NCBI GenBank assembly: GCA_902196205.1
Contig: CABIKM010000011.1
Coordinates: forward strand, 62,001-126,000
Source: Candidatus Methylomirabilis lanthanidiphila
GTDB taxonomy: Bacteria; Methylomirabilota; Methylomirabilia; Methylomirabilales; Methylomirabilaceae
DNA: 64,000 nt
Direction: 5' to 3'
Part shown: one piece after another, positions 1-64,000 of the stretch
Position numbering within the stretch: the stretch's first letter is position 1
How the letters are laid out: every line of letters begins with the position of its first letter
The notes under the pieces: model-generated
Told to the model about the DNA's origin: nothing
Seen by the model: only the letters and a program-made list of their open reading frames with translations
Databases searched by the model: none
Program-made: the position numbers and the translations under genes

Positions 1-1
1 C

Positions 2-838
2 GTGGTGCAGGGGATCACCGGCAAGGAGGGGACGTTTCACGCCCTGGCGTGTCGTGAGTACGGGACCCGTATGGTCGCAGGCGTGACCCCAGGCAAGGGG
101 GGTGTACGCCATGAGGAAATTCCGGTCTTTGACACCGTGCGTGAGGCTGTAGATAGAGAGGGCGCCAATACCGCCCTGATTTTTGTCCCCGCCGCCTTCG
201 CCGCCGAGGCGATTCTGGAGGCGATCGATGCGGCGGTCCCGCTGGTGGCGTGTATTACGGAGGGGATTCCCATTCTGGATATGGTGCGGGTCGCCCGTGT
301 TCTTCACGATTCTGGAACCCGCCTGGTAGGCCCGAACTGTCCGGGGATTATCTCTCCTGGACAGGCGAAAGTGGGGATTATGCCGGGCCACATCCACAAA
401 CCCGGTCGCATCGGTGTTATCTCACGAAGCGGTACGCTCACCTATGAGGCGGTCAATCAGCTCACACGTCTGGGTCTTGGTCAATCTACGTGCATCGGGA
501 TTGGCGGAGATCCGATTATCGGCACCACCTTCGTCGATTGCCTGGCGCTCTTTGAAACCGATCGAACGACCGATGCCGTTCTGATGATCGGTGAGATCGG
601 GGGGACGGCTGAAGAGGAGGCTGCAGCCTTTGTTGAGCGCCATGTCACGAAACCGGTCATTGCATACATCGCCGGGCTTGCGGCGCCTTCCGAGCGACGC
701 ATGGGTCACGCGGGGGCGATTATCTCCGGCGGAAGAGGAACGGCAGCGGAGAAGATCGATGCACTGCAGCGGGCCGGTATTACCGTCGTACGCAATCCGG
801 CGGAGATCGGCGCCGCTGTCAAAAAAGTTCTCGGCTGA
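2..838 (+). CDS. sucD: Succinyl-CoA synthetase (ligase) alpha subunit, 5' end cut by window
   Basis: This is the alpha subunit of succinyl-CoA synthetase, which interconverts succinyl-CoA and succinate with substrate-level NTP formation in the TCA cycle. The visible protein begins at [13 protein letters not shown], which in family members lies about 10-15 residues after the initiator Met, so the true start is outside the window. A CoA-binding Rossmann fold fills the N-terminal half. The [12 protein letters not shown] loop and [15 protein letters not shown] follow, and the phosphorylated catalytic histidine is H236 of the visible frame, in [11 protein letters not shown]. The beta subunit gene sucC is expected just upstream. 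ndk follows after about 38 bp and may be co-transcribed. Confidence 0.96.
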
Positions 839-876
839 CAGCGTTGAGCTGGCAGCTCCTCATAACGGAGTAGACC

Positions 877-1323
877 ATGGAACACACCTTAGTCATTGTG
901 AAACCGGACGCTGTAGCACGGGGCCTTATTGGTGAGGTTATTCGACGGTTTGAGAGCGAGGGGCTGGTGGTATGCGGGCTGAAGATGGTCCGGCTGGCGC
1001 AGAAAGAGGCCGAGGGGTTCTATCAGGTACATCGGGCTCGACCATTTTTTGACAGTCTGACCCGTTTCATGGCCGCCGGCCCTTGCGTGGCGATGGTCCT
1101 TGCGGGGGAGGGGGCGATAGGGCGCGTTCGGACGCTGATGGGCGCTACCGATCCGGCCAAGGCTGCCGAGGGCACGCTCCGGCGAAGCTTTGCCGCCAGC
1201 ATTGAGAAGAACGTCGTGCATGGTTCGGACTCAGAGGCCTCAGCGGCCTTTGAAATCCCATATTTTTTCAATCGATTAGAGATCGTTTCTCCTGCCGAGC
1301 GGGGAGAAATATCCGTAATGTAA
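877..1323 (+). CDS. ndk: Nucleoside diphosphate kinase
   Basis: Nucleoside diphosphate kinase moves the gamma phosphate of ATP to other NDPs through a phosphohistidine. The N-terminus (HTLVIVKPDAV) is the family signature and the active-site motif NVVHGSDS gives H115 as the phosphorylated residue. The length of 148 aa is slightly above the usual 140 or so because of a short C-terminal tail. It lies just downstream of sucD. That pairing makes biochemical sense, because the GTP or ATP formed by SucCD can be equilibrated by Ndk. Confidence 0.97.
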   Translation: MEHTLVIVKPDAVARGLIGEVIRRFESEGLVVCGLKMVRLAQKEAEGFYQVHRARPFFDSLTRFMAAGPCVAMVLAGEGAIGRVRTLMGATDPAKAAEGTLRRSFAASIEKNVVHGSDSEASAAFEIPYFFNRLEIVSPAERGEISVM

Positions 1324-1357
1324 GTTCAGGGTGATGGTGGTTTTACCTGGAAATTCC

Positions 1358-1386
1358 TTGACTTGAGGGTGCTCGCCTTGTAAAAT
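1358..1386 (+). promoter_or_regulatory. Sigma70-type promoter of the rpmF-fab operon
   Basis: TTGACT (1358-1363) and TAAAAT (1381-1386) each match the sigma70 consensus at five of six positions and are separated by exactly 17 bp. The predicted start point lies just before the DUF177 gene, giving a short leader. The downstream genes are on one strand with short gaps or overlaps, so this is probably the main promoter for the DUF177-rpmF-plsX-fab block. Confidence 0.65.
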
Positions 1387-1413
1387 GCCACTAGGTTTGG
1401 CGGAGTAGAGACT

Positions 1414-1923
1414 ATGCTGGTAGAACGGTCACAGATTCCCCCCGAAGGGCTGGATCTGGAAGTGCGCGAAGAACCGTGCTGGGAGGGGGTTGAAGGATTG
1501 TGGCTCTCGCTCGCGCCGGTTGAAGCCTCGCTCCATCTGGAGCGGGATGTAACAGGCATTCTTGCGAGTGGAACATTCTCAACAACGGCGATTATACAAT
1601 GCAGTCGATGTTCCGAGCCGGTGTCCGTCCCTATCTCCGACTCGTTCACGATTCTGTATGCGGAAGCGGGCGAAGCCTTTGATGACGAGGAGGTGGAACT
1701 CAGCGCCGCCGAGATGGATGTCGATGTCATGCAGGACCAGCGTCTCGACGTGACCAAGCTGCTGCGGGAAAATGTCCTGCTGAACGTGCCGCTCCAGCCC
1801 CTTTGTCGGGTTGACTGCCGCGGCTTGTGCCCCCATTGCGGAATCAATCTGAACGAGAACACGTGTGAGTGTCGCGTTCAGGAAGGCGATCCAAGGCTGC
1901 TTCCCCTTCAACAATTACTCTAG
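1414..1923 (+). CDS. DUF177/YceD family protein
   Basis: This is a member of the DUF177 (YceD) family, encoded next to rpmF in most bacteria. Its exact role is not settled; bacterial and plastid homologues have been linked to 23S rRNA accumulation or processing. The protein is 169 aa. A first cysteine pair (CSRC) is in the first half, and the family signature with four cysteines (CRGLCPHCGINLNENTCEC) is near the C-terminus, which suggests metal binding. The chosen ATG is the first after the predicted promoter. rpmF starts 26 bp after its stop. Confidence 0.9.
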   Translation: MLVERSQIPPEGLDLEVREEPCWEGVEGLWLSLAPVEASLHLERDVTGILASGTFSTTAIIQCSRCSEPVSVPISDSFTILYAEAGEAFDDEEVELSAAEMDVDVMQDQRLDVTKLLRENVLLNVPLQPLCRVDCRGLCPHCGINLNENTCECRVQEGDPRLLPLQQLL

Positions 1924-1949
1924 CCTGCTAAACATCCAGGAGGATTCGA

Positions 1950-2132
1950 ATGCCCCTACCAAAACGTCGTCATAGCAATACGCGGACACGAACACGACGC
2001 TCGCATGACGCCCTGACGGCGCCCAATCTTGTGGAGTGCCCAAACTGTCACGAGCGGAAGCTGCCTCATCGGGCTTGCCCGGCCTGTGGTCATTATCGCG
2101 GTCGGGAGGTCGTGAAGCGGGAAGAGGTGTAA
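1950..2132 (+). CDS. rpmF: 50S ribosomal protein L32
   Basis: Small basic ribosomal protein of the large subunit, 60 aa. It begins MPLPKRRHSNTRTRTRRSHD, typical for L32, and carries a zinc-ribbon type CPNC...CPAC pair (CPNCHERKLPHRACPACGHY). An AGGAGG-type ribosome binding site sits a few bases before the ATG (CCAGGAGGATTCGA). The gene is the conserved link between DUF177 and plsX. Confidence 0.97.
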   Translation: MPLPKRRHSNTRTRTRRSHDALTAPNLVECPNCHERKLPHRACPACGHYRGREVVKREEV

Positions 2133-2161
2133 CCCTCCCCCGCTCCCGAGCGCAGACAGGT

Positions 2162-3160
2162 ATGGGAACCCGTATAGCCCTTGACGCGATGGGCGGCGAT
2201 CGCGGCCCCATGGTCACGGTTGAGGGCGCCGTAGCCGCCGCCCGTGAGTTCAACCTGTCTGTTGTGCTGGTCGGGAACGAAGAGGAAATCAGTAAGGCGC
2301 TGAAGCAGCACGCCGCGACGGGTCTCGGCATTGCGATCAGGCACGCCCCTGAGACGGTGGGGATGCAGGAATCCCCGTCTGCCGCCTTACGAAAAAAGAA
2401 GCAGTCCTCCATCCGGGTCGGCCTCGAGTTGGTAAAGAATAGAGAGGCCGATGCGTTTATCAGTGCCGGGAATACCGGCGCAGTGATGGCCACCGCGTTG
2501 ATTACCTTGGGTCCGCTTCCCGGCGTGGAGCGTCCTGCTATTGCCCTCATCATTCCAACATTGAAAGGGCAGTCGATTCTATTGGATGCCGGCGCCAATG
2601 CCGATTGCAAAGCGCGGCATCTTCTCCAGTTTGCGATTATGGGGGACGTCTATGCTCGGCAAGTCATGGGGAAACGGTTGCCTACCGTGGGTTTGCTGAG
2701 CATCGGAGAGGAGGAGAGCAAGGGTAACGAACTGACGCGAGAGGCCTTCAAGGGACTCGAAGAAGACCAGACTCTCAACTTTATCGGCAACGTCGAGGGA
2801 CGCGAGGTCTTGACGGGGGCAGCCGATGTCATTGTCTGCGACGGGTTTACGGGTAATATCGCCTTGAAGATTATCGAAGGCGCCGCGGAGTTCTTCACAC
2901 GCTTACTGAAGGAGGAATTGGGTAAGGGACTGGCCGGGATGGCCGGCGCCCTGTTGGCTCGGGGGGCGTTCAAACGCTTTAAGAAGGTGGTTGACTATAC
3001 GGAGTACGGTGGCGCCCCGTTGCTGGGGGTCCGCGGGATCTGTATTATCAGCCACGGTCGCTCAAGCGCCAAGGCCTTCAAGAATGCGATCCGAGCTGCC
3101 GCAGAATGCGTCGACAATAAGGTGCTCGAGCATATCACGGAAGGGATTGCCGTCAGTTAG
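2162..3160 (+). CDS. plsX: Phosphate acyltransferase PlsX
   Basis: PlsX converts acyl-ACP to acyl-phosphate, the donor used by PlsY for the first acylation of glycerol-3-phosphate, so it connects the fab genes to phospholipid synthesis. The reading frame is open further upstream, but the family N-terminus (MGTRIALDAMGGDRGP) fixes the start at this ATG and gives 332 aa, a normal length. GANADCKARHL and VCDGFTGNIALKIIEG are recognisable conserved blocks. It sits between rpmF and fabH, the usual order. Confidence 0.95.
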   Translation: MGTRIALDAMGGDRGPMVTVEGAVAAAREFNLSVVLVGNEEEISKALKQHAATGLGIAIRHAPETVGMQESPSAALRKKKQSSIRVGLELVKNREADAFISAGNTGAVMATALITLGPLPGVERPAIALIIPTLKGQSILLDAGANADCKARHLLQFAIMGDVYARQVMGKRLPTVGLLSIGEEESKGNELTREAFKGLEEDQTLNFIGNVEGREVLTGAADVIVCDGFTGNIALKIIEGAAEFFTRLLKEELGKGLAGMAGALLARGAFKRFKKVVDYTEYGGAPLLGVRGICIISHGRSSAKAFKNAIRAAAECVDNKVLEHITEGIAVS

Positions 3161-3176
3161 TGAGAGGATGTATGTG

Positions 3177-4157
3177 ATGTACGGGAGCAGGGTGGCCGGC
3201 ACAGGAGCCTCCGTTCCGGATCGGATACTGACCAATGCTGAGCTGGAGCGGATGGTCAGTACGAGCGACGAGTGGATCGTCACGCGCACCGGAATCTCGG
3301 AGCGGCGGATCGCTGCCGACGATCAGGCCACATCGGATCTGGCCGAGGGGGCAGCTCGACGCGCGCTTGAGGCGGCTGCCGTTGACCCTCATGACCTGGA
3401 TCTAATCCTCGTCAACACAGTCACCCCCGATATGTTCTTTCCCTCTACCGCGTGCGTGGTGCAGGAGCGGATTGGCGCGTCGCGCGCGGCGGCCTTCGAT
3501 CTGTTGGCGGCGTGTGCCGGCTTTGTGTACGGTCTCTCTGTCGCCGATGCCTATCTGCGAGCCGGCGTCATGCGCAATATTCTCGTGATAGGAGCAGACA
3601 TCATGTCGAGGGTCGTTGACTGGAGTGATCGAGGGACCTGCGTCCTCTTTGGCGATGGCGCCGGTGCGGTGCTCCTGCAGCGGACAACCGATCCCTCTGT
3701 CCTCTCCACGCATCTGTACTCGGACGGGTCAAAGGGGAGGCAACTGATGATTCCGGGGGGCGGCTCGCGCCAGCCCGCCTGTCAACAGGTAATTGATGAA
3801 AAGCTGATTACGATTCGGATGCCCAATGGGAACGAGGTGTTTAAGACGGCCGTCCGATATATGGAGGAGGCCGCCATGGCGGCGCTGAAGGCAAACGGGG
3901 TGGAGGTCTCCGACATCGACCTCTTCATTTCGCATCAGGCCAACGCCCGAATCATCTATGCCGTAGCCGAACGGCTCGACCTTCCGCGGGAGCGGATCTT
4001 TATGAATATTGATCGTTACGGGAATACCTCTGCAGCTTCGATTCCTATCGCCATGGACGAAGCGGTCCGGGCTGGACGACTGAAGCGTGGTGACTTGTTG
4101 CTGCTGACGGCCTTTGGGGGCGGCATTACTTGGGGATCAGCGCTCATCCGATGGTGA
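3177..4157 (+). CDS. fabH: Beta-ketoacyl-ACP synthase III
   Basis: FabH starts fatty-acid synthesis by condensing acetyl-CoA (or another short acyl-CoA) with malonyl-ACP. The catalytic triad is visible: C113 in LLAACAGF, His in ISHQANARI and Asn in YGNTSAASIP. The start is chosen at the second of two close in-frame ATGs because AGAGG (3163-3167) is well spaced for it; an alternative ATG at 3168 would sit directly on that ribosome binding site. The predicted length is 326 aa. The stop overlaps a potential ATG of fabD. Confidence 0.94.
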   Translation: MYGSRVAGTGASVPDRILTNAELERMVSTSDEWIVTRTGISERRIAADDQATSDLAEGAARRALEAAAVDPHDLDLILVNTVTPDMFFPSTACVVQERIGASRAAAFDLLAACAGFVYGLSVADAYLRAGVMRNILVIGADIMSRVVDWSDRGTCVLFGDGAGAVLLQRTTDPSVLSTHLYSDGSKGRQLMIPGGGSRQPACQQVIDEKLITIRMPNGNEVFKTAVRYMEEAAMAALKANGVEVSDIDLFISHQANARIIYAVAERLDLPRERIFMNIDRYGNTSAASIPIAMDEAVRAGRLKRGDLLLLTAFGGGITWGSALIRW

Positions 4158-4177
4158 GCACCCGTACGGTCCCCGTG

Positions 4178-5119
4178 ATGAATGCGATCGCGTGTGTGTT
4201 TCCCGGTCAAGGTTCCCAACGGGTCGGGATGGGACAAGACTTTTGGATGCAGGTTGCCGAAGCCCGTCTGCTGTTCGAGAAGGGCAGTGAGGCGCTGGGG
4301 ATCGATCTCGCAGATCTCTGTTTTCATGGGCCCGATGAGCAACTGACGCTCACCACAAACGCACAGCCGGCGATTATGGCGGTAAGTATGGCCGCGTTTG
4401 CCGCGTTGCAGCGCGAGGGGATTACGCCAGGCTATGTGGCGGGCCATTCGCTCGGAGAGTATTCGGCGCTCGTCGCGGCCGGAAGCTTAGCGTTCGAAGA
4501 TGCGATTCGCGTTGTGAGAAAGCGAGGCCAATTCATGCAAGAGGTGGTGGCGCCTGGCGCAGGCGGCATGGCGGCTGTGTTAGGTCTGGACACCCGGAGC
4601 GTCGCTGCCGCGTGTGAGGAGGCCGCTCCACACGGGATCGTCGAGGTCGCGAATCTTAATGGTCCTGGCCAAGTGGTGATTGCCGGACAGAGCGAGGCAG
4701 TTGAGTGCGCGATCGAGTTGGTCAAACAACGCGGCGCGAAGCGGGCGATGCGCCTCCAGGTGAGCGCGCCGTTTCACTGCTCCTTGATGCGGCCGGCGGC
4801 TGAACGATTAGCCGCCGAACTGCGAGCGATTCCGATTGCCGACCCGTCGGTTCCGTTGGTCAACAATGCCGACGCCGAACTATTGACGAGCAGGGACCAG
4901 ATCGCCGACAGCCTGATCCGGCAGGTGACCAGTCCGGTGCGGTGGGAGGATGTGGTGCGAAGATTGGTGAAAGAAGGCGTCACCCTTTTTCTGGAGCTCG
5001 GCCCTGGAAAGGTGCTGACAGGGTTGATCAAGCGGATTGCGCCGGACGCGACCGCGCTGCATGCGGAGGATCTGGGGTCGCTGCGGTTCGCTATGGATCA
5101 GATAGGGGTGACTCGTTGA
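4178..5119 (+). CDS. fabD: Malonyl-CoA:ACP transacylase
   Basis: FabD loads malonyl groups from CoA onto ACP. The protein begins MNAIACVFPGQGSQRVGMG, as in the family, and contains the nucleophile elbow GHSLGEYSAL (S91) and the later Asn/His region (QVSAPFHCSLM). An in-frame ATG at 4151 overlaps the fabH stop and would add nine residues. That start would allow translational coupling, whereas the start given here matches family length. The 3' end overlaps the TTG start of fabG, so the fab genes are tightly coupled. Confidence 0.94.
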   Translation: MNAIACVFPGQGSQRVGMGQDFWMQVAEARLLFEKGSEALGIDLADLCFHGPDEQLTLTTNAQPAIMAVSMAAFAALQREGITPGYVAGHSLGEYSALVAAGSLAFEDAIRVVRKRGQFMQEVVAPGAGGMAAVLGLDTRSVAAACEEAAPHGIVEVANLNGPGQVVIAGQSEAVECAIELVKQRGAKRAMRLQVSAPFHCSLMRPAAERLAAELRAIPIADPSVPLVNNADAELLTSRDQIADSLIRQVTSPVRWEDVVRRLVKEGVTLFLELGPGKVLTGLIKRIAPDATALHAEDLGSLRFAMDQIGVTR

Positions 5120-5877
5120 TCGGGACGGGCGCAGCGACAGGACTTGAAGGCAAGGTCGCTGTCGTGACCGGCGGCTCGCGGGGCATCGGGCGGGCAATTG
5201 CCCTGACACTCTCAGCGCAGGGGGCGAAGGTAGCCATCTGTGCGAGGAGCCTGGAGGCGGCTCAAAAGGTTGTCGCCGAGATGGAGGCGACCGGGGCCGA
5301 GGGGCTGGCTGCGGCGGCCGATATCTCGCGGGAGTCTGAGGCCGATGGGCTTATTCAGGCCGCCATGAAACGTTTTGGACGTCTTGACATCCTGATCAAT
5401 AACGCCGGCATCACCAAGGACGGACTTCTGATCCGGATGAAGGAAGAGGATTGGGATGCGGTGCTGGACGTTAACCTGAAGGGGGCATTCTTGACAACCC
5501 GAGCCGCGCTTCGACCGATGCTCCGGGCGCAGGCCGGTCGAATTGTGAATATCAGCTCGGTGGCGGGAACGATGGGGATTCCCGGGCAGGCCAACTACTC
5601 CGCAGCGAAGGCCGGCCTGAACGGTTTTACGAAGGCCGTCGCCAAGGAGGTGGCCTCCAGGTCGATCACCGTGAATGCGGTGGCCCCCGGCTTCATTGAA
5701 ACCGAGATGACTGCGGTGCTGTCTGAGGACCGCAAGCGGACCTACCTCAGCCAGATCCCTATGGGGCGATTTGGCGCGTCGGAGGAGGTGGCGGCCCTGG
5801 TCGCGTTTCTGGTATCGGAAGCGGCGAGCTATATTACAGGTCAAGTGATTACGATCGATGGTGGGTTGCGAACATAA
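5116..5877 (+). CDS. fabG: 3-oxoacyl-ACP reductase
   Basis: NADPH-dependent reductase of the elongation cycle, short-chain dehydrogenase fold. Visible features are the nucleotide-binding TGGSRGIG motif, NNAG, the catalytic Ser in NISSVAG, and YSAAK (Y161, K165), with a typical C-terminus ending ITGQVITIDGG. No ATG or GTG fits the N-terminus. The likely start is a TTG overlapping the fabD stop, preceded by AGGGGTG, which gives 253 aa. The use of TTG within a 4-bp overlap suggests translation coupled to fabD. Confidence 0.93.
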   Translation: MIGTGAATGLEGKVAVVTGGSRGIGRAIALTLSAQGAKVAICARSLEAAQKVVAEMEATGAEGLAAAADISRESEADGLIQAAMKRFGRLDILINNAGITKDGLLIRMKEEDWDAVLDVNLKGAFLTTRAALRPMLRAQAGRIVNISSVAGTMGIPGQANYSAAKAGLNGFTKAVAKEVASRSITVNAVAPGFIETEMTAVLSEDRKRTYLSQIPMGRFGASEEVAALVAFLVSEAASYITGQVITIDGGLRT

Positions 5878-5913
5878 CCAGCAGATGGCACTGAGGCCGT
5901 AGAGAGGGGGACG

Positions 5914-6159
5914 ATGACTGACGTGATGGAGATCGAGGAGAGGGTAAAGAAGATCATTGTAGATCAGTTGGGCGTAAATGCGACAGAGGTGACACCGGAG
6001 GCCTCATTCGTTGAAGATCTGGGCGCCGACTCGCTTGATACGGTGGAGTTGGTGATGGCTCTCGAAGAGGAGTTCGGGATCGAGATTCCGGATGAGGAAG
6101 CCGAAAAGATCGTGACCGTCAAAGACGCGATCGCTCATATTAAAGCGCATCCTGCGTAA
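5914..6159 (+). CDS. acpP: Acyl carrier protein
   Basis: Small acidic carrier protein of fatty-acid synthesis, 81 aa. The phosphopantetheine attachment serine is S40 in [19 protein letters not shown]. The extra four residues before MEIEERV could reflect an alternative start at 5926. A strong purine-rich site (GAGAGGGGGACG) precedes the chosen ATG. It sits between fabG and fabF, the common bacterial order. Confidence 0.97.
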
Positions 6160-6211
6160 CTGGCGAGGCGCGCATGCATGAGTGACATGCGGGCCATGGG
6201 GATATAAGGTT

Positions 6212-7441
6212 ATGAGACGAGTCGTCGTGACAGGCTTGGGCGTGGTGGCGCCGAACGGGATAGGCGTCGATATGTTCTGGGAGAACCTCACCAATGGGGT
6301 CTCAGGCATCGACCGCATCACTCGATTCGACGCCAGTCATCACGATGTGCAGATCGCCGCGGAGGTCAAGGGGTTCGACCCGCTTCTCTATATGGAGAAG
6401 AAAGAGGTAAAGAAGATGGACCGGTTTATCCACTACGCGATGGCCTCCGCCATCATGGCGGTGGATGACGCCCGCCTCACGGAGAAAGAGATCGAACAAA
6501 GTCGCATCGGTGTGCTGATCGGTACCGGCATGGGCGGAATCCCGGCCCTGGAGGAAACGCACAAGACGTTATTGGAGAAGGGGCCCAGCCGGATCAGTCC
6601 CTTTTTCATTCCGTCGATCCTCACGAACCTTGCCGCCGGCCATATCGCCATCCGCTTCGGCTTTCGCGGCCCGAACTCCTGCGTCTCGACCGCCTGCGCG
6701 ACCGGGAATCACTCGATTGGGGATTCCTTCGAACTGATCCGGCGAGGGGCGGCCGATCTGATGGTCGCCGGCGGGACCGAGGCCGTCATCTCTCCGCTGA
6801 CGATCGGGGGTTTTGCTGCCATGAAAGCCCTGTCCACCAGGAATCACGCGCCTCAGCGCGCCAGTCGTCCGTTCGATAAGGGGCGCGATGGTTTCGTCAT
6901 GGGCGAGGGCGCCGGCCTCGTTATACTCGAAGAGCTGGACCACGCGCTGCGGCGCGGCGCCACAATCTATGCCGAGTTGGCCGGATACGGCATGTCGGCT
7001 GATGCCTATCACATGACCGCGCCGAACTCGGAAGGGGCTGGCACCTCGATGACCCTCGCCCTGGAGTCTGCGGGGCTTCGGCCTCAAGAGATCGATTACA
7101 TCAATGCCCACGGCACATCAACACCCGTAGGTGATGCCGCCGAGACCAGGGCGATCAAGAAGGTGTTTGGGGAGCATGCCTATCGTCTGGCGGTGAGTTC
7201 CGTCAAATCGATGACCGGACACCTGCTCGGCGCGGCGGGCGGGGTTGAGTCGGTAGCCACCGTGCTGACGATCCATCACGGCGTGATCCCGCCGACCATC
7301 AACTACGACGAGCCGGACCCCGATTGCGATCTCGATTACGTTCCGAACAAAGCGCGTCAGGTGCCGATCAGGGCGGCCTTCACCAACTCATTCGGCTTCG
7401 GCGGTACCAACGCGACCCTGGTGTTTAGGCAATACCCATAG
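6212..7441 (+). CDS. fabF: Beta-ketoacyl-ACP synthase II
   Basis: Elongating condensing enzyme of fatty-acid synthesis, 409 aa. It begins MRRVVVTGLGVVAPNG, which fixes the start against upstream in-frame codons. The catalytic Cys is C162 in STACATGNHSIGD, and the two catalytic histidines lie in NAHGTSTPVGD and SVKSMTGHLLGAAGG. GGTNATLVF closes the domain. In many bacteria rnc follows fabF. Here a Uma2 gene follows and rnc lies 10 kb away on the opposite strand. Confidence 0.96.
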   Translation: MRRVVVTGLGVVAPNGIGVDMFWENLTNGVSGIDRITRFDASHHDVQIAAEVKGFDPLLYMEKKEVKKMDRFIHYAMASAIMAVDDARLTEKEIEQSRIGVLIGTGMGGIPALEETHKTLLEKGPSRISPFFIPSILTNLAAGHIAIRFGFRGPNSCVSTACATGNHSIGDSFELIRRGAADLMVAGGTEAVISPLTIGGFAAMKALSTRNHAPQRASRPFDKGRDGFVMGEGAGLVILEELDHALRRGATIYAELAGYGMSADAYHMTAPNSEGAGTSMTLALESAGLRPQEIDYINAHGTSTPVGDAAETRAIKKVFGEHAYRLAVSSVKSMTGHLLGAAGGVESVATVLTIHHGVIPPTINYDEPDPDCDLDYVPNKARQVPIRAAFTNSFGFGGTNATLVFRQYP

Positions 7442-7464
7442 AGCGATCGGCCGGAGGAAGAGGC

Positions 7465-8016
7465 GTGACCGTTCAGGCCAAATTCACATATGAAGACTAC
7501 CTGCTGTTCCTGGAGGACGGCCGACGCCACGAGCTCATCGATGGAGAGCGCTTCATGACCCCTTCGCCCTCAACCAAACACCAGCAGATTTCCATGAACC
7601 TCGCCAGAGCTCTCTCAAATTATCTTGCGACCCACCGCATCGGAAGAGTGTACGCTGCACCCTGCGATGTCGTTCTCTCCGATACGGACGTCGTCCAGCC
7701 GGATCTTGTCTTTGTCTCGTCGGCCAGGGGTTCGATCATCACGACACAAAATATCCAAGGGGCACCCGACCTCCTCATCGAGATCCTCTCTGAGAGCACT
7801 CGCAAGACCGACGAAATTATCAAGCGGAAGCTCTATGAGCGGTATGGTGTGCAAGAATACTGGATCATAGACCCCGAACTGGCGACAGTGAAGGTCTACC
7901 GCATGACCCCCCAAGGTTACTGCCGCATCGCCGAACTGAGCCATGAGGCGAACGACACCCTCCGCACGCCTCTCTTGCCTGACGTGAGCATCCCGCTGAT
8001 CAATCTCTTCGAGTAA
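7465..8016 (+). CDS. Uma2 family (DUF820) putative restriction-like endonuclease
   Basis: A 183 aa protein of the Uma2/DUF820 family, which has a PD-(D/E)XK nuclease fold; the biological role of these proteins is not known. The core is seen in VVQPDLVFVSS, then PDLLIEILSEST with downstream KRKLYERYGVQEYWIID. The N-terminal YLLFLEDGRRHELIDGERF is also family-typical. The start is GTG after a GGAGGAAG ribosome binding site, 23 bp after fabF. These genes are often mobile and multicopy, so it is probably an addition to the end of the fab operon. Confidence 0.85.
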   Translation: MTVQAKFTYEDYLLFLEDGRRHELIDGERFMTPSPSTKHQQISMNLARALSNYLATHRIGRVYAAPCDVVLSDTDVVQPDLVFVSSARGSIITTQNIQGAPDLLIEILSESTRKTDEIIKRKLYERYGVQEYWIIDPELATVKVYRMTPQGYCRIAELSHEANDTLRTPLLPDVSIPLINLFE

Positions 8017-8272
8017 CAACCCACACCCCTAAGTGTTACGCAGCACCTGCAGCGTTGCGCCCTCACCTCGCCTGATTTCCGTGTAATCTGCTGACATTAT
8101 CGCCCCCATAAAGCCCCGTTACGCCCCAAACGGCTTATCGCAGAGGATCAAAAGGACGTAGTCGCTCTAGAGCGGCTAGGTCTGCCTGTAGACAGAAAAA
8201 GGGAGTTGGTCCGGTACAGGGGAGGCGGACGGGGTGTATGGTGTGGTGACCGCTGGTGGCTGAATCCCGCGT

Positions 8273-8704
8273 TCAGCCAAGCGGAGCGGGGGAGTTGTCT
8301 TTGGCGAGGGTGGCGAGTTTATCCAGGACGCCGTTGACAAAGCTGCTGGAGTCTTTTCCGCCGAACGCCTTTGCTAATTCGATCGCCTCGTCGATGGCGA
8401 CCTTCCAGGGAGTCTTACCGTAAAAGAGCAGCTCAAACGCGGCCAGGCGAAGGATACAGAGATCCACGAGGGCGAGCCGCGAGAGGATCCAGTGTTCGAC
8501 GTGCGAGGCAAGCAGGTCATCGATCGGCTTTCGATGCTGCAGCGTCCCCTGGACCAGTTCCTCAGTCAGCGATTGGACCTCCGGCTTGGCAGGGTGCTCT
8601 GCCCAGAAGCCCTGAGACTGTTCCTCAAACGCCTCGAGGGGGTAAAACTCAAGCTGATACAGGAGCGAGAGTGCCAGCTCCCTGGATCGATGACGCTTTC
8701 CCAT
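8273..8704 (-). CDS. nusB: Transcription antitermination factor NusB
   Basis: NusB binds boxA RNA with S10 (NusE) and takes part in rRNA antitermination. The protein is 143 aa, all-helical in the family, beginning MGKRHRSRELALSLLYQLEF and containing the conserved DLCILRLAAFELLF and the C-terminal KDSSSFVNGVLDKLA. It follows ribH by 12 bp and is the last gene of the riboflavin operon, a common arrangement. A 7-bp stem (GGCTGAA/TTCAGCC, 8258-8278) overlaps the stop region but has no T-run, so it is not called a terminator. Confidence 0.95.
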   Translation of the reverse strand: MGKRHRSRELALSLLYQLEFYPLEAFEEQSQGFWAEHPAKPEVQSLTEELVQGTLQHRKPIDDLLASHVEHWILSRLALVDLCILRLAAFELLFYGKTPWKVAIDEAIELAKAFGGKDSSSFVNGVLDKLATLAKDNSPAPLG

Positions 8705-8716
8705 CTTCCGTGTGCG

Positions 8717-9181
8717 TTATTTGAGTTGGGCGAACAGACTCGCCATCTCAATGGCCGACAGCGCCGCGTCGAACCCTTTGTTGCCGGCCTTGGCCCCGGC
8801 CCGCTCAATCGCCTCATCGAGGGTATTTGCGGTGATGACGCCAAAGATAATGGGTACGCCGGTATCGAGACTGGCCGCCGCAATCCCCTTCGCCGCCTCT
8901 CCCGCGACATAATCGAAGTGGGCCGTGGCGCCTCGGATGACGGCGCCCAGCGCAATGACGGCGTCGTAGCGGTCTGAGGCTGCCAGGCGTTTGGCGGCAT
9001 AAGGCAGCTCGAACGCGCCCGGCACCTTGACCAGGTGCAGATCGCTGTCCTCGGCGCCGTGGCGGAACAGGCAGTCGAGCGCCCCTTCCAATAACCGTTT
9101 GGCGATCAGTTCGTTCGTGCGACTTACCACAAGGGCAATTCGAAACCCTTTGGCCTGGTATGTTCCTTCGGTCGTTTTCAA
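8717..9181 (-). CDS. ribH: 6,7-dimethyl-8-ribityllumazine synthase
   Basis: Lumazine synthase condenses the butanone phosphate made by RibB with the RibD/RibA-derived pyrimidine, the penultimate riboflavin step. Conserved blocks are [37 protein letters not shown] (catalytic His in TAHFDYV) and the AGNKG phosphate-binding motif. The frame is open to an upstream TTG, but a GGAGG site lies inside that extension and is properly spaced for the TTG chosen here (MKTTEGTYQ), giving the normal 154 aa. Confidence 0.94.
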
Positions 9182-9278
9182 CACGCACCTCCGCAAAAGA
9201 AGAGCAGCGGTCGGCGATCAGCAGCCGGCAAGAGAGCAACTACCGGCTGAACGCTGACGACTCATGGCTGTATTTCCA

Positions 9279-10493
9279 CTATACCGTTTCGAGCAGGTGA
9301 CCGAGTTTTGCGAACTTCGTTTGCAGGTAGACGCGATTCTCGGCGTTAGGATGAACCTCAATGGGTATCCGCTGCACTACGTGCAGACCGTATGCCTCGA
9401 GCCCGACGATCTTCCGCGGGTTGTTGGTGAGCAGCCGGATATTACACAACCCGAGGTCGGACAGGATCTGGGCCCCGATTCCATACTCTCTCAGATCGGC
9501 TTGAAACCCGAGCTTCACATTGGCCTCGACGGTATCCAGGCCGGCCTCCTGCAGCTCGTAGGCGCGCATCTTATTCGCCAGGCCGATGCCTCTGCCTTCC
9601 TGTCGAATGTAGAGAAACACCCCTTTCCCTTCCTTGGCAATCAACTCAAGCGACTTGTCCAACTGCGGGCCGCAGTCACACCGGAGTGAGCCGAAGACGT
9701 CGCCCGTAAGGCACTCCGAGTGAACCCGCACCAGCGTCTCGTCGACGGCGTTGAGCTCACCCAGAACTAAGGCCAGATGGTGTTTATTTTCAATCTGACT
9801 GTGATACAGGATCGCGGTGAATCGGCCGTATGTTGTCGGCAGTGTGGTCGTGGCGACGCGGCTGACAAGGCGCTCCCGTTTCAGGCGAAACTCGATCAGA
9901 CTCTTGACGGTAATCAGTTTCAAGTCGTGCTTGCATGCAAAGCGATACAGTTCAGGCGTCCTGGCCATCGCGCCGTCGTCCTGCATGATCTCGCAGATGA
10001 CCCCGGCAGGGTAGAGACCGGCCAAACGGGCGAGGTCGATAGCGGCTTCGGAATGACCTGCTCGTGTCAGGACCCCCCCATCTCGTCCGCGAAGCGGAAA
10101 GGTGTGCCCTGGACTGGTGAGATCATCAACTGTTGCGTTGGCATCGATGATGGTCTGGATGGTGATCGCCCGGTCGTAGGCCGAAATGCCGGTCGTCACC
10201 TTGTGTCTGGCATCGACGGACACGCAGAAGGCTGTCTCGTGAGGCGAGGTATTGTCGGTGACCATCGGCGGGATACGGAGCGCATCCAATCGTTCGCCGA
10301 TTACGGGCATACAGATCAGCCCGCGCCCCTGCGTGGCCATAAAGTTGATCGCCTCGGGCGTGACCTTTTCGGCGGCCATTGTAAGGTCGCCCTCGTTCTC
10401 CCGGCCCTCATCGTCAACGACAACCACCATCTTGCCGTCGCGAAGGTCCCGGATCGCCTCTTCGATAGAATGAAACTGAATCTGGTCTTCCAT
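9279..10493 (-). CDS. ribBA: Bifunctional DHBP synthase / GTP cyclohydrolase II
   Basis: Fusion of RibB (makes 3,4-dihydroxy-2-butanone 4-phosphate from ribulose 5-phosphate) and RibA (opens GTP to the pyrimidine precursor). RibB occupies about residues 1-205, with VVDDEGRENEGDLTMAAEKV and the GHTFPLRGRDGGVLTRAGHSEA region. RibA follows, with the zinc cysteines in ECLTGDVFGSLRCDCGPQL and RQEGRGIGLANKMRAY. The length of 404 aa is normal for the fusion. A GGGGGAGTCACT ribosome binding site precedes the ATG. Confidence 0.96.
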   Translation of the reverse strand: MEDQIQFHSIEEAIRDLRDGKMVVVVDDEGRENEGDLTMAAEKVTPEAINFMATQGRGLICMPVIGERLDALRIPPMVTDNTSPHETAFCVSVDARHKVTTGISAYDRAITIQTIIDANATVDDLTSPGHTFPLRGRDGGVLTRAGHSEAAIDLARLAGLYPAGVICEIMQDDGAMARTPELYRFACKHDLKLITVKSLIEFRLKRERLVSRVATTTLPTTYGRFTAILYHSQIENKHHLALVLGELNAVDETLVRVHSECLTGDVFGSLRCDCGPQLDKSLELIAKEGKGVFLYIRQEGRGIGLANKMRAYELQEAGLDTVEANVKLGFQADLREYGIGAQILSDLGLCNIRLLTNNPRKIVGLEAYGLHVVQRIPIEVHPNAENRVYLQTKFAKLGHLLETV

Positions 10494-10517
10494 AGTGACT
10501 CCCCCTCCGGAACCGGT

Positions 10518-11168
10518 CTAGCTGAACCCCAGCTCCTGGAGCCGCACTTCAGTCAGGGGCATCTTCTGCGTGAGAGGTCCAAGCCCCTCAAGATAGCGAA
10601 CAACGTACTTGCCAAGAAGGTCGGTTTCCAGGTTAACACGCCGCCCCACCTGCTTGTTGCCGAGTGTGGTGTGGTGATAGGTATGTTGAATGACGGCCAC
10701 CCCAAAGGACCGGTCATTCAGACGGCCTACCGTCAGACTGATGCCGTCCACTGCGACCGATCCTTTTTCCACCAATAACGGTCGCAGCGTCTCAGGGTAG
10801 GCAACCGAGAACCACCACATCCCCTCGGTCTCCCTGATCTCGTGGATGGTTCCGACCCCGTCGATGTGGCCGGTGACAAAGTGGCCCCCCAGTCGATCGG
10901 TCGGCCGGCAGGGCCGTTCCAGGTTCACGGGATCGCCGGCGTGGCGCTCTCCCAGTGTGGTGCGGGCCATGGTCTCCGCGGACAGATCGGCCTCGAACAG
11001 GGTAGGAGCCGTCCTCGTGACGGTAAGACAGGTCCCATCGACGGCAATGCTGTCTCCGATCACGAGCGAGGAGACGGTCTGTTGCCCTTTGATGGCGAGC
11101 TTCACCGCACCGCCTTCCAGGCGCACCCGTTGGATGTGACCTATCTCTTCGATCAAGCCGGTAAACAT
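10518..11168 (-). CDS. ribE: Riboflavin synthase alpha subunit
   Basis: Riboflavin synthase dismutates two lumazines to riboflavin and the pyrimidine precursor. It is 216 aa with two tandem lumazine-binding domains. Each begins with a MFTGLIEEIG-like or GGHFVTGHIDGVGTI-like block; AVDGTCLTV and AVDGISLTV are the duplicated motifs. It starts 9 bp after ribD stops, so the genes are coupled in the order ribD-ribE-ribBA-ribH. Confidence 0.95.
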   Translation of the reverse strand: MFTGLIEEIGHIQRVRLEGGAVKLAIKGQQTVSSLVIGDSIAVDGTCLTVTRTAPTLFEADLSAETMARTTLGERHAGDPVNLERPCRPTDRLGGHFVTGHIDGVGTIHEIRETEGMWWFSVAYPETLRPLLVEKGSVAVDGISLTVGRLNDRSFGVAVIQHTYHHTTLGNKQVGRRVNLETDLLGKYVVRYLEGLGPLTQKMPLTEVRLQELGFS

Positions 11169-11177
11169 TCTGTTGGC

Positions 11178-12299
11178 CTAACACGCGCCTTCGTGTGTCG
11201 GGCGGTATCCCTCAACCAGCAGGTCTTCCCCAAGCTGTTCGATGCGCAGGCGAGACAGCCGTTGGGCTTGACCAATCGATTCAATGCCTGCGCCACCGAG
11301 CAGACTGGGTGCGGTCTTGCCCCCGACGAACATCGGCGCCACAAACAGCAGGAACTTGTCGACGATCCGTTCTTCAATCGCGGAGGTAAAGATACCCTCT
11401 CCACCCTCAATCATCACGCTGGTGACGTCGCACTCGCCGAGACGTTTCAACAGGTGTTCCAAGCAGACCCGTCCATGGGAACCGCTGACCTCCAGTACCT
11501 TCAGCCCGCGACGTTCCAGGGCCCGAATTCGCTCGGCCGGCGTATCAGCGGCGACGGCAACCCAGGTTGCTGATCCGGAGCCGGACTGCAGTACCTGCGC
11601 ATCCAACGGAAGCGGACTGCGTCCATCCACAATCACTCGAATTGGGTCGCGCCCGCCCCCGGGAAGTCTGGTTGTCAGTCTGGGGTTGTCGCGACGAACT
11701 GTGCCGATCCCGACGATCACCGCGTCCACCTGGTCTCGCAGCGCGTGCACACGCTCGCGAGATCGTTCACCGGAGATCCACCGAGCGTCTCCGGTTCGAG
11801 TGGCAATCTTGCCGTCAAGGCTGACGGCTGCCTTCAGGATGACGAACGGCGTGCGGCAGGTAATGAATTTTGTAAAGGCCTCGTTGAGGCGCATCGCCTG
11901 TTCGGCAAAGAGCCCCAGTTCGGAAATCATAATCCCCGTGTCTCGCAGTGTCTGCGCGCCTTTGCCGGAGACGAGCGGGTTGGGGTCCATGATCGGTAGA
12001 ACCACCCGTCGGATGCCGGCCTGAACGATCAGATCGGTGCAGGGCGGCGTCCGACCGTAATGGCAACAGGGCTCGAGCGTGACATAAAGATCGGCGCCGC
12101 GCGCCGCGACAGCCGCCTCTTCCAACGCTATGACTTCGGCGTGTGGCTCGCCTGCGCGCGCATGATAGCCCTCTCCGACGATTCGGTCATGTTGTACGAC
12201 GACTGCGCCGACCATCGGGTTGGGGCTGGTGCGGCCGCGTCCTTTGACTGCAAGAGCCATGGCGCGTTGCATGAAGCGTACATCGTTAGGCGTGAACAT
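11178..12299 (-). CDS. ribD: Bifunctional diaminohydroxyphosphoribosylaminopyrimidine deaminase / reductase
   Basis: RibD carries out the deamination and side-chain reduction of the GTP-derived pyrimidine. The N-terminal deaminase has the zinc motif HAEVIALEEA plus the cysteines of TLEPCCHYGRTPPCTD. The C-terminal reductase contains KAAVSLDGKIAT and DAVIVGIGTVRRDNPRLT. The length of 373 aa is standard. It is the first gene of the rib operon. No FMN riboswitch consensus is visible in the roughly 100 bp leader, so control is probably at a plain promoter. Confidence 0.95.
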   Translation of the reverse strand: MFTPNDVRFMQRAMALAVKGRGRTSPNPMVGAVVVQHDRIVGEGYHARAGEPHAEVIALEEAAVAARGADLYVTLEPCCHYGRTPPCTDLIVQAGIRRVVLPIMDPNPLVSGKGAQTLRDTGIMISELGLFAEQAMRLNEAFTKFITCRTPFVILKAAVSLDGKIATRTGDARWISGERSRERVHALRDQVDAVIVGIGTVRRDNPRLTTRLPGGGRDPIRVIVDGRSPLPLDAQVLQSGSGSATWVAVAADTPAERIRALERRGLKVLEVSGSHGRVCLEHLLKRLGECDVTSVMIEGGEGIFTSAIEERIVDKFLLFVAPMFVGGKTAPSLLGGAGIESIGQAQRLSRLRIEQLGEDLLVEGYRPTHEGAC

Positions 12300-12347
12300 C
12301 CGACCTCACAGCAGGAACGCGGACTTTCTGAGGAAATATGTGTAGTT

Positions 12348-12377
12348 ACCGTAACACCGGGTGATACGGGGTGTCAA
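12348..12377 (-). promoter_or_regulatory. Possible promoter of the rib-nusB operon
   Basis: Reading the minus strand, a perfect TTGACA (plus-strand TGTCAA 12372-12377) is followed after 18 bp by TACGGT, a weak -10 matching three positions. It lies between ftsY and ribD and points toward ribD. The strong -35 and the position support it; the poor -10 keeps confidence low. Confidence 0.35.
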
Positions 12378-12401
12378 GCTGAAAACAGATCGGACGGCGG
12401 G

Positions 12402-13346
12402 TCAGGAGCTTGCGAATAGGGCGTCCGTAAAGGTTTCCGGGGCGAACGGCTGTAGATCATCAACACCCTCGCCCAGACCGACGTACGTAATTGGAAGCTT
12501 TAACTGATCGGCGATGGCGACCACAACGCCCCCTTTAGCGGTACCGTCCAGCTTGGTCAAGATCAGACTCGTGAGTCCCACGGCCTCGTGAAACGTCTTG
12601 GCCTGGACCAGCGCGTTCAGGCCGGAGGTGGCATCGAGAACCATGATCCGTTCGTGAGGCGCATCCGGCATCTGTCGTGAGACGACTCGCTGGATCTTCT
12701 TTAACTCTTCCATCAGGTTCCGTTTGGTGTGGAGGCGGCCGGCCGTATCGATCAGCAGGTGGCTTGCGCCGCGTGAGCAGGCGGCCTGCACCGCATCAAA
12801 TACGACGGCAGAGGGGTCGGCCCCGGCCTGGTGGCTGATGACGTCGGCGCCCACGCGTCGACCCCACAGCCCCAACTGTTCAATGGCGGCCGCTCGAAAG
12901 GTGTCAGCGGCCGCTAACACGACGCGCCCACCCTCGTTCGTGAGCCGATTGGCGAACTTGCCGATCGTCGTGGTCTTCCCGGACCCGTTGATGCCGAGGA
13001 AGAGGAAGACCTGCGGCCGGGTCGGATGGGCCACAGATGAAGGGGGCGGGGCGACCTTGCTGAGAATCTCAAGGATACCATGCTTGAGGGCGTCTTCAAC
13101 CTGATTCAGGTCGCCGAGATCACGCCGGCCGAGGCGTTGTTGGAGTGGAGCCGTCAGTTGCTGCGCCAGCGCCGGGCCGAAATCTGCGGCGATGAGCGCT
13201 TCTTCGAGCGCGTCCAGATCGGCGGCACTTGGGGCATTCGCGCCGAACAGCCGCCCGATGTGCCCCGCTAACCCCTGGCGGGTTCTGGCGAGACCGGCTA
13301 CGAACCGCCCGAAAAGGCCTTGACGTGGTGAGTCGTTGGTAGGCAT
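12402..13346 (-). CDS. ftsY: Signal recognition particle receptor FtsY
   Basis: SRP-receptor GTPase that docks ribosome-SRP complexes at the membrane. It is 314 aa, with an N-terminal helical domain (about residues 20-95) and an NG GTPase domain: P-loop GINGSGKTTTIGKFA, DTAGRLHTKRNLMEEL, TKLDGTAKGG and the closing GLGEGVDDLQPF. The acidic A domain of E. coli FtsY is essentially absent, as in many bacteria. It follows smc by about 25 bp, the widespread smc-ftsY pairing. Confidence 0.96.
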   Translation of the reverse strand: MPTNDSPRQGLFGRFVAGLARTRQGLAGHIGRLFGANAPSAADLDALEEALIAADFGPALAQQLTAPLQQRLGRRDLGDLNQVEDALKHGILEILSKVAPPPSSVAHPTRPQVFLFLGINGSGKTTTIGKFANRLTNEGGRVVLAAADTFRAAAIEQLGLWGRRVGADVISHQAGADPSAVVFDAVQAACSRGASHLLIDTAGRLHTKRNLMEELKKIQRVVSRQMPDAPHERIMVLDATSGLNALVQAKTFHEAVGLTSLILTKLDGTAKGGVVVAIADQLKLPITYVGLGEGVDDLQPFAPETFTDALFASS

Positions 13347-13371
13347 GCAGACCTTTCTGTCCGCGATCCTG

Positions 13372-16300
13372 TCAGGCGGTTCGGCTCATGCGGAGAGAGA
13401 GGAGCTTCGAGACGCCGTGCTCCTCCATAGTGACGCCGTACAGGAGGTCGGCGGCAGCCATTGTCCGTTTGTTGTGTGTGATAAGGAGGAACTGGGCGCT
13501 TGTCGCCATATCCCTCAACAGCGAGGCGAATCGTTCGGCATTGGCGTCGTCGAGGGGGGCATCGACCTCGTCCAGCAGGCAGAATGGGCTGGGACGAGTG
13601 TGGAACAGCGCGAACAGGAGCGCCAGAGCGGCGAGCGCCTTTTCGCCGCCTGACAGCAGATTCAGGGCGGCTCGTTTGCCGGGGATCCGCACTGTCATCT
13701 CTACCCCAGGCTCATCCTCGCCGTCTTGCGGTTCGGCCAGACTGAGAGACGCCTGACCGCTGGGGATGAGGCAACTCCAGAGTCGGTTCAGGTGGCCGGA
13801 CACCGTCTCGAGGGTTTCACTGAATCGCTGCTGAATCGTATGATTGATCTCAGAAATGGCGGTACGGAGCGACTGTGCAGATGATGAGAGATCGTCGGCC
13901 TGACCCGAGAGAAAGCGGTGGCGCTCAGCCAGCTCCTGATATTCCTCGAGGGCGGCCATGTTGACCGCCCCGAGTTCCGCAATTCTGGCGGTGAGATCTG
14001 CCAATTCATCGTTGGCCGCGTCGATTCCAAGGCCGCTGTTGGTGAGTCGCAGGACAACGGCCTCCAATTCAGGAGGACCCTCTTCTCTCAACGCCTCATC
14101 GAGGAGCAGGATCATATTGCGTAGTTCGGCGAGCCGGATCGCCGCGTCGCTTGAGGCTTGTTGTGTTTCGACCAGCGTGTGCTTCAACGTACGAAGCCGT
14201 TCGTCGCCGGCCTGGCGGGTTTCACTCAGCTCTCGGCGTCTTTCATCTTCCGCGATGACGAGTTGCTGCGCCGATTGCTCCGCCGCAATCAGCGACGTCA
14301 GATGCCCTTGAAGTTGTACGACGGCGGCCTCCATCTCTGCTTCGCGAACCTGCAGGTCGGCGACCTCAGCCGCAAGCGACTCCAACTCACCCCTCACCTG
14401 GCCGAGTTCTTCGATCGCTCTGGCCAGAACGCTGGCAAGAAGCTCCCGCTGGCCTTGGAGCGCAGTAAGCCGGACGCGATGTTCTCCCACCTCCCGAATG
14501 AGACGATCTCGCTCCTGCTGCTGAGCGGCCGCTTCGGCTTCCAGCTTCATGGTTTCACGCTGAGCGGCCTGCTCTCGATCCTCAAGCTCCGAGAGCGAGT
14601 TCTCCAGCGCCCTGATCTCGTCTGCAAGCACGCGAAGATCCGCCTCATGGCTCCCGGCTTCGTAGGTCAACACCTCAATCTGCTGCAAAAAGCGCCGACG
14701 CTCCGCACCCGTATGGGAAGAGGCCGTCTCCGCCTTGAGACGTTCGATCTCCAGTTCGTGGAGGCGCCGGTTCAGCAGCTCGAACGATTCCGCCAAATGG
14801 ACCGATCGGCGGCAGGATGCCTCCCATGAGGCTTCGACCACCTGCAGGTTGTCGTGCAGTTCCCGGGTACGATCTCGAAGCCTGGCGATTTCCCGCCGTC
14901 GCGGCAGGATATCGGAACCCCCTCCAGGGCCGCCCGCAATGATTCCCTTGCTGGTCACCAGTTCGCCGGTGAGTGTCGCAATTGCAAACGGGGAGGGGAG
15001 AACTGCGCTGAGCGCGAACGCATCCGACAACTCCCTGACGATGATCCCATCAACGAGGAGGGTTTCCACCAGCGGCCGATGATCGTCGGCGCAGCGGATC
15101 AGATCAAGCGCAAGCCCCTCGACTGAGGCGCCTGAGGAAGGAAGGATCTCGCGCAGCCGGGAGGTTGCCGCTCCGTTCTGAGAGCTGACCGCTGACCGCT
15201 GATCGCTGCTCGCTTCCGAGTGAAGGAGGAAGGTGGCGCGGCCCTGTCCTCGCTCAACGAGCAGTCGAATGGCCTCTTGGACGTCCTCGGTCCGCCGCAT
15301 CAGCAGCCCTTGCAAGGCCTCGCCGAGCAAGGTTTCGATTGCGCGCTCGTAGCGCGCCGGCACATCGAGTATATCGACCAGCGAGCCCTGCAGCCCCTCG
15401 ACACTCGTCCCGTCCTGGACCTGTTGGGTGAGAAGGTACCGATGGCCGTCGATGAATCCTTCAAAGCTCTGGCTCAGCTCGATGAGCGACGCCAGACGAC
15501 TACGGAGCTTGGCCGACTCATCCCGAAGCGCTTCCAGTTGAGGCTTCATGGTTTCCCGCGCAGTCTCTTCCTCCGCTGTCTGTTGCGCAAGGGTCTTGCG
15601 TTCTGCTTGCAGGAGTTCCAACCGTTCCATCGCCTGTTCGAGAACGACGCGCTGCGCCTCTTCCACCGGGGCGAGGTCGCGGTCCTGCTGCTCGATCCGA
15701 ACCTTGCGCTCGATCGCCAGATCGCGCTGCGTGCCGTACAGGCGCGCCCGCTCTCGGAGGCTGGTCAGGTGGTTGCGACGGTCTGCGAGGGCTGCCGCGT
15801 CCTGCACGAGACGTCGCCGCGTCGCCTCGATCTCTCGCGTCGCTGTCGCGATCGTCTCTTCCAGCGCCTGCAGTTCCGAGGACCTCAGATCAAGCTGCGT
15901 GCGGCCGGCATCAAGCTCGCCGGTCAGAAGCTGCTCCCGCTCTTTCGCCTCCGCCTCCTGCTGTGTCAAGGTCGTATGCCGGCTCTCCAGGTGCGTTGAG
16001 CGGTCTCGCCGCTCCTGTTTCCGACGCGCCGACTCGTTCAACATCTGTCGGACGTGGTTCAGCTCGGCTTCGTTGCGGGACAGCGCGCCCCTCAGTTCGT
16101 GCAGTCGTTCCTGCGCGGCCGCTCTCGTCTGCTCCTGCTCCAGCTCGCGGATCCGCATGGCCTCCTGTTCAGCCTCTACAGCAACGACCGCGGCTTGCGC
16201 CGAGTCCACCGCGTGCTGTGCAGCCAGGGCCGAATCCTGGAGCAGAACGAGCTGTTGCCGCAATTGCTGCAACTCGGAAAACTTGACAAAGCCCCGCAGC

Positions 16301-16971
16301 TCACATGCCCGGTCCTGATAGGCGCGATAGCGCTCCGCCTTGTTCGCTTGTCGTTTCAGGGAGTTCTTCTGGCGCTCCACCTCTCGGATGATATCGCTCA
16401 CCCGGAGGAGATTCTGCTCCGCCGCCTCCAATTTGGCGAGCGCAGCGCGCTTGCGGACCTTGTAGGTCATAATGCCGGCCGCTTCCTCAATCAGGAGTCG
16501 ACGCTCGACCGGCTTCGCGCCGACGATACTGCCGATGCTGCCTTGCTCGATCAAGGCATACGGTTCGCCCCCGAGCCCGGTATCCAAGAACAGATCGGTA
16601 ATATCGCGGAGCCGGCAGGGCACGTGGTTCAGGAGGTACTCGCTTTCACCGGAGCGGTACAAACGGCGGGTTACGGTAACCTCGTGGAATTCCGTCGGGA
16701 TATTGCCATAGTTATCGGTGAAGATCAGCGAGACCTCTGCCATACCAAGCGGCTTCCGGATGCTGTTCCCGGCAAAGATCAGGTCGTCCATGCGATCCCC
16801 GCGCAGCAGCTTCGCGCTCTGCTCGCCGAGGGCCCATCGGATCGCATCGGAAAGGTTGCTCTTACCGCAGCCGTTCGGACCGACAATTGCGGTCACGCCC
16901 GGCTCGAAGGTCACCTCGACCTTTTCCGCGAACGACTTGAAGCCGAATGCGGTTAATCGCGAAAGCCGCAT
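13372..16971 (-). CDS. smc: Chromosome segregation ATPase SMC
   Basis: Structural maintenance of chromosomes protein, 1199 aa, which loads on DNA with ScpA/ScpB and organises the chromosome. The N-terminal head has Walker A in GPNGCGKSNLSDAIRWALGEQ. Long coiled coils of Glu/Arg/Leu-rich sequence flank a hinge (about residues 500-690, with SFEGFIDGHRYLL and GGPGGGSDILPRRREI). The C-terminal head has the signature LNLLSGGEKALAALALLFA and Walker B CLLDEVDAPLDDAN. A short repetitive stretch (plus strand 15180-15217) encodes a Ser/Gln-rich patch in the hinge and looks like a microsatellite-type insertion. The gene lies between rnc and ftsY. Confidence 0.96.
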   Translation of the reverse strand: MRLSRLTAFGFKSFAEKVEVTFEPGVTAIVGPNGCGKSNLSDAIRWALGEQSAKLLRGDRMDDLIFAGNSIRKPLGMAEVSLIFTDNYGNIPTEFHEVTVTRRLYRSGESEYLLNHVPCRLRDITDLFLDTGLGGEPYALIEQGSIGSIVGAKPVERRLLIEEAAGIMTYKVRKRAALAKLEAAEQNLLRVSDIIREVERQKNSLKRQANKAERYRAYQDRACELRGFVKFSELQQLRQQLVLLQDSALAAQHAVDSAQAAVVAVEAEQEAMRIRELEQEQTRAAAQERLHELRGALSRNEAELNHVRQMLNESARRKQERRDRSTHLESRHTTLTQQEAEAKEREQLLTGELDAGRTQLDLRSSELQALEETIATATREIEATRRRLVQDAAALADRRNHLTSLRERARLYGTQRDLAIERKVRIEQQDRDLAPVEEAQRVVLEQAMERLELLQAERKTLAQQTAEEETARETMKPQLEALRDESAKLRSRLASLIELSQSFEGFIDGHRYLLTQQVQDGTSVEGLQGSLVDILDVPARYERAIETLLGEALQGLLMRRTEDVQEAIRLLVERGQGRATFLLHSEASSDQRSAVSSQNGAATSRLREILPSSGASVEGLALDLIRCADDHRPLVETLLVDGIIVRELSDAFALSAVLPSPFAIATLTGELVTSKGIIAGGPGGGSDILPRRREIARLRDRTRELHDNLQVVEASWEASCRRSVHLAESFELLNRRLHELEIERLKAETASSHTGAERRRFLQQIEVLTYEAGSHEADLRVLADEIRALENSLSELEDREQAAQRETMKLEAEAAAQQQERDRLIREVGEHRVRLTALQGQRELLASVLARAIEELGQVRGELESLAAEVADLQVREAEMEAAVVQLQGHLTSLIAAEQSAQQLVIAEDERRRELSETRQAGDERLRTLKHTLVETQQASSDAAIRLAELRNMILLLDEALREEGPPELEAVVLRLTNSGLGIDAANDELADLTARIAELGAVNMAALEEYQELAERHRFLSGQADDLSSSAQSLRTAISEINHTIQQRFSETLETVSGHLNRLWSCLIPSGQASLSLAEPQDGEDEPGVEMTVRIPGKRAALNLLSGGEKALAALALLFALFHTRPSPFCLLDEVDAPLDDANAERFASLLRDMATSAQFLLITHNKRTMAAADLLYGVTMEEHGVSKLLSLRMSRTA

Positions 16972-17067
16972 CGTCTGCTCCCACCATCACCCGGGATCAT
17001 CACCCGATTATCATGATCCACGCCGACACCTCTTCAATCCAACGCTAAAGGAGATAAGATGGTCGAC

Positions 17068-17097
17068 AACTTACCAGATCCAGTGTATCGCTGTCAA
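17068..17097 (-). promoter_or_regulatory. Possible promoter upstream of smc
   Basis: On the minus strand a perfect TTGACA (plus-strand TGTCAA 17092-17097) precedes TAAGTT by 18 bp. It lies in the 140 bp gap between rnc and smc and points to smc. The -10 is a poor match, so the site is tentative; smc-ftsY could also be read from upstream of rnc. Confidence 0.3.
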
Positions 17098-17111
17098 GGA
17101 AAATACAAGAA

Positions 17112-17852
17112 TCAGTAGTAAGACGGGTTATCGCTACTAGATGTTGTAGTTGATGTGTCTCGTAGCGATGTGAGGGCGTCTTGAGCCGCCGCCCGCTCAG
17201 CCTCTTGCCTGCTTCGCCCTGTTCCCTGCGCAATCGCTGACCGCCCGACGATGACCTCAACCTCGAACGTCGGAGCGTGAGCCGCGCCCTGCCGAGAAAT
17301 CAGACGATAACGGGGGGTGGAATGGAAGAGCGACTGGGCGAGTTGCTGTAGAGCGGTTTTTGGGTCGAGGATCGAGCTTTCCCCCTCAAGGGTTTTCTGG
17401 CAAGTGTCCCGCGCCAAATCGCGGATCGCGTCGGCGCCCCCGTCCAGGTAGATTGCGCCGATTACCGCCTCAAAACTACTTGAGAGGACTCTAATCTTTT
17501 GCCTCCCGCCCGTTGACTCTTCGCCATTGCTCAATACAAGCAACGGCGCGAGGCCGTGGAACTGCGCCATCTCAGCGAGCGCAGTAGCGTTCACGAGTCG
17601 GGCCCGCCGCCGGGTCAACTCGCCCTCAGAGGCCGACGGAAGCAGAGAGATGAGCGCGTCGCTCACGTACAGGCTCCAGACCGCGTCCCCCAGAAACTCA
17701 AGCCGCTGGTATCGCAGACGGACGTCTCCCTGCGAGGGATCAGTCGAGGAGGGGTGAGTGAGAGCCGCCTGAAGGAGCGCCGGATCTCGAAACCGATGAC
17801 CGCAGAGGAGGGGAGGAGGGGACGGTACGGCCGTCGGCGAAGATGTCATCAT
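17112..17852 (-). CDS. rnc: Ribonuclease III
   Basis: Double-strand RNA endonuclease of rRNA and mRNA processing, 246 aa. The nuclease domain has RLEFLGDAVWSLYVSDAL (acidic catalytic Glu/Asp of the signature) and FEAVIGAIYLDGG. A C-terminal double-strand RNA-binding domain follows (DPKTALQQLAQSLF through GTGRSRQEAERAAAQDAL). The N-terminus is Pro-rich and may vary by one codon because two ATGs are adjacent. The rnc-smc-ftsY order matches that often found downstream of fabF. Confidence 0.94.
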   Translation of the reverse strand: MMTSSPTAVPSPPPLLCGHRFRDPALLQAALTHPSSTDPSQGDVRLRYQRLEFLGDAVWSLYVSDALISLLPSASEGELTRRRARLVNATALAEMAQFHGLAPLLVLSNGEESTGGRQKIRVLSSSFEAVIGAIYLDGGADAIRDLARDTCQKTLEGESSILDPKTALQQLAQSLFHSTPRYRLISRQGAAHAPTFEVEVIVGRSAIAQGTGRSRQEAERAAAQDALTSLRDTSTTTSSSDNPSYY

Positions 17853-18075
17853 GGGCTACGGATAACATACTTGTATCGTCCCGTCAACACCGCGTCGCGA
17901 ATCGATAGGGAACGTCGCGCGCGGCGGTTCCGTGGCAGGCTGGAGAAATGAGCGAGCGGGGGTGATATTCATAAGCCCCGCACAGACAAGGCCATTCCTG
18001 CCCTGGCGCGGCGTCAATTACGTTGTGAAACCGCCCACTACGATAGAGAGGCGATGCGCCTCATTATGAGAACTT

Positions 18076-18093
18076 ATACGCCAAAAGGCGTAT
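18076..18093. promoter_or_regulatory. Perfect inverted repeat upstream of a LuxR-type gene
   Basis: ATACGCC-AAAA-GGCGTAT is a perfect 7-bp inverted repeat with a 4-bp spacer, 48 bp before the LuxR-type start codon. Position and symmetry suit an operator for a dimeric HTH protein, perhaps for autoregulation. No identical copy was found before the second paralogue, so this is inference. Confidence 0.4.
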
Positions 18094-18140
18094 TGACGCC
18101 GCCCACCCTATAGAGTAAGTGTACACAACAGGAGCGGGGG

Positions 18141-19226
18141 ATGGAACGGCTGACGCCACAACAGCTCAAGGTTCTCCTCGAATTCGTACGGGGCTTTTAC
18201 GCCTGCCACGATCGAGATGCGTACATCAGCTACCTACTCTACGGGATCTCGACGCTTATCCCCGCGGAGTTGACGGCAATTATCGACATCAATAATCATG
18301 GACGGATCGTCGAAATCAGGATGAAGCCGTCTGCGGCTACATATCCGAATTTTCCTCAGCATTTTGAACACTACCTTCCGCAGCACCCTCATCTCATCTA
18401 CTACCAACAAACCGGCGACGCAAGCGCGGTAACATTATCCGACCTGCTCACTCAACGCCAGTTCCACGCACTGGAAGTCTATCGCGAACTGTATAGACCG
18501 ATGCGGGTGGAGTACGTGATGAATATGGTCCTTTCCGGTCATCGACCCGGCTTGATCGTAATTGCGTTGCATCGCAGCCGTCGCGACTTCTCGGAGCAGG
18601 ACCGACTTGTGCTGAACCTTCTCCGCTCGCACCTGGTTCAGGCCTATGCAAACGCCGAGGCGGTCAGGGTGATGCGACAGGAGATTGGGCTCCTGGGCCA
18701 AGCCATAGAGGCGAGAGGCCAGGGGATGGTATTCCTCACCAAAGACGGTCGTGTCCAACTTATCGCCGGAGGCGCCAGACAGTGGTTGATGGAGTATTTC
18801 GGGCGTCCGTCACAACGCGCGGATGGCCTGCCGGCGGCGGTCAGATCGTGGCTGAGACACCAGGAGGCATCCTTAGAAGTCGCCGATGAAGCCCTGCTGC
18901 CCCGTAAACCGCTCATCGTCAAACGGGCGGCGAGAAACCTGATCGTCCGGCATCTGTGCGAGGCTGATCGATGCGTCCTGCTCATGGAAGAGGTGTGTCA
19001 GAGCCGGCAGCCGCTGTCGCGCGAGCTGTTAGGTCTCACCAGGCGCGAGGCCGATGTGCTCTTGTGGGTCGCGCAGGGCAAGACCAATGCAGAGATTGGC
19101 GAGATTCTGAGCCTGAGTTCACGAACGGTACAAAAGCATCTGGAGCACATCTTCAAGAAGTTTGGGGTCGAGACGCGCATCGCCGCGGCGCAGATCCTCG
19201 CCACGGGCGCCCCCCCTAAGCGGTGA
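18141..19226 (+). CDS. LuxR-family transcriptional regulator, paralogue 1
   Basis: A 361 aa regulator with a C-terminal LuxR/GerE-type HTH (about residues 295-355: GLTRREADVLLWVAQGKTN, AEIGEILSLSSRTVQKHLEH). The N-terminal 180 residues resemble a GAF/PAS-like sensory region without a recognisable autoinducer-binding signature. A middle segment (about 190-290) has a second PAS-like pattern (GMVFLTKDGRVQLI). The ligand is unknown. A paralogue of the same layout follows in tandem. An AGGAGCGGGGG ribosome binding site precedes the ATG, and an inverted repeat upstream may be its own operator. Confidence 0.88.
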   Translation: MERLTPQQLKVLLEFVRGFYACHDRDAYISYLLYGISTLIPAELTAIIDINNHGRIVEIRMKPSAATYPNFPQHFEHYLPQHPHLIYYQQTGDASAVTLSDLLTQRQFHALEVYRELYRPMRVEYVMNMVLSGHRPGLIVIALHRSRRDFSEQDRLVLNLLRSHLVQAYANAEAVRVMRQEIGLLGQAIEARGQGMVFLTKDGRVQLIAGGARQWLMEYFGRPSQRADGLPAAVRSWLRHQEASLEVADEALLPRKPLIVKRAARNLIVRHLCEADRCVLLMEEVCQSRQPLSRELLGLTRREADVLLWVAQGKTNAEIGEILSLSSRTVQKHLEHIFKKFGVETRIAAAQILATGAPPKR

Positions 19227-19551
19227 CCGATTCCGCGCTATCTGTCCTACCCTGTATTCCCACACTCCTATCGTCGTAATCTCTACGTGTACGAGAGAGA
19301 AGAGTAGACGCCTACGGTTATCCGTGGTGCCGCGCAGCGGAGATGCTGTGTTATCATCGACTGCGGCGTCCAGGGAAGCGCCACACTTTCTTCATAAGCT
19401 TTTATGTGGTACATTACGTGCCTTTAAGGATGATCTGCGTGGAAATACCAAGGAAAGTAATGGAAAGTATCTGCGCGTAGCGGCGAGTGGGTTTATCACC
19501 GCCGGCTTAAAGGCGCCCGGCAGACCGACCTGCTGCACAAAGGGGTGTGGG
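19227..19551 (+). other. Intergenic spacer between the two LuxR-type genes
   Basis: No convincing gene is visible. The frame of the downstream regulator stays open across most of the spacer, but the protein aligned with paralogue 1 starts only at the ATG of MERLTQQEL. The spacer contains a short interrupted palindrome around CATAAGCTTTTATG. Its length suggests that the second gene has its own promoter, but no clear -35/-10 pair was found. Confidence 0.4.
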
Positions 19552-20634
19552 ATGGAACGGCTGACGCAACAGGAGCTTCAGGCGCTACTCGAATTTGTGC
19601 GCGACTGTTACGCCTGGCGCAATCGGGAGGCGTTCGTAACCCACCTGCTCAAAACGCTCCCAACGCTCGTTCCTGCCGATATTATCTCCTGTACCGAGCT
19701 CAGTCTCTCAGAGCGGCAGGGTCGCCTCCGGCTGATTGAGCCCGTTGACGCCGCCACCTGTGAGGACCCGCGCATCTTTGAGGCGCATGCCGGCGAGCAG
19801 CCGCTGGTCGCCTTCTATCTGAGGAGCGGTAATGGCGGCGCGTACAAGAACTCAGACTTTTTCACGCGGCGTCAGTTTCACCGAACAGCCCTCTACAATG
19901 AGTTTTACCGACGGGTCGGGATGGAGCATACGGCGGCGATCCATCTTGGACCGTCTCCCCTAATTATCGGTGTCACGGTGCACCGGGCGCTTACGGACTT
20001 CTCCGAGTGCGGCCGGCTCCTGCTGAACCTGCTGCGCCCGCATCTCGTTCAGGCCTATGCGAACGCCGAAGCGGTCACGCGGATACAGCAAGACGCCGCG
20101 CTCCTGCGGCGGGTTGTGACCGCACAGGCGCAGGAGATCGTCATCCTTACGCCGGATGGTCGGGTTCGAGTGATGACCCAGCAGGCGCGAACATGGCTGA
20201 GCAGATATTTCAGCGAACCGGCACGATCGGCGGTTTATCTACCCGACACGGTTGAGCGCTGGAGACGACGACAGGACGCTCTCCTGACTGGAACGAGCGA
20301 CGCGCCGGCATTGAGGATACCCATGGTGGTGGAACGAGACAGTGCCCAGCTTACGATACGGCACCTCTGCGGGGCGGATCAATGCCTTTTGCACCTGGAA
20401 GAGCGGCACACGGCTGCGGTGCCGGCCCCCTTCGGACCGTCAGGGCTCACCAGGCGCGAAAGCCAGGTGCTGCGCTGGGTGGCGCAAGGCAAGACGAATG
20501 CCGAGGTTGGAGCGATTCTCGGTCTGAGTTCACGGACTGTGCAAGCCCACCTGCGGCGGATCTTCGAAAAGCTTGGGGTCGAGACACGCATTGCTGCTGT
20601 CATCGTGGCGCTGGGATGGCACTCGGGTGAGTAG
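19552..20634 (+). CDS. LuxR-family transcriptional regulator, paralogue 2
   Basis: A 360 aa paralogue of the preceding regulator. Both begin MERLT-QQ-L, keep the same spacing of motifs (FSE..RLLLNLLRPHLVQAYANAEAV in the sensory half) and end with the LuxR HTH (GLTRRESQVLRWVAQGKTNA, EVGAILGLSSRTVQAHLRRI). The start was chosen by alignment with paralogue 1, although the frame is open well upstream. The two genes arose by tandem duplication and have diverged mostly in the N-terminal half, so they may answer different signals. The stop overlaps the start of a broken TonB-receptor gene. Confidence 0.87.
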   Translation: MERLTQQELQALLEFVRDCYAWRNREAFVTHLLKTLPTLVPADIISCTELSLSERQGRLRLIEPVDAATCEDPRIFEAHAGEQPLVAFYLRSGNGGAYKNSDFFTRRQFHRTALYNEFYRRVGMEHTAAIHLGPSPLIIGVTVHRALTDFSECGRLLLNLLRPHLVQAYANAEAVTRIQQDAALLRRVVTAQAQEIVILTPDGRVRVMTQQARTWLSRYFSEPARSAVYLPDTVERWRRRQDALLTGTSDAPALRIPMVVERDSAQLTIRHLCGADQCLLHLEERHTAAVPAPFGPSGLTRRESQVLRWVAQGKTNAEVGAILGLSSRTVQAHLRRIFEKLGVETRIAAVIVALGWHSGE

Positions 20635-20986
20635 TCGCGCTGCCTTACTCGTCGTGAGCCCGCCGGTGATGCTTACCGGCGGTCTTCCTGTCGCTCATGC
20701 GCTGGAGTTGCCGGAGTCGACGCCGACAGACGATCCGGTCGCCCTGTCTGAGGTCACGGTCCGGGAGCGCCGCGATCTCGGCTACCAGACGTCGGTCGCT
20801 GCGGCGGCGTATCGCTGGCAGATCGGACGCTCGCGGCTGATCGCCCGTCTCAACCTCTACAACCTGCTCGACCAACGGTACTTCGAGTCGAGCAATATCA
20901 CCGATCCTTTCACGCGCATCCCTCGCCTGGGCATCGTTCCCGGGGCCCCGTTAACCGTCCTGGGATCGATTCAGGTCGCGTATTGA
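20627..20986 (+). pseudogene. TonB-dependent receptor with plug and most of the barrel deleted
   Basis: A 119 aa frame starting at a GTG that overlaps the stop of the LuxR gene. Its first 25 or so residues look like a signal peptide. Then comes a segment like the start of a receptor (ALSEVTVRERRDLGYQTSVAA), and directly after it the last strands of a TonB-dependent siderophore-type receptor (LNLYNLLDQRYFESSN, RLGIVPGAPLTVLGSIQVAY). A real receptor has some 600 residues between these parts, so a large in-frame internal deletion is the simplest reading. The product could not form a barrel. The adjacent LuxR-type regulator might once have controlled it. Confidence 0.7.
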
Positions 20987-21082
20987 GACCGCGAAGACCC
21001 GCCTCTTCACCGTAAGCATGACCCTGCCATCCGCAGATCGTGTTCGCGTCGAGGGGATCCCGCGCCAAGACCTTCAAACAGC

Positions 21083-21112
21083 TTGACATTCGATCCCCCC
21101 CTCTCTTAATAT
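21083..21112 (+). promoter_or_regulatory. Likely promoter of trxA
   Basis: A perfect TTGACA (21083-21088) is followed after 18 bp by TAATAT (21107-21112). The predicted transcript starts about 70 nt before the trxA ATG and includes the GC-rich hairpin described separately. Confidence 0.5.
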
Positions 21113-21130
21113 GAAGACGCTTCTACTATT

Positions 21131-21157
21131 GCCCTTGCCGGAGAGCCCGGCGAGGGC
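21131..21157 (+). promoter_or_regulatory. GC-rich hairpin in the trxA leader
   Basis: GCCCTTGCCGG and CCGGCGAGGGC form an 11-bp stem with one G-T wobble around a 5-nt loop, followed by TTTACTT. It lies between the predicted trxA promoter and the ribosome binding site. The T-run is too short for a confident terminator; it could be an mRNA-stabilising or attenuating element. Confidence 0.4.
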
Positions 21158-21187
21158 TTTACTTCATGAGGTCCGGCAGGAGGGCGT

Positions 21188-21517
21188 ATGGCATCGGATA
21201 AGATCGTTCAGATCACAGATCACGATTTTGACAAGCAGGTCATTCAGGGGAAGGGCCTGATTCTGGTCGATTTTTGGGCTGAATGGTGCGGTCCGTGTCG
21301 GATGGTGGCTCCTATCCTCGACGAGCTGGCAGAGGAGTATGGGGAGCAGGTGACCATCGCAAAGCTGAATGTGGATGAGAACCGAGAGAGTGCGGCTCGA
21401 TTCGGCATCCGGAGCATTCCGACTATTCTCGTCTTCAAGGATGGGGCGCAGGTAGAGCAGATCGTCGGCGCATTGCCAAAGTCGGCCCTTAAGGCGAAGG
21501 TTCAACAGCATCTGTAA
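21188..21517 (+). CDS. trxA: Thioredoxin
   Basis: Cytosolic dithiol-disulfide oxidoreductase, 109 aa. The active site is WCGPC with cysteines 34 and 37, preceded by LVDFWAEWC and followed by the cis-Pro segment IRSIPTILVFKDG. No signal peptide is present. An AGGAGGGC site lies just before the ATG. It stands alone between its own likely promoter and the trp genes. Confidence 0.96.
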   Translation: MASDKIVQITDHDFDKQVIQGKGLILVDFWAEWCGPCRMVAPILDELAEEYGEQVTIAKLNVDENRESAARFGIRSIPTILVFKDGAQVEQIVGALPKSALKAKVQQHL

Positions 21518-21608
21518 CCTACCGCTTACCAGAAACCCGCTCCCCCCGCGCACGAATACCATCGCCTTCCGTCCGGGTGCGTCGTTGACCGGTTGTTCTC
21601 GCGTATGG

Positions 21609-21628
21609 CAGGGTGAGCCCTGTTTTTT
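21609..21628 (+). terminator. Short hairpin plus T-run directly before trpE
   Basis: CAGGG-TGAG-CCCTG is followed by six T residues. Its shape is that of an intrinsic terminator. It ends about 8 nt before the AAGGA ribosome binding site of trpE and 92 nt after trxA, so it may end the trxA transcript or act as an attenuator in the trp leader. No leader peptide with tandem Trp codons is visible; the only tiny frame over it reads M-A-G. Confidence 0.5.
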
Positions 21629-21648
21629 AGCCTTCAAGGAACCCACAC

Positions 21649-23163
21649 ATGGCGGAGATGTTGCGTCCATCGTTCGATGAGTTTTCGCGGATGGCCGAGG
21701 ACGGCAATCTGATTCCCGTCTACCGTGAGATCCTGGCCGATATGGAGACGCCGGTGTCGGCCTTTCGCAAGATCGATCGCGGCGACCATGCCTTTCTGCT
21801 CGAAAGCGTTGAAGGCGGAGAAAAGTGGGGCCGCTATAGCTTTCTTGGCAGCAACCCCGCTGTGATCTTTCGCGCCAAGGGGGCGACGGTTGAGCTCATG
21901 ACCGCGGATGGGACCCGATCCCATACGGTTGAAAAAGATCTCCTGGAGCCGTTGAAGGCGGTCCTTGAGCAGTATCGGCCGGTGGCGACCGATGATCTCC
22001 CGCGGTTCTACGGGGGAATGGTAGGATTCCTGGCCTACGACGTCGTTCGACAGTTTGAACGGCTGCCGGCGATGACGAAGGATGATCTCGATCTGCCTGA
22101 TGCCGTCTTTCTGCTGCCCGATACCCTGCTGATCTTCGATAACGTCTCTCATCGGATCAAGGTTGTAGCGAATGCCTTTGTTCCGGAGGCGGATCCGCGG
22201 CGACTGCGAGAGGTCTATGATGACGCCGCCAGGAAGATCGACGAGGTCATTCAGGCGCTGCGGCGTCCGCTCCATATGGACCACCGGCCCCATGGAGACG
22301 GGGAGGATCTGCAACTGTGCTCCACCATGAGTCGTCCCGACTTCATCCGGGCCGTAGAGCGGACACAGGAATATGTGCGTGCCGGAGACATTGTCCAGGC
22401 GGTGATCTCTCAGCGTCTGTCGGTCAAGACCTCGGCCGATCCTTTCGATATTTACCGGGCCCTTCGGACCATCAACCCTTCGCCGTATATGTATTATCTG
22501 CGACTGGGCGACGTCCGTGTGGTCGGCAGCTCGCCTGAGGTGCTGGTCCGCCTGGAGGAGGGGAGGATCGATCTCCGTCCGATCGCCGGTACCCGCCCCA
22601 GAGGACGCAACGACGCGGAGGATCTGGCGTTGGAACGGGAGCTGCTTGCCGATCCCAAAGAGCGGGCCGAGCACATCATGCTGGTGGATCTGGGCCGCAA
22701 CGATGTGGGGCGGGTGGCCAAGGTGGGATCGGTTGCCGTGTCGGAACTGATGACGATCGAACGATATTCGCACGTGATGCACATCGTGTCCAATGTCAAA
22801 GGACTGCTCGCCGAGGGATATGACGCCTTCGATCTGCTGCGCGCCTGCTTTCCGGCCGGGACGGTGAGCGGCGCCCCCAAGATACGCGCCATGGAGATCA
22901 TCGAGGAGCTGGAGCCGGTACGCCGGGGGCCGTATGCAGGCGCCGTGGGATATTTCGGCTTTTCCGGCAACATGGATACCTGTATCACGATTCGCACCGT
23001 GATCATTGCCGACGGGGTCGCGCATGTCCAGGTAGGCGCCGGGATCGTTGCCGACTCCGATCCGGAGCGGGAATATGAGGAGACCATGAATAAGGCCAAG
23101 GGGATGCTCAAGGCGATCCAGATGGCGGAATCGGGCGCGCTCGGGATCGGGTGGGCGGGGTAA
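21649..23163 (+). CDS. trpE: Anthranilate synthase component I
   Basis: Chorismate-using large subunit of anthranilate synthase, the first committed step to tryptophan, 504 aa. The N-terminal regulatory domain carries the LLES element (HAFLLESVEGGEKWGRYSFL) that in the family binds feedback tryptophan. The catalytic C-terminal half has PIAGTRPRGR, ELLADPKERAEHIMLVDLGR, GTVSGAPKIRAMEIIEELE and GAVGYFGFSGNMDTCITIRT. It starts the trp block and is followed by trpG after 6 bp. Confidence 0.97.
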   Translation: MAEMLRPSFDEFSRMAEDGNLIPVYREILADMETPVSAFRKIDRGDHAFLLESVEGGEKWGRYSFLGSNPAVIFRAKGATVELMTADGTRSHTVEKDLLEPLKAVLEQYRPVATDDLPRFYGGMVGFLAYDVVRQFERLPAMTKDDLDLPDAVFLLPDTLLIFDNVSHRIKVVANAFVPEADPRRLREVYDDAARKIDEVIQALRRPLHMDHRPHGDGEDLQLCSTMSRPDFIRAVERTQEYVRAGDIVQAVISQRLSVKTSADPFDIYRALRTINPSPYMYYLRLGDVRVVGSSPEVLVRLEEGRIDLRPIAGTRPRGRNDAEDLALERELLADPKERAEHIMLVDLGRNDVGRVAKVGSVAVSELMTIERYSHVMHIVSNVKGLLAEGYDAFDLLRACFPAGTVSGAPKIRAMEIIEELEPVRRGPYAGAVGYFGFSGNMDTCITIRTVIIADGVAHVQVGAGIVADSDPEREYEETMNKAKGMLKAIQMAESGALGIGWAG

Positions 23164-23169
23164 GGGCCG

Positions 23170-23736
23170 ATGCTGGTTGTCATCGATAACTACGACTCCT
23201 TCACCTATAACTTGGTGCAGTACCTTGGCGAACTGGGCGAATGTCCTCGTGTCTTCCGGAACGACCAGGTGGCGCTGGAGGAGCTTGCAGCGCTGCAGCC
23301 CGATCGGATTGTGATCTCTCCGGGACCGAAGAGCCCCAAGGAAGCCGGCATCAGTTGCGACCTCATCACACGGTTTGCCGGGCAGGTCGCAATCCTGGGC
23401 GTCTGCCTTGGCCATCAGTGTATCGGCGCGGCGTTTGGCGGGCGGATCGTGAGAGCGGCTCGCCTGATGCACGGCAAAACCTCTCCGATTCACCATGATG
23501 GCCGCACCGTCTTTTCAGGACTCCCGAATCCCTTTGATGCCACGCGCTACCATTCGCTGCTCGTCGATCGAGAGGGACTCCCGGATTGTCTGGAGGTATC
23601 CGCCCAGACCGCAGAAGGGGAGATCATGGGAATTCGCCACAAGACCTATCGGATCGAGGGGATTCAGTTTCATCCCGAATCGATTCTGACAAAAGACGGC
23701 AAGGCCCTGCTCAGGAACTTCCTCTCGCTCTCCTGA
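23170..23736 (+). CDS. trpG: Anthranilate synthase component II, glutamine amidotransferase
   Basis: Class I glutamine amidotransferase, 188 aa, feeding ammonia to TrpE. The nucleophile is C79 in [15 protein letters not shown], and the His-Glu pair lies in [13 protein letters not shown]. The N-terminus [18 protein letters not shown] is family-typical. In some bacteria the same subunit also serves PabB, which cannot be judged here. It is translationally close to trpE upstream and to trpD downstream. Confidence 0.96.
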
Positions 23737-23765
23737 CAGGACGGCCGGACGCGCGGGTAGGGGGC

Positions 23766-24842
23766 ATGCTGATCCTGGAGGCGCTGCAGAAGGTGGTCGA
23801 TCGAAGGGACCTCAGCCCTGAAGAGGCCTTCATGACCATGGAAGAGATGATGTCCGGGAAGGCGACCGACCCGCAGATTGCCGCCTTCCTGGCGGCACTC
23901 CGGGTCAAGGGCGAAACGGCGGCCGAGATTACCGGCTTTGCGCGGGCGATGCGGGAACACGTCTGTCGGATCAGGGTGCGCGGCCAGGTTGAGCTTTCAG
24001 GAGTCGAGACCCACGGGGGGAGATTAGTTGATACCTGCGGCACCGGGGGCGACGGTGGCCGCACCTTCAACATCTCGACGACGGCGGCCTTTGTGGCGGC
24101 CGGCGCAGGGGTCCAGATCGCCAAGCATGGCAACCGCTCGGTGTCGAGTCTCTGCGGAAGCGCTGATGTCATGGAGGCGTTGGGCGTCGATCTCACGCTG
24201 ACGCCTGAGCAGGTGGGGAACTGTATCGACGAGGTCGGCATCGGCTTTCTGTACGCGCCGCTGTTGCACCCGGCCATGCGGTATGTGATGACGGCTCGAC
24301 GGGACATACGGATTCGGACGGTGTTCAATATTCTCGGCCCTCTGACCAATCCCGCCCACGCGCCGGCTCAGGTGGTCGGCGTGTATGAGGAGCGGCTAAC
24401 CGAGCTCCTGGCGACAGCGCTGATTGAGCTGGGATCGAAGCGGGCGTTTGTCGTGTTCGGTCTTGACGGGCTCGACGAGCTCTCACCTGCGTCGGAGAGC
24501 CGGGTTGCGGAGGTCAAAGATGGGCGCGTATCCACCTACACGCTGTCCCCTGAGGATTTCGGTCTTCAGCGGACCAGCCTCAGCGACCTGCAGGGCGGCA
24601 GCGCCGAAGAGAATGCCCGGACTATCAGGCGCATCCTGGGGGGAGAGAAAGGGCCGCAACGCGACGTGGTGCTGATGAATGCCGCGTTGGCCATCATCGC
24701 AGGCGGCAAGGCCCATGACTGCCGGGAGAGCGTCGAGCTGGCGGCTCGCTCCGTCGATAGCGGCGCCGCCATGGAGAAGCTCTGCCGCCTGGCGGAGTTC
24801 AGCAGTCGACATGGCCAAATCCCCCCTCGCCCCCCTTTATAA
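23766..24842 (+). CDS. trpD: Anthranilate phosphoribosyltransferase
   Basis: TrpD attaches the phosphoribosyl group of PRPP to anthranilate, 358 aa. It begins MLILEALQKVVDRRDLSPEE, which fixes the ATG against upstream in-frame codons. The PRPP loop is DTCGTGGDGGRTFNIST, and GNRSVSSLCGSADVMEALG follows. The C-terminus after AEFSSRHG reads IPPRPPL and is encoded by the left arm of a palindromic repeat that also supplies the stop codon, so the natural end of trpD has probably been replaced. Confidence 0.95.
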   Translation: MLILEALQKVVDRRDLSPEEAFMTMEEMMSGKATDPQIAAFLAALRVKGETAAEITGFARAMREHVCRIRVRGQVELSGVETHGGRLVDTCGTGGDGGRTFNISTTAAFVAAGAGVQIAKHGNRSVSSLCGSADVMEALGVDLTLTPEQVGNCIDEVGIGFLYAPLLHPAMRYVMTARRDIRIRTVFNILGPLTNPAHAPAQVVGVYEERLTELLATALIELGSKRAFVVFGLDGLDELSPASESRVAEVKDGRVSTYTLSPEDFGLQRTSLSDLQGGSAEENARTIRRILGGEKGPQRDVVLMNAALAIIAGGKAHDCRESVELAARSVDSGAAMEKLCRLAEFSSRHGQIPPRPPL

Positions 24843-24863
24843 AAGAGGGGTTGCGGGGGATTT
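24817..24863. repeat. Palindromic AAATCCCCC...GGGGGATTT element, copy 1
   Basis: A near-perfect 47-bp inverted repeat with a TTTATAAAA centre, flanked by AAATCCCCC and GGGGGATTT. Its left arm encodes the last residues and stop codon of trpD; the right arm lies in the trpC leader. Related copies are at 37923-37968 and 61091-61127. Confidence 0.8.
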
Positions 24864-24906
24864 CAGGGGACTGGGAGGAGTACGTGGACGCGAGGCTCCT
24901 GGGACG

Positions 24907-25713
24907 ATGATGCTTCGTCAGATTCTGCAGCATAAGGCGCAAGAGGTTGCGGATCGGGAGGCGAAGGTTCCGCTCGCGGAGGTAAGGGCGCAAGCCTTCG
25001 ACTCGCCGCCGCCGCGCGATTTTACGGCGGCCATCACGAGGAAGCGGACGGATACGGGGATCCGTGAGCCCCTGAAGGCCATTGCCGAGATTAAACGCGC
25101 CTCACCGTCCGCCGGGGTCATCCGCGAATCGCTTGACGTGGCAGAGCTTGCGGCGTCCTATCAGGCTGCGGGCGCGAGCGCGATTTCGGTCCTGACGGAC
25201 AGCCGATTTTTCCGGGGAAGCCTGAAAGATCTTGCGACGGCCAAGGCGGCGATCGAACTGCCGGTACTCAGGAAAGAGTTCATCGTAAGCCCCTACCAGA
25301 TTTACGAGAGCCGCGCGCATCAGGCAGACGCGGTCCTGCTGATTGCGGCAGCCCTTGAGGGCGCACAACTGCAGGACCTCTTTGCGCTGGCGACGTCGCT
25401 CTCCCTGCACCCGCTGGTCGAGATTCACACCCTGATCGAGCTTGAGGCCGCAAGGGCTGCTGGGGCCGCGCTTATCGGCATCAATAATCGTGATCTGGCC
25501 ACGCTGGAGACCAGATTAGACACGACATTTGCGCTCCTGCCATATCTGCCCCAAGGGGCCGTCGTGGTCAGTGAAAGCGGCATCAGGCGGCATGAGGATG
25601 TCCGACGTCTGACCGATGCGGGTGTCGATGCGATCCTGGTGGGTGAGGCCTTACTCACGAGCCGGGATCCCGGAAGCAGGCTTCGCGAGTTATTGGCGGG
25701 GGGCGACTGCTGA
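24907..25713 (+). CDS. trpC: Indole-3-glycerol phosphate synthase
   Basis: TrpC closes the indole ring of CdRP, about 268 aa, TIM-barrel fold. Conserved pieces are AEIKRASPSAGVI, LRKEFIVSPYQIYESRAHQADAVLL (cut here: LRKEFIVSPYQIYES), GINNRDLATLET and VSESGIRRHEDV. The frame is open upstream through the palindromic repeat, but the family N-terminus (MLRQILQHKAQEV) sets the start at one of two adjacent ATGs. trpF begins 13 bp after the stop. Confidence 0.95.
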   Translation: MMLRQILQHKAQEVADREAKVPLAEVRAQAFDSPPPRDFTAAITRKRTDTGIREPLKAIAEIKRASPSAGVIRESLDVAELAASYQAAGASAISVLTDSRFFRGSLKDLATAKAAIELPVLRKEFIVSPYQIYESRAHQADAVLLIAAALEGAQLQDLFALATSLSLHPLVEIHTLIELEAARAAGAALIGINNRDLATLETRLDTTFALLPYLPQGAVVVSESGIRRHEDVRRLTDAGVDAILVGEALLTSRDPGSRLRELLAGGDC

Positions 25714-26318
25714 GCGGCCTCGAAAGATGATACGGGTGAAGATCTGCGGCATCACCTCGCGTGATGATGCCTGGGCTGCGGTGGAGGCGGGTGCCGATGC
25801 CCTGGGGTTCATCTTCGTGGAGGGGACGCCTCGATACATTGAGCCGGAGGCGGCAGCCGCCATTATCGCTCAGCTGCCGCCGTTTGTGACGACCGTCGGG
25901 GTGTTCATTGATCGGACGCCAGAGGAGATTGAACGAATTGTACGGGTGTGCGGATTAAGCCTTATACAACTCCATGGTCAGGAGAGTCCCGACGGATGCA
26001 GTCGCCTTCACGCCCCCTTCATCAAGGCGATCCGGGTTCAGGGGGAGCGCGATCTGGAGGCAATAGATTGCTATCCGCAGGCGCGCGCGTTCCTGCTGGA
26101 CACCTATGCCGCTGATCGGCCGGGCGGAACCGGCAGAACCTTCCCGTGGGAGATCGCAGCGAGGGCGGCGCAGCGCGCCACAATCATTCTGTCAGGCGGG
26201 CTGACCCCGAAAAATGTCGCCCTCGCGGTGAGGCAGGTCAGGCCGTATGCTATCGATGTGTGCAGCGGGGTTGAAGCCGCTCCGGGTCGAAAAGATTATC
26301 ACAAGGTGAGGGAGTTCA

Positions 26319-28394
<2,076 letters not shown>

Positions 28395-28464
28395 TCCTTC
28401 CTTTACCTGGACGCCGTAGGGTCTTCACTGGGCCAGGCCAGGACAACAAAAACCTTTGGGGCAA

Positions 28465-29997
28465 TCAGGGGAAGTATCCATTGGCTTGGGGCGGCGCAAA
28501 ACGAGCAACCGCTTGACGGAGCGGTCCCACAAGTGATGAATTCCGGTTGACGAATAGTGCGCTCTTTGAATCTTCGTACAGCATCAACCAATCAGGCGTA
28601 AGTTTTAAGAGATTGTAGATGGGTTCGTGCTGCTTGACTAACGCCATATCCGTCCAGTGTTGCCTCAGTAACGCATCCCAATCGTTAACGCCAAAAATGA
28701 AATTCATGTATTGCCGATAAGTAGCGGTTGAGTAAATGGTTTCCCGTCTGCCATCCACCGCAACCTTAACTTGTGGACCAAGGTGCCAGATGACGTATTC
28801 ACCCCATTCGAATTGGGTGACGAGGTTGCCCGAAACGCCGCTTTGTTTTAATAGGGCCACAGCAGCAATGGGGAACGTATCTTCTACTGGCTGAATGCGA
28901 TGAGGATTTCGAGTCGATCCCAGTATGAGTAACGCGGCCGCAAGGGCAAGAGGCAAGCCGGCAATCCATATAGAGGAAGGAAGTGTGCTGTTCTTTTCCG
29001 GCAGTACCCTATTCCAGGCTCCTCCAGCGTATTCGCCGGTCAAGACAAGCGAAGCGACGGAGAAAAGTGGAAGATGCCGGACTGCCATCCAGGGCAGCAG
29101 TGCAGTTATTCCGAAAAGGATTACGAGTAGTGCCCTCCGCGGTTGTGGACTGAGGGCTATCCCGCCGAACGACACCATCAGAATTAGCAAGTACAGAAGG
29201 CCGTAGATGGAAACTAATTTAAGCGGTTGCCAATCGAGTATTTCAGGCCTGGGCACGGTAGCGGTCCGAAGCAAAAAGGTCAGCAGATCTATGCCATAGG
29301 GGTTCACCAACGTGGCGGCAATACTTATGAGAGTTGGAGGGATGATGTGCCTCCATGCCTGCCGGTGAACGGTAACGTGCAGCGCCGCCCAGAAGCATAG
29401 GATGCCCAGGCCGGCAAGGAACCCCCCGTGCAGGTTGGCCCACAATAACAGAATCGGGGGCGCGGCCCAAAGCCAGCGGTAGTCGCCGATATCAGCTTGT
29501 CGGACGATGAGAAGTATAAGCGCAAAGAAGAGGAAGGTGAATATCTGCGGCCGCACAGAGAAGAGAAACGGGACCAGAAGAGGGAACCCCATCAACAGGA
29601 GCAGGATCGTGGCTTGAATGTGTCTGAGCTGCAAGGCGCGAAGATGCCGGTAAAGGATAGCAATGGTGAGAAACCCGACTGTCATTTTTAGGAGGATCAG
29701 GCCGGGCGCGCGTCCCGCTGTCCAAGCCAGCGCAAACAGCACTTCTGTCAGCCATTCGTGATTGATCCAGCGCTGTCCGGTTGTCAGATAGGAATAGGGA
29801 TCAACTTGGGTAATTGTGCCTGTCTGTAAGATATCCAAGCCAAAACGAAGATGCCCCCATAAATCAGGATCGCTAATCGTTTTGGATAATATCAGCGTGA
29901 TAACACTGACATCCAGGATTACAGTTCCAACGCGCCACGCCGTATTTCTAGTAAAGGTCTGCCTGAGGTTGAGGCGAATAGTTTGGATTTGTTCCAT
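28465..29997 (-). CDS. Polytopic membrane protein, putative glycosyltransferase-like
   Basis: A 510 aa protein with about ten hydrophobic segments in the first 370 residues and a soluble C-terminal part (about 380-510). The N-terminal loop SDPDLWGHLRFGLDILQTG...DPYSYLTTGQRWINHEWL (conserved D-LWGHL and HEWL) resembles a widespread family of uncharacterised membrane proteins with a GT39/PMT-like layout. No function can be assigned. It follows a GT2 gene and a small protein downstream of the Tad operon, so a role in glycosylation of surface material is possible. It converges with trpBA. Confidence 0.7.
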   Translation of the reverse strand: MEQIQTIRLNLRQTFTRNTAWRVGTVILDVSVITLILSKTISDPDLWGHLRFGLDILQTGTITQVDPYSYLTTGQRWINHEWLTEVLFALAWTAGRAPGLILLKMTVGFLTIAILYRHLRALQLRHIQATILLLLMGFPLLVPFLFSVRPQIFTFLFFALILLIVRQADIGDYRWLWAAPPILLLWANLHGGFLAGLGILCFWAALHVTVHRQAWRHIIPPTLISIAATLVNPYGIDLLTFLLRTATVPRPEILDWQPLKLVSIYGLLYLLILMVSFGGIALSPQPRRALLVILFGITALLPWMAVRHLPLFSVASLVLTGEYAGGAWNRVLPEKNSTLPSSIWIAGLPLALAAALLILGSTRNPHRIQPVEDTFPIAAVALLKQSGVSGNLVTQFEWGEYVIWHLGPQVKVAVDGRRETIYSTATYRQYMNFIFGVNDWDALLRQHWTDMALVKQHEPIYNLLKLTPDWLMLYEDSKSALFVNRNSSLVGPLRQAVARFAPPQANGYFP

Positions 29998-30023
29998 GAA
30001 CCGTCTCCCGGTTCGGTGAGGTG

Positions 30024-30287
30024 TCAGTGAACTTCGTCAGTTGCCAGGACAACAAAACTCTTGCTGATGGTCATTGAATGCCCCTGCCATAAGAGATTCC
30101 CTCCATCCAGCGAGAAGATAGTCACCTCGGTTAAAGGTAAGAAGGGGCGATCTGGCTTGTTCAGGATGTCCGAGAACCTCCAGGAGTGGCCGGCCCCGGA
30201 GGGAATGATGGTTGTCCCAATAATGCGATACCTCTCCGTCCAGATCTCCACCTGGGTTTTCTGTCCAGTAGCCCATGCCTCAGCCAT
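30024..30287 (-). CDS. Small conserved protein of unknown function
   Basis: An 87 aa protein that I do not recognise with certainty. The start MAEAWATGQKTQVEIWTERY is preceded by a good GGAGAGGAA site, so a longer upstream frame (to 30380) is not preferred. The pattern of an ITE/WTERYRIIG strand, then RFSDILN and LTEVTIFSLDGG, resembles short beta-rich proteins of unknown function found in various phyla. It lies between the GT2 gene and the membrane protein, all on one strand. Confidence 0.55.
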   Translation of the reverse strand: MAEAWATGQKTQVEIWTERYRIIGTTIIPSGAGHSWRFSDILNKPDRPFLPLTEVTIFSLDGGNLLWQGHSMTISKSFVVLATDEVH

Positions 30288-30376
30288 TTCCTCTCCACTC
30301 CTATCATACGTTGATACGGATCCGGCTCGCCGCGACACTGGCGGCGGTCTCGGCAACAAAAGATCGCGGATGATCG

Positions 30377-31066
30377 TCACCGAAAGACATTGTATTTAAT
30401 TATGCAGAGAATGGCGCGCATGCCATCGCGCCATCCGATTTTCTTTCCTTCGGCATAGGTGCGTCCGAAATAGGAAATCCCCACCTCATAGATGCGACAG
30501 CCCCTTTTCGCAACCTTGGCCGTGATCTCGGGTTCGAACCCAAAGCGATTTTCTTCGATCTCGATGGCTTGGATAATTTCACGCCGGAACGCTTTGTAGC
30601 ACGTTTCTACATCCGTCAGATTGAGGTTGGTAAACATATTGGAAAGAAATGTCAAAAAGCCATTCCCGAGACTATGCCAGAAATACAACACGCGGTGAGG
30701 TCGTCCTCCCATGAAGCGAGATCCAAAGACCACATCCGCCTTCCCGGCGAGGATCGGCGCGATAATAGACGAGTATTCATTCGGGTCGTACTCAAGATCG
30801 GCATCCTGAACGATGACGATATCACCCGTGGCAGCCTTGAAACCCGTGCGCAACGCGGCGCCCTTACCCTGATTCCTTTCGTGATAAATCACTCGCGCTA
30901 TTCCGGACTCAATCTTGTCGCGCAGCAGTTCACGCGTGCCGTCAACCGAGCAGTCGTCTACAATGATGATTTCCTTGTTTGGATAAGAAGAAAGTAAAAC
31001 AGCGTCGACGATGGCCTCAATGGTCGCCAGTTCATTGTAGCAAGGGATCACAACGGTTAATTTCAT
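30377..31066 (-). CDS. Family 2 glycosyltransferase (DPM1-like)
   Basis: A 229 aa GT2 enzyme: [16 protein letters not shown], the first Asp motif [24 protein letters not shown], the DXD-like QDADLEYDP, and GSRFMGG. There are no long C-terminal membrane helices, so it is a soluble or peripheral enzyme like dolichyl/polyprenyl-phosphate mannose or glucose synthases. Its product could feed the membrane glycosyltransferase-like protein two genes downstream. It lies 165 bp after tadC on the same strand and might glycosylate the pilus, which is inference from position only. Confidence 0.85.
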
Positions 31067-31231
31067 ACCTTAGAAGAATCCCTGGGTGCATGTCGACCTG
31101 CGCCCTGGTACTCAGGATCCCGGGTGAGGTGAGTGTCCTCTACCAGGGACCGGATGATCCCGCCGCGCAGGAAGCCGGACTACGGGACCAGAGAATGAGG
31201 AGGGCGCGTCGTGGCATCCGTCATCGCCAAT

Positions 31232-32182
31232 TCATCCCTTATGCATCGCCGCGAGAGCCTTCATGATCAGGATCCACGAAGGCCCAAGGACGACTAACAG
31301 TGTGGCCGGAAAGATCAGCAGCACTAAAGGAAACACCATCTTTACCGGGATCTTTGCCGCCCGCTCCTCAGCCCGTTGACGCCGTTTGGTTCTGAAGCTG
31401 TCGGCATGGACGCGCAGGGCACGGCCGATCGCCGTCCCCATCCGCTCCGCCTGAAGCAACACCACGACAAGAGAGGCCATCTCTGCCAGTCCTACGCGAT
31501 GCTTCATCGCCGTAAGAGCCTCGGCTCGGGCTCTTCCCGCCCTCACCTCCTGGCTGACGATTTGAAACTCCTCGCTGAGCGCCTGTTTGGTGAACTGCTG
31601 TTCCTGCGCCAGCCGGTAGATCGTGGCATCAAGGCCCAGGCCTGCCTCGACACACACCACCATAAGATCGAGGGCGTTGGGCAACGCATTCGAGATCTCC
31701 TCCTGTCTCCACTTGATCCGCTGCAGCAGCCACACGTGCGGCACGAAGAGACCCGCCGCGATAAGGGCCATGATGGCGGCTAATTCCCGCGCCAAGGTCC
31801 ACCCCTTGAGATACGGAGCGATGAGAAGAAACAGGCCGGGCAACAGCACGGCGAGCAACACTCGAACCCCTTGAAACGCCAACACGGCATTCGCGCGTCT
31901 GTACCCCGCCTGCATCAGGAGCGTACGCCGTTTCGATTGGGCCTTCGCATCACCGCCCGGTACCGTACGCCCGACACGCTGGGCGACGTCCTGGACCCAC
32001 ACGCCAACAGGGCTGTGACGTCTACGGAGCGTCGATTCAACGGGTTCTGTCTTTCTGGCGGCAGCGGCAAATTGTCGGACCCTAACGACAAGAGGATCCA
32101 GAGTAGGGGTGAGTAAGGTAAGGAGGGCGACGACACCTAAGGCGGTTCCAACGAATGCCAAAGCGACAGCGAGCGCAATCAT
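31232..32182 (-). CDS. tadC: Tad pilus inner-membrane platform protein TadC
   Basis: 316 aa member of the type II/IV secretion F family (GspF-like). Hydrophobic helices occur at the N-terminus, around residues 110-155 and at the C-terminus (FPLVLLIFPATLLVVLGPSWI). The GspF-like core is ALPNALDLMVVCVEAGLGLD and ALTAMKHRVGLAEMASLVVVL. With TadB it forms the membrane platform on which the CpaF/TadA ATPase drives Flp pilus assembly. It follows tadB by 16 bp. Confidence 0.88.
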   Translation of the reverse strand: MIALAVALAFVGTALGVVALLTLLTPTLDPLVVRVRQFAAAARKTEPVESTLRRRHSPVGVWVQDVAQRVGRTVPGGDAKAQSKRRTLLMQAGYRRANAVLAFQGVRVLLAVLLPGLFLLIAPYLKGWTLARELAAIMALIAAGLFVPHVWLLQRIKWRQEEISNALPNALDLMVVCVEAGLGLDATIYRLAQEQQFTKQALSEEFQIVSQEVRAGRARAEALTAMKHRVGLAEMASLVVVLLQAERMGTAIGRALRVHADSFRTKRRQRAEERAAKIPVKMVFPLVLLIFPATLLVVLGPSWILIMKALAAMHKG

Positions 32183-32198
32183 GCCGGCTCAGGACCTC

Positions 32199-33149
32199 TC
32201 AGATTTTAATGGTAATAATCCGTTTCATGACGTAGTACCCCATGAGCTGCATCGCGATCGCAGTAACCACCAGTTTTCTTCCAAACTCATCTTTGAACAA
32301 CACCATGATCAGATCCGGTTTCAGGAAATAGACTATCCCGCCAATGGCAAGCGGAAGGACGCCGACGATTTTGGCCCCCAGGCGGTTTTGGGCGGAGAGG
32401 GCCTGGACCTGGCCGAGCAGCTTGTACCGCTCGCGAATCGTCTGGCTCGCGGTTTCGAGGATCTCTACCAGGTTGCCTCCCACCTCTCGCTGAATCAGCA
32501 GCGCCGTCGAAAGCAGATTGAAGTCCAGGCATTCGACACGGTCTGCGTGCGCCTGGAGGGCCTCTCGGATGCTGCGCCCAAGGCGGAGCTCTTCAAAGGT
32601 CATCCGGAACTCTTTCGCAGTCGGCTCGGGCATCTCCCGGGCCACGGTGTGAATCCCCTGCATGAAGGACTGGCCAGCCTGGAGCGACCGGGACAGCACG
32701 TCGAGGGCATCCGGCAACTGTTTCGCATACAAGTCGAGTCGGAGCCGCCTTTGACGCCGTATGTACAATAACGGGAGGCTGCCGAACGCGCCCGCCCCAA
32801 GGATCGGCCATAACCAGGACGAGGTCAGACGCCAGACAAGCCAGCTCGCGATGACAGCCAGAAGCAGGACCAGACCGACAACTGCACCGACTCGCTGTGA
32901 GAGATCTGCCTGGTCGAGGTACTTGCCGAGCCGGCGGGCAAGCGGCATCCGGCTCAAGACGCGCTGAAGTCGTGGGAGGCTGCTCACGGTGTTATCGCGA
33001 AACACGGGGATGGGCATAACGCTCCTGGTGGCGAGTCGGCTTCGCAGGAGGCGCATCGGCGCTCGCAGGGAGCCCTCCCCCAGAGAGAGCAGGGCCAGCG
33101 CCAGCAAAAAGGCAGCCATAAAGGCCAGCACAACGGCGAATGCCACCAT
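32199..33149 (-). CDS. tadB: Tad pilus inner-membrane platform protein TadB
   Basis: 316 aa F-family protein, with an N-terminal membrane helix, a pair near residues 110-140, the core QLPDALDVLSRSLQAGQSFMQ and TALLIQREVGGNLVEILE, and C-terminal helices (VLPLAIGGIVYFL). It is a paralogue partner of TadC. It starts 3 bp after cpaF stops, so the three genes are probably translated together. Confidence 0.9.
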   Translation of the reverse strand: MVAFAVVLAFMAAFLLALALLSLGEGSLRAPMRLLRSRLATRSVMPIPVFRDNTVSSLPRLQRVLSRMPLARRLGKYLDQADLSQRVGAVVGLVLLLAVIASWLVWRLTSSWLWPILGAGAFGSLPLLYIRRQRRLRLDLYAKQLPDALDVLSRSLQAGQSFMQGIHTVAREMPEPTAKEFRMTFEELRLGRSIREALQAHADRVECLDFNLLSTALLIQREVGGNLVEILETASQTIRERYKLLGQVQALSAQNRLGAKIVGVLPLAIGGIVYFLKPDLIMVLFKDEFGRKLVVTAIAMQLMGYYVMKRIITIKI

Positions 33150-33152
33150 TGC

Positions 33153-34532
33153 CTACGCCTCAGACCACTCTTCGAACAGTCCGGTCGGCAGCAGGATGCC
33201 GGCATGCTTGAGCCGCTCGGTGAACTTCGGCCGGATTCCGGTCGCCTTGTGTCGACCGAGCACGACCCCTTGCTCGTTGACGCCTTGCTTCTCAAAGGCA
33301 AAGATGTCCTGGGTCGTAATGACGTTGCCTTCCATCCCGACGATCTCAGACACGCTAATCACTTTCCGGCTCCCATCGCTTAAACGGGAAAGCTGGATAA
33401 TCAGATCCAGAGCCGAACAGATCCACCCGCGCAACGCGCGCTCGGGAATGCTGAGTCCCGCCATCAGCACCATCGTCTCCAACCTGGTCAGTGCGTCGCG
33501 CGCCGTATTCGCGTGGATGGTGGTCAGCGATCCATCGTGGCCTGTGTTCATCGCCTGAAGCATGTCGAGCACCTCGCTGCTTCGAACCTCGCCGACGACA
33601 ATCCGGTCCGGACGCATCCGGAGGGCGTTCCGTACCAGGTCGCGCTGAGTGACGACACCCGTCCCCTCGATACTGGCCGGCCGTGTCTCCAGGCGAACGA
33701 CATGGTCCTGGTGAAGCTGCAGCTCCGCCGAATCCTCTATGGTGATAATGCGTTCAGTCGCCGGGATGGAACCCGACAGGACATTCAAAAAGGTCGTTTT
33801 CCCACTCCCTGTGCCGCCGGAGATCAGGACGTTCAACCGTGCGCGCACGGCGCCCATCAGCACCTCAGCCATCTCCGGCGTCAGGGTGTGGAAGCCGAGA
33901 AGGTCCTTCATCTGGAGGGGATCCGCGCCAAATCGGCGAATCGACAGAACGGGACCGGTCAATGATACAGGGGGGATGATGGCGTTGACACGCGAGCCGT
34001 CAACCAGACGAGCGTCAACCATTGGAGAGGATTCGTCCACTCGCCGCCCTACCTGTGAGACGATCCGATCAATAATCTGCATCAGGTGAGCATTATCTTT
34101 GAATACGACCTCGGTCGGCTCCAGTTTTCCAAAACGTTCAACGTAGACCTGATGCGGGCCATTGACGAGGATGTCTGAGATCTGCGGGTCGTGCAGCATC
34201 GGCTCAAGCGGCCCAAGTCCCAGCGTCTCGTGCAGTACCTCGACAACGAGCCGATCTCGCTCCGATCGATTCAACGGCATGCTCTCGGCCTGAACGAGCG
34301 CCTCGACCGCGCGACCGATTTCGGCCTCCAACGCCTCCTGGGGGATGCGCGCGAGGTTCGAGAGATCAAGACGATCGAGCAGCCGGCGATGAATACGCGA
34401 TTTCAGCTCCTGATAGGCGTTGCGGGTCGGCCGACTATCAGGTTCGATGATCACCGGTGCAGGATCTGAAACGTTTTCATCCTTCCGAGGAACCGGACCG
34501 AACGCCCTATTCAGGCGATCACTCAGCGCCAT
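33153..34532 (-). CDS. cpaF: Tad pilus assembly ATPase CpaF/TadA
   Basis: 459 aa secretion ATPase of the VirB11/GspE class that powers Flp pilus assembly. The N-terminal region (about 1-170) precedes the motor domain with [18 protein letters not shown] (Walker A), Asp box [20 protein letters not shown], Walker [18 protein letters not shown] and the His box [16 protein letters not shown]. The length and all motifs match active family members. It is upstream of tadB/tadC in the operon. Confidence 0.94.
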
Positions 34533-34553
34533 TGCGATCCTCCACGGCGCGCA

Positions 34554-34883
34554 TCACTCCGGATTCGCCCGAAGCCGTTGGGGCGTGATGATGTACGGCC
34601 CGCTGCATGCCGCCGTGATGGCCTCCGACGCATCTCTCGCGACGGGCTTGCTCCCGAAGGTCAGCAGATACGCGAGCCCCGATATTACATTCGTTGTCGT
34701 GCACAACGCCAGCCTCAACGGCACGTTCACAACGGTGAGCAGTGTGCTGGCCACCGCGTAGTCGAGCTGGAGCCCAAGCGACTCCTTTGGCTCCTCAGCC
34801 GAGGCAACAGGGGAGCCGAATGGGCTGAGCACAAACACGATCAGGAACACGGCGATTGCGTAACATGTTCGGCGCCCTACCAT
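34554..34883 (-). CDS. Small exported protein in the Tad operon
   Basis: 109 aa, beginning MVGRRTCYAIAVFLIVFVLS with a clear signal peptide or anchor ending near VASAEE. The rest holds a hydrophobic stretch (VVNVPLRLALCTTTNVISGL) and a conserved-looking CSGPYIITPQRLR tail. I know no function for it. The start follows a GGGGGAGGAGGG site and lies within 2 bp of the cpaE stop, so it is translated as part of the pilus operon. Confidence 0.7.
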   Translation of the reverse strand: MVGRRTCYAIAVFLIVFVLSPFGSPVASAEEPKESLGLQLDYAVASTLLTVVNVPLRLALCTTTNVISGLAYLLTFGSKPVARDASEAITAACSGPYIITPQRLRANPE

Positions 34884-34884
34884 G

Positions 34885-36141
34885 TTAGCCCTCCTCCCCC
34901 TGACTTTGAGGGATGCTGAATGGTTTCCTGCGAAACAGGTTGAACAGGCCCCTCGATGGCGCGGCCACTGAGCCTTTCCGTTTTTCCATGTGTGGCGGGA
35001 AAGGAACCGAGCGTTCTCTTCGATCCAGTCGCGCTGCCAATGTCGAAAAGTGAGCGGCCAGGGACGAGTTCGTGCCGCCAAGGGCAAGCGGCTCGCCGGC
35101 GATCAGAGACGTCGTCACGGCTTTCTCCTCAGGGAATGTCCAGAAAACCGGACGCTTGAGAATCTCCTGAGCCGTCTTTTCCGCGTTCCCGGGCGGCGAT
35201 GGGCAACGATTCAGCAGGAGTTTGACCTTTTCAGGATCATAGGCGAGACGGTCAAAGAGGTCCAGGCAGCGCTGAGTGTGATAGAGGCTCGAGAGATCCG
35301 GAGCCGCGACCAGCAGCAGCGCGTCGGCGACATCCAGGGCAGCGAGGGTCCGTTCATCATACGTGGGGGAGGTATCCACGACGACATAGGCAAAACTCGC
35401 CTTCAAGAGCGAAAGCAGTTGGCTGATCCGAAGCGGCTGGATAGGATCGGCCTCTTCGATCCGCTGTGGCGCCGCGAGAAGCGACACGCCTGACGGGTGG
35501 TCACACAACAAGCTCTTCAAAAAGAGGGCATCGACCCGATCCATGTTCATCGCGGCATCATGAATGGAGTAGGCCGGCTTGAGGTTGAAGAGCAGGTTCA
35601 AGTCGCCGGCCTGCAGGTCAAGGTCCACGGCCGCCACCGGCTGTCCAAACGACTTAGCGAGCGCCACAGCCAGATTGAGCGCAATGAGGGTGGTCCCCCG
35701 GCCTCCCTTGCAGCCGAACAGCGTGATGATCTTTCCCTTTTCGGCGGGATCGGCAGTTACCAGAGCCCGCTGGCGAGCGATGCGCTGGACGGCGGTCAGG
35801 AGATCCTTCTGACTCACCGGCCTGACGAGAAATTCCTGGGCGCCGGCCCGCACGGCTTGCAGGATCGTGTCCGTTCGCTGACCGTCGGACGTCACGAAGA
35901 TCGCGCTGTGCGGCGAGACGACGACAAGCCGTTCGATAACAGCGAGCCCGGGATCCGGGGGATTGCCGAGATCGAGGATGACGATCGACGGCTTCAGTTG
36001 GTTGACCAGATGATAACCGGTCTCAAAGTCGGCCGCCTCCGCCTCTACCTTCACATGTTCATAGTCTTTGAGCAGCTCCCGCAGCGCCTGGCGGCGCATC
36101 GGATCGCTGTCGATCATGAGCAACGACAGGGGTTCCGACAT
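34885..36141 (-). CDS. cpaE: Tad pilus assembly protein CpaE/TadZ (REC-ParA-like)
   Basis: 418 aa with an N-terminal receiver-like domain (residues 1-130, SLLMIDSDPMRRQALRELL, IVILDLG) and a MinD/ParA-like ATPase domain (FGCKGGRGTTLIALNLAVAL, a deviant Walker A; AAVDLDLQAGDLNLLFNL; VVVDTSPTYDE). CpaE/TadZ proteins mark the pole and recruit the Tad machine. The Lys-Gly-Gly-Arg-Gly-Thr-Thr loop keeps the deviant Walker lysine. The C-terminal 50 residues are basic and low-complexity. Confidence 0.9.
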   Translation of the reverse strand: MSEPLSLLMIDSDPMRRQALRELLKDYEHVKVEAEAADFETGYHLVNQLKPSIVILDLGNPPDPGLAVIERLVVVSPHSAIFVTSDGQRTDTILQAVRAGAQEFLVRPVSQKDLLTAVQRIARQRALVTADPAEKGKIITLFGCKGGRGTTLIALNLAVALAKSFGQPVAAVDLDLQAGDLNLLFNLKPAYSIHDAAMNMDRVDALFLKSLLCDHPSGVSLLAAPQRIEEADPIQPLRISQLLSLLKASFAYVVVDTSPTYDERTLAALDVADALLLVAAPDLSSLYHTQRCLDLFDRLAYDPEKVKLLLNRCPSPPGNAEKTAQEILKRPVFWTFPEEKAVTTSLIAGEPLALGGTNSSLAAHFSTLAARLDRRERSVPFPPHMEKRKGSVAAPSRGLFNLFRRKPFSIPQSQGEEG

Positions 36142-36156
36142 CGGTCGATCCTCCGA

Positions 36157-37305
36157 CTATTTCACCAATTGGACAGTTTGAAGGCCCGCGCACCCAGGAT
36201 CGGGTGCGCCTCCGAAAGCGGCGACTTGCGTAAAGCGTCCGATGACATCCTTACCCTGAATGTGGTCGAGGAAGAAGCCGCCAACCTTGATGACTGTGAC
36301 GTAATTACGTCCCGGATCCACAGGCAGCCGCGGATCAAAGAACGCGATTCGGATCAGCCTTGGACTGTTGATGCCTTTCGGCGAGTTCGCGCAGTTGCAG
36401 CTTGAATCCCAAAAGGCCGTCGGGTCCTGATCGATAAGAGCCTGCACGCCTTGCTGTGTCGGTCCCACTTTCGCCCCAGGTTCATCCTGCAGTTGATCGC
36501 CGACAGCCACAAAGCTATCAGGTCCGCAAGTGTCGATGTTTTCCCGGTACTGATCGCCGCCGGTAACTGGGGTTCCCCGGTTAAGAGGCGGGAAATCGAC
36601 AGGATTGTAAAAGCTAGGCGTGAGTTTCGCTTCACCGATCTTGAGGGTGACCTCGAGGCCGTTATCGCGGGGGTACTGGTAGCCGGTGGTAACAGGATCG
36701 TACAGGTCAATCCCATCATCGAATTCTCCGTTTCCATTCGTATCAACCCACTTGTCCGTGACCACCCAAGGCTTAAAGCAATTGCCGCTGCAGGCGTTCA
36801 CGCGTCGGGCAGTGGCGGCAGCCCCTACATTCGCAGCGTCCGAACCCGAATGATCCGCCGTGGCCTTTCCCAGCCCAAAGAGCTGCAAAACCGGCATGAG
36901 GAACAGCGGCATGGGGTTGCCGTGAGCAACATCGCGGTGGGTTTTGCAGGTGACTTGATCAGGGTTCGCGCTGTCTGCGGCGCACTCGCCGATGGTCCCC
37001 CCGTTGCTGTTACAGGTAAAGGCGTCAATCTGGGGGTCCGTCAAAAATTGCCCGATGATCGGGGTCTTTTTGGCGAGCGCTTTAGCGTCTGTCTTCGCTT
37101 GCGTCGGGATCGGGGCGACAAGCAGGCTGTAGGCTCCGGCGATCGCGCCGGCATCCGCAGCCGTCTGGGCTTGGTGCCGGGCGACGTAGAGGTAGGGGAT
37201 ATCGGTTGCCAGGGCTGTGAACGCAATCAGAACAGCGAGCATGACTATGGTCCATACCAGGATTGAGCCTTTCTCTGGACTCGGTAGTCGTTTCATTGTC
37301 TTCAT
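36157..37305 (-). CDS. tadG: TadG-like minor pilin/pseudopilin
   Basis: 382 aa. An N-terminal GSILVWTIVMLAVLIAFTAL helix and the following DIPYLYVARHQAQTAADAGAIAGA are the signature of TadE/G-like Flp-assembly proteins. The rest is a secreted domain with several cysteines (CNSNGG, CAADSAN, CSGNC, CGPDS, CNCANS), probably disulfide-bonded. Such proteins are thought to sit in the membrane or the pilus as minor components. The ATG overlaps the stop of the upstream gene by 4 bp. Confidence 0.83.
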   Translation of the reverse strand: MKTMKRLPSPEKGSILVWTIVMLAVLIAFTALATDIPYLYVARHQAQTAADAGAIAGAYSLLVAPIPTQAKTDAKALAKKTPIIGQFLTDPQIDAFTCNSNGGTIGECAADSANPDQVTCKTHRDVAHGNPMPLFLMPVLQLFGLGKATADHSGSDAANVGAAATARRVNACSGNCFKPWVVTDKWVDTNGNGEFDDGIDLYDPVTTGYQYPRDNGLEVTLKIGEAKLTPSFYNPVDFPPLNRGTPVTGGDQYRENIDTCGPDSFVAVGDQLQDEPGAKVGPTQQGVQALIDQDPTAFWDSSCNCANSPKGINSPRLIRIAFFDPRLPVDPGRNYVTVIKVGGFFLDHIQGKDVIGRFTQVAAFGGAPDPGCAGLQTVQLVK

Positions 37306-37880
37306 CTCTGACTTCCCGTCTGTGCGCCGGAGCCTTCGTCCGTAGCAGGCTCCTTCAACAGGAGTTTTTGGCGCTTTTCCCGTGTCAACTGGACGTCGTC
37401 GCTCGCCAGTCCCGGCACGTGGCGGCGCGCGTGTCGACTAAGGGTCTGCGCATTTTCAAGGGCCGTGATGGCCCCATGATACCTTTCAGCGGGATACGGA
37501 GTTCGTACCCCTAAGAACTGGGTGACGACCTCCTGAAATTGCGATTCGGCGGACTGGAACGCTACCGCGTCGAACTCATTGTAGCCGAGCCAGAGGACAG
37601 CCCGGGACTGCTCAAGCTCCGTCCAGGCGCTATTCAGCCGCGATGAAAGGAGCGCGGCCAATACTGAGTCGGTTCGGCCCTCAATCTCATTGATCGACCG
37701 CAACGCTTCCCGTACATCCCGTTCGAGGGCGGGCGGGTGGCGGAACGCTTGGCTCTCCCACGTTCCCAGGATAGTGCGCCGGAGCTGTTCGTTGGCGGGG
37801 GCGTAAGGTTCAAGACCGCCGCCGTGAGCGGTGGCGCAAAAGGGAATGGTCAAGGCTGCGAGCAGCAGCCCCGCCGTCAT
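37302..37880 (-). CDS. Exported helical protein in the Tad operon (TPR-like?)
   Basis: 192 aa, starting MTAGLLLAALTIPFCATAHG with a probable signal peptide. The remainder is predicted helical by eye (ERDVREALRSINEIEGRTD, AAFQSAESQFQEVVTQFLG-type pattern) and could hold one or two TPR-like repeats. In other tad loci a TPR lipoprotein, TadD, is present, but I cannot equate them. The frame is open upstream through a palindromic repeat, which is not part of the gene. The stop overlaps the TadG-like start. Confidence 0.65.
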   Translation of the reverse strand: MTAGLLLAALTIPFCATAHGGGLEPYAPANEQLRRTILGTWESQAFRHPPALERDVREALRSINEIEGRTDSVLAALLSSRLNSAWTELEQSRAVLWLGYNEFDAVAFQSAESQFQEVVTQFLGVRTPYPAERYHGAITALENAQTLSRHARRHVPGLASDDVQLTREKRQKLLLKEPATDEGSGAQTGSQR

Positions 37881-37922
37881 TGCCCTGAAAGTCTCCCTCA
37901 CCCGTCCTGAAATCCCCGTTTC

Positions 37923-37968
37923 AAATCCCCCCCAGCCCCCCTTTTCAAAAAGGGGGTTGGGGGGATTT
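37923..37968. repeat. Palindromic AAATCCCCC...GGGGGATTT element, copy 2
   Basis: A 46-bp inverted repeat (arms AAATCCCCCCCAGCCCCCC and the matching GGGGGTTGGGGGGATTT around TTTTCAAAAA). It sits between cpaC and the next gene of the Tad operon, so it will form a hairpin in the operon mRNA. About 40 bp further a TTTCATGCCCAT-GGCGCGCCACCG motif follows, which also occurs beside copy 3 at 61168. Confidence 0.8.
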
Positions 37969-38078
37969 CTGCGGGGTCGGGGGATCCTGCTCAACGTCGC
38001 AACTTTCATGCCCATGGGCGCGCCACCGACTCATGCGGTATTGACTCATCTCGACGCGTGCGTGTACTCATCGGTTCC

Positions 38079-39983
38079 TCACCTGCCAGGGACCTGGCGC
38101 ATCTCTTTCGCCTCTTCGGGCGTTGTTTTCATCTGTTCCTCCAGATTCGGCGCCTGCCCCAATGCGAACGGTTTGACAATGTCCGGGGTCACAAAGATGA
38201 TCAGATCGGTCTCGTCCCTGACGAATTTCGTGCTCCTGAAAAGGGCTCCGAGAACGGGGACATCGCCCAGGATCGGAAACTTCGTGAGTGTTTTGCGGTC
38301 CGCAACTTTGATAAGTCCGCCGATCGCCAAGCTCTGGCCGGACTTGAGGTCTACCATGGTAGATGCCCGCCTGGTTGTAAGCGATGGGAGCGTGAACCCT
38401 TGAATCGTGACGGCATTGACGAAATCCAGGTCGCTGACCTCCGGCGCAATTTTGAGGTTGATCGATCCCAGGTCGTTCAGCGTCGGCGTGAAGTCCAATC
38501 GGATGCCGAACGGTTTGAACTGGATGGTGACGGAGGTTCCTCCGCCTGCTCCGCCCCCGCCTTGGACCGATGGATATGGGAATTCGCCCCCCACTAAGAA
38601 ACTCGCGCTTGCCCCACTCGCCGCGATGAGCGTCGGACGCGCCAGCGACTTAAGAAGACCCTTTTGCTCTAAGGCACGCAAGAAAGTCCTTGTGTTGCCC
38701 TGGCTGATAATTGCGGACGTGCGCGGGTCGAAGCGTATCGCTCCATCCTTATCAATACTTGTATTGAGCACGCCGCCGGTCGTTCCGCCAAATACTGCGA
38801 GACCAAAGGTGGTCCCCAGATTGATAAAGTCGAAGCCGAGCTCGCGGAGGGCGTTCCGATTCACCTCCGCCACCTCTACCTTGAGCATGATCTGGTGCGG
38901 TTCGCTGAGGTGAAGCAGGTTGACTACCGCAGTCTTGTCCGGCAAGAAGGCCTTGGCAAGTTCGGCGGCCTTGACGGTCAGCGACGGGTTCGACACGGTC
39001 CCGGACAGCACAACCGACGTTCGGGCCGCCTTCACCTCGATCTCTTCCTGGGGGGCGAGATCTTTGATCGCCTGCTGCAGCAAAGAAAGATCTGCCGTCA
39101 CGACAATGTCAAAGTATTGCGTTGCCTCATGGGTCCAGGCGATCAGCGTGGTGATCCCCGGGGCCTTTCCGTTGATCAGGATCTGGCTTGGGGGTACGAG
39201 CTGAATGTTCGCGATCTCGGGATTCGTGACAGACACCCGCTGAAGTTGTCTCGAAAGATCTAAGACCATGGACCTACCGACAGCCACCTGCACCTGAGTG
39301 GTCTCGCGGCCGGCCAGGACGCGCGGGTCCGGGGTCGAGCCGTTGGTTTCGGCGGTCGATGTCAGGGCTCCAGGAACGGTCGCATCCCGTTCCTTTCCGT
39401 CCTTACCGCTTACCATGGGAACTTCGACAGCGCGCGCCGCAGGTGGTTCGACCGGACTTACCCCAGACTGCGGTTGCTGTGCCGGAGGCGCCTGTTCGGA
39501 CCCTTCCGCGCTCACGAGGATCTGCAGGTTGTTGCGACTCAGTTCCATCCGATACGGCAACAGCACCTTGAGATCGAGGACAAGACGGACTACGGGGATG
39601 GGATGCTCCTGATATTGAAAGGTCTGGATGCTCAGGATGGGGGAGCCGGACGGCAGGTTCGCGGGCCGGGTGATCGCGTGTCTGGCGCGGGGCAGATCGA
39701 TGACGAGGCGTGGCGGGTCGTAAAGCGCGGACGATTCATAGTCCGTCAGCGGTCCATCCGCGATTACGAGGATGGCCACGTCGCCGGATGCCTCCGCCAA
39801 GACCTGCACACCGGTTACCTCGGCGACCTGCGCCGGCCGAGCAGCGGTCGGAGAGGGCAGGGCCGGCAACGGCTGTCCCACGGCTTTGGCGGTCGGTAAT
39901 CCGCCGGCAACGCAGGATGTGGTGACGAACAGCAACATGGTCTGTACGAGCCAACCGCTCCACACAGAACGGATCTCGCTCAT
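38079..39983 (-). CDS. cpaC: Tad pilus secretin CpaC/RcpA with N-terminal AMIN domain
   Basis: 634 aa outer-membrane secretin for the Flp pilus. After a signal peptide (MLLFVTTSCVAGG) comes an AMIN-type domain (about residues 45-160, VTGVQVLAEASGDVAILVIADG). A linker follows, then a pilus-type secretin N domain (VAVGRSMVLDLSRQL), a BON-like segment and the secretin core (GSINLKIAPEVSDLDFVNAV, SGQSLAIGGLI, ILGDVPVLGALFRST). The start is the ATG after CGGAGACC, with an alternative at 40019. The AMIN domain is unusual for CpaC and closely resembles the one in this window's PilQ. Confidence 0.9.
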   Translation of the reverse strand: MSEIRSVWSGWLVQTMLLFVTTSCVAGGLPTAKAVGQPLPALPSPTAARPAQVAEVTGVQVLAEASGDVAILVIADGPLTDYESSALYDPPRLVIDLPRARHAITRPANLPSGSPILSIQTFQYQEHPIPVVRLVLDLKVLLPYRMELSRNNLQILVSAEGSEQAPPAQQPQSGVSPVEPPAARAVEVPMVSGKDGKERDATVPGALTSTAETNGSTPDPRVLAGRETTQVQVAVGRSMVLDLSRQLQRVSVTNPEIANIQLVPPSQILINGKAPGITTLIAWTHEATQYFDIVVTADLSLLQQAIKDLAPQEEIEVKAARTSVVLSGTVSNPSLTVKAAELAKAFLPDKTAVVNLLHLSEPHQIMLKVEVAEVNRNALRELGFDFINLGTTFGLAVFGGTTGGVLNTSIDKDGAIRFDPRTSAIISQGNTRTFLRALEQKGLLKSLARPTLIAASGASASFLVGGEFPYPSVQGGGGAGGGTSVTIQFKPFGIRLDFTPTLNDLGSINLKIAPEVSDLDFVNAVTIQGFTLPSLTTRRASTMVDLKSGQSLAIGGLIKVADRKTLTKFPILGDVPVLGALFRSTKFVRDETDLIIFVTPDIVKPFALGQAPNLEEQMKTTPEEAKEMRQVPGR

Positions 39984-40033
39984 TGGTCTCCGGGAGTGGG
40001 AATTTCTGTATCTCACCATGAGGTGATCTCGTG

Positions 40034-40876
40034 TCAGGGCGTCTCGATCGGGTAGGTTTCAGTGGTGCGCTTGTCGCCCCGGATCACCTCGATTTCGATC
40101 ATTTTCCCTTCCTTTTTTTCTGGTTTGGTATCCGCTTGAGTTTTTCGGCTTCCGGCTTTCCTTCGCACGACGGCTTCCTGCGCAGACGCCGCAAGATGCC
40201 CCTCCTGCCTGTCCCTGTCCATAACGGATCGCAGGGCGATATGGATCTTGCCTTGCTGCAAAGCGAGGGCAAGGCGTTCCGCCTCGGGCGGGCTCACGGC
40301 TAATGTCAGGGTGGGGACCTCGACGTTTTGCTTGCCTTCCTGCTCCAGGCGCTTTCCCGCAGCCAGCACCTCGATGTTTTGTAGAATCGTTTCAGATGAT
40401 TTACTCGATTGGTCGCTTCTGGTGGCAATGACGTCCACCCGGTCTTTCGGCAGGATGAATCCGCTGACACCGATGACCTCATTGACCCCGACCGCCATGG
40501 CGCGCTTGCCGGGAGGCACCATGACCGACATGATCCCTGGCGTCCCGCTTACGTCCTTTGGAAACAGGCGGCTCTCGAGTATCGGCTCATCGCGGGTAAT
40601 CTCGCCTTTTACAAGGCGACCGACTGCCGCGTCGCGTTCTGAGAGGGCCCCTTGTGGCACACCGGCCTTCGGCCAGTCCCGCACCGTAATGAGGCCGGCG
40701 TCAAGGCGGGTTCCCATTGGGATGTTGTTCGCGGCGACAACGATCGGTTGGGCCTCCATTCTGGTGCGCCTCGCCTCTTCCTCTCGCGTCCGAACGTACC
40801 TGACAACCAGAACGCTGGCGAGGACGGCACAGATCAACGCCGTGGCGAGCATAAGGATCAGGCGTTTTACAGGCAT
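40034..40876 (-). CDS. cpaB: Tad pilus assembly protein CpaB/RcpC
   Basis: 280 aa periplasmic protein anchored by an N-terminal helix (LILMLATALICAVLASVLVV). An SAF domain follows (VVAANNIPMGTRLDAGLITV, VGRLVKGEITRDEPILESRL), then the RcpC-type region (RAMAVGVNEVIGVSGFILPKDRVDVIAT). CpaB works with the CpaC secretin. The start is set by MPVKRLILML after a CAGGAAG site. The C-terminal 45 residues are Lys/Glu/Arg-rich. Confidence 0.92.
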   Translation of the reverse strand: MPVKRLILMLATALICAVLASVLVVRYVRTREEEARRTRMEAQPIVVAANNIPMGTRLDAGLITVRDWPKAGVPQGALSERDAAVGRLVKGEITRDEPILESRLFPKDVSGTPGIMSVMVPPGKRAMAVGVNEVIGVSGFILPKDRVDVIATRSDQSSKSSETILQNIEVLAAGKRLEQEGKQNVEVPTLTLAVSPPEAERLALALQQGKIHIALRSVMDRDRQEGHLAASAQEAVVRRKAGSRKTQADTKPEKKEGKMIEIEVIRGDKRTTETYPIETP

Positions 40877-40904
40877 CTTCCTGGCCTTGGATACCGATGA
40901 GTTC

Positions 40905-41330
40905 TCATAGCTCGTAGCGCATAGTGGCGGAACTCGAGAGCGGGATGGTTCCGGCAAAACTGAACCCGAGGAGCGGCCCGATCCCCGTCAGCCACGTGTA
41001 GGTAAGCGCAATGTTGACCGTCGTCTCGAGAGGTGTCCCCGTCGCCGCGGTATTGGTCACCGTGGCCCCGGCGATCCCGGCACTTGTTAGGATAGTCGTT
41101 GCCTTGGTGATCACTGCGCCATTGTTTGTCGTAAGATTCGGCGTGACAGAAGCAAGCCTCACTGCCTCCCTGGCAGCGTGGTTCAAGGTGTTAATGATCA
41201 ACCAGGCCCGCCCGAACTCGAAGATTCCAAAGACCAGGAGCAAAAACAGGGGGAGGATGAGAGCCATCTCCACGATCGTCGAACCGGCCTCACCACCAAT
41301 GCGCGATCTTTTTTTCCCCAGTTGACGCAT
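40905..41330 (-). CDS. tadE: TadE-like pseudopilin
   Basis: 141 aa with the TadE N-terminus: GGEAGSTIVEMALILPLFLL, a prepilin-like G-STIVE cleavage context followed by a hydrophobic helix. The conserved FEFGRAWLIINTLNHAAREA comes next and then a Thr/Ala-rich domain. It is a minor Flp-pilus component. The start MRQLGKKRSR was preferred over longer in-frame extensions that lack resemblance to the family. It is the second gene of the operon, after the major pilin. Confidence 0.88.
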   Translation of the reverse strand: MRQLGKKRSRIGGEAGSTIVEMALILPLFLLLVFGIFEFGRAWLIINTLNHAAREAVRLASVTPNLTTNNGAVITKATTILTSAGIAGATVTNTAATGTPLETTVNIALTYTWLTGIGPLLGFSFAGTIPLSSSATMRYEL

Positions 41331-41444
41331 CGGCTTCGTTCCCCAGTCATGCGCATGTGGAGTCTGGCCCTCGACACAGTGTTCACGCCTGACCGAGGGC
41401 CAGACTCTAGGAACCACCCTTATCACTTTGTATGGAGCGCAAAG

Positions 41445-41615
41445 CTACATGGCGCCAGTGATCGTTGTAAAGGCGTTCTGAACGTCGGTCCCGAGCAGCG
41501 TAATCAGGGCAATCGAGATCGCGACAATCAAAGCCAGCCAGATTCCAACCTCTACGATCTCAGCTCCCCGCTCATTGTTCAGAGGGCGACGGATTCGTTC
41601 TTTTAGCTCTTTCAT
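41445..41615 (-). CDS. flp: Flp/Fap major pilin subunit
   Basis: A very short gene for a 56 aa prepilin: MKELKERIRRPLNNERG, then the processing site G17/A18 with Glu at +5 (AEIVE), then a hydrophobic helix ending LLGTDVQNAFTTITGAM. The charged leader, the G-AEIVE site and the small size are those of Flp pilins assembled by Tad systems. A GGAAGGAG site precedes the ATG. It is the first gene of the minus-strand Tad operon. The prepilin peptidase (CpaA/TadV) that should process it is not in the window. Confidence 0.88.
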   Translation of the reverse strand: MKELKERIRRPLNNERGAEIVEVGIWLALIVAISIALITLLGTDVQNAFTTITGAM

Positions 41616-42250
41616 GGTCTGTCTCCTTCCTAAAGAAAACCGTTGACAGAATAACTGGCCCTCGCTCTCAAAAACCGCTCTTGCTCAGCTTGATCACCTC
41701 ATAATATACCACCTCCATCTTTATTGTGTTGCATGATACGCACGTTAACGCTCCACTGACTGAATAGCTAGTGATACAGTAGTCTCAATATTGAGACGTT
41801 AATATATTCATGGATAGTAATTATGTCAAGCATATTCTATGCAATTGACACTATTTGTCATATCGATGTATATAATATGTCACTAGGATATCAATATTAA
41901 TGATGATGTATTGACATATCCTTATTCTATGATCAATTATGCTATTCTGGACAATGAATATATTGGCGAAGCACTGATATTCATTTTTTGGTCTCTAACC
42001 CTGATAACCGTAGCATAATATATGCCACAGTGAACTAACGCGAAGCACATGGCGCACTGGCGGATACGTTATGGCTATGTTGGTGTGCCTAGTCATGACT
42101 CGCTTTGCAGGATTCAACGCATTGATGGCGATGGAACCGCGGTGAGCGCCGAGATGTCATGAGATCTAAGTACACTTACATCGATACGATTCGCGGGCTC
42201 GGGATCTATCGACTGCCTCGATCCCGACCGAGCTGGGCTTATTCCGTCTG
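41616..42250. other. AT-rich intergenic region between the Tad operon and a glycosyltransferase
   Basis: A divergent spacer, strikingly AT-rich from about 41690 to 42020 in a GC-rich genome, with no convincing gene. It should carry the Tad operon promoter on the minus strand. On the plus strand TTGACA (41845-41850) with TATATA 18 bp later (41869-41874) is a candidate promoter, overlapping an inverted repeat TGACA-CTATT-TGTCA (41846-41860). The base composition could reflect a regulated promoter bound by a nucleoid protein, or foreign DNA. Confidence 0.5.
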
Positions 42251-44104
42251 ATGCGCACTTTTTGGCACCAGCACCCTAACCCGAAACGGCATATCGACTC
42301 CATGGCAACGCGACTAGACAGCCTGTCGCCGCACGCCATCTTCGCGATACACGCGATTGCGTTCGTCGTGTTGGTCTGGTGGAGCTGGGGCAAATGGCTC
42401 GATCCGCTCATCGACTTCGGCCGGGAGCTGTACGTCCCATGGCAGATTACGCGAGGCCGAGTGCTTTACCGTGATATCGCCTCGCTTTTTGGTCCGCTGT
42501 CACCGTACGTGAACGCGCTCTGGTTTCAACTGTTCGGTGTGTCGTTGGCGACCCTCGTGTTCTGCAATCTTGTCATCTTCGCGGCGATGATCGCCGGCAT
42601 CTATCGGCTGGTACGCAGATCGACCGACCGTAGCACGGCAAGCGCGGCGAGCCTCTCGATATTGCTGCTCTTTGGTTTTTCGCAGTATGTGGAGATTGGG
42701 AACTACAACTTCGTGTGTCCCTACTCGCACGAGGCGACACACGGCATCGCGCTAAGCGTCGCGATGATGGTGTGTCTGCAGGACGCCATTGCCGCCGGCC
42801 GCCGCCTGCTCTTCGCGATGGCGGGCGCCTGCTTCGGCTTGGTGCTGCTCACGAAGCCGGAGATCGCTCTCGCGGCGTTCGCGGCAGTTGCGGCCACCTG
42901 GGCAGCCTGGGTAGCAACCGACACCCACGACAGGCGCGCTCTTCGGCAGAGCGTTCCACTGTTTCTCGCAACAGCAGCCGTTCCTCCTTTACTGTTCTTC
43001 CTGTATTTCATCAGGCACATGGAATCCGCAGAAGCGTGGCGGGCTATTATGGGCGCCTGGACGCCGGTATTCATACCGGCCATTACCAGCAACCGTTTCT
43101 ATCGGCTCAGCATGGGGCTGGATCGCCCGGTCTCCCATGGCATCGCCATGTTCCTGAGCTTCGCGGGGTGGCTCGCGTTCGTCATCGTGGGGGTTGTTGT
43201 ATCCTGCATGGAGCGATCCCGGCCGTCGGTGATCAGGCGGGCGGTGTGGTTGACTCTAATCGCCGGAGCCGTTGCCTTCTTCATGCGGACGGGCACGTGG
43301 CCTCGGGCGCTCCCGTTCATCACTGCCACAGGCTCGCTCGCTGTCGCCGTCTTATTCCTTGGCGTCCGGAGCAATCGCGCTCAGGCGCTTCGGTTGTTGC
43401 CGCTCGTAACGTGGTCGGCATTTGCGCTGGTCCTCCTTGCGAAGATGGGACTGTACCCGCGCATTTCTCACTATGGCTTCTACCTTGGACTTCCCGCCGG
43501 CGTCTTGGCTATCGTGTTGCTGTATTGGCTAATTCCGCATCAGATTGAAAGGTATAGCTCCGCTGCGGGCGCCCGGTTCTTCCGACGGCTTGCGCTAATG
43601 GCTCTGGTCGGAGCGATAGTGCCGTACGTCGGGCTCTCCCATGCCTTGTATCGAACGAAACAGGTGGCGATTGGCTCGGGCGGTGACCGGTTTTTTGCGT
43701 CCTCAGGATTCTGGCAGGGCCACGCCGTGCGACAGGCGCTGCGACACATCGAGCAACTCGACGCGCCCCACACTACGTTGGCGGTCTTGCCGGAAGGAGC
43801 GATGTTGAACTATCTGCTGCGCCGCGATTCTCCCCTGCGAGTCATCAACCTCATGCCCCCCGAGATCCTCGCGTTCGGCGAGGACGACGTCCTGCACTCA
43901 CTTCAAGCGGCGCCGCCGGATTTCGTGCTTCTTGTCCACAGAGATGTGATCGAATATGGCTATCCGCTGTTTGGTACCGATCCGCGATACGGACTGCGGA
44001 CCATGACGTGGCTGACGGCTCATTATCGATCGTCCCAGGTCATCGGCCGAAATGTGATGAGCAATTCCGGATTCGGTATCGAAATCTTTCGGCGAAATCC
44101 GTAG
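42251..44104 (+). CDS. Polytopic membrane glycosyltransferase-like protein
   Basis: 617 aa with about eleven hydrophobic segments from residue 28 onward and a soluble C-terminal tail (about 490-617). The first periplasmic loop has [21 protein letters not shown], which fits the acidic first loop of GT-C/PMT-type lipid-linked sugar transferases. The exact substrate is unknown. An alternative start at 42302 (MATRLDSLS) is possible, and neither has a strong ribosome binding site. It faces the minus-strand glycosylation genes across a short spacer holding a sucD fragment. Confidence 0.75.
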
Positions 44105-44107
44105 ACG

Positions 44108-44209
44108 CCTGTCGGGGTCGTCGTTAAAGAGCGTGATGGCATCGATGTGCGTTGGGCCGATAACGGGGTCGCCACCGATTCCGATGCGGGTGGACTGGCC
44201 GATAGAGAC
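44108..44209 (-). pseudogene. Fragment of a succinyl-CoA synthetase alpha gene
   Basis: On the minus strand 34 codons read [20 protein letters not shown], then [14 protein letters not shown]. This is colinear with the window's SucD (nt 470-571, [18 protein letters not shown]...) with 18 of 34 residues identical and no gaps. The GQST-IGIGGDP motif is specific for SucD. No recognisable sucD sequence continues on either side, so it is an isolated relic. The divergence suggests a homologue from another source, not a recent copy of the resident gene. Confidence 0.7.
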
Positions 44210-44262
44210 AGATGCACTTCCGAAGCAAACAGTATTGAACCGAACAAGGAACGCGAACCCTC

Positions 44263-44994
44263 TTAACCTCTCGGGTTGGCGCCGGTTGCGACGGCCATGA
44301 GAGAGTTGCCAAACGGCAGCCAGCCGGCGAGGAGATACTCTGCGCGACACCACACGCGAAGCCCGGCGTTCCAAGCGGGCGCCGGTACCTGCGGGACCCG
44401 CGGTCGTGTGGAGATCAGCGCCTCCTTCGCACGAATCAGCAGCTTGGGCCCGACCAATGACTGGAATAGGTAACGCGTTTCCAGGGTGACCAGCCCGGCC
44501 CGATCCATTGTGCTCCTCAGTTGGCCAGCCGTATACCGTCTGACACGGTAGTTTATGTCATCGTGTGGAGTCCAGATCCAGTCGAATGCAGGCACGGTCA
44601 CCACGATGCGACCGCTAGGGTTCAGAATCTCCCCAGCACGTCGAAGCAGATGAGTAGGATCGTGAATGTGTTCGATCACGTCGAGCATCAGGATGAGATC
44701 GAACGGTTGCGTCGGCCGGTACGAGGCGTCTAACTCTCCTGCAACGATGCGGCTGCCCCAGCGCCCGGCTCGTGTGATGGCCGACGCGTCCGACTCGATA
44801 CCTTCCACGTGACCCAAATGTTCCAGCGCGTCGAAGAAGAGGCCGGCCCCACACCCGACATCGAGGATTCTGGCGTGTCCCGAGACATCAATGAGAAGGC
44901 CCCCAATTTTGCGGAGCAAGATCTCCTCGCGGACTCGCCACCACCAATGATGTTTATACAGTTCCGGATAGACATCTGCGTATGACGCATCCAT
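44263..44994 (-). CDS. Class I SAM-dependent methyltransferase
   Basis: 243 aa. The SAM-binding motif I is [19 protein letters not shown], motif II VEGIESD, and the later [20 protein letters not shown] is typical of UbiE/Methyltransf_11-type enzymes that act on small molecules or sugars. The C-terminal 60 residues include hydrophobic stretches. The start [19 protein letters not shown] overlaps the stop of the upstream GT2 gene (TGATG), so it is part of the same operon. The substrate is unknown. Confidence 0.85.
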
Positions 44995-45923
44995 CAGTCG
45001 CAGCCGTTCACGATTTCGGCGACCACATATGGCGGGCGACCTTTCGCTTCGCCGTAGATCCGGCCAAGATACTCGCCGATGACGGCCAGAAAGAGCAGTT
45101 GCACGCCGGACAAGAACGTCATCACGAGGAGCGAAGCCGTGAACCCCGCGGGCACCGTGCCGACCATGAGGCGCATGTAGATTGAGTAAGCGGCGAATAT
45201 GGACGACAGGACGATGGCGACCAGACCGGCCAGCGCGGCCGCTCGTAGCGGTACGATAGAGAATGAACATAATCCATCGAGCGCCAGCTTTATGAGCTTC
45301 CAGGTCGAGTACTTGGATTTTCCGGCGAATCGTGCGCGCCGGGGCACGTCCACGCCGACCTGGGTGAACCCGACCCAGGCCCGCAAGCCTCGTAGATAGC
45401 GCTCGCGTTCGGGAAGGCGCCGAACAGCGGCAATGACCGGCGACCCGAGGAGAGCAAAATCGCCGGCGTCGAGTGGCAGCTTTACCTCCGCAAGCGAAGA
45501 GAGCAACCTGTAGAAGAGCAGATACGACGTGCGAAGGACCAACCCTTCCTCGCGCGACGCGCGACGCGCGTAGACGACGTGGGCGCCCGCCTCGTAATGG
45601 CGAACGAACTCGGGGATCACTTCCGGTTCGTCCTGTAGGTCCCCGTCCATCAGCACGACGGCGTCGCCTGTGGCGTAGTCGAGAGCGGCCGACATGGCTG
45701 CCTGATGACCGAAGTTCCGTGAGAGCGCGACGACCTTCATGCGCCGGTCACGCCGAGCTGCGCTCACCAGGATTCCCCGTGTCCCATCGGTGCTGCCATC
45801 GTCAACGAACACGACTTCGTGCGGGCCTCCCGGAATCGAGTTCAGGACGGGCAGGAGCCTTGTGATGAGCTGCGGCAGGACCGCCTCCTCATTGAAGACG
45901 GGAATGCCTATGGAGAGGCGCAT
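44994..45923 (-). CDS. Family 2 glycosyltransferase with two C-terminal membrane helices (GtrB/DPM-like)
   Basis: 309 aa. GT2 motifs are SIGIPVFNEEAVLPQLITRL, VVFVDDGSTDGTRG, FGHQAAMSAALDYATGDAVV and MDGDLQDEPEVIPEF. Two membrane helices (about residues 225-300) fit undecaprenyl-phosphate sugar transferases such as GtrB or ArnC, which pass the sugar to GT-C enzymes. The membrane glycosyltransferase-like genes on both sides are plausible partners. The start MRLSIGIPVFNEE is fixed by family alignment; the gene overlaps the upstream methyltransferase gene by 16 bp. Confidence 0.9.
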   Translation of the reverse strand: MRLSIGIPVFNEEAVLPQLITRLLPVLNSIPGGPHEVVFVDDGSTDGTRGILVSAARRDRRMKVVALSRNFGHQAAMSAALDYATGDAVVLMDGDLQDEPEVIPEFVRHYEAGAHVVYARRASREEGLVLRTSYLLFYRLLSSLAEVKLPLDAGDFALLGSPVIAAVRRLPERERYLRGLRAWVGFTQVGVDVPRRARFAGKSKYSTWKLIKLALDGLCSFSIVPLRAAALAGLVAIVLSSIFAAYSIYMRLMVGTVPAGFTASLLVMTFLSGVQLLFLAVIGEYLGRIYGEAKGRPPYVVAEIVNGCD

Positions 45924-46516
45924 GCCTTGGTTTGCCCTTGAAGATACACCATCGCCCAGAGTCCTCCGCCGACTTGATAAGGCTCGATGAGCACCGGATC
46001 GAAGTGGGCGACGAACAGCCCACGCCAATCCCCAACCGATCTGGGGTACTGACCCCGATCGAGCCTGGCCATCAGTTTAGCTAGGGAGGGTCGCTCCGGC
46101 AATACGAGTTCGAGAACATGTACGCGTCCGTCTGGCTCGAGGAGCTGCGGTAACTGTCTCAGGATGTGTGCAACGGCGCTGTCGGGCAGATGGTGCAGGA
46201 GGCTATTCACGATGATGGTGTCAAAGCGGCCAAGCGAGGAGATGTCGGCATGCGCCAAATCGGCCTGGATGAATCGACCGTGATACTTCGACCTCGCGAT
46301 AGTCAGGTAACGCTCGTTGATATCGATCCCGATGTAGTCCGCGTGTTCGAACCGCGCAGTGTTAGTCCCGGGCCCGCACCCGACATCGAGGACTCTTCTG
46401 ATCGGCTGGTCGCGGATCTGTCGCTCGACGGGGGCAAACTTCCGGGCCACGAATGGCGCCTGCCACGCGGCGTAAACAGCCGGATGCTCCAGAAGACGCT
46501 CGATGAGACCTATCAT
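45908..46516 (-). CDS. Class I SAM-dependent methyltransferase
   Basis: 202 aa with SAM motif I VLDVGCGPGTNTARFEHADY, acidic IGIDINERY and the ADISSLGRFDTIIVNSLLHH segment. It belongs to the broad Methyltransf_11/25 group; the substrate is not known. The ATG overlaps the stop of the upstream membrane protein as ATGA and has CAGG at suitable distance, so it was preferred over a GTG two codons earlier. Confidence 0.85.
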   Translation of the reverse strand: MIGLIERLLEHPAVYAAWQAPFVARKFAPVERQIRDQPIRRVLDVGCGPGTNTARFEHADYIGIDINERYLTIARSKYHGRFIQADLAHADISSLGRFDTIIVNSLLHHLPDSAVAHILRQLPQLLEPDGRVHVLELVLPERPSLAKLMARLDRGQYPRSVGDWRGLFVAHFDPVLIEPYQVGGGLWAMVYLQGQTKACASP

Positions 46517-48327
46517 CGCCACCTGACTTCGAACTTGCCGATGTGTTCCCCGTTGGGAAACTCCAGTCTAAGCTTCTCCAGCAGACCTCCAGAGGGCTTC
46601 GGCGTAAACCCTGGCGTAAGATTGATTACGATCACGTCGCCCTTCGACCAGGCGGCGAGGGCGTCCTCGGATGGACGTGCCGTATCGAGCGAGAAGAAGT
46701 CGAACAGGGCTCTCGATGGATTGACCATGCCCGAGAGGAAATACACCTCGGGGCAGTCAGGCCCGGCAAGCAGTTGGCCGCCACGACCATGGCGCGCGAT
46801 GGAGAACACCACGCGACGATACGTCTCAACATCGTCGGGACTGACCTTCAAATGAGCGCGTGGCAAATTGAGCCGCGCGTCGAAGCGGCGTGGTGCGTGC
46901 AAGACGCCGAGCGTTTCGATATACGCGCGGTGTGAACTGAGCATCGTGAAAAGGAGCATCATCGCGGTCCAGGGCAGAATCGTACGAGAACGCAGGCGCG
47001 AACTCGTACCGCAGAGGGCCACGCCGGCAATGAGCGCGAGCGGGGTGACGTAACAGAAGTAGATCGGGGCAGCGAACGGGAATTGGTTAAGCGAAATCCA
47101 CGCGAGTGTCGACGCCGACGCAAAAAGAAAGCGCCGTTGGGTCGGGTCCTCGATGCGTCGCCGAGCCAGGCAATAGCAGATTGCGAGCGGCAGCAGCGCG
47201 GCCAAAGCTCGGGTCGATTGCCAGATCAATTGGTATGGCGTGATATACCAGAGCCCGAGAATCGGGAGTGAGATGGCTGCCGCCCACAACAAGAATTGGA
47301 ATAGATATTGCGAGGATAGCACGAACTGGCGGCGTACTGGCAACACGAGCGCCAGCATGGGGAGGCCGGTGAGCATGACGGCGGCTGACGGCATTGGGGT
47401 GCCGGCAAAGTCCAGTCGCTTACGTGGAAGAATGACGGCGCCGTAGACCAGGTCCCATAACCGATGCTCAACGAGATAGGGGATGAGTAGAACCATGAGA
47501 GGCAAGGCCATCGAAGCGCCCACGATGAGCGCCGGCGCGAGCTGCGGCTGCGACTCGGCTGACGCCCGGTCTTGCGACGGCAGCAGGAGCATGATGGCGC
47601 ACGCCGCAACCGGACAAAACAGGTACAAACCTTCGGCGTTGAAGATTCTGGGCGCGAGAATCACCGTTGCCGCTGCGAGGGGCACGGCCGCAGCTCCCCA
47701 TCGAAGTCCCCGTTCAACGCCGGTCAGGACCGCCGACGAATTCCGGCCCGATCGGCCGCCCTCGTATAGAACCGACATTACCAGCGCAACGAGCAAGTAT
47801 AGACCAGTCTGCTTGACAGCGACGGCGAGACCGGCCAAGAGGCCTGCAAGGGCCACGTAGTGCCACTGTTCCGTTTCGAGGTAGCGAAGGAACGCCCACA
47901 GGCACCCGAGGGCGCACACCAGCAACCACCACGACGGTATGGGGGCGAAGTAGTTTGGGAAGCTCCATGCCAGCGCGACCCACGTTCCGAGCGCCGCCCC
48001 GACCGGCTGGAGATAGCGTCTGAGTATTAAGTAGGTCAGCCAGACTGCCACTGCCGCGCCGGCAAAGAGCGTCCACCTTAAATGCAGCAGGTCGACGCCG
48101 CTGATCTTGAATACGGCAGCATAGAAATACGTCAGGCCTCCTGTGTACGACTCCTCGTAGTCAACGTGCGGGACGCCGCCCTGAAGCACTCGTTCTGCAG
48201 ACTGCCCCAACATGCCCTCGTCATGTGGAATCCAGCCTCTTGGGACAAAGGGCACGAGGTAGGCGAGTGCTGCGACGAGCATCAGCACAGCGAAGAACGC
48301 GTGGCCTTTAGATGCAGGAACCTTCAT
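46513..48327 (-). CDS. Polytopic membrane glycosyltransferase-like protein
   Basis: About 604 aa with roughly twelve hydrophobic segments and a soluble C-terminal domain (about 475-604). The first loop has PRGWIPHDEGMLGQSAERVL, an acidic motif in the position expected for GT-C/GT39 enzymes, and GLTYFYAAVFKISG follows. It resembles, in layout, the plus-strand membrane protein across the sucD fragment. An upstream GTG (48360) is an alternative start. First gene of the four-gene minus-strand set with two methyltransferases and a GT2, probably for a surface glycan or glycolipid. Confidence 0.75.
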   Translation of the reverse strand: MKVPASKGHAFFAVLMLVAALAYLVPFVPRGWIPHDEGMLGQSAERVLQGGVPHVDYEESYTGGLTYFYAAVFKISGVDLLHLRWTLFAGAAVAVWLTYLILRRYLQPVGAALGTWVALAWSFPNYFAPIPSWWLLVCALGCLWAFLRYLETEQWHYVALAGLLAGLAVAVKQTGLYLLVALVMSVLYEGGRSGRNSSAVLTGVERGLRWGAAAVPLAAATVILAPRIFNAEGLYLFCPVAACAIMLLLPSQDRASAESQPQLAPALIVGASMALPLMVLLIPYLVEHRLWDLVYGAVILPRKRLDFAGTPMPSAAVMLTGLPMLALVLPVRRQFVLSSQYLFQFLLWAAAISLPILGLWYITPYQLIWQSTRALAALLPLAICYCLARRRIEDPTQRRFLFASASTLAWISLNQFPFAAPIYFCYVTPLALIAGVALCGTSSRLRSRTILPWTAMMLLFTMLSSHRAYIETLGVLHAPRRFDARLNLPRAHLKVSPDDVETYRRVVFSIARHGRGGQLLAGPDCPEVYFLSGMVNPSRALFDFFSLDTARPSEDALAAWSKGDVIVINLTPGFTPKPSGGLLEKLRLEFPNGEHIGKFEVRWR

Positions 48328-48360
48328 ATCTGATGAGGATTTCGAGCGAAACCACCCCAC

Positions 48361-49368
48361 TCCACGCGACCATCGCGAAAGTTAGGAGCAAGATTCCGAC
48401 AACGCAGTTCCTCCGCAAGCTCCTCGAAACCTACTGTCCTGACATCGTTCATTTAACGATTGGAATCTAACGATAGGAATTGACTTGTGGGAGGATTACA
48501 TCTTGGAGGAGAAGAAGTCAAGTGGGATTTTTCGGCTTGTGGTTATTGATACAGCATAACTCAAGTATAAGGTGCAATAAAATGGGTGAGCATAGCGGAA
48601 GTGAGCGCGCAGGAAGTAGTGATGTGAGAAGACTAGAGAAGATGACATTGTGTGTGACCCACTCGACAAATAGGAGCTTAAGAGGACGAACACAGCTCTT
48701 TCTGGTAACACTAACTAGGGATGGTAGCAGCCATGAATCAGAGATAGGAAAGTAGAAAAAACCTTGTGGGCCACTTGGGAAGCCGATATAAGGGTGTGGC
48801 GGCGCATGGCGGCTTGCCAAGTCTCACGATCTGTGGCTTCACGCCCAAGGCGTTCAGGACTCGCATGTCCTTACTCGTCTAACGTAAGGAAAGCGGACTC
48901 CACCGCGAATTCTTTGCGAGGCGGCACAGCTCGCCGCCTACTACGGCCGAGCGCGTGGGGAGGTTGAGGCGCCGGGGTTCGTTCAAGGGTCAGGAGCGAT
49001 CTTGAGGCCGGCCCTCGGATGATCAGAGCCGAGACCGACCTGCCGCTTGCGATGGAGTTTAGCATCTCAACGCCAGAGCAGGTGCGAATGGTGGCGATGA
49101 CGGCCGCCGGCGTGATCGTCGGAAGTGCGATCATCTCGCTGTTGGAACAGACGGCCGGACAGCTCGATTAGTTGCAACGCGCTGACGACTTCGTCGCGCC
49201 GCTGAAAGCGACGACGAGGACACTAGCCACGATTGGCTGAAAGCCAACGATTCGTTCTTCGACGTTCTACCTCTCGCCTTTCTGCTGGAGTTCCTAAAAC
49301 CATCTCAGAACAGATCCGTTCGTATCGATTCTTTGCATAGTTCTGAATGTCTATGTGATGTATTTCGC
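48361..49368. other. Gene-poor spacer with decayed sequences
   Basis: About 1 kb without an intact gene. The left part (to about 48780) is lower in GC and only has short frames on both strands that overlap each other and show no protein-like pattern. Around 48880-48970 is a GC-rich stretch of unknown origin (ANSLRGGTARRLLRPSAWGG in one frame), followed directly by the trpA fragment. The last 150 bp are AT-rich and lead into the pilM promoter. Confidence 0.5.
48974..49216 (+). pseudogene. 3' fragment of a tryptophan synthase alpha gene
   Basis: 81 codons colinear, without any gap, with the TrpA end of the resident trpBA (nt 28128-28370): RAETDLPLAMEFSISTPEQV against [40 protein letters not shown] against [20 protein letters not shown]. 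By my count 55 of 81 residues are identical. A TAG stop (49169-49171) interrupts it and the upstream two thirds of the gene are missing. It is therefore a dead remnant, either of an old duplication or of a transferred trpA. Confidence 0.88.
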
Positions 49369-49397
49369 TTGACGCATCTATTATAACATCGTATAAG
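49369..49397 (+). promoter_or_regulatory. Sigma70-type promoter of the pilMNOPQ operon
   Basis: TTGACG (49369-49374) and TATAAG (49392-49397) each match consensus at five of six positions with a 17-bp spacer. The predicted start point is about 45 nt before the pilM ATG. This position argues against GTG codons further upstream as pilM starts. Confidence 0.65.
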
Positions 49398-49450
49398 CTC
49401 ATGTGGAGCAGGCGGTGATAGCGTATAATATAGTAACACAGATAACAGTG

Positions 49451-50521
49451 ATGTGTGCGTGGTTAAGGCGTCAAACGGAGCTGGTTGGACTGGATATCGG
49501 GACCAGTTCTATTAAGGCTGTCCATCTTCAACGATCACGGGGTTCCTATAGGGTGGCGGAACTCGGCATCGTCCCTCTCCATCCCGGGACGATCGTGGAT
49601 GGAATGATTATGGACGCTGCTGCCGTGAGCACCGCCATCCGACACCTGTTCGACACGCACGGCATAACGGTCAAGGACGTTGCCTTTTCTGTCTCCGGGC
49701 ATTCGGTGATCATCAAAAAGATAAAGACGCCGAGGATGCAGGCGGCAGAGCTTCGCGAGGGGATCGCGTGGGAGGCTGCACAGCATATTCCCTATGCGAT
49801 CGACGATGTCAACCTCGACTTCCAGATCCTGCGAGGCAAAGACTCCGGCTTGGCTGAGATGGATGTGCTGCTGGTGGCGGTCAAAAAGGATATCCTGAAT
49901 GACTATCTCTCCGCCATCTCCGCAGCCGGACTGAATGTCGCCGTTGTTGATGTAGGCGTCTTCGCTATCGAGAATACCTTTACGATGCTGAAAAAGGTTC
50001 AGCCGGGCGAGGTGGTCGCGCTCGTCAATGTGGGAGCGGCTGCCACCAACATCAATATCCTCTCTGACGGAATCTCCGACTTTACCCGGGATAGTCCGCT
50101 GGGGGGCAACCGACACACCGAATCGGTGGAGAGAAGCATCGGTGTAAGTTTTGAACAGGCCGAGGCGTTAAAAAGAGGTAAGCCGGTCGAGGGGCACAGC
50201 TTCAGGGAGGCGGAACCGGTCATCGAGATGGTCAACAGCGAATTAGCCGGTGAGATACGACGCTCGTTCGATTTTTATTACTCAACAAGTCAACACGACA
50301 CCATCCATCGAATGGTCTTAAGCGGCGGATGTGCACTGTTGCCAGGGCTGGCCGACTACCTTTCAAGTACGCTTGAGCTTCCCGTTGAGGTTGCCAATCC
50401 CTTCCAATATATTCATGCTGAGCCGAAAAAGTACGATGCTCAATTCCTGGCCTCGATCGCACCTCAGATGGCAGTCGCCGTGGGATTGGCCCTTCGCGAA
50501 GCGGAGGAGAACGCGGGATGA
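49451..50521 (+). CDS. pilM: Type IV pilus assembly protein PilM
   Basis: 356 aa actin-like ATPase of the cytoplasmic T4P ring. Motifs include VGLDIGTSSIKAVHL (phosphate 1), ELREGIAWEAAQHIPY and, near the end, MVLSGGCALLPGLADYLS (adenosine motif). It binds the cytoplasmic N-terminus of PilN and links the motor to the PilNO complex. The start is the ATG that falls downstream of the predicted promoter; longer GTG starts are open but unlikely. It overlaps pilN by 4 bp. Confidence 0.94.
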   Translation: MCAWLRRQTELVGLDIGTSSIKAVHLQRSRGSYRVAELGIVPLHPGTIVDGMIMDAAAVSTAIRHLFDTHGITVKDVAFSVSGHSVIIKKIKTPRMQAAELREGIAWEAAQHIPYAIDDVNLDFQILRGKDSGLAEMDVLLVAVKKDILNDYLSAISAAGLNVAVVDVGVFAIENTFTMLKKVQPGEVVALVNVGAAATNINILSDGISDFTRDSPLGGNRHTESVERSIGVSFEQAEALKRGKPVEGHSFREAEPVIEMVNSELAGEIRRSFDFYYSTSQHDTIHRMVLSGGCALLPGLADYLSSTLELPVEVANPFQYIHAEPKKYDAQFLASIAPQMAVAVGLALREAEENAG

Positions 50522-51060
50522 TCAAGATCAATCTGCTGCCGCGTGAGCAGCGTCGAAAAAGTGGCCGGGTCAGAGCTCCTCGGGCTGGGTATGCAGCCAT
50601 GGCCGTTCTGGCTGTTGTCGGGATGTGGGGATGCTGGCTTATGGTGAGGTGGGACATGGCGCAACTCCAGGCAGACATCGTGGCGACCAAGGACAACATT
50701 GCGAGACACCAACAGGTTGTCCGATTGGTTGAACAATATACTCGAGACCAGAAACAACGTCAGGAGCGTCTGACGGTCGTCCAGCGCCTGGCTGCCAGTC
50801 AAAATAGTCCCGTCCGTCTGCTCGATGGCATCAGCCAGGCGTTGCCCGAGGGAGGTTGGCTCACCAGTATCAATAAAGTCTCAGGGAAGCTCGTGATTCA
50901 AGGATACGCGTCGTCACATTTTGTGGTCGCGGAAATGATGCTGGCTCTTCAACAACTCACGCAACTCGTGAATAGCGTCGAGCTGAGCTTTTCGGAGCTC
51001 GAGTTGTATGAAGGTAGACCGGTCGAACGATTTGAAATTCTATTGACCTTATCGGAGTAG
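50518..51060 (+). CDS. pilN: Type IV pilus assembly protein PilN
   Basis: 180 aa. The N-terminus MIKINLLPREQRRK carries the INLLP motif that inserts into PilM, followed by one membrane helix (about 21-43) and a periplasmic coiled-coil plus ferredoxin-like domain (LLDGISQALPEGGWLTSI). It forms a heterodimer with PilO. Its ATG overlaps the pilM stop. Confidence 0.93.
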   Translation: MIKINLLPREQRRKSGRVRAPRAGYAAMAVLAVVGMWGCWLMVRWDMAQLQADIVATKDNIARHQQVVRLVEQYTRDQKQRQERLTVVQRLAASQNSPVRLLDGISQALPEGGWLTSINKVSGKLVIQGYASSHFVVAEMMLALQQLTQLVNSVELSFSELELYEGRPVERFEILLTLSE

Positions 51061-51080
51061 ATGGAAGCAGAGAGCAAGTC

Positions 51081-51701
51081 ATGCTGACTTCCAGTGATCT
51101 ATCGGCCTATACCGCAAACATTCCGCAAAGGCAGAAGATCGCCATCGGCGTCATATTCGGCGCCATCGTGGCCATCGTGTATTGGCAATTGTTTCTCCAA
51201 TCGGCGTGGACGGCGCGAAGCGAGGCGAAATCGGAACTGCTGCGGTTGAGTGCGGAGGCGGAGCGGACCCGGCAGATCGCGAGCCAACGACCTCGTCTGG
51301 AACAAGACATCACGCGCCTACAGGCGCAGCTTGAGCGTACGGTCCAACAGCTTCCGACTGAAAAGGAGATTCCAACGTTATTGAAACGAGTTGCGGGCCT
51401 TGGTCAGGAAGCGGATCTCAACGTGGCTCTGTTCAAGCCGGGGACCACTGTGGCGAAGGAGTTCTATACCGAGGTTCCAGTACAACTGAAGATCATGGGG
51501 ACATACCATAACCTCGGCCTGCTCTTTGAGCGGCTTGGTCGGTTGGAACGGATCGTCAACGTCGCTGACTTGACGATCCGCCAGGCCGCAAAAGGACAGA
51601 GAACCGGAGATACCATCCAGGCCGAGTTTGGCGTGGTGACCTACACCTATTCGGGCGCTATGGGAGCGAAGAGCGGTGAGGCTGCAAGCGCGTCACAATA
51701 G
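51081..51701 (+). CDS. pilO: Type IV pilus assembly protein PilO
   Basis: 206 aa inner-membrane protein: a short cytoplasmic N-terminus, one helix (IAIGVIFGAIVAIVYWQLFL), a coiled coil (about 50-95, RLEQDITRLQAQLERTVQQL) and a periplasmic domain with FYTEVPVQLKIMGTYHNLG, the PilO signature. It pairs with PilN and connects to PilP and PilQ. The 3' end overlaps pilP by 26 bp. Confidence 0.93.
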   Translation: MLTSSDLSAYTANIPQRQKIAIGVIFGAIVAIVYWQLFLQSAWTARSEAKSELLRLSAEAERTRQIASQRPRLEQDITRLQAQLERTVQQLPTEKEIPTLLKRVAGLGQEADLNVALFKPGTTVAKEFYTEVPVQLKIMGTYHNLGLLFERLGRLERIVNVADLTIRQAAKGQRTGDTIQAEFGVVTYTYSGAMGAKSGEAASASQ

Positions 51702-52176
51702 GGTGCTCCGTAAGACGACTGTCGGCGCGATGATCATCTCCATTGTGGTGACTGTCGAGGCGTGCGGCAGGGATGCGACACCGCCGCCGCCTTCCTCGGC
51801 CCAACGCCCGGTGCAGCCCGCGCCTCCCGCGACCTCCTTACCCAATGAGGAGAGACGGGGTTCTGTGATCTATCAGTCCAGGGGTCGCCGGGACCCGTTT
51901 CGGCCGTCTCGGGTTGTGATAGCAGAAAAGCCCCCGACAGTAGATCTCACGTTGACCGGTATTGTCCGGGGAGCCCACTCATTCTATGCGATGGTAGAGT
52001 CGGAGGTCTCGCCGGGCATGGGATATATTATCCGGGAAAACGACGTTGTCGATTCGGCCAAAGTGGTAAAGATTACCAGGGATAGTGTGGTGTTCGAGGT
52101 GCCAACAAAGAATTCTGAGGGTAAGTTGATCACCCGTTACGTCGAAAAACACATGCCGACGGGTCTATCGAGATGA
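51676..52176 (+). CDS. pilP: Type IV pilus lipoprotein PilP
   Basis: 166 aa. A hydrophobic N-terminus ends in a cysteine (VVTVEACGRD) that could be lipidated, though the lipobox is not ideal. A Pro-rich linker follows and then the PilP beta domain (SRGRRDPFRP, LTLTGIVRG, YIIRENDVVDSAKVVKI). PilP bridges PilNO to the PilQ secretin. The start is a GTG inside pilO. The stop overlaps the pilQ ATG by 4 bp. Confidence 0.9.
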   Translation: MRLQARHNRVLRKTTVGAMIISIVVTVEACGRDATPPPPSSAQRPVQPAPPATSLPNEERRGSVIYQSRGRRDPFRPSRVVIAEKPPTVDLTLTGIVRGAHSFYAMVESEVSPGMGYIIRENDVVDSAKVVKITRDSVVFEVPTKNSEGKLITRYVEKHMPTGLSR

Positions 52177-54614
52177 AGCTATTTGGGGAGTGCGCGATCA
52201 CGCGTTCACGAACGCGTTGGCTTGCCGGCGTCGTGTTGTTCATGTTCTTCACATCCTGCGCAACCCGCGGTGTGTCAACGAGAGGGACTTCGCAACACGC
52301 TTTGGGCGATTTGCCCTCGCCGATCGCCTCCATTGCGGTGAAAGTCGTCGATGTGACCGGCGTACGGGTCTTGGCGGAGAGGCCGGGTGAGACCTCAATC
52401 GCTGTAATCGCCGATGGGCCACTGGACGATTATGCCTCGTGTGTGATGCAGACACCGCTGGCCCTCGTCATCGATCTCTCCCATGCTCGCAACGCAATCA
52501 GTCAGCCTGTCGTCCTGCCGCCCGGTTCCCGTGTCTTGCGGGTCACGACGATGCAACTTCAGCCATTGCCGGACCCGGTCCTTCGCTTGACGTTCGATCT
52601 CAACCAACTGGTGCCGTATCGCGTAGAGGTCACCCCAAACGGTTTACAGATCCTGGCCGGCTCTGAGATCTCCGAGCAGGCGCCGGTTGCACAAGGGACG
52701 GAACGACTGGAGCAGGCCGCCGACACATCTCGATCTGCTGCGTCTGCAACACCGATGGCAAAGAAGCCTGGGATGAATCACGTGAAGCCGGCGGATGCGG
52801 AGTCGTTGCGCGTCGCGCCGTCGCCACCGCAGAGATCTGCCGCTTCAGCGGCAACCCGTCGCGCCGGCCGTGAGGCGGCCGGCGAATCGGGGCAGACAGC
52901 GTCAGTGTTGCCTTCGGCCGGTGCGAAGCAGCCGATCACGACTGCGCCGGCGGCACCAACCACCGCCGGCAACAAACGATTGTCGCTGGACTTCAAGGGC
53001 GCGGATCTTGATGACCTGCTTCGCCTCATCTCCGAGGTGAGCGGACTCAATGTCGTGGTTGCACACGGCCTCAAGGATCGGAAGGACCGTGACGTCACAG
53101 CGCGCCTGCATAATGTCGAGTGGCGTCAAGCGTTGGATGTAATTCTCAGAGCCAAAGGCCTCAGCTATGAGCAGGACGGCAATCTGATCTATGTGGGTTC
53201 GAAAGGCGAGATCCAAAAGAGCAAGGAAAAGCGTGTAGAAGAGATGGCGGATGTTGCGCAGAAGCATTGGAAGCTGGAGGAGGCGAAGCGAAAGGCCGAA
53301 GATGAAAGAAAGCGGGTAGAAGAAGAAGAGCGGCGTTATGCTGAAGAGGCTCCGTGTGTGAGGGTCATTCGCGTGGCGTATATGAAAGCATCGGATATGA
53401 AGAAGCACCTCGAGCGACTCAAGACGCGACGAGGAAGTATCGATCTGGAGGAAACGACGAACACGCTGATTATCAGCGATGCGGAGTCTGTGTGCCTCAA
53501 GATGACCACGCTTGCCAAGGAACTGGATACGCCGCCAAAAGACCCCTTTGCCACCAGGCTGCTGCCGTTCAATTATGCAAAGGCCGGTGATTTGAAGACT
53601 CATCTGACTGCGCTGAAGACATCGCAAGGCAGCGTCATTGTGGATGAGCGATCAAGCCGCATCATCATCAAAGATCTTCCCGAGGCCGTAGAGCGGATGG
53701 AGGCGCTTCTGAAACAGATCGATATTCAGACGCCGCAGGTCCTGATCGAGGCGAGAATCGTCGAGGCCACCCGCCAATTCTCTCAAAGCCTCGGGATTCA
53801 ATGGGGAGGGACAGGGGTTCCGACGAAAGCGGGGAGCACAACTGGCGTAACGGCCTTTGGCGGGAGTTCCCCGTCCGGAACGAGTTCCTCATCTGGGGGC
53901 AGTTCCTCCTCATCTGGAGGGAGTGGCGGCCTTCCGCTCAGATTCCCCGGCCTCGTACCGCCGATTGGCAATCCATTTCCCTCGACAGGAGGAGGGGTCC
54001 CCTACCTGGGTCCGGTGCCGCTTGCCGTGAATCTTCCGGTGACGTCGCCGCACTTCGCGCTCGGCATGACCATTGGGAGCCTCGCCAATCGATTCCTCGT
54101 GGGGGCGCAGCTTTCGGCGGCTGAAACCCAGGGCAAGATCAGAACCTTGTCGTCGCCGAGGGTGGCAACCCAGGACAATGAAGAGGCAGAGATCAAACAG
54201 GGCACACAGGTTCCATATACCACTATCGACAGCTCAGGGAGGACGGTTGTTCAATTCCAGGATGCATTTATTAAACTGAAGGTGAAGCCTCACATTACGC
54301 CTGACGGCCGCGTTTCAATGAAAGTCGAGGCTGAGCGTTCTTTCCCGGGACAACGGGTGGATTTTTCGCAAGGATTTGTGTTTCCTATCAACACGCGCAA
54401 GGCGACGACGAATATCATGGTTCAGAATGGCTCGACTGTCGTCATTGGTGGTCTGCTGCAGTCTACCGAGACAATCGCGACAGATCAGGTTCCGGTGTTT
54501 GGCGACATCCCAGTCCTGGGCTGGCTCTTCAAGCGTCGTTCAATCGGACCGGATGAGCGCGTGGAACTTCTGATCTTCCTCACTCCCTCCGTCCTTGAGG
54601 AGTCACGGCTCTAG
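52173..54614 (+). CDS. pilQ: Type IV pilus secretin PilQ
   Basis: 813 aa outer-membrane secretin. A signal peptide and Cys (MFFTSCATRG) lead to an AMIN domain (about 50-170, VTGVRVLAERPGETSIAVIADG) and an Ala/Pro-rich linker. An STN-type domain follows (LDFKGADLDDLLRLISEVSG), then a highly charged Lys/Glu helix (about 345-390), two secretin N repeats, a Gly/Ser-rich loop (SSPSGTSSSSGGSSSSSGGS) and the secretin core (VFGDIPVLGWLFKRR, ELLIFLTPSVL). The charged helix and the long Ser/Gly loop are species-specific features. It ends the pilMNOPQ operon. Confidence 0.93.
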   Translation: MKLFGECAITRSRTRWLAGVVLFMFFTSCATRGVSTRGTSQHALGDLPSPIASIAVKVVDVTGVRVLAERPGETSIAVIADGPLDDYASCVMQTPLALVIDLSHARNAISQPVVLPPGSRVLRVTTMQLQPLPDPVLRLTFDLNQLVPYRVEVTPNGLQILAGSEISEQAPVAQGTERLEQAADTSRSAASATPMAKKPGMNHVKPADAESLRVAPSPPQRSAASAATRRAGREAAGESGQTASVLPSAGAKQPITTAPAAPTTAGNKRLSLDFKGADLDDLLRLISEVSGLNVVVAHGLKDRKDRDVTARLHNVEWRQALDVILRAKGLSYEQDGNLIYVGSKGEIQKSKEKRVEEMADVAQKHWKLEEAKRKAEDERKRVEEEERRYAEEAPCVRVIRVAYMKASDMKKHLERLKTRRGSIDLEETTNTLIISDAESVCLKMTTLAKELDTPPKDPFATRLLPFNYAKAGDLKTHLTALKTSQGSVIVDERSSRIIIKDLPEAVERMEALLKQIDIQTPQVLIEARIVEATRQFSQSLGIQWGGTGVPTKAGSTTGVTAFGGSSPSGTSSSSGGSSSSSGGSGGLPLRFPGLVPPIGNPFPSTGGGVPYLGPVPLAVNLPVTSPHFALGMTIGSLANRFLVGAQLSAAETQGKIRTLSSPRVATQDNEEAEIKQGTQVPYTTIDSSGRTVVQFQDAFIKLKVKPHITPDGRVSMKVEAERSFPGQRVDFSQGFVFPINTRKATTNIMVQNGSTVVIGGLLQSTETIATDQVPVFGDIPVLGWLFKRRSIGPDERVELLIFLTPSVLEESRL

Positions 54615-54663
54615 GGTAGAAACACGGGGTGTAGGGGATAGGGTCTGGGGTGTGGAAAACGAA

Positions 54664-55488
54664 ATGGTGAAATCTCTCCAAGTTGGAACTCTGGCCGTTC
54701 TGCTCATGATTGAGTTATTGCCCGCCGCGAATGCCGAATATATGATCTACCTCAAGGGAGGTCATTTTATTATCGCTGATGAGTGCGCCTTTTCAGTTTC
54801 TCACAGGGTGGGGGAGCCTTCTGAGGCCGATACGGAGTCAACCCTCGAGGATTGTACAAGGGAAAAGAAGCCGAAAGGGGGGCGTATCTTCTGGAGAACC
54901 ATCAACGGGGAGTCTGGGGAGGTGAACGTCGACGATGTGTATGACGTATTCGGGTCAGGAGGCGCCCTGCGGATTACGCCGCCGAGCTCTACCATGCCGT
55001 TGGAGGATTACCTGATTACGAATCGCGGCGAGAGTTTTGTGAATGCGAAGACCGTGGAACAACAAGACGTTCAAGTGTACGGGGTCAAGCGTGATGAGTT
55101 GGCAGAAATCCATCGACGTAGCGTCATTGAGATTACCCCTGAACATTCGGCGAAGAGTCGATCAGGTGAGGGGCTGTGTCCCGGGGAGCCGGTTGAATTT
55201 GCCTTGGGTGAAATCGAGATCGTGGGCGGCCGCCTCCTGGTCGATGTGAGGAACCTTTCGAAAGACCCGTGGAAGCCAAAGATTGAGGTTGAAGTCCGAG
55301 TAAAGGGGCAGCGCGTGGGAAAGTTCCAGCTTGGAGATGCGAGCTTTCTTTCTCCCGACGGCGAAGGCTTTATCGATAATACGGTTCCTGATAGATTTCT
55401 TAAAGAGTTGGATCGGCTCAAGGACGCCGATGCCGGCGTTCGACTCTGTTACCGAAAGATCAGAGAGGACCGAGAGGGGAGCCGCTGA
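54664..55488 (+). CDS. Exported protein of unknown function downstream of pilQ
   Basis: 274 aa beginning MVKSLQVGTLAVLLMIELLP with a signal peptide cut near ANAEYM. I do not recognise a family. The mature part is acidic with EYMIYLKGGHFIIADECAFS near its start and a beta-rich C-terminal half (VEFALGEIEIVGGRLLVDVRNLS) that could be an immunoglobulin-like or FxLYD-like fold. The start is placed after a C/A-T-G spacer of the form GGGGTGTAGGGGATAGGG that is unlikely to be coding. Its location suggests, but does not show, a link to the pilus. Confidence 0.7.
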   Translation: MVKSLQVGTLAVLLMIELLPAANAEYMIYLKGGHFIIADECAFSVSHRVGEPSEADTESTLEDCTREKKPKGGRIFWRTINGESGEVNVDDVYDVFGSGGALRITPPSSTMPLEDYLITNRGESFVNAKTVEQQDVQVYGVKRDELAEIHRRSVIEITPEHSAKSRSGEGLCPGEPVEFALGEIEIVGGRLLVDVRNLSKDPWKPKIEVEVRVKGQRVGKFQLGDASFLSPDGEGFIDNTVPDRFLKELDRLKDADAGVRLCYRKIREDREGSR

Positions 55489-55632
55489 GCCTTCCGTCAC
55501 GTGGCTTGAGTCGAACAGGTTCATCCTTGCTTACCGCCCATCTCAATCCCTTCACGTATGCGGATGCCGGCCAGGTTTTCCCTTTTATCACACCACCGGT
55601 TAGGGTACAATCCGACCCGTAAAGGCCAAGTC

Positions 55633-56436
55633 GTGCGTGAAGCGCTGAAATATGTCTCCTTGGCTGCAAGGTTGCTCGTGATCGGGGCCGCTGCCATCTT
55701 GGGCGGAGAACTCCTTGGCGCGCGTGATCTGAGAGCCGAAGCCGAGCCAATGATCCTTACGCTGGGCGATCTCTCCTATGTCGCCTGGTCGGAGGTGGAG
55801 TTGCGAACCGGCGCTATCGTCAGACGCGAACTTGGGGAGACTCCGCTGAGTGTATTTTCGGTGGTTGTTCTCTCGAACGTCAGCTATGAGAGTCTGCCGG
55901 AGGCAGCGCGCGATGGCCTGTCAGACTATGTGTCGCGCGGGGGCTCATTGCTGTTTACCGGGGGTAAGCAGTCTTACGGAAGCGGGGGATACGCCGGTAC
56001 CGCGTTAGGGGATCTGTTACCGCTGAAGCCGTCACGGGATGACTGGCTGCCGCACCCCTTTGGTCCGACCCTGATTTTCCAGCCTGACCATACGATCCTG
56101 AGAGATGTCGTGATTCCCACGATGGCCTTCTTTAATGAGCTTGATCTGAACAGCGGTGCGGTAGAAATCGCCCAGTATCGGAAGGCATCCAAGGCGGCCT
56201 TTACAGGCGGAGGCGACCCCGGTGGCGGAGATATAGCGGGAGGCGGACGTCGCCCAATGCCGCTCATTGCCGAACGCAGTATCGGCCCGGGAACTATCCT
56301 GGCGATTGCGCTGGACATGACGCTGACCGGCGAGTGGAAGGACCGTGATCGGTTCATGCAGAATTGCGTCGAATATCTGCTGCAGCGTTCCAAGGTCGAA
56401 CCTCTTGGGCCGCCAAAAGGATCGGTGACGAAGTAG
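55633..56436 (+). CDS. Exported glutamine-amidotransferase-like (GATase1-like fold) protein
   Basis: 267 aa from a GTG with AAAGG upstream; an in-frame ATG at 55558 is possible but would place extra residues before the hydrophobic signal (LAARLLVIGAAAILGGELLG). The pattern SVVVLSNVSYESLPEAARDG, then LSDYVSRGGSLLFTGGKQSY resembles GATase1-like domains found in membrane proteins with VWA domains. The catalytic Cys of true amidotransferases is not seen, so it is probably a binding or structural domain. aroC starts 4 bp after the stop. Confidence 0.65.
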   Translation: MREALKYVSLAARLLVIGAAAILGGELLGARDLRAEAEPMILTLGDLSYVAWSEVELRTGAIVRRELGETPLSVFSVVVLSNVSYESLPEAARDGLSDYVSRGGSLLFTGGKQSYGSGGYAGTALGDLLPLKPSRDDWLPHPFGPTLIFQPDHTILRDVVIPTMAFFNELDLNSGAVEIAQYRKASKAAFTGGGDPGGGDIAGGGRRPMPLIAERSIGPGTILAIALDMTLTGEWKDRDRFMQNCVEYLLQRSKVEPLGPPKGSVTK

Positions 56437-56440
56437 GGCT

Positions 56441-57604
56441 ATGTTACGTTACCTCACCGCCGGAGAATCTCACGGCCCGATGCTCACGATGGTCCTGGAG
56501 GGCATCCCGGCTAATCTTCCGATCACTGCCCAGGAGATTACCGGTGATCTCGTGAGAAGGCAGCAGGGGTATGGACGCGGCGGCAGGATGCGGATCGAAA
56601 ACGACGAGGCCGATATCGTGGGCGGCGTTCGTCACGGTCTGACCATGGGCGGACCGATCGCCGTCCTGATTGCGAATCGCGACTGGGACAACTGGAAATT
56701 GACGATGGACCCAGCGCCGACGGGGCAGGAAAGTGATCCGAAAGGACCCGTCACCCGTCCAAGACCGGGACACGCGGATCTGGCCGGAGCACTCAAGTAC
56801 GGGCAACAGGATATCCGTAACGTGCTTGAACGGGCCAGCGCCCGGGAGACGGCCGCCCGGGTCGCTGTCGGGGCCGTCTGCAAACAGTTGTTGCGGCAGT
56901 TCGCCGTTGAAATATTCAGTCATGTTGTCGGGATCGGGCCGATCGCGGCCAAGACCGATGACCTCTCGCTTGCGGAGATCCGAGAGCGCGCTGAACTCTC
57001 CCCGGTGCGATGCGCTGACCAGCAGGCGGGCGACGCGATGATGCGGGCGATCGACGAGGCGAGGAGCAGAGGCACCAGTCTCGGGGGCGTGTTCGAGGTG
57101 ATCGTACTCAATCTGCCGATCGGGCTCGGCAGTTATGTCCAATGGGACGGCAAACTCGACGGCCGGCTGGCCCAGGCCGTGATGAGCATCCAGGCGATCA
57201 AAGGGGTGGAGATCGGTCTGGGGTTTGAGGGCGCCCGACGATTCGGATTCGAGACCCATGATGAGATCTTCTATGAGGAGAGTCGCTTCACACGGAGGAC
57301 CAACCGGGCTGGTGGGTTGGAGGGTGGGATGTCGAACGGCGAACCGATTGTAATTCGAGGCGCCATGAAGCCGATTGCCACCCAGTATACTCCGATGGCC
57401 TCAGTGGACATCCATACGAAAGAGCCGTTTCGCGCGAGCGTCGAGCGATCGGACATCTGCGCAGTCCCTGCCGCCGGGGTGGTTGGGGAGGCCGTCGTCG
57501 CGTTTGAGATTGCGCGGGCCTTTCGTGAAAAGTTCGGCGGCGACAGCCTGGAGGAGATGACCCGCAACTATCACGGGTATATGCGGTCGGTCCGGGAACG
57601 GTGA
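56441..57604 (+). CDS. aroC: Chorismate synthase
   Basis: FMN-dependent enzyme that makes chorismate from EPSP, 387 aa. Signatures are LTAGESHGPMLTMVLEGIPA, the RRQQGYGRGGRMRIENDEAD region and SARETAARVAVGAVCKQLL, with GFEGARRFG and GGMSNGEPIVIRGAMKPIAT further on. It provides the substrate of the TrpEG pair encoded 33 kb away. It begins the aroC-aroK-aroB-aroQ-efp-thiE block. Confidence 0.97.
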   Translation: MLRYLTAGESHGPMLTMVLEGIPANLPITAQEITGDLVRRQQGYGRGGRMRIENDEADIVGGVRHGLTMGGPIAVLIANRDWDNWKLTMDPAPTGQESDPKGPVTRPRPGHADLAGALKYGQQDIRNVLERASARETAARVAVGAVCKQLLRQFAVEIFSHVVGIGPIAAKTDDLSLAEIRERAELSPVRCADQQAGDAMMRAIDEARSRGTSLGGVFEVIVLNLPIGLGSYVQWDGKLDGRLAQAVMSIQAIKGVEIGLGFEGARRFGFETHDEIFYEESRFTRRTNRAGGLEGGMSNGEPIVIRGAMKPIATQYTPMASVDIHTKEPFRASVERSDICAVPAAGVVGEAVVAFEIARAFREKFGGDSLEEMTRNYHGYMRSVRER

Positions 57605-57616
57605 GACGTAGGCGCG

Positions 57617-58159
57617 ATGAAAATTGTCCTGGCCGGATTTATGGGAACAGGCAAGAGCGTGGTGGGTCGGCGTCTGGCCGAGCGGCTGGCCGTGCCTTTT
57701 ATCGATCTGGACGTCGCGATTGAGGCGGCGGCGGGCATGACGATTCCGGAGATTTTCGCATCGGAGGGAGAGCCCGGCTTCAGACGGAGAGAACGGGAGA
57801 TGATCGCCGGCGTGGCACATCGCAGCGCTGGCGTAATCGCCACAGGCGGCGGCGCTGTGGTCGATCCGGAGAATCTTCGGAATCTGAAGAACGGAGCAGT
57901 CCTGGTATGCCTGACGGCTGAGCCTGCTGTCATCCTGCATCGGCTGGGAGATGACGCCGGCCGCCCCCTGTTGCAGAGTCCGGACAGGCTCACCAGAATC
58001 TGTGAGCTGCTGGCGCAGCGAGCCCCCGCCTATGCGCAGGCGGATCTTTCCATCGACACCAGCGGGATGGAGATAGAGGAGATCGTTGATCGAATTATCG
58101 TCCATCTTGGTATCGACCGACAAACCCAATTGTCCCCTCTTTCTCTGGGAGAGGGTTAG
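57617..58159 (+). CDS. aroK: Shikimate kinase
   Basis: Phosphorylates shikimate with ATP, 180 aa. P-loop GFMGTGKSVVGRRLAERL, FIDLDVAIEAAAGMTIPEIF (shikimate-binding Asp), IATGGGAVVDPENL and the lid LTAEPAVILHRLGDDAGRPLL. The last ten residues (QLSPLSLGEG) are encoded by a dispersed CCCTCT...AGAGGG-type repeat, which also provides the stop, so the original end of the gene has been altered. The start has a weak site 12 bp after aroC. Confidence 0.94.
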   Translation: MKIVLAGFMGTGKSVVGRRLAERLAVPFIDLDVAIEAAAGMTIPEIFASEGEPGFRRREREMIAGVAHRSAGVIATGGGAVVDPENLRNLKNGAVLVCLTAEPAVILHRLGDDAGRPLLQSPDRLTRICELLAQRAPAYAQADLSIDTSGMEIEEIVDRIIVHLGIDRQTQLSPLSLGEG

Positions 58160-58173
58160 GGTGAGGGTGAGGG
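58131..58173. repeat. CCCTCT/AGAGGG palindrome with GGGTTAGGGTGAGGG tail
   Basis: The stretch CCCCTCTTTCTCTGGGAGAGGG followed by TTAGGGTGAGGGTGAGGG is of a kind scattered in many GC-rich genomes. Here its left part forms the 3' end of aroK. The hairpin (58135-58155) has no T-run. Confidence 0.65.
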
Positions 58174-58230
58174 CATACGCGATGGTCCTGTGTTGTGGAA
58201 CTTCTGAGGCGGGAGGCTGACTGCACGAAA

Positions 58231-59325
58231 ATGGAGACCGGGGTCAGAGTTCCCGTAGCTCTCGGCAGCCGGAGTTATCAGATTGTCGTCGGCAGCGGCG
58301 TGCTGAAGCAGGTGGGCGCGCTGTGCGGTGAGCTGCTGCCGAGTAGGCGAGTCATGATCGTCACCAATCCCGTCATCAATCGCCTCTATGGGACTACGGT
58401 TTCGACCTCGCTCCGGAAGGCCGGCTTTCAGACGGCAACAATAGAGATTCCCGCGGGCGAACGGGCCAAGTCGTTGCGGCAAGCGGCCCGCCTGTATCGC
58501 GCCTTCTTGCACAACCGGATGGATCGCCGCTCCATTGTGGTCGCCCTGGGCGGCGGGGTGATCGGCGACCTGGCCGGGTATGCGGCGGCGACCTTTCTGC
58601 GAGGTGTTCCGTTTGTGCAGATTCCAACGACGCTGCTGGCCCAGGTTGACAGCAGCGTCGGCGGCAAGGTCGCCGTCGATCTGCCCGAAGGAAAAAACCT
58701 GATCGGCGCCTTTTACCAGCCGTCACTGGTCGTCGCTGATGTTGAGACACTCAAGTCGTTGCCGCCGAGGCAGATGCGGGCCGGATTGGGCGAGGTGGTC
58801 AAATACGGCATGATCGCCGATCGGGAACTGTTCGGGTACGTTGAAACGTACCTGGACGCCATCCTCCGCGCGGAGGAAGAACCCCTGACCCATCTTGTGA
58901 CCCGGTCGTGCGCAATTAAAGCGCAGATCGTCGAACAGGATGAACGGGAAGAGGGGATACGGGCTGTCCTCAACTTCGGGCATACGGTTGGTCACGCCCT
59001 CGAGACCATGGCGGGTTATCACCGACTCCTTCACGGTGAGGCGATCGCGATCGGCATGGTGGTGGCGACCATGCTGTCGGTGAACCGAGGCCTGTGCGAA
59101 CGGGAAGATCTGGATCGACTGCGGACGCTCCTGACAAGGATCGGGCTCCCGACAAAGGCGACTGGTGATATGAAAAGCCTTGTATACACAATAGGTTATG
59201 ACAAGAAGGTGAGAAATAGGGTGATATATTGTGTGCTAACCAAGGGGATCGGCCATGTGGCATTGGCGGCCCTTTCGGATCTCGCTGAACTAAGGGCGGC
59301 GATCCGTGCTGCGTGGAGCGTGTGA
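58231..59325 (+). CDS. aroB: 3-dehydroquinate synthase
   Basis: NAD- and metal-dependent cyclisation of DAHP to dehydroquinate, 364 aa. NAD-binding LGGGVIGDLAGYAAATFLRG and PTTLLAQVDSSVGGKVAVDL are clear. The metal ligands fit E in LGEVVKYG and H in FGHTVGHALE and LLHGEAIAIG. The start METGVRVPVALG is chosen by family length; an upstream ATG would add 12 atypical residues. The stop is one base before the aroQ ATG. Confidence 0.96.
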   Translation: METGVRVPVALGSRSYQIVVGSGVLKQVGALCGELLPSRRVMIVTNPVINRLYGTTVSTSLRKAGFQTATIEIPAGERAKSLRQAARLYRAFLHNRMDRRSIVVALGGGVIGDLAGYAAATFLRGVPFVQIPTTLLAQVDSSVGGKVAVDLPEGKNLIGAFYQPSLVVADVETLKSLPPRQMRAGLGEVVKYGMIADRELFGYVETYLDAILRAEEEPLTHLVTRSCAIKAQIVEQDEREEGIRAVLNFGHTVGHALETMAGYHRLLHGEAIAIGMVVATMLSVNRGLCEREDLDRLRTLLTRIGLPTKATGDMKSLVYTIGYDKKVRNRVIYCVLTKGIGHVALAALSDLAELRAAIRAAWSV

Positions 59326-59326
59326 T

Positions 59327-59797
59327 ATGGGTGAGGCAGCGCGCAACGAGGGAAGACGGATCCTGGTGTTGAATGGCCCTAACTTGAACCTACTGGGTCG
59401 TCGCGAACCGGACCAGTATGGCCATACCACGTTGAAAGAGATTGAGGAAGATCTAAGGACCTATGCCGACTCACGAGGAGCCGAAATCCGTTTCGTTCAA
59501 TCCAATCACGAAGGCGAGTTGATCGACGCCATCCACAAGGCCATGGGATGGGCCGATGCCATGATTGTGAACGCAGCCGCCTTGACCCATTCAAGTATCG
59601 GGCTGCGCGATGCGATCATTGCGGCGGCGATCCCGACGGTCGAGGTGCATCTGTCGAACATCTACCGTCGCGAAGAGTTCCGCCATCGTTCGCTGATTGC
59701 CGACGTGGCCGCCGGACAGATCACCGGATTCGGCGCCTTCAGTTATCGGTTGGGGATCGAGGCTGCCCTTCACCTGCTCGATACAAAGGGATCATAA
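59327..59797 (+). CDS. aroQ: Type II 3-dehydroquinate dehydratase
   Basis: Small dodecameric dehydroquinase, 156 aa. LVLNGPNLNLLGRREPDQYG holds the catalytic Arg and Tyr. FVQSNHEGELIDAIH, VNAAALTHSSIGLRDAI and VEVHLSNIYRREEFRHRS complete the active site. The enzyme follows AroB in the pathway and lies directly after aroB here. Its N-terminal MGEAARNEG extension is short and variable in the family. Confidence 0.96.
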   Translation: MGEAARNEGRRILVLNGPNLNLLGRREPDQYGHTTLKEIEEDLRTYADSRGAEIRFVQSNHEGELIDAIHKAMGWADAMIVNAAALTHSSIGLRDAIIAAAIPTVEVHLSNIYRREEFRHRSLIADVAAGQITGFGAFSYRLGIEAALHLLDTKGS

Positions 59798-59836
59798 GGT
59801 ACAGGCTCACGTGCCGCTTACTCATGGAGAAAAGAG

Positions 59837-60397
59837 ATGATGATTTCTGGAGGAGATCTACGCCCCGGGGTCAAGGTTGAACTGGACGGCATCCCCTACG
59901 TCGTAACCGACAATCAGTGGGTCAAACCCGGCAAAGGCGGCGCCTTCATGCGCACCAAGCTGAAGAATATGAAGACCGGCGGAATCATCGACCGCACCTT
60001 CAGAACCGAGGAGAAGCTTCCGAAGGCGGAGGTGGAGGATCGGAAGGTACAGTTTCTCTACCACGACGGCGATGTCTATCACTTTATGGACACCGAAAGT
60101 TTCGACCAGTTCACGATAGACGAGAAACAGCTCGGAGAAGCCAGCGGCTACCTCAAGGACGGGATGGTCATCTCAGTCCTGTCGTATCGCGGGGAGCCCG
60201 TTGACGTGGTGCTTCCGACCTTTGTCGAACTCAGGGTGACCGAGACCGAACCCGGCTTCCGGGGCGATACCGCGTCCGGCGGCTCCAAGCCGGCGACACT
60301 CGAGACCGGCGCCGTGATCCAGGTTCCGCTCTTCATTAACATCGATGATCTCCTTCGCGTCGACACGCGCACCGGCACCTATGTGGAGCGCGCCTGA
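59837..60397 (+). CDS. efp: Elongation factor P
   Basis: Ribosome rescue factor for polyproline stretches, 186 aa with three beta-barrel domains. The loop that contacts the peptidyl-transferase centre has KPGKGGAFMRTKLKNMKTG, with K33 as the residue modified by EpmAB in some bacteria. YLKDGMVISVLSYRGEPVDVVLP and the C-terminal VPLFINIDDLLRVDTRTG are typical. No modification enzyme gene is in the window. It is coupled between aroQ and thiE. Confidence 0.96.
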   Translation: MMISGGDLRPGVKVELDGIPYVVTDNQWVKPGKGGAFMRTKLKNMKTGGIIDRTFRTEEKLPKAEVEDRKVQFLYHDGDVYHFMDTESFDQFTIDEKQLGEASGYLKDGMVISVLSYRGEPVDVVLPTFVELRVTETEPGFRGDTASGGSKPATLETGAVIQVPLFINIDDLLRVDTRTGTYVERA

Positions 60398-60403
60398 GGA
60401 CCT

Positions 60404-61051
60404 GTGATTTCTTCGAACACCTGCCGCCTGTGTGTCATCACCGACCCTTCGTTCGCGCGCGGGCTAAGTCACTTTGAGATTGTGGCGCGAGCCGTAGCGG
60501 GCGGCGCATCGATGATCCAGCTTCGGGACAAGGTGGCCGGACCACGTCAGCTTTTATCTGAGGCGCGCCGGATCGCCCAACTGTGCCGGGACCGCGGCGT
60601 CTGCTTTATTGTCAACGATAGACTGGATCTGGCGCTCGCCGCCGATGCCGACGGCGTCCACCTGGGACAGGACGACCTGCCGCCCAAGGCCGCCCGCGCC
60701 ATCCTTAGTAAGGGCAAACTCCTGGGCGTGTCGACCCACTCCGTGGAGCAGGCCCTCGAAGCGGCAGAGCAGGGGGCCGATTATCTCGGCATAGGGCCGA
60801 TCTTTGCAACCGGCACCAAGGCCACCGGGTACGAGCCAAAGGGCTGCGACATCATTCGACAACTCCGTGCTCGAATCGATCTGCCGTTGATCGCCATCGG
60901 CGGCATCACATTGAGCAATGTGGGAGAAGTCATTCAGGCTGGTGCCACCGGAGCCGCCGTCATCTCCGCTATCGTCGGCGCCGACGACATCACCGCCGCC
61001 ACCGCCGCCTTCTCCGCTGCAATTCACCAAGCCGCCCAACCCCACCGATAG
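60404..61051 (+). CDS. thiE: Thiamine-phosphate synthase
   Basis: Couples HMP-PP and thiazole phosphate to thiamine phosphate, 215 aa TIM barrel. Conserved blocks are MIQLRDKVAG, FIVNDRLDLALAADADGVHL, GQDDLPPKAAR, GVSTHSVEQALEAAEQGADY, LGIGPIFATGTKA and LIAIGGITLSNVGEVIQAGA. The start is GTG, 6 bp after efp. No TPP riboswitch is expected or seen in such a small gap. The C-terminus is Ala/Thr-rich. Confidence 0.95.
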   Translation: MISSNTCRLCVITDPSFARGLSHFEIVARAVAGGASMIQLRDKVAGPRQLLSEARRIAQLCRDRGVCFIVNDRLDLALAADADGVHLGQDDLPPKAARAILSKGKLLGVSTHSVEQALEAAEQGADYLGIGPIFATGTKATGYEPKGCDIIRQLRARIDLPLIAIGGITLSNVGEVIQAGATGAAVISAIVGADDITAATAAFSAAIHQAAQPHR

Positions 61052-61090
61052 CCGTCCGGGTCGTGGCCTGGAAAGTCCCCCGTTCCCGCC

Positions 61091-61127
61091 ATTCCCCCCT
61101 TTATAAAAGGGGGGCGAGGGGGGATTT
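61091..61127. repeat. Palindromic AAATCCCCC...GGGGGATTT element, copy 3
   Basis: ATTCCCCCCTTTATAAAAGG and the rest of the right arm (GGGGCGAGGGGGGATTT) match copy 1 with the same TTTATAAAA centre; the left arm is truncated. A TTCATGCCCATTGGCGCGCCACCG motif follows at about 61168, as also near copy 2. Confidence 0.75.
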
Positions 61128-61245
61128 CAAGGGGTTGGGGGGGATTTGACACTGGGGGGTATAACGTTCATGCCCATTGGCGCGCCACCGGCACGTGGGA
61201 TACTACTTCGCAAAGCCTCCCGTGTCATTGCGAGGCGAAGCCGAA

Positions 61246-61290
61246 GCAATCTCACCGCTCTGCGCTGTCACCAATTACTCTCCATCGTAG
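61246..61290. repeat. 45-bp dispersed repeat, copy A
   Basis: GCAATCTCACCGCTCTGCGC... ending TTACTCTCCATCGTAG. A second copy with few differences lies at 61630-61674. It is preceded by GTCATTGCGAGGCGAAGCCG, a common dispersed repeat module. Confidence 0.7.
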
Positions 61291-61375
61291 ACTTTGTATC
61301 AGCTTGTGACAAGGTAAACAAAGGATGAACTACCTCGCGGCTTGCCGCGAGGTATCCCCCCCCGTTCTGGCCCGT

Positions 61376-61440
61376 CATTCCGTGCTTGACACGGAATCCA
61401 GTCGGATCCTCTGGATACCGGCTTCCGCCGGTATGACGAA
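61376..61440. repeat. REP-like palindromes
   Basis: Two hairpins: ATTCCGTGCTTGACACGGAAT and ATACCGGCTTCCGCCGGTAT, in the arrangement GTCATTCCG...GTATGACGA known from extragenic palindromes of many genomes. Confidence 0.65.
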
Positions 61441-61629
61441 CTCGCGGCAAGCCGAGGGGAATGAACCCTGATAGATTCAAAGAAGTGTTCTGACGAAGAA
61501 GGGGTGGGGGTGGGGTCATTGCGAGCGACCAACGGGAGCGCGGCAATCTCACCGTATTTGTGGTACTACGAAGAACGGCGAGACGGCTTCGGCTTCGCCT
61601 CGCAATGACGCGGACGCGGGACGTTCTGG

Positions 61630-61674
61630 GCAATCTCACCGTTCTGCGCTGTCAATCTTTACTCTCGGTCGTAG
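61630..61674. repeat. 45-bp dispersed repeat, copy B
   Basis: GCAATCTCACCGTTCTGCGC... ending TTACTCTCGGTCGTAG; same orientation as copy A about 385 bp to the left. Just upstream lies GCTTCGCCTCGCAATGAC, the inverted form of the module next to copy A. Confidence 0.7.
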
Positions 61675-61861
61675 GCTTTCTCTTGAACTCCTCCTAAACC
61701 TTTGATACAGTCTCTCATCGTCTCCAATCTTTTTGTCGCCTGACGTCTTGTGACGAGCATGCGCCTCCTGACGCCTCAGAGAGCGAACTCAGTACGAAAT
61801 CAGCGGTTGGATCGTCGACGCTGCCTGGCAGTGTACCCGTAACACCAGTCGGGGGAAGACC

Positions 61862-62884
61862 ATGGATCCGGCGCAACTTGATTCGTTCAGGGTCGCCCGC
61901 TTTTCGCTCACGCTTGAGGCCAGGGATCGGTTGCGTCTCCCGCCGTACAAAGGCTCGGCCCTTCGCGGCGGCTTCGGTCACGTCTTTCGAAAAGTCGCCT
62001 GCACGGTTCGCGGCGGCGAGTGCCCGCCCTGCCTCCTGAAATCCGCCTGTCCCTACGCCTACATCTTTGAAACCCCGCCGCCGTCCGATTCCGCGATCCT
62101 GCGCAAATACCCTCACGCCCCGCATCCGTTCGTCATTGAACCCCCAGACGACGCGACCACGATGTACGAACCCGGCGCGCAGCTCACCTTCGGTCTGGTC
62201 CTGGTCGGCAAGGCGATCGACTACCTCCCGTACTTCATCTACGCCTTCGAAGAGCTGGGCCGACTGGGCATCGGACGAGATCGCGGCGCGTTTCGCCTGG
62301 CAGAGGCGCGGGGTGAAGCGGCGTCCGGCGAAGGCGACACCTGGCGGCCCATCTACAGCGGCGACAGCAAAATCTTAACCAACGGCTTCCTCATCCGCAC
62401 CGCCCGCGACCTCTTTCACAATCACGAACACGCCCACGATCCCGTCCACGATCCCGTGGGTGCCCCCGTCCACGAACACGTCCACGATCACGAAGTGGTT
62501 CTCCACCTCCTCACGCCCATGCGTCTGCGATTCGACGAGGCCCTGGTCAACCACCTCGACTTCCACGTCCTGATCCGAAACCTCCTGCGACGTCTCTCCG
62601 CCCTGTCATATTTCCACTGCGGGCGACAGCTCAACCTCGACTTTAAGGAGTTCATCGCAAGCGCTCAGGAAGTCAAGGCGGAGGAGACTGACCTCCGTTG
62701 GGTCGATTGGACGCGCTACTCGAATCGCCAAAAGCGAAAGATCCAAATGGGCGGCCTCATCGGGCAGGTGACGTACAGCGGTCCCCTCGCCGAGTTTCTC
62801 CCGTTCCTCCGACTCGGCGAACTCGTCCACGTCGGCAAAGGCACCGTCTTCGGGCTAGGGAAGTACACGCTGAGAACCGAGTGA
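61862..62884 (+). CDS. cas6: CRISPR-associated endoribonuclease Cas6 with His-rich insertion
   Basis: 340 aa RAMP protein that in its family cuts precursor CRISPR RNA. The N-terminal RAMP region has LPPYKGSALRGGFGHVFRKV, followed by a cysteine cluster (GECPPCLLKSACPY) seen in one Cas6 clade. The C-terminal glycine-rich loop is GGLIGQVTYSGPLAEFLPFL plus HVGKGTVFGLGKY. Between about residues 186 and 211 a His/Asp/Pro-Val tandem (HNHEHAHDPVHDPVGAPVHE) interrupts the domain; it comes from short direct DNA repeats. A Cas10-like gene follows 770 bp later on the same strand, with a toxin-antitoxin pair between. No array is visible in the window. Confidence 0.85.
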   Translation: MDPAQLDSFRVARFSLTLEARDRLRLPPYKGSALRGGFGHVFRKVACTVRGGECPPCLLKSACPYAYIFETPPPSDSAILRKYPHAPHPFVIEPPDDATTMYEPGAQLTFGLVLVGKAIDYLPYFIYAFEELGRLGIGRDRGAFRLAEARGEAASGEGDTWRPIYSGDSKILTNGFLIRTARDLFHNHEHAHDPVHDPVGAPVHEHVHDHEVVLHLLTPMRLRFDEALVNHLDFHVLIRNLLRRLSALSYFHCGRQLNLDFKEFIASAQEVKAEETDLRWVDWTRYSNRQKRKIQMGGLIGQVTYSGPLAEFLPFLRLGELVHVGKGTVFGLGKYTLRTE

Positions 62885-62942
62885 GGGATAACGGTTGAAC
62901 TCGGGCAGTACCGAATCAATAGAGAAACAGGCACTCCACCAT

Positions 62943-62970
62943 CCCGTCATTCCCGCGCAGGCGGGAATCC
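62943..62970. repeat. REP-like palindrome CATTCCCGCGCAGGCGGGAATC
   Basis: CCCGTCATTCCCGCGCAGGC followed by GGGAATCC forms a compact hairpin (ATTCCCGC/GCGGGAAT). This form is widely dispersed in GC-rich genomes. It lies between cas6 and the toxin gene. Confidence 0.7.
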
Positions 62971-63011
62971 AAACTTCAGCGCATTATGCAACGAACTTCA
63001 GAAACCGGACG

Positions 63012-63293
63012 CTATTGCGACAGGAGATCCCTGAAACTTTCATAGACATCCCGGCGGGGGCCAACGTAATGAATCTCAATACAAGACTCGTCGTCGTTGA
63101 TCCTGTAAATGATGCGGTACCTCGCGACGCGGAAGGATCGGAAACCGCTCAATTCAAACTGGAGTTCATGGCCTGCGAGGGGGGCTTTCAACAGCTCATC
63201 GATTCCGCTCCGGACGACGGCCTTAACAGTCGGATGAAGTTTTCTGATGATGGCCGCGGCTTCGGCGGTATACCGTGCCCGATAGGGCCTCAT
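63012..63293 (-). CDS. RelE/ParE-family toxin
   Basis: 93 aa toxin of the RelE/ParE superfamily: RYTAEAAAIIRKLHPTVKAV, then LQFELSGFRSFRVARYRIIY and ESCIEIHYVGPRRDVYESF, with the basic residues expected for RelE mRNA interferases. The start MRPYRARYTAEAAA overlaps the antitoxin stop as ATGA; a start 33 bp upstream would create a longer overlap and is less likely. It is paired with the preceding antitoxin. Confidence 0.88.
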   Translation of the reverse strand: MRPYRARYTAEAAAIIRKLHPTVKAVVRSGIDELLKAPLAGHELQFELSGFRSFRVARYRIIYRINDDESCIEIHYVGPRRDVYESFRDLLSQ

Positions 63294-63562
63294 GCGCTCC
63301 CAAAAACCTTTTCGTGGCCGATCCACTTGCCGGCCCTGGCCTCCCGACGGGAACGACGAAGAGAGGCCATAGCCTTCTCATCGCTTAAGATGTCAATGGT
63401 CTCCAGGAATCCTTCGAACTTCTCTGCGCTGAGCAGTACGGCCGCCGGAACCCCGTTCTTCGTAATGGCGATGATGTCATCCTTCGCCTGGAGATCCCTG
63501 ACCAGATCCAGTAGCCGAGTCTTAGCCTCCGAGACAGGAATGAAGCGGTCAATGTCCTTCAT
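63290..63562 (-). CDS. Phd/YefM-family antitoxin
   Basis: 90 aa. The N-terminal DNA-binding half has FIPVSEAKTRLLDLVRDLQA and the Phd signature DIIAITKNGVPAAVLLSAEK; the C-terminal part (DEKAMASLRRSRREARAGKW) should wrap the toxin. An AAGGAGG site lies just before the ATG. The gene precedes and overlaps the toxin gene. A strong promoter with an internal palindrome upstream fits autoregulation. Confidence 0.9.
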   Translation of the reverse strand: MKDIDRFIPVSEAKTRLLDLVRDLQAKDDIIAITKNGVPAAVLLSAEKFEGFLETIDILSDEKAMASLRRSRREARAGKWIGHEKVFGSA

Positions 63563-63596
63563 GGCAACCTCCTTGCGCGATAGTCATATTTACGAC

Positions 63597-63626
63597 CAGT
63601 ATACTGACTGTACCGAATCCCGTCAA
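63597..63626 (-). promoter_or_regulatory. Promoter and operator of the toxin-antitoxin pair
   Basis: On the minus strand TTGACG (plus-strand 63621-63626) and TATACT (63598-63603) are separated by 17 bp. The -10 lies inside a perfect palindrome CAGTATACTG (63597-63606), where binding of the Phd-type antitoxin would block RNA polymerase. It also lies just upstream of the Cas10-like gene on the plus strand. Confidence 0.6.
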
Positions 63627-63655
63627 TATGCAATTCCCAATGAGGTAATTAAAGT

Positions 63656-64000
63656 ATGACTCCAGAAGAGCGCGTCGAATATCAAACAGTGGTCTTGGGT
63701 GCTTTGCTATACGACGTCTGGCGGTATCTTCAGGCTAGTGAACTGGAACCAACGACCATGTCGGAGTCTCCGCAGTGTGGCTGGAACTTCGTAGCAGCCT
63801 GGAGGGACAAGTTCGCGCGTTGTACGAACGCTGACCTACTGGAGGTACTCGTGCAACGCCGGCATGAAACGCATCATCCCAATACGCTTTTCAAGATGGA
63901 TGCGACTACTGATCCTCATCACCGTGCGTTAGTGCGCCTCGTCTGTCAAGCCCATAGGCTTGCTTCGGGCCAACCCGAGGGACACTATGACGAAGCAAAG
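63656..64000 (+). CDS. Cas10/Csm1-like protein, N-terminus only, degenerate HD motif
   Basis: 115 codons from an ATG with GAGG upstream, open to the window end. The sequence ERVEYQTVVLGALLYDVWRY aligns with the start of type III-A Cas10 (Csm1), where the family has a GALLHDIGKF-type HD motif. LLEVLVQRRHETHH matches the usual LVQRHHE block, and RALVRLVCQAHRLASGQPEG matches the region before the first palm domain. The HD histidine is replaced by Y19 and the following Gly-Lys by Trp-Arg, so DNase activity is doubtful. The palm domains are outside the window. Assignment rests on pattern recognition and genomic position after cas6. Confidence 0.7.
   Translation, partial: MTPEERVEYQTVVLGALLYDVWRYLQASELEPTTMSESPQCGWNFVAAWRDKFARCTNADLLEVLVQRRHETHHPNTLFKMDATTDPHHRALVRLVCQAHRLASGQPEGHYDEAK

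Follow-up and report, generated by a model that had tools for sequence, protein, structure and literature searches.

The window analyzed here is a 64,000-nucleotide stretch of DNA from Candidatus Methylomirabilis lanthanidiphila, lying on contig C11 of a genome (G000) that totals 3.05 Mb and is assembled into 90 contigs (the other G-numbers denote the genomes compared with it). Our genus set comprised 15 genomes, G000 and 14 congeners, within a collection of 60 genomes overall. The window carries trpA sequence at two places (Table 1). The first is the end of a long open frame that trpB and trpA share, and the product of this frame is the working enzyme. In most congeners trpB and trpA occupy separate frames, with trpA open frames of 270-330 codons, and the shared frame is either a natural TrpB-TrpA fusion or the result of a lost stop. 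The second place, 48974-49216, holds 81 codons of TrpA that align without a gap to codons 604-684 of the trpBA frame in a translated alignment; 55 of the 81 residues are identical, and codon 66 is a TAG. A search of the whole genome with PF00290 (curated cut-off, 27 bits) returned these two places only, the intact gene at 301.6 bits and the fragment at 41.4 bits (E = 1.3e-10), and a score above the cut-off excludes a chance match. The fragment spans only positions 177-255 of the 259 in the profile and contains one stop. As judged from translation and profile, it is a truncated, non-functional member of the TrpA family and most likely has no function of its own. Among the 15 genomes of the genus, G000 alone has a second trpA piece in the PF00290 search. 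An earlier note on this DNA had described a broken trpA 3' end some 21 kb from the intact gene, too diverged to be a recent copy and marking the edge of an accessory block ahead of the pil operon, and had named a lack of TrpA similarity as one result that would overturn it. The profile match bears this description out, as does the DNA comparison: the fragment and the end of the intact trpA, which lies upstream, form a repeat of 244 bp (28128-28371 and 48974-49217) at 77.9% identity, the copies are 20.6 kb apart, and pilM follows the fragment.

Table 1. Features of the trpA-pilM region, in window coordinates.
Feature	Position	Strand	Evidence or remark
Working trpB-trpA	26319..28394	+	One open frame, 691 codons; TrpA part PF00290 301.6 bits, without stop; translation
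Live member of the 244-bp repeat, covering the last third of trpA	28128..28371	+	Self-comparison, 77.9%
Inserted island between the two trpA-end copies, 20,602 bp	28372..48973		Empty trpA-pilM junction in 10 of 11 testable congeners
Tad/Flp pilus cluster, glycosyltransferase and 510-aa protein	28460..41725	-	Pfam T2SSE, T2SSF, Secretin, RcpC, TadE, Tad
PMT_2 glycosyltransferase unit	42139..44169	+	86.2% over 2037 bp to the G003 unit
Methyltransferases, family 2 glycosyltransferase, second PMT_2 protein	44263..48360	-	Pfam
Internal rqcH (NFACT) piece, codons 493-548, with stop	48807..48975	+	169 bp; overlaps the trpA fragment by 2 bases
Probable displaced resident trpA 3' end, TAG at 49169-49171	48974..49217	+	PF00290, translation, self-comparison
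Ancestral trpA-pilM spacer, 185 bp	49218..49402	+	Alignment to G011, G006
pilM, opening the resident pil operon	49403..50521	+	PF11104, E 5.8e-79

We find that the two genes flanking the island are neighbors in nearly all of the testable relatives. A congener was testable if trpA and pilM lie on one readable stretch, which holds for 11 of the 14, and in 10 of these 11 trpA adjoins pilM with no insert. The three left out are G001, where the two genes are on two contigs, G012, whose short contig lacks a pilM match, and G002, in which the PF00290 search found no trpA. From the trpA stop to the aligned start of pilM there are 143-432 bp in G003, G004, G005, G008, G009, G011, G013 and G014, and the gap in G006 and G010 is about 0.15-0.22 kb as read from coordinates. 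In G000, the 428 bp at 48974-49401 align to the trpA end and spacer of G011 (77%) and G006 (73%). Given that the fragment, the 185 bp behind it and pilM align just as the trpA end of a congener does, the fragment stands where trpA once ended, and since it keeps both the position and the spacer, it is the resident end that is broken. The junction was ancestrally a direct one, its spacer is retained, and a direct repeat of the trpA end brackets the island. The exception among the testable congeners is G007, with 7.5 kb between trpA and pilM. This insert (contig C10, L062) is an independent one at the same junction, and its frames resemble prepilin-type proteins. A trpA stump in the G007 insert was sought and rejected (best blastn E = 0.26), a point against the reading proposed below; insertion is thus possible without a visible scar.

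Based on this arrangement, we propose that the fragment is probably an insertion scar and not a second gene, the resident trpA end having been displaced by additive, homology-anchored integration of congeneric DNA. Additive recombination, anchored in trpA, would have brought the 20.6-kb block into the trpA-pilM junction. On one side, the upstream part of the resident trpA would have been joined to an incoming trpA 3' end followed by the island; on the other, the island's far end would have been joined inside the resident trpA, leaving the last 81 codons as a dead remnant. We infer a congeneric species as the source of the incoming DNA, which was perhaps taken up by transformation or a similar route. 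The join at 48974 may be non-homologous, or may mark where a homologous piece of a circular donor ended. Two routes could yield the order of live end, insert and old end: integration of a circle through one crossover, or pairing of a linear piece on one side with a homology-free join on the other. A fragment that looks like clutter would then be a record of the island's entry into the chromosome.

Processes with some of these properties have been described in other bacteria. Homology-facilitated illegitimate recombination, known from transformation of Acinetobacter and Pseudomonas, similarly pairs one side by homology and joins the other without it. That process usually deletes recipient DNA, whereas here a short stretch is kept twice. 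Transformation of Streptococcus pneumoniae is described as creating merodiploids through partly repeated donor DNA (PMC3784515). As in our case, partly homologous incoming DNA there leaves a complete and a second copy without a transposase; however, the duplications described are of about 100-900 kb between repeats, compared with a 244-bp end flanking a 20.6-kb island here (PMC3784515). A further difference is that the copies in G000 look like different alleles, and transformation is for G000 only the presumed route. Bacillus transformation between genomes at 90% identity is described as having mosaic outcomes (PMC13344027). In the titles and abstract openings of the literature on Methylomirabilis gene transfer and recombination, no title was about gene-end scars of this kind.

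The island itself carries pilus, glycosyltransferase and methyltransferase genes. Its Tad cluster is collinear with one on G003 contig C137 at 79-88% DNA identity, and the 510-aa protein grouped with it has no Pfam match. The PMT_2 unit has its counterpart at 1065-3101 of L083 (G003 contig C179), between rqcH and ppx, and was not found in the other 13 genomes compared. In these two species the unit occupies different sites in the chromosome, and its ends are sharp and similar at both. A hidden mobile element with common ends was considered and rejected: the ends of the PMT unit are alike in G000 and G003, but no end sequence shared among the different inserts was established. The exact junction pattern occurs in no stretch of the scanned genome contigs, from which the window's own genome was possibly left out. 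Elsewhere in the window, short dispersed repeats lie at 24830-24878, 37936-38028, 61094-61190 and 61220-61679, in intergenic or gene-edge positions.

Islands and prophages that sit in the 3' end of a protein-coding gene, such as e14 in icd, also leave the target gene end complete and the old end at the far border, and remnants of this sort at the borders of islands are well known. A site-specific recombinase might likewise have put the block into the trpA 3' end, supplied the new end and later been lost. The geometry of complete gene, island and displaced 3' end fits such an event, and the repeat opens with 11 identical bases. We nonetheless consider an integrase-type island unlikely. A Pfam scan of 17 island proteins found no recombinase or integrase; the repeat has 11 identical bases at its start and no long identical core, although an att core could have decayed; and other scars in the genus, described below, lie in several different target genes and at 5' ends too. 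Gene-end remnants as such are familiar, and what is unusual here is that no integrase was found, that the alleles are diverged and that the pattern recurs at several genes in one genus.

We next compared the two trpA ends with each other and with those of the congeners. The fragment is more similar to trpA of G003 (83.5%) than to its own intact gene (77.8%), and the same is true at third positions (75.3% versus 66.7%). Across 243 sites, the fragment shares the base of G003 rather than that of the intact copy at 27, and the reverse holds at 13; the counts for the other 12 congeners are less favorable than for G003, and at third positions (8 of 14 rows) a clear lean is seen in the G003 comparison only (P = 0.124, not significant alone). 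Forcing the fragment and the intact end into one clade costs 9.9 log units, a value reached by 0 of 80 simulated alignments in a parametric bootstrap (maximum 3.8), whereas the AU test taken alone does not reject their sisterhood (p = 0.095). These values come from a segment of 243 bp with a mostly unresolved tree, on which several tests were run with uncorrected p values, and tests by simulation tend to be too permissive when the model is wrong. The case that the two ends are different alleles, and probably not sisters, is therefore good but not final as read from this segment, and it is well supported as part of the scar reading. An old within-lineage duplication, one copy of which then slowly decayed, would account for the shared reading direction and the ungapped alignment and is not rejected by the AU test; slow decay was one of two readings in the earlier note. 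By simulation, however, the copies are not each other's nearest relatives, the third positions also favor G003, and we regard such a duplication as very unlikely.

The insertion-scar reading further implies a foreign end on the intact gene, and here the phylogeny is suggestive. Codons 1-188 of the intact trpA group with G013 and G003 (support 86/84 and 88/95), and the AU test rejects a clade of this part with G010, G004, G008 and G014 (p = 1.7e-4). For the last 81 codons, the AU test rejects a grouping with G013 and G009 (p = 0.035) or with G013 and G003 (p = 0.024) but does not reject a wider seven-row clade that includes resident relatives (p = 0.42); G010 is itself unusual in this segment. 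This pattern, drawn from several uncorrected tests, suggests that the intact trpA may be a hybrid gene with a foreign end. The evidence for a foreign origin of its last third together with the island is moderate, and we hold a foreign 3' end of the intact trpA to be roughly half as probable as the scar reading as a whole. The earlier note had raised import of a homologue for the fragment, with its phylogeny as the check. Import thus seems to have been assigned to the wrong copy: the fragment is resident by position and spacer, and the last third of the intact gene is the better foreign candidate. In the tree the fragment falls near G009, G013 and G003 with weak support, and pilM next to it forms a clade with G013 and G009 (98/97). 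That the fragment was instead imported from another species, or carried on the island, beside a wholly resident intact gene would agree with its closeness to G003 and with a neighboring rqcH piece that seems to have travelled. But the fragment runs on without a break into the ancestral spacer and pilM, and pilM belongs to the resident clade with G013 and G009, and we judge such an import quite improbable.

The rqcH piece at the left edge of the fragment is a remnant of a second gene. The genome's own rqcH is intact (PF05833 and PF05670), and the piece is not its sister (0 of 40 simulations; AU p = 0.029), which disfavors duplication within the genome as the source of the rqcH fragment. The collinear Tad cluster of G003 has uvrA on one side and a 5' stump of rqcH (codons 1-159) on the other. 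Given that the Tad and PMT parts are thus both associated with rqcH in G003, the piece may have travelled with the island. Upstream of it, a 66-bp piece (48736-48801) has matches elsewhere in four congeners. Together with 48472-48543, it matches unrelated, apparently mostly non-coding places in congeners at 74-84%.

Similar arrangements occur elsewhere in the genus. In the first example, the order in G003 is rqcH, ppx codons 1-25, the PMT unit, rqcH codons 565-599 and a complete ppx. The repeat flanking the PMT unit is 170 bp long (84.7%) and its rqcH parts are 88% alike; over 75 bases only, the ppx stump is nearest to G004 (85%) and the live ppx nearest to G006 (87%). In a second example, an rqcH 5' stump stands next to a methane mono-oxygenase neighborhood in both G003 (codons 1-159) and G000 (codons 1-38), and both genomes have the complete rqcH on another contig, whose end carries the start of pmoC. 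A PmoC/AmoC gene (PF04896) lies near the G003 stump, and the AU test does not reject this stump and the live copy as sisters (p = 0.44). For comparison, uvrA adjoins rqcH directly in G004 and G009, and G006 (L108) has pmoC and a second exported protein between them, an arrangement that contig ends in G000 (L111, C36; L080, C35) and G003 (L079, C137) fit. In a third example, G014 has rqcH codons 1-108, an insert with frames that read from translation as response-regulator-like, and a complete rqcH, of which the stump is not a sister (0 of 40 simulations). On contig C35 of G000, the end of a regulator gene is duplicated (142 bp, 82.4%) around 1.16 kb, and the region downstream follows directly in G001, G004, G005, G009, G011 and G014; sisterhood of this pair is not rejected (4 of 40 simulations). 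In a final example, 121 bp at 86.8% flank a protein of G006 that reads like an aldehyde dehydrogenase, at a locus that is uninterrupted in G008 and G014. By repeat anatomy alone, contig C26 of G000 holds two more candidate scars, a 143-bp repeat (84.6%) around a 793-aa protein and a 90-bp repeat (85.6%) around 0.7 kb common to G003.

These loci also bear on the quality of the assembly. A genome in 90 contigs is likely to be of mixed-community origin, and an assembly could in principle have fused pieces of different genomes at the trpA fragment. However, the fragment contains a stop and follows a degraded rqcH piece, a similar scar is present in G006, whose genome is a single contig, and the C26 insert is common to G000 and G003. 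We therefore hold an artefact to be extremely improbable.

To gauge how common such remnants are, we counted gene-end remnants lying at most 30 kb from a complete gene, in insertion geometry or in another geometry. G000 (425 kb) gave seven rows in insertion geometry at six sites, among them a tandem peptide-like case and an 18-codon remnant on C26, and one in other geometry. G006 (400 kb, a stretch that includes its trpA-pilM locus) gave one and two, respectively, and G026 and G054, from outside the genus (396 kb), gave one and three. Internal pieces, counted apart, numbered seven in G000, one in G006, one in G026 and none in G054. One known remnant, the 38-codon rqcH stump on C36, escaped the scan, and its sample was non-random, with C11, C35 and C36 of G000 chosen for the loci studied and C26 for its known length; the counts suggest, and do not prove, an excess of end remnants in G000. 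We raise as a tentative possibility that recombinase-free, homology-anchored additive entry at gene junctions, between species about one fifth diverged, recurs across the genus, each event leaving a second-allele scar of 90-490 bp from the neighboring gene end; a genome's scars would then reveal the donor clade and the sequence in which insertions took place. If this process is genus-wide, gene-end remnants would trace accessory insertions (pilus, glycan, methane mono-oxygenase and others) in these hard-to-culture bacteria, and would suggest that diverged species exchange such genes by additive recombination instead of through dedicated mobile elements.

Two further repeats were not counted as scars. 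The 48.5-kb pair in G006 is a repeat of another kind, and the repeat at 206 kb on C26 of G000 consists of three tandem copies of a small peptide-like ORF. At the latter locus (L133, approximately 205700-207373), a radical-SAM-like gene is followed by the three small ORFs, which are diverged (77-80% between copies) and appear to resemble a modified-peptide precursor.

Follow-up and report, generated by a model that had tools for sequence, protein, structure and literature searches.

A type III-A CRISPR locus in 'Candidatus Methylomirabilis lanthanidiphila' with a degenerate Cas10 HD domain and no detectable csm5

The type III-A system of Serratia/Prodigiosinella ATCC 39006 (PDB 9zs2, 9zs4; PMC13060164) combines a Cas10 that has a degenerate HD domain with an active cyclase. 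Interference consists of cyclic oligoadenylate (cOA) signalling and Csm3 RNase activity; both cOA and the effector are required, and the H17A substitution has no effect (PMC13060164). A recognisable HD is found in 65% of III-A loci and is missing from 35%, and the cyclase is present in 92% of type III Cas10s (PMC11229360). Canonical III-A systems of the Thermus type (csm1-csm5) have an intact HD and carry Csm5 after csm4. Csm5 caps the complex and binds the crRNA 3' end; in Staphylococcus it recruits crRNA-maturing nucleases, and when csm5 is deleted crRNA maturation stops and the remaining complex still forms (PMC9762709). The III-A2 variant of the 2025 classification (PMC12669027) is a III-A-derived, cOA-signalling system with a reduced complex, without identifiable Cas11 (Csm2).

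The locus in 'Candidatus Methylomirabilis lanthanidiphila' shares with the ATCC 39006 system a degenerate HD and a cyclase that is predicted to be active, and the same scheme of interference is proposed for it. However, the ATCC 39006 system has csm5 and uses the effector NucC (cA3), whereas here the predicted effectors are a CARF-HEPN protein and a CARF-membrane protein (CARF-TM). Csm1, Csm2, Csm3, Csm4 and Cas6 are held in common with the Thermus-type systems. The likeness to III-A2 lies in a III-A origin, predicted cOA signalling and a reduced complex, but the present system has Csm2 and lacks Csm5. The term 'Csm5' is absent from the main text of that classification (PMC12669027).

The window, a stretch of 64,000 nucleotides (G000:C11:62001-126000), ends within an open frame on the forward strand (63656-64000) that leaves the window edge and reads MTPEERVEYQTVVLGALLYDVWRYLQ...VLVQRRHETHH...CQAHRLASG. 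These are the first 345 bases of cas10/csm1. Contig C11 extends to 128600, and the complete gene (63656-66094 in window numbering, C11:125656-128094) encodes 812 amino acids free of internal stops. The protein scores 479 bits against the NCBIfam Csm1 model TIGR02578 (cut-off 170), spanning profile positions 2-753 of 753, and is also matched by the Pfam palm2 model PF22335 (104.9 bits), by Csm1_B (75.9 bits) and by PADLOC. Its best PDB match over the whole length is the Serratia III-A Cas10, about one third identical over the matched stretches. In a search of the genome (99.98% complete) it is the sole Cas10. The first-pass annotation had proposed a Cas10/Csm1-like gene with a lost HD motif next to cas6, and the full-length gene, complete with palm and altered at the HD ligand positions, bears this out. 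The cas6 gene (61862-62884, +) encodes a pre-crRNA endoribonuclease of 340 amino acids (Pfam PF10040, 75.2 bits, cut-off 25; PADLOC Cas6, 381 bits). Cas6 and cas10 are separated by a pair of genes on the reverse strand (63012-63562): a ParE/RelE-type toxin gene (63012-63326; Pfam PF05016, 37.9 bits, cut-off 23), which is a passenger, and a Phd/YefM antitoxin gene (63290-63562; Pfam PF02604, 54.8 bits, cut-off 29.8), also a passenger and probably not part of the CRISPR system. In the related locus L060 cas6 and cas10 are adjacent.

In an N-terminal alignment of 31 Cas10s, 12 positions are conserved at a threshold of at least 90% (L17, L18, H19, D20, G22, K23, R27, H38, H69, H70, A99 and D100). 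Seven of these are altered in the window Cas10, which has Y19, D20, W22, R23, A27, S38, R69, H70 and H100; among H19, D20, G22, K23, R27, H38, H69, H70 and D100, just D20 and H70 are retained. The changes at HD ligands are H19Y, H38S, H69R and D100H. Judged from the alignment, this loss of the motif is far beyond chance. The Pfam HD model PF01966 (cut-off 22) is detected at 26–28 bits in all four relatives tested (L024, L020, L025 and L060), and is not detected in the window Cas10. The N-terminus is nevertheless the same domain, since hhalign still matches it to a profile of HD-intact sequences (99 columns, probability 98, E 2.5e-13). With the ligands excluded, the mean ratio of HD identity to identity in the rest of the protein is 0.85 between the window Cas10 and its relatives, against 0.91 among HD-intact relatives. 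Because this similarity is close to that of the rest of the protein, the domain seems to be retained and not simply decaying; the pattern points to a lost metal site on a scaffold that is kept. An AlphaFold2 model of the 115-residue fragment within the window (pLDDT 81) matched nothing meaningful in the PDB, in a fold search that is weak at fragment level by its own control: an HD-intact relative (pLDDT 91) returned an HD hydrolase as its top match and Csm1 (6o7b) in tenth place, at E values of only about 1–3. At the HD motif the control model shows a helix break that the model of the window fragment does not.

The nearest Cas10s, 36–40% identical over residues 200–700, belong to III-A loci of Nitrospirae, Nitrospinota and Chloroflexi (L060, L024, L039, L023 and L025). 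These loci also lack csm5 wherever they reach far enough, and in L060 the gene order is also the same, with CARF-TM and Csx3 included. In contrast to the window Cas10, their HD ligands are intact and the Pfam HD is detected where tested. Ligands are kept in L023 and L025 (Chloroflexi) and in L024, L026, L060 and L039 (Nitrospirae/Nitrospinota), and the loss in the window Cas10 is an event of its own lineage. Separate losses occur in the sample in a Lachnospiraceae group and in L062, L069 and L084, with four or more changes along the tree, and L021 has lost the motif too. The loci of Lachnospiraceae and related Bacillota (L041-L053) resemble the present one in being HD-degenerate and csm5-less with GGDD intact, but their loss is a separate one on the Cas10 tree and much of the HD ligand region is missing. 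Loss of the HD had been singled out as remarkable in itself; given the frequency of III-A loci without a recognisable HD (PMC11229360), that emphasis does not hold. Such loss is ordinary in III-A, and alone it makes the locus one more example of a signalling-only III-A system.

The palm motifs are intact, with DVD (KADVDYLG) at residues 564–566 and GGDD (YSGGDDLLLI) at 622–625, and both are also present in all other Cas10s aligned across the palm region. The suggestion from the opening bases that the system would lack Cas10 DNase activity and act through signalling and target-RNA cleavage only, subject to a look for GGDD, is thus supported: because the HD ligands are lost and DVD and GGDD are intact, Cas10 would not cut DNA and would keep cOA synthesis.

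After csm1 comes csm2 (PF03750, 53.1 bits, cut-off 24.8; TIGR01870, 48.5 bits, cut-off 30.6), with the same end point as in relatives. In L028 and L030 the gene at this position has roughly double the length and resembles a tandem of two Csm2-like units. Contig C11 then terminates in an IS3-like repeat that is found at many contig ends and of which a whole copy of ~1.63 kb lies at C12:43760-42127. Contig C28 (9.2 kb) begins in the opposite end of the same element (parts at L009:5568-5601 and L017:1-138, at the C11 end and C28 start respectively), and this multicopy element is the cause of the contig breaks. In L060 the order cas6-csm1-csm2-csm3-csm4-CARF-csx3 is uninterrupted. Because the halves on C11 and C28 are complementary, the genome holds one Cas10 and one Csm3, and L060 shows this order, we infer that one IS copy lies between csm2 and csm3 and joins the contigs, a link based on a collapsed IS repeat and synteny. 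An insertion at this junction may leave csm3, csm4 and the effector genes unexpressed. In plasmid pTB1 of Thermus brockianus a transposase gene likewise lies between csm2 and csm3.

Contig C28 carries csm3 (TIGR02582, 216 bits, cut-off 90), csm4 (TIGR01903, 73.8 bits, cut-off 55), a CARF-HEPN csx1, a CARF-membrane protein gene, csx3, a PIN/antitoxin-like pair (identified from the list of open reading frames alone), a reverse transcriptase (RT) gene, a four-helix-bundle gene, cas1 and cas2. Csm3 reads GGMDNP, with the catalytic aspartate that is lost in two relatives. The Csx1 matches PDLC01509 (255 bits) and has the HEPN motif R-x(4-6)-H as RNKSAIAH at 415; against NCBIfam csm6 it reaches 31.6 bits, under the cut-off of 150. 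The CARF-membrane protein has two hydrophobic stretches and matches the CARF8-TM model PDLC01943 (253 bits), and Csx3 matches PF09620 (32.7 bits, cut-off 21) and an NCBIfam model at 29.6 bits, under its cut-off of 55.4. The CARF effector and CRISPR array that were to be looked for are thus both on C28, which opens within the shared IS repeat. The effectors had been thought possibly novel, but they match known CARF-HEPN, CARF8-TM and Csx3 models. A tie between HD loss and this Csx1 was considered and set aside: its close homologues all stand beside HD-degenerate Cas10s (the window, L035 and L037), and these are too few.

Among the genes csm2-csm5 that were anticipated, csm2 (on C11) and csm3 and csm4 (on C28) were found and csm5 was not. 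The gene after csm4 is that for the CARF-HEPN protein, with no second Cas7 there, and a search of the whole genome with the Csm5 profile TIGR01899 gave nothing above cut-off. Loci of relatives were fetched from 84,980 genomes. No second Cas7 lies downstream of csm4 in the 27 csm4-holding loci with a Cas10 score of at least 200 bits, which span several phyla and, in 24 of 27, continue for 1.3 kb or more past csm4. In 42 III-A loci with lower Cas10 scores (more distant) a second Cas7 (csm5) follows csm4; the single low-scoring exception with more than 500 bases past csm4 is L066, where csm4 is broken. When 26 genomes from the csm5-less group were searched in full for Csm5, only G103 exceeded the cut-off, on other contigs; in G107 the end of a contig gives a weak N-terminal match. 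Three of the csm5-bearing controls exceeded the cut-off, and L057 reached 32.8 bits with a csm5 that is truncated where its contig stops. A protein substituting for Csm5 was also considered and rejected, as the csm5-less loci show no recurring unknown gene downstream of csm4.

On Cas10 trees from which the HD columns were removed, it is mainly the long-branched Thermus group that splits the csm5-less rows. Constraining them to one clade gives a slightly higher likelihood (AU test on 30 rows, p 0.72), so that a single csm5-less clade would be compatible with the data, though not proven. Given the absent Csm5, the gene content indicates a III-A variant and not canonical III-A. An uncapped complex is plausible because the Staphylococcus complex forms without csm5 (PMC9762709). 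No description of III-A systems lacking Csm5 was found in a search of open-access article text, and the group may already be recorded in data files. A tentative reading, to which we give somewhat less than even weight, is that these loci represent a deep, widespread and undescribed III-A clade without Csm5, with an uncapped Csm3 filament, crRNA 3' ends set by other means and repeated loss of Cas10 DNase activity, in effect minimal four-protein RNA-sensing cOA synthases. If real, a natural group of this kind would reveal which roles of Csm5 are dispensable, and would provide RNA detection with a more compact Cas10-Csm complex.

For the locus itself it seems likely that this is a type III-A system with a signalling-only Cas10, a four-subunit complex without csm5, and CARF effectors. 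Gene content, loss of the HD ligands, the intact cyclase and Csm3 aspartate and the absence of csm5 were read from the sequence, while the contig joining, the identity of the messenger and all activities are inferred. The crRNAs would come from the adjoining array and be produced by Cas6, and a Cas10-Csm2-Csm3-Csm4 complex lacking the Csm5 cap would find invader transcripts. Csm3, with its catalytic aspartate kept, would cut the bound RNA, and target binding would switch on the Cas10 palm to make cOA. The proteins Csx3 and Csx1 are of cA4 types, and the messenger is for this reason most likely cA4. It would activate two effectors, the CARF-HEPN RNase (Csx1/Csm6-like) and the CARF-membrane protein, and may be cleared by Csx3. 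The HD would serve as a helical scaffold without a metal site, and would give no DNA cutting by Cas10; targeting of DNA would fall to the type I-C system that the genome also carries.

The loss of the HD motif could also mean that the whole locus is decaying. The IS3-like element at the csm2/csm3 junction, the RT frame that ends early, and the finding of Cas10 in none of 14 same-genus genomes would fit a locus no longer under selection. However, csm1, csm2, csm3, csm4, csx1, CARF-TM, csx3, cas1 and cas2 all have open frames of the usual length, csm2 stops as it does in relatives, and the catalytic residues of the cyclase and of Csm3 are intact. Away from its ligands the HD is about as well conserved as the remainder of Cas10, and the leader-side repeats of the array are identical, so that general decay is unlikely.

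Were csm1-csm2 and csm3-csm4-effectors parts of different loci, both the effectors and the absence of csm5 would be misassigned; several contigs end in IS copies, which allows other joins, and there is no recognisable target-site duplication. Such a split is very improbable, given one Cas10 and one csm3 in so complete a genome and two complementary halves with an uninterrupted counterpart in L060, and the csm5 search took in the whole genome in any case. Least probable of all, with hardly any weight, is an HD that still cuts DNA through substituted ligands (D20, H70, H100 and the HETHH histidines). D20 and H70 do remain, with extra histidines nearby, but H19, H38, H69 and D100 are all replaced, the Pfam HD model fails to find the domain, and in the Serratia Cas10 a degenerate HD makes no contribution (PMC13060164). 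The signalling-only III-A system without csm5 thus remains the preferred reading.

The array on C28 has 37-nt repeats, identical on the leader side, and its distal end appears to lie at the end of contig C4. One of three spacers was tried against phages, with no match. Scans of viral contigs with Cas10 and Csx1 found no relatives, and a search for Csx1 in plasmids found none. A type I-C operon lies at one end of contig C45 (L126, C45:1-8200) with the repeat GTTTCAATCCACGCCCCCGCGCGGGGGGCGAC; its gene names beyond cas1 are a reading of the open frames. Upstream of cas1 in the III-A locus, the RT gene (L017:5610-6587) keeps YADD and its frame breaks near the end; it is separated from cas1 by the four-helix-bundle gene. 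In L024 (Nitrospirae) and L031 (Deltaproteobacteria) Csm3 reads GGAENT or GGSENT, in contrast to GGxDxP elsewhere; the RNase aspartate is seemingly lost and the HD is intact, a mirror image of the window system. Degenerate lone copies of the III-A repeat occur outside arrays at L017:3231-3263 and at L120:1760 and 1863. An array-distal spacer at the C4 end (L120:2164-2201), for which phages gave no match, can be read in reverse complement as VVFDGMEGVGKT, a P-loop, which would place its crRNA antisense to an mRNA of that kind.
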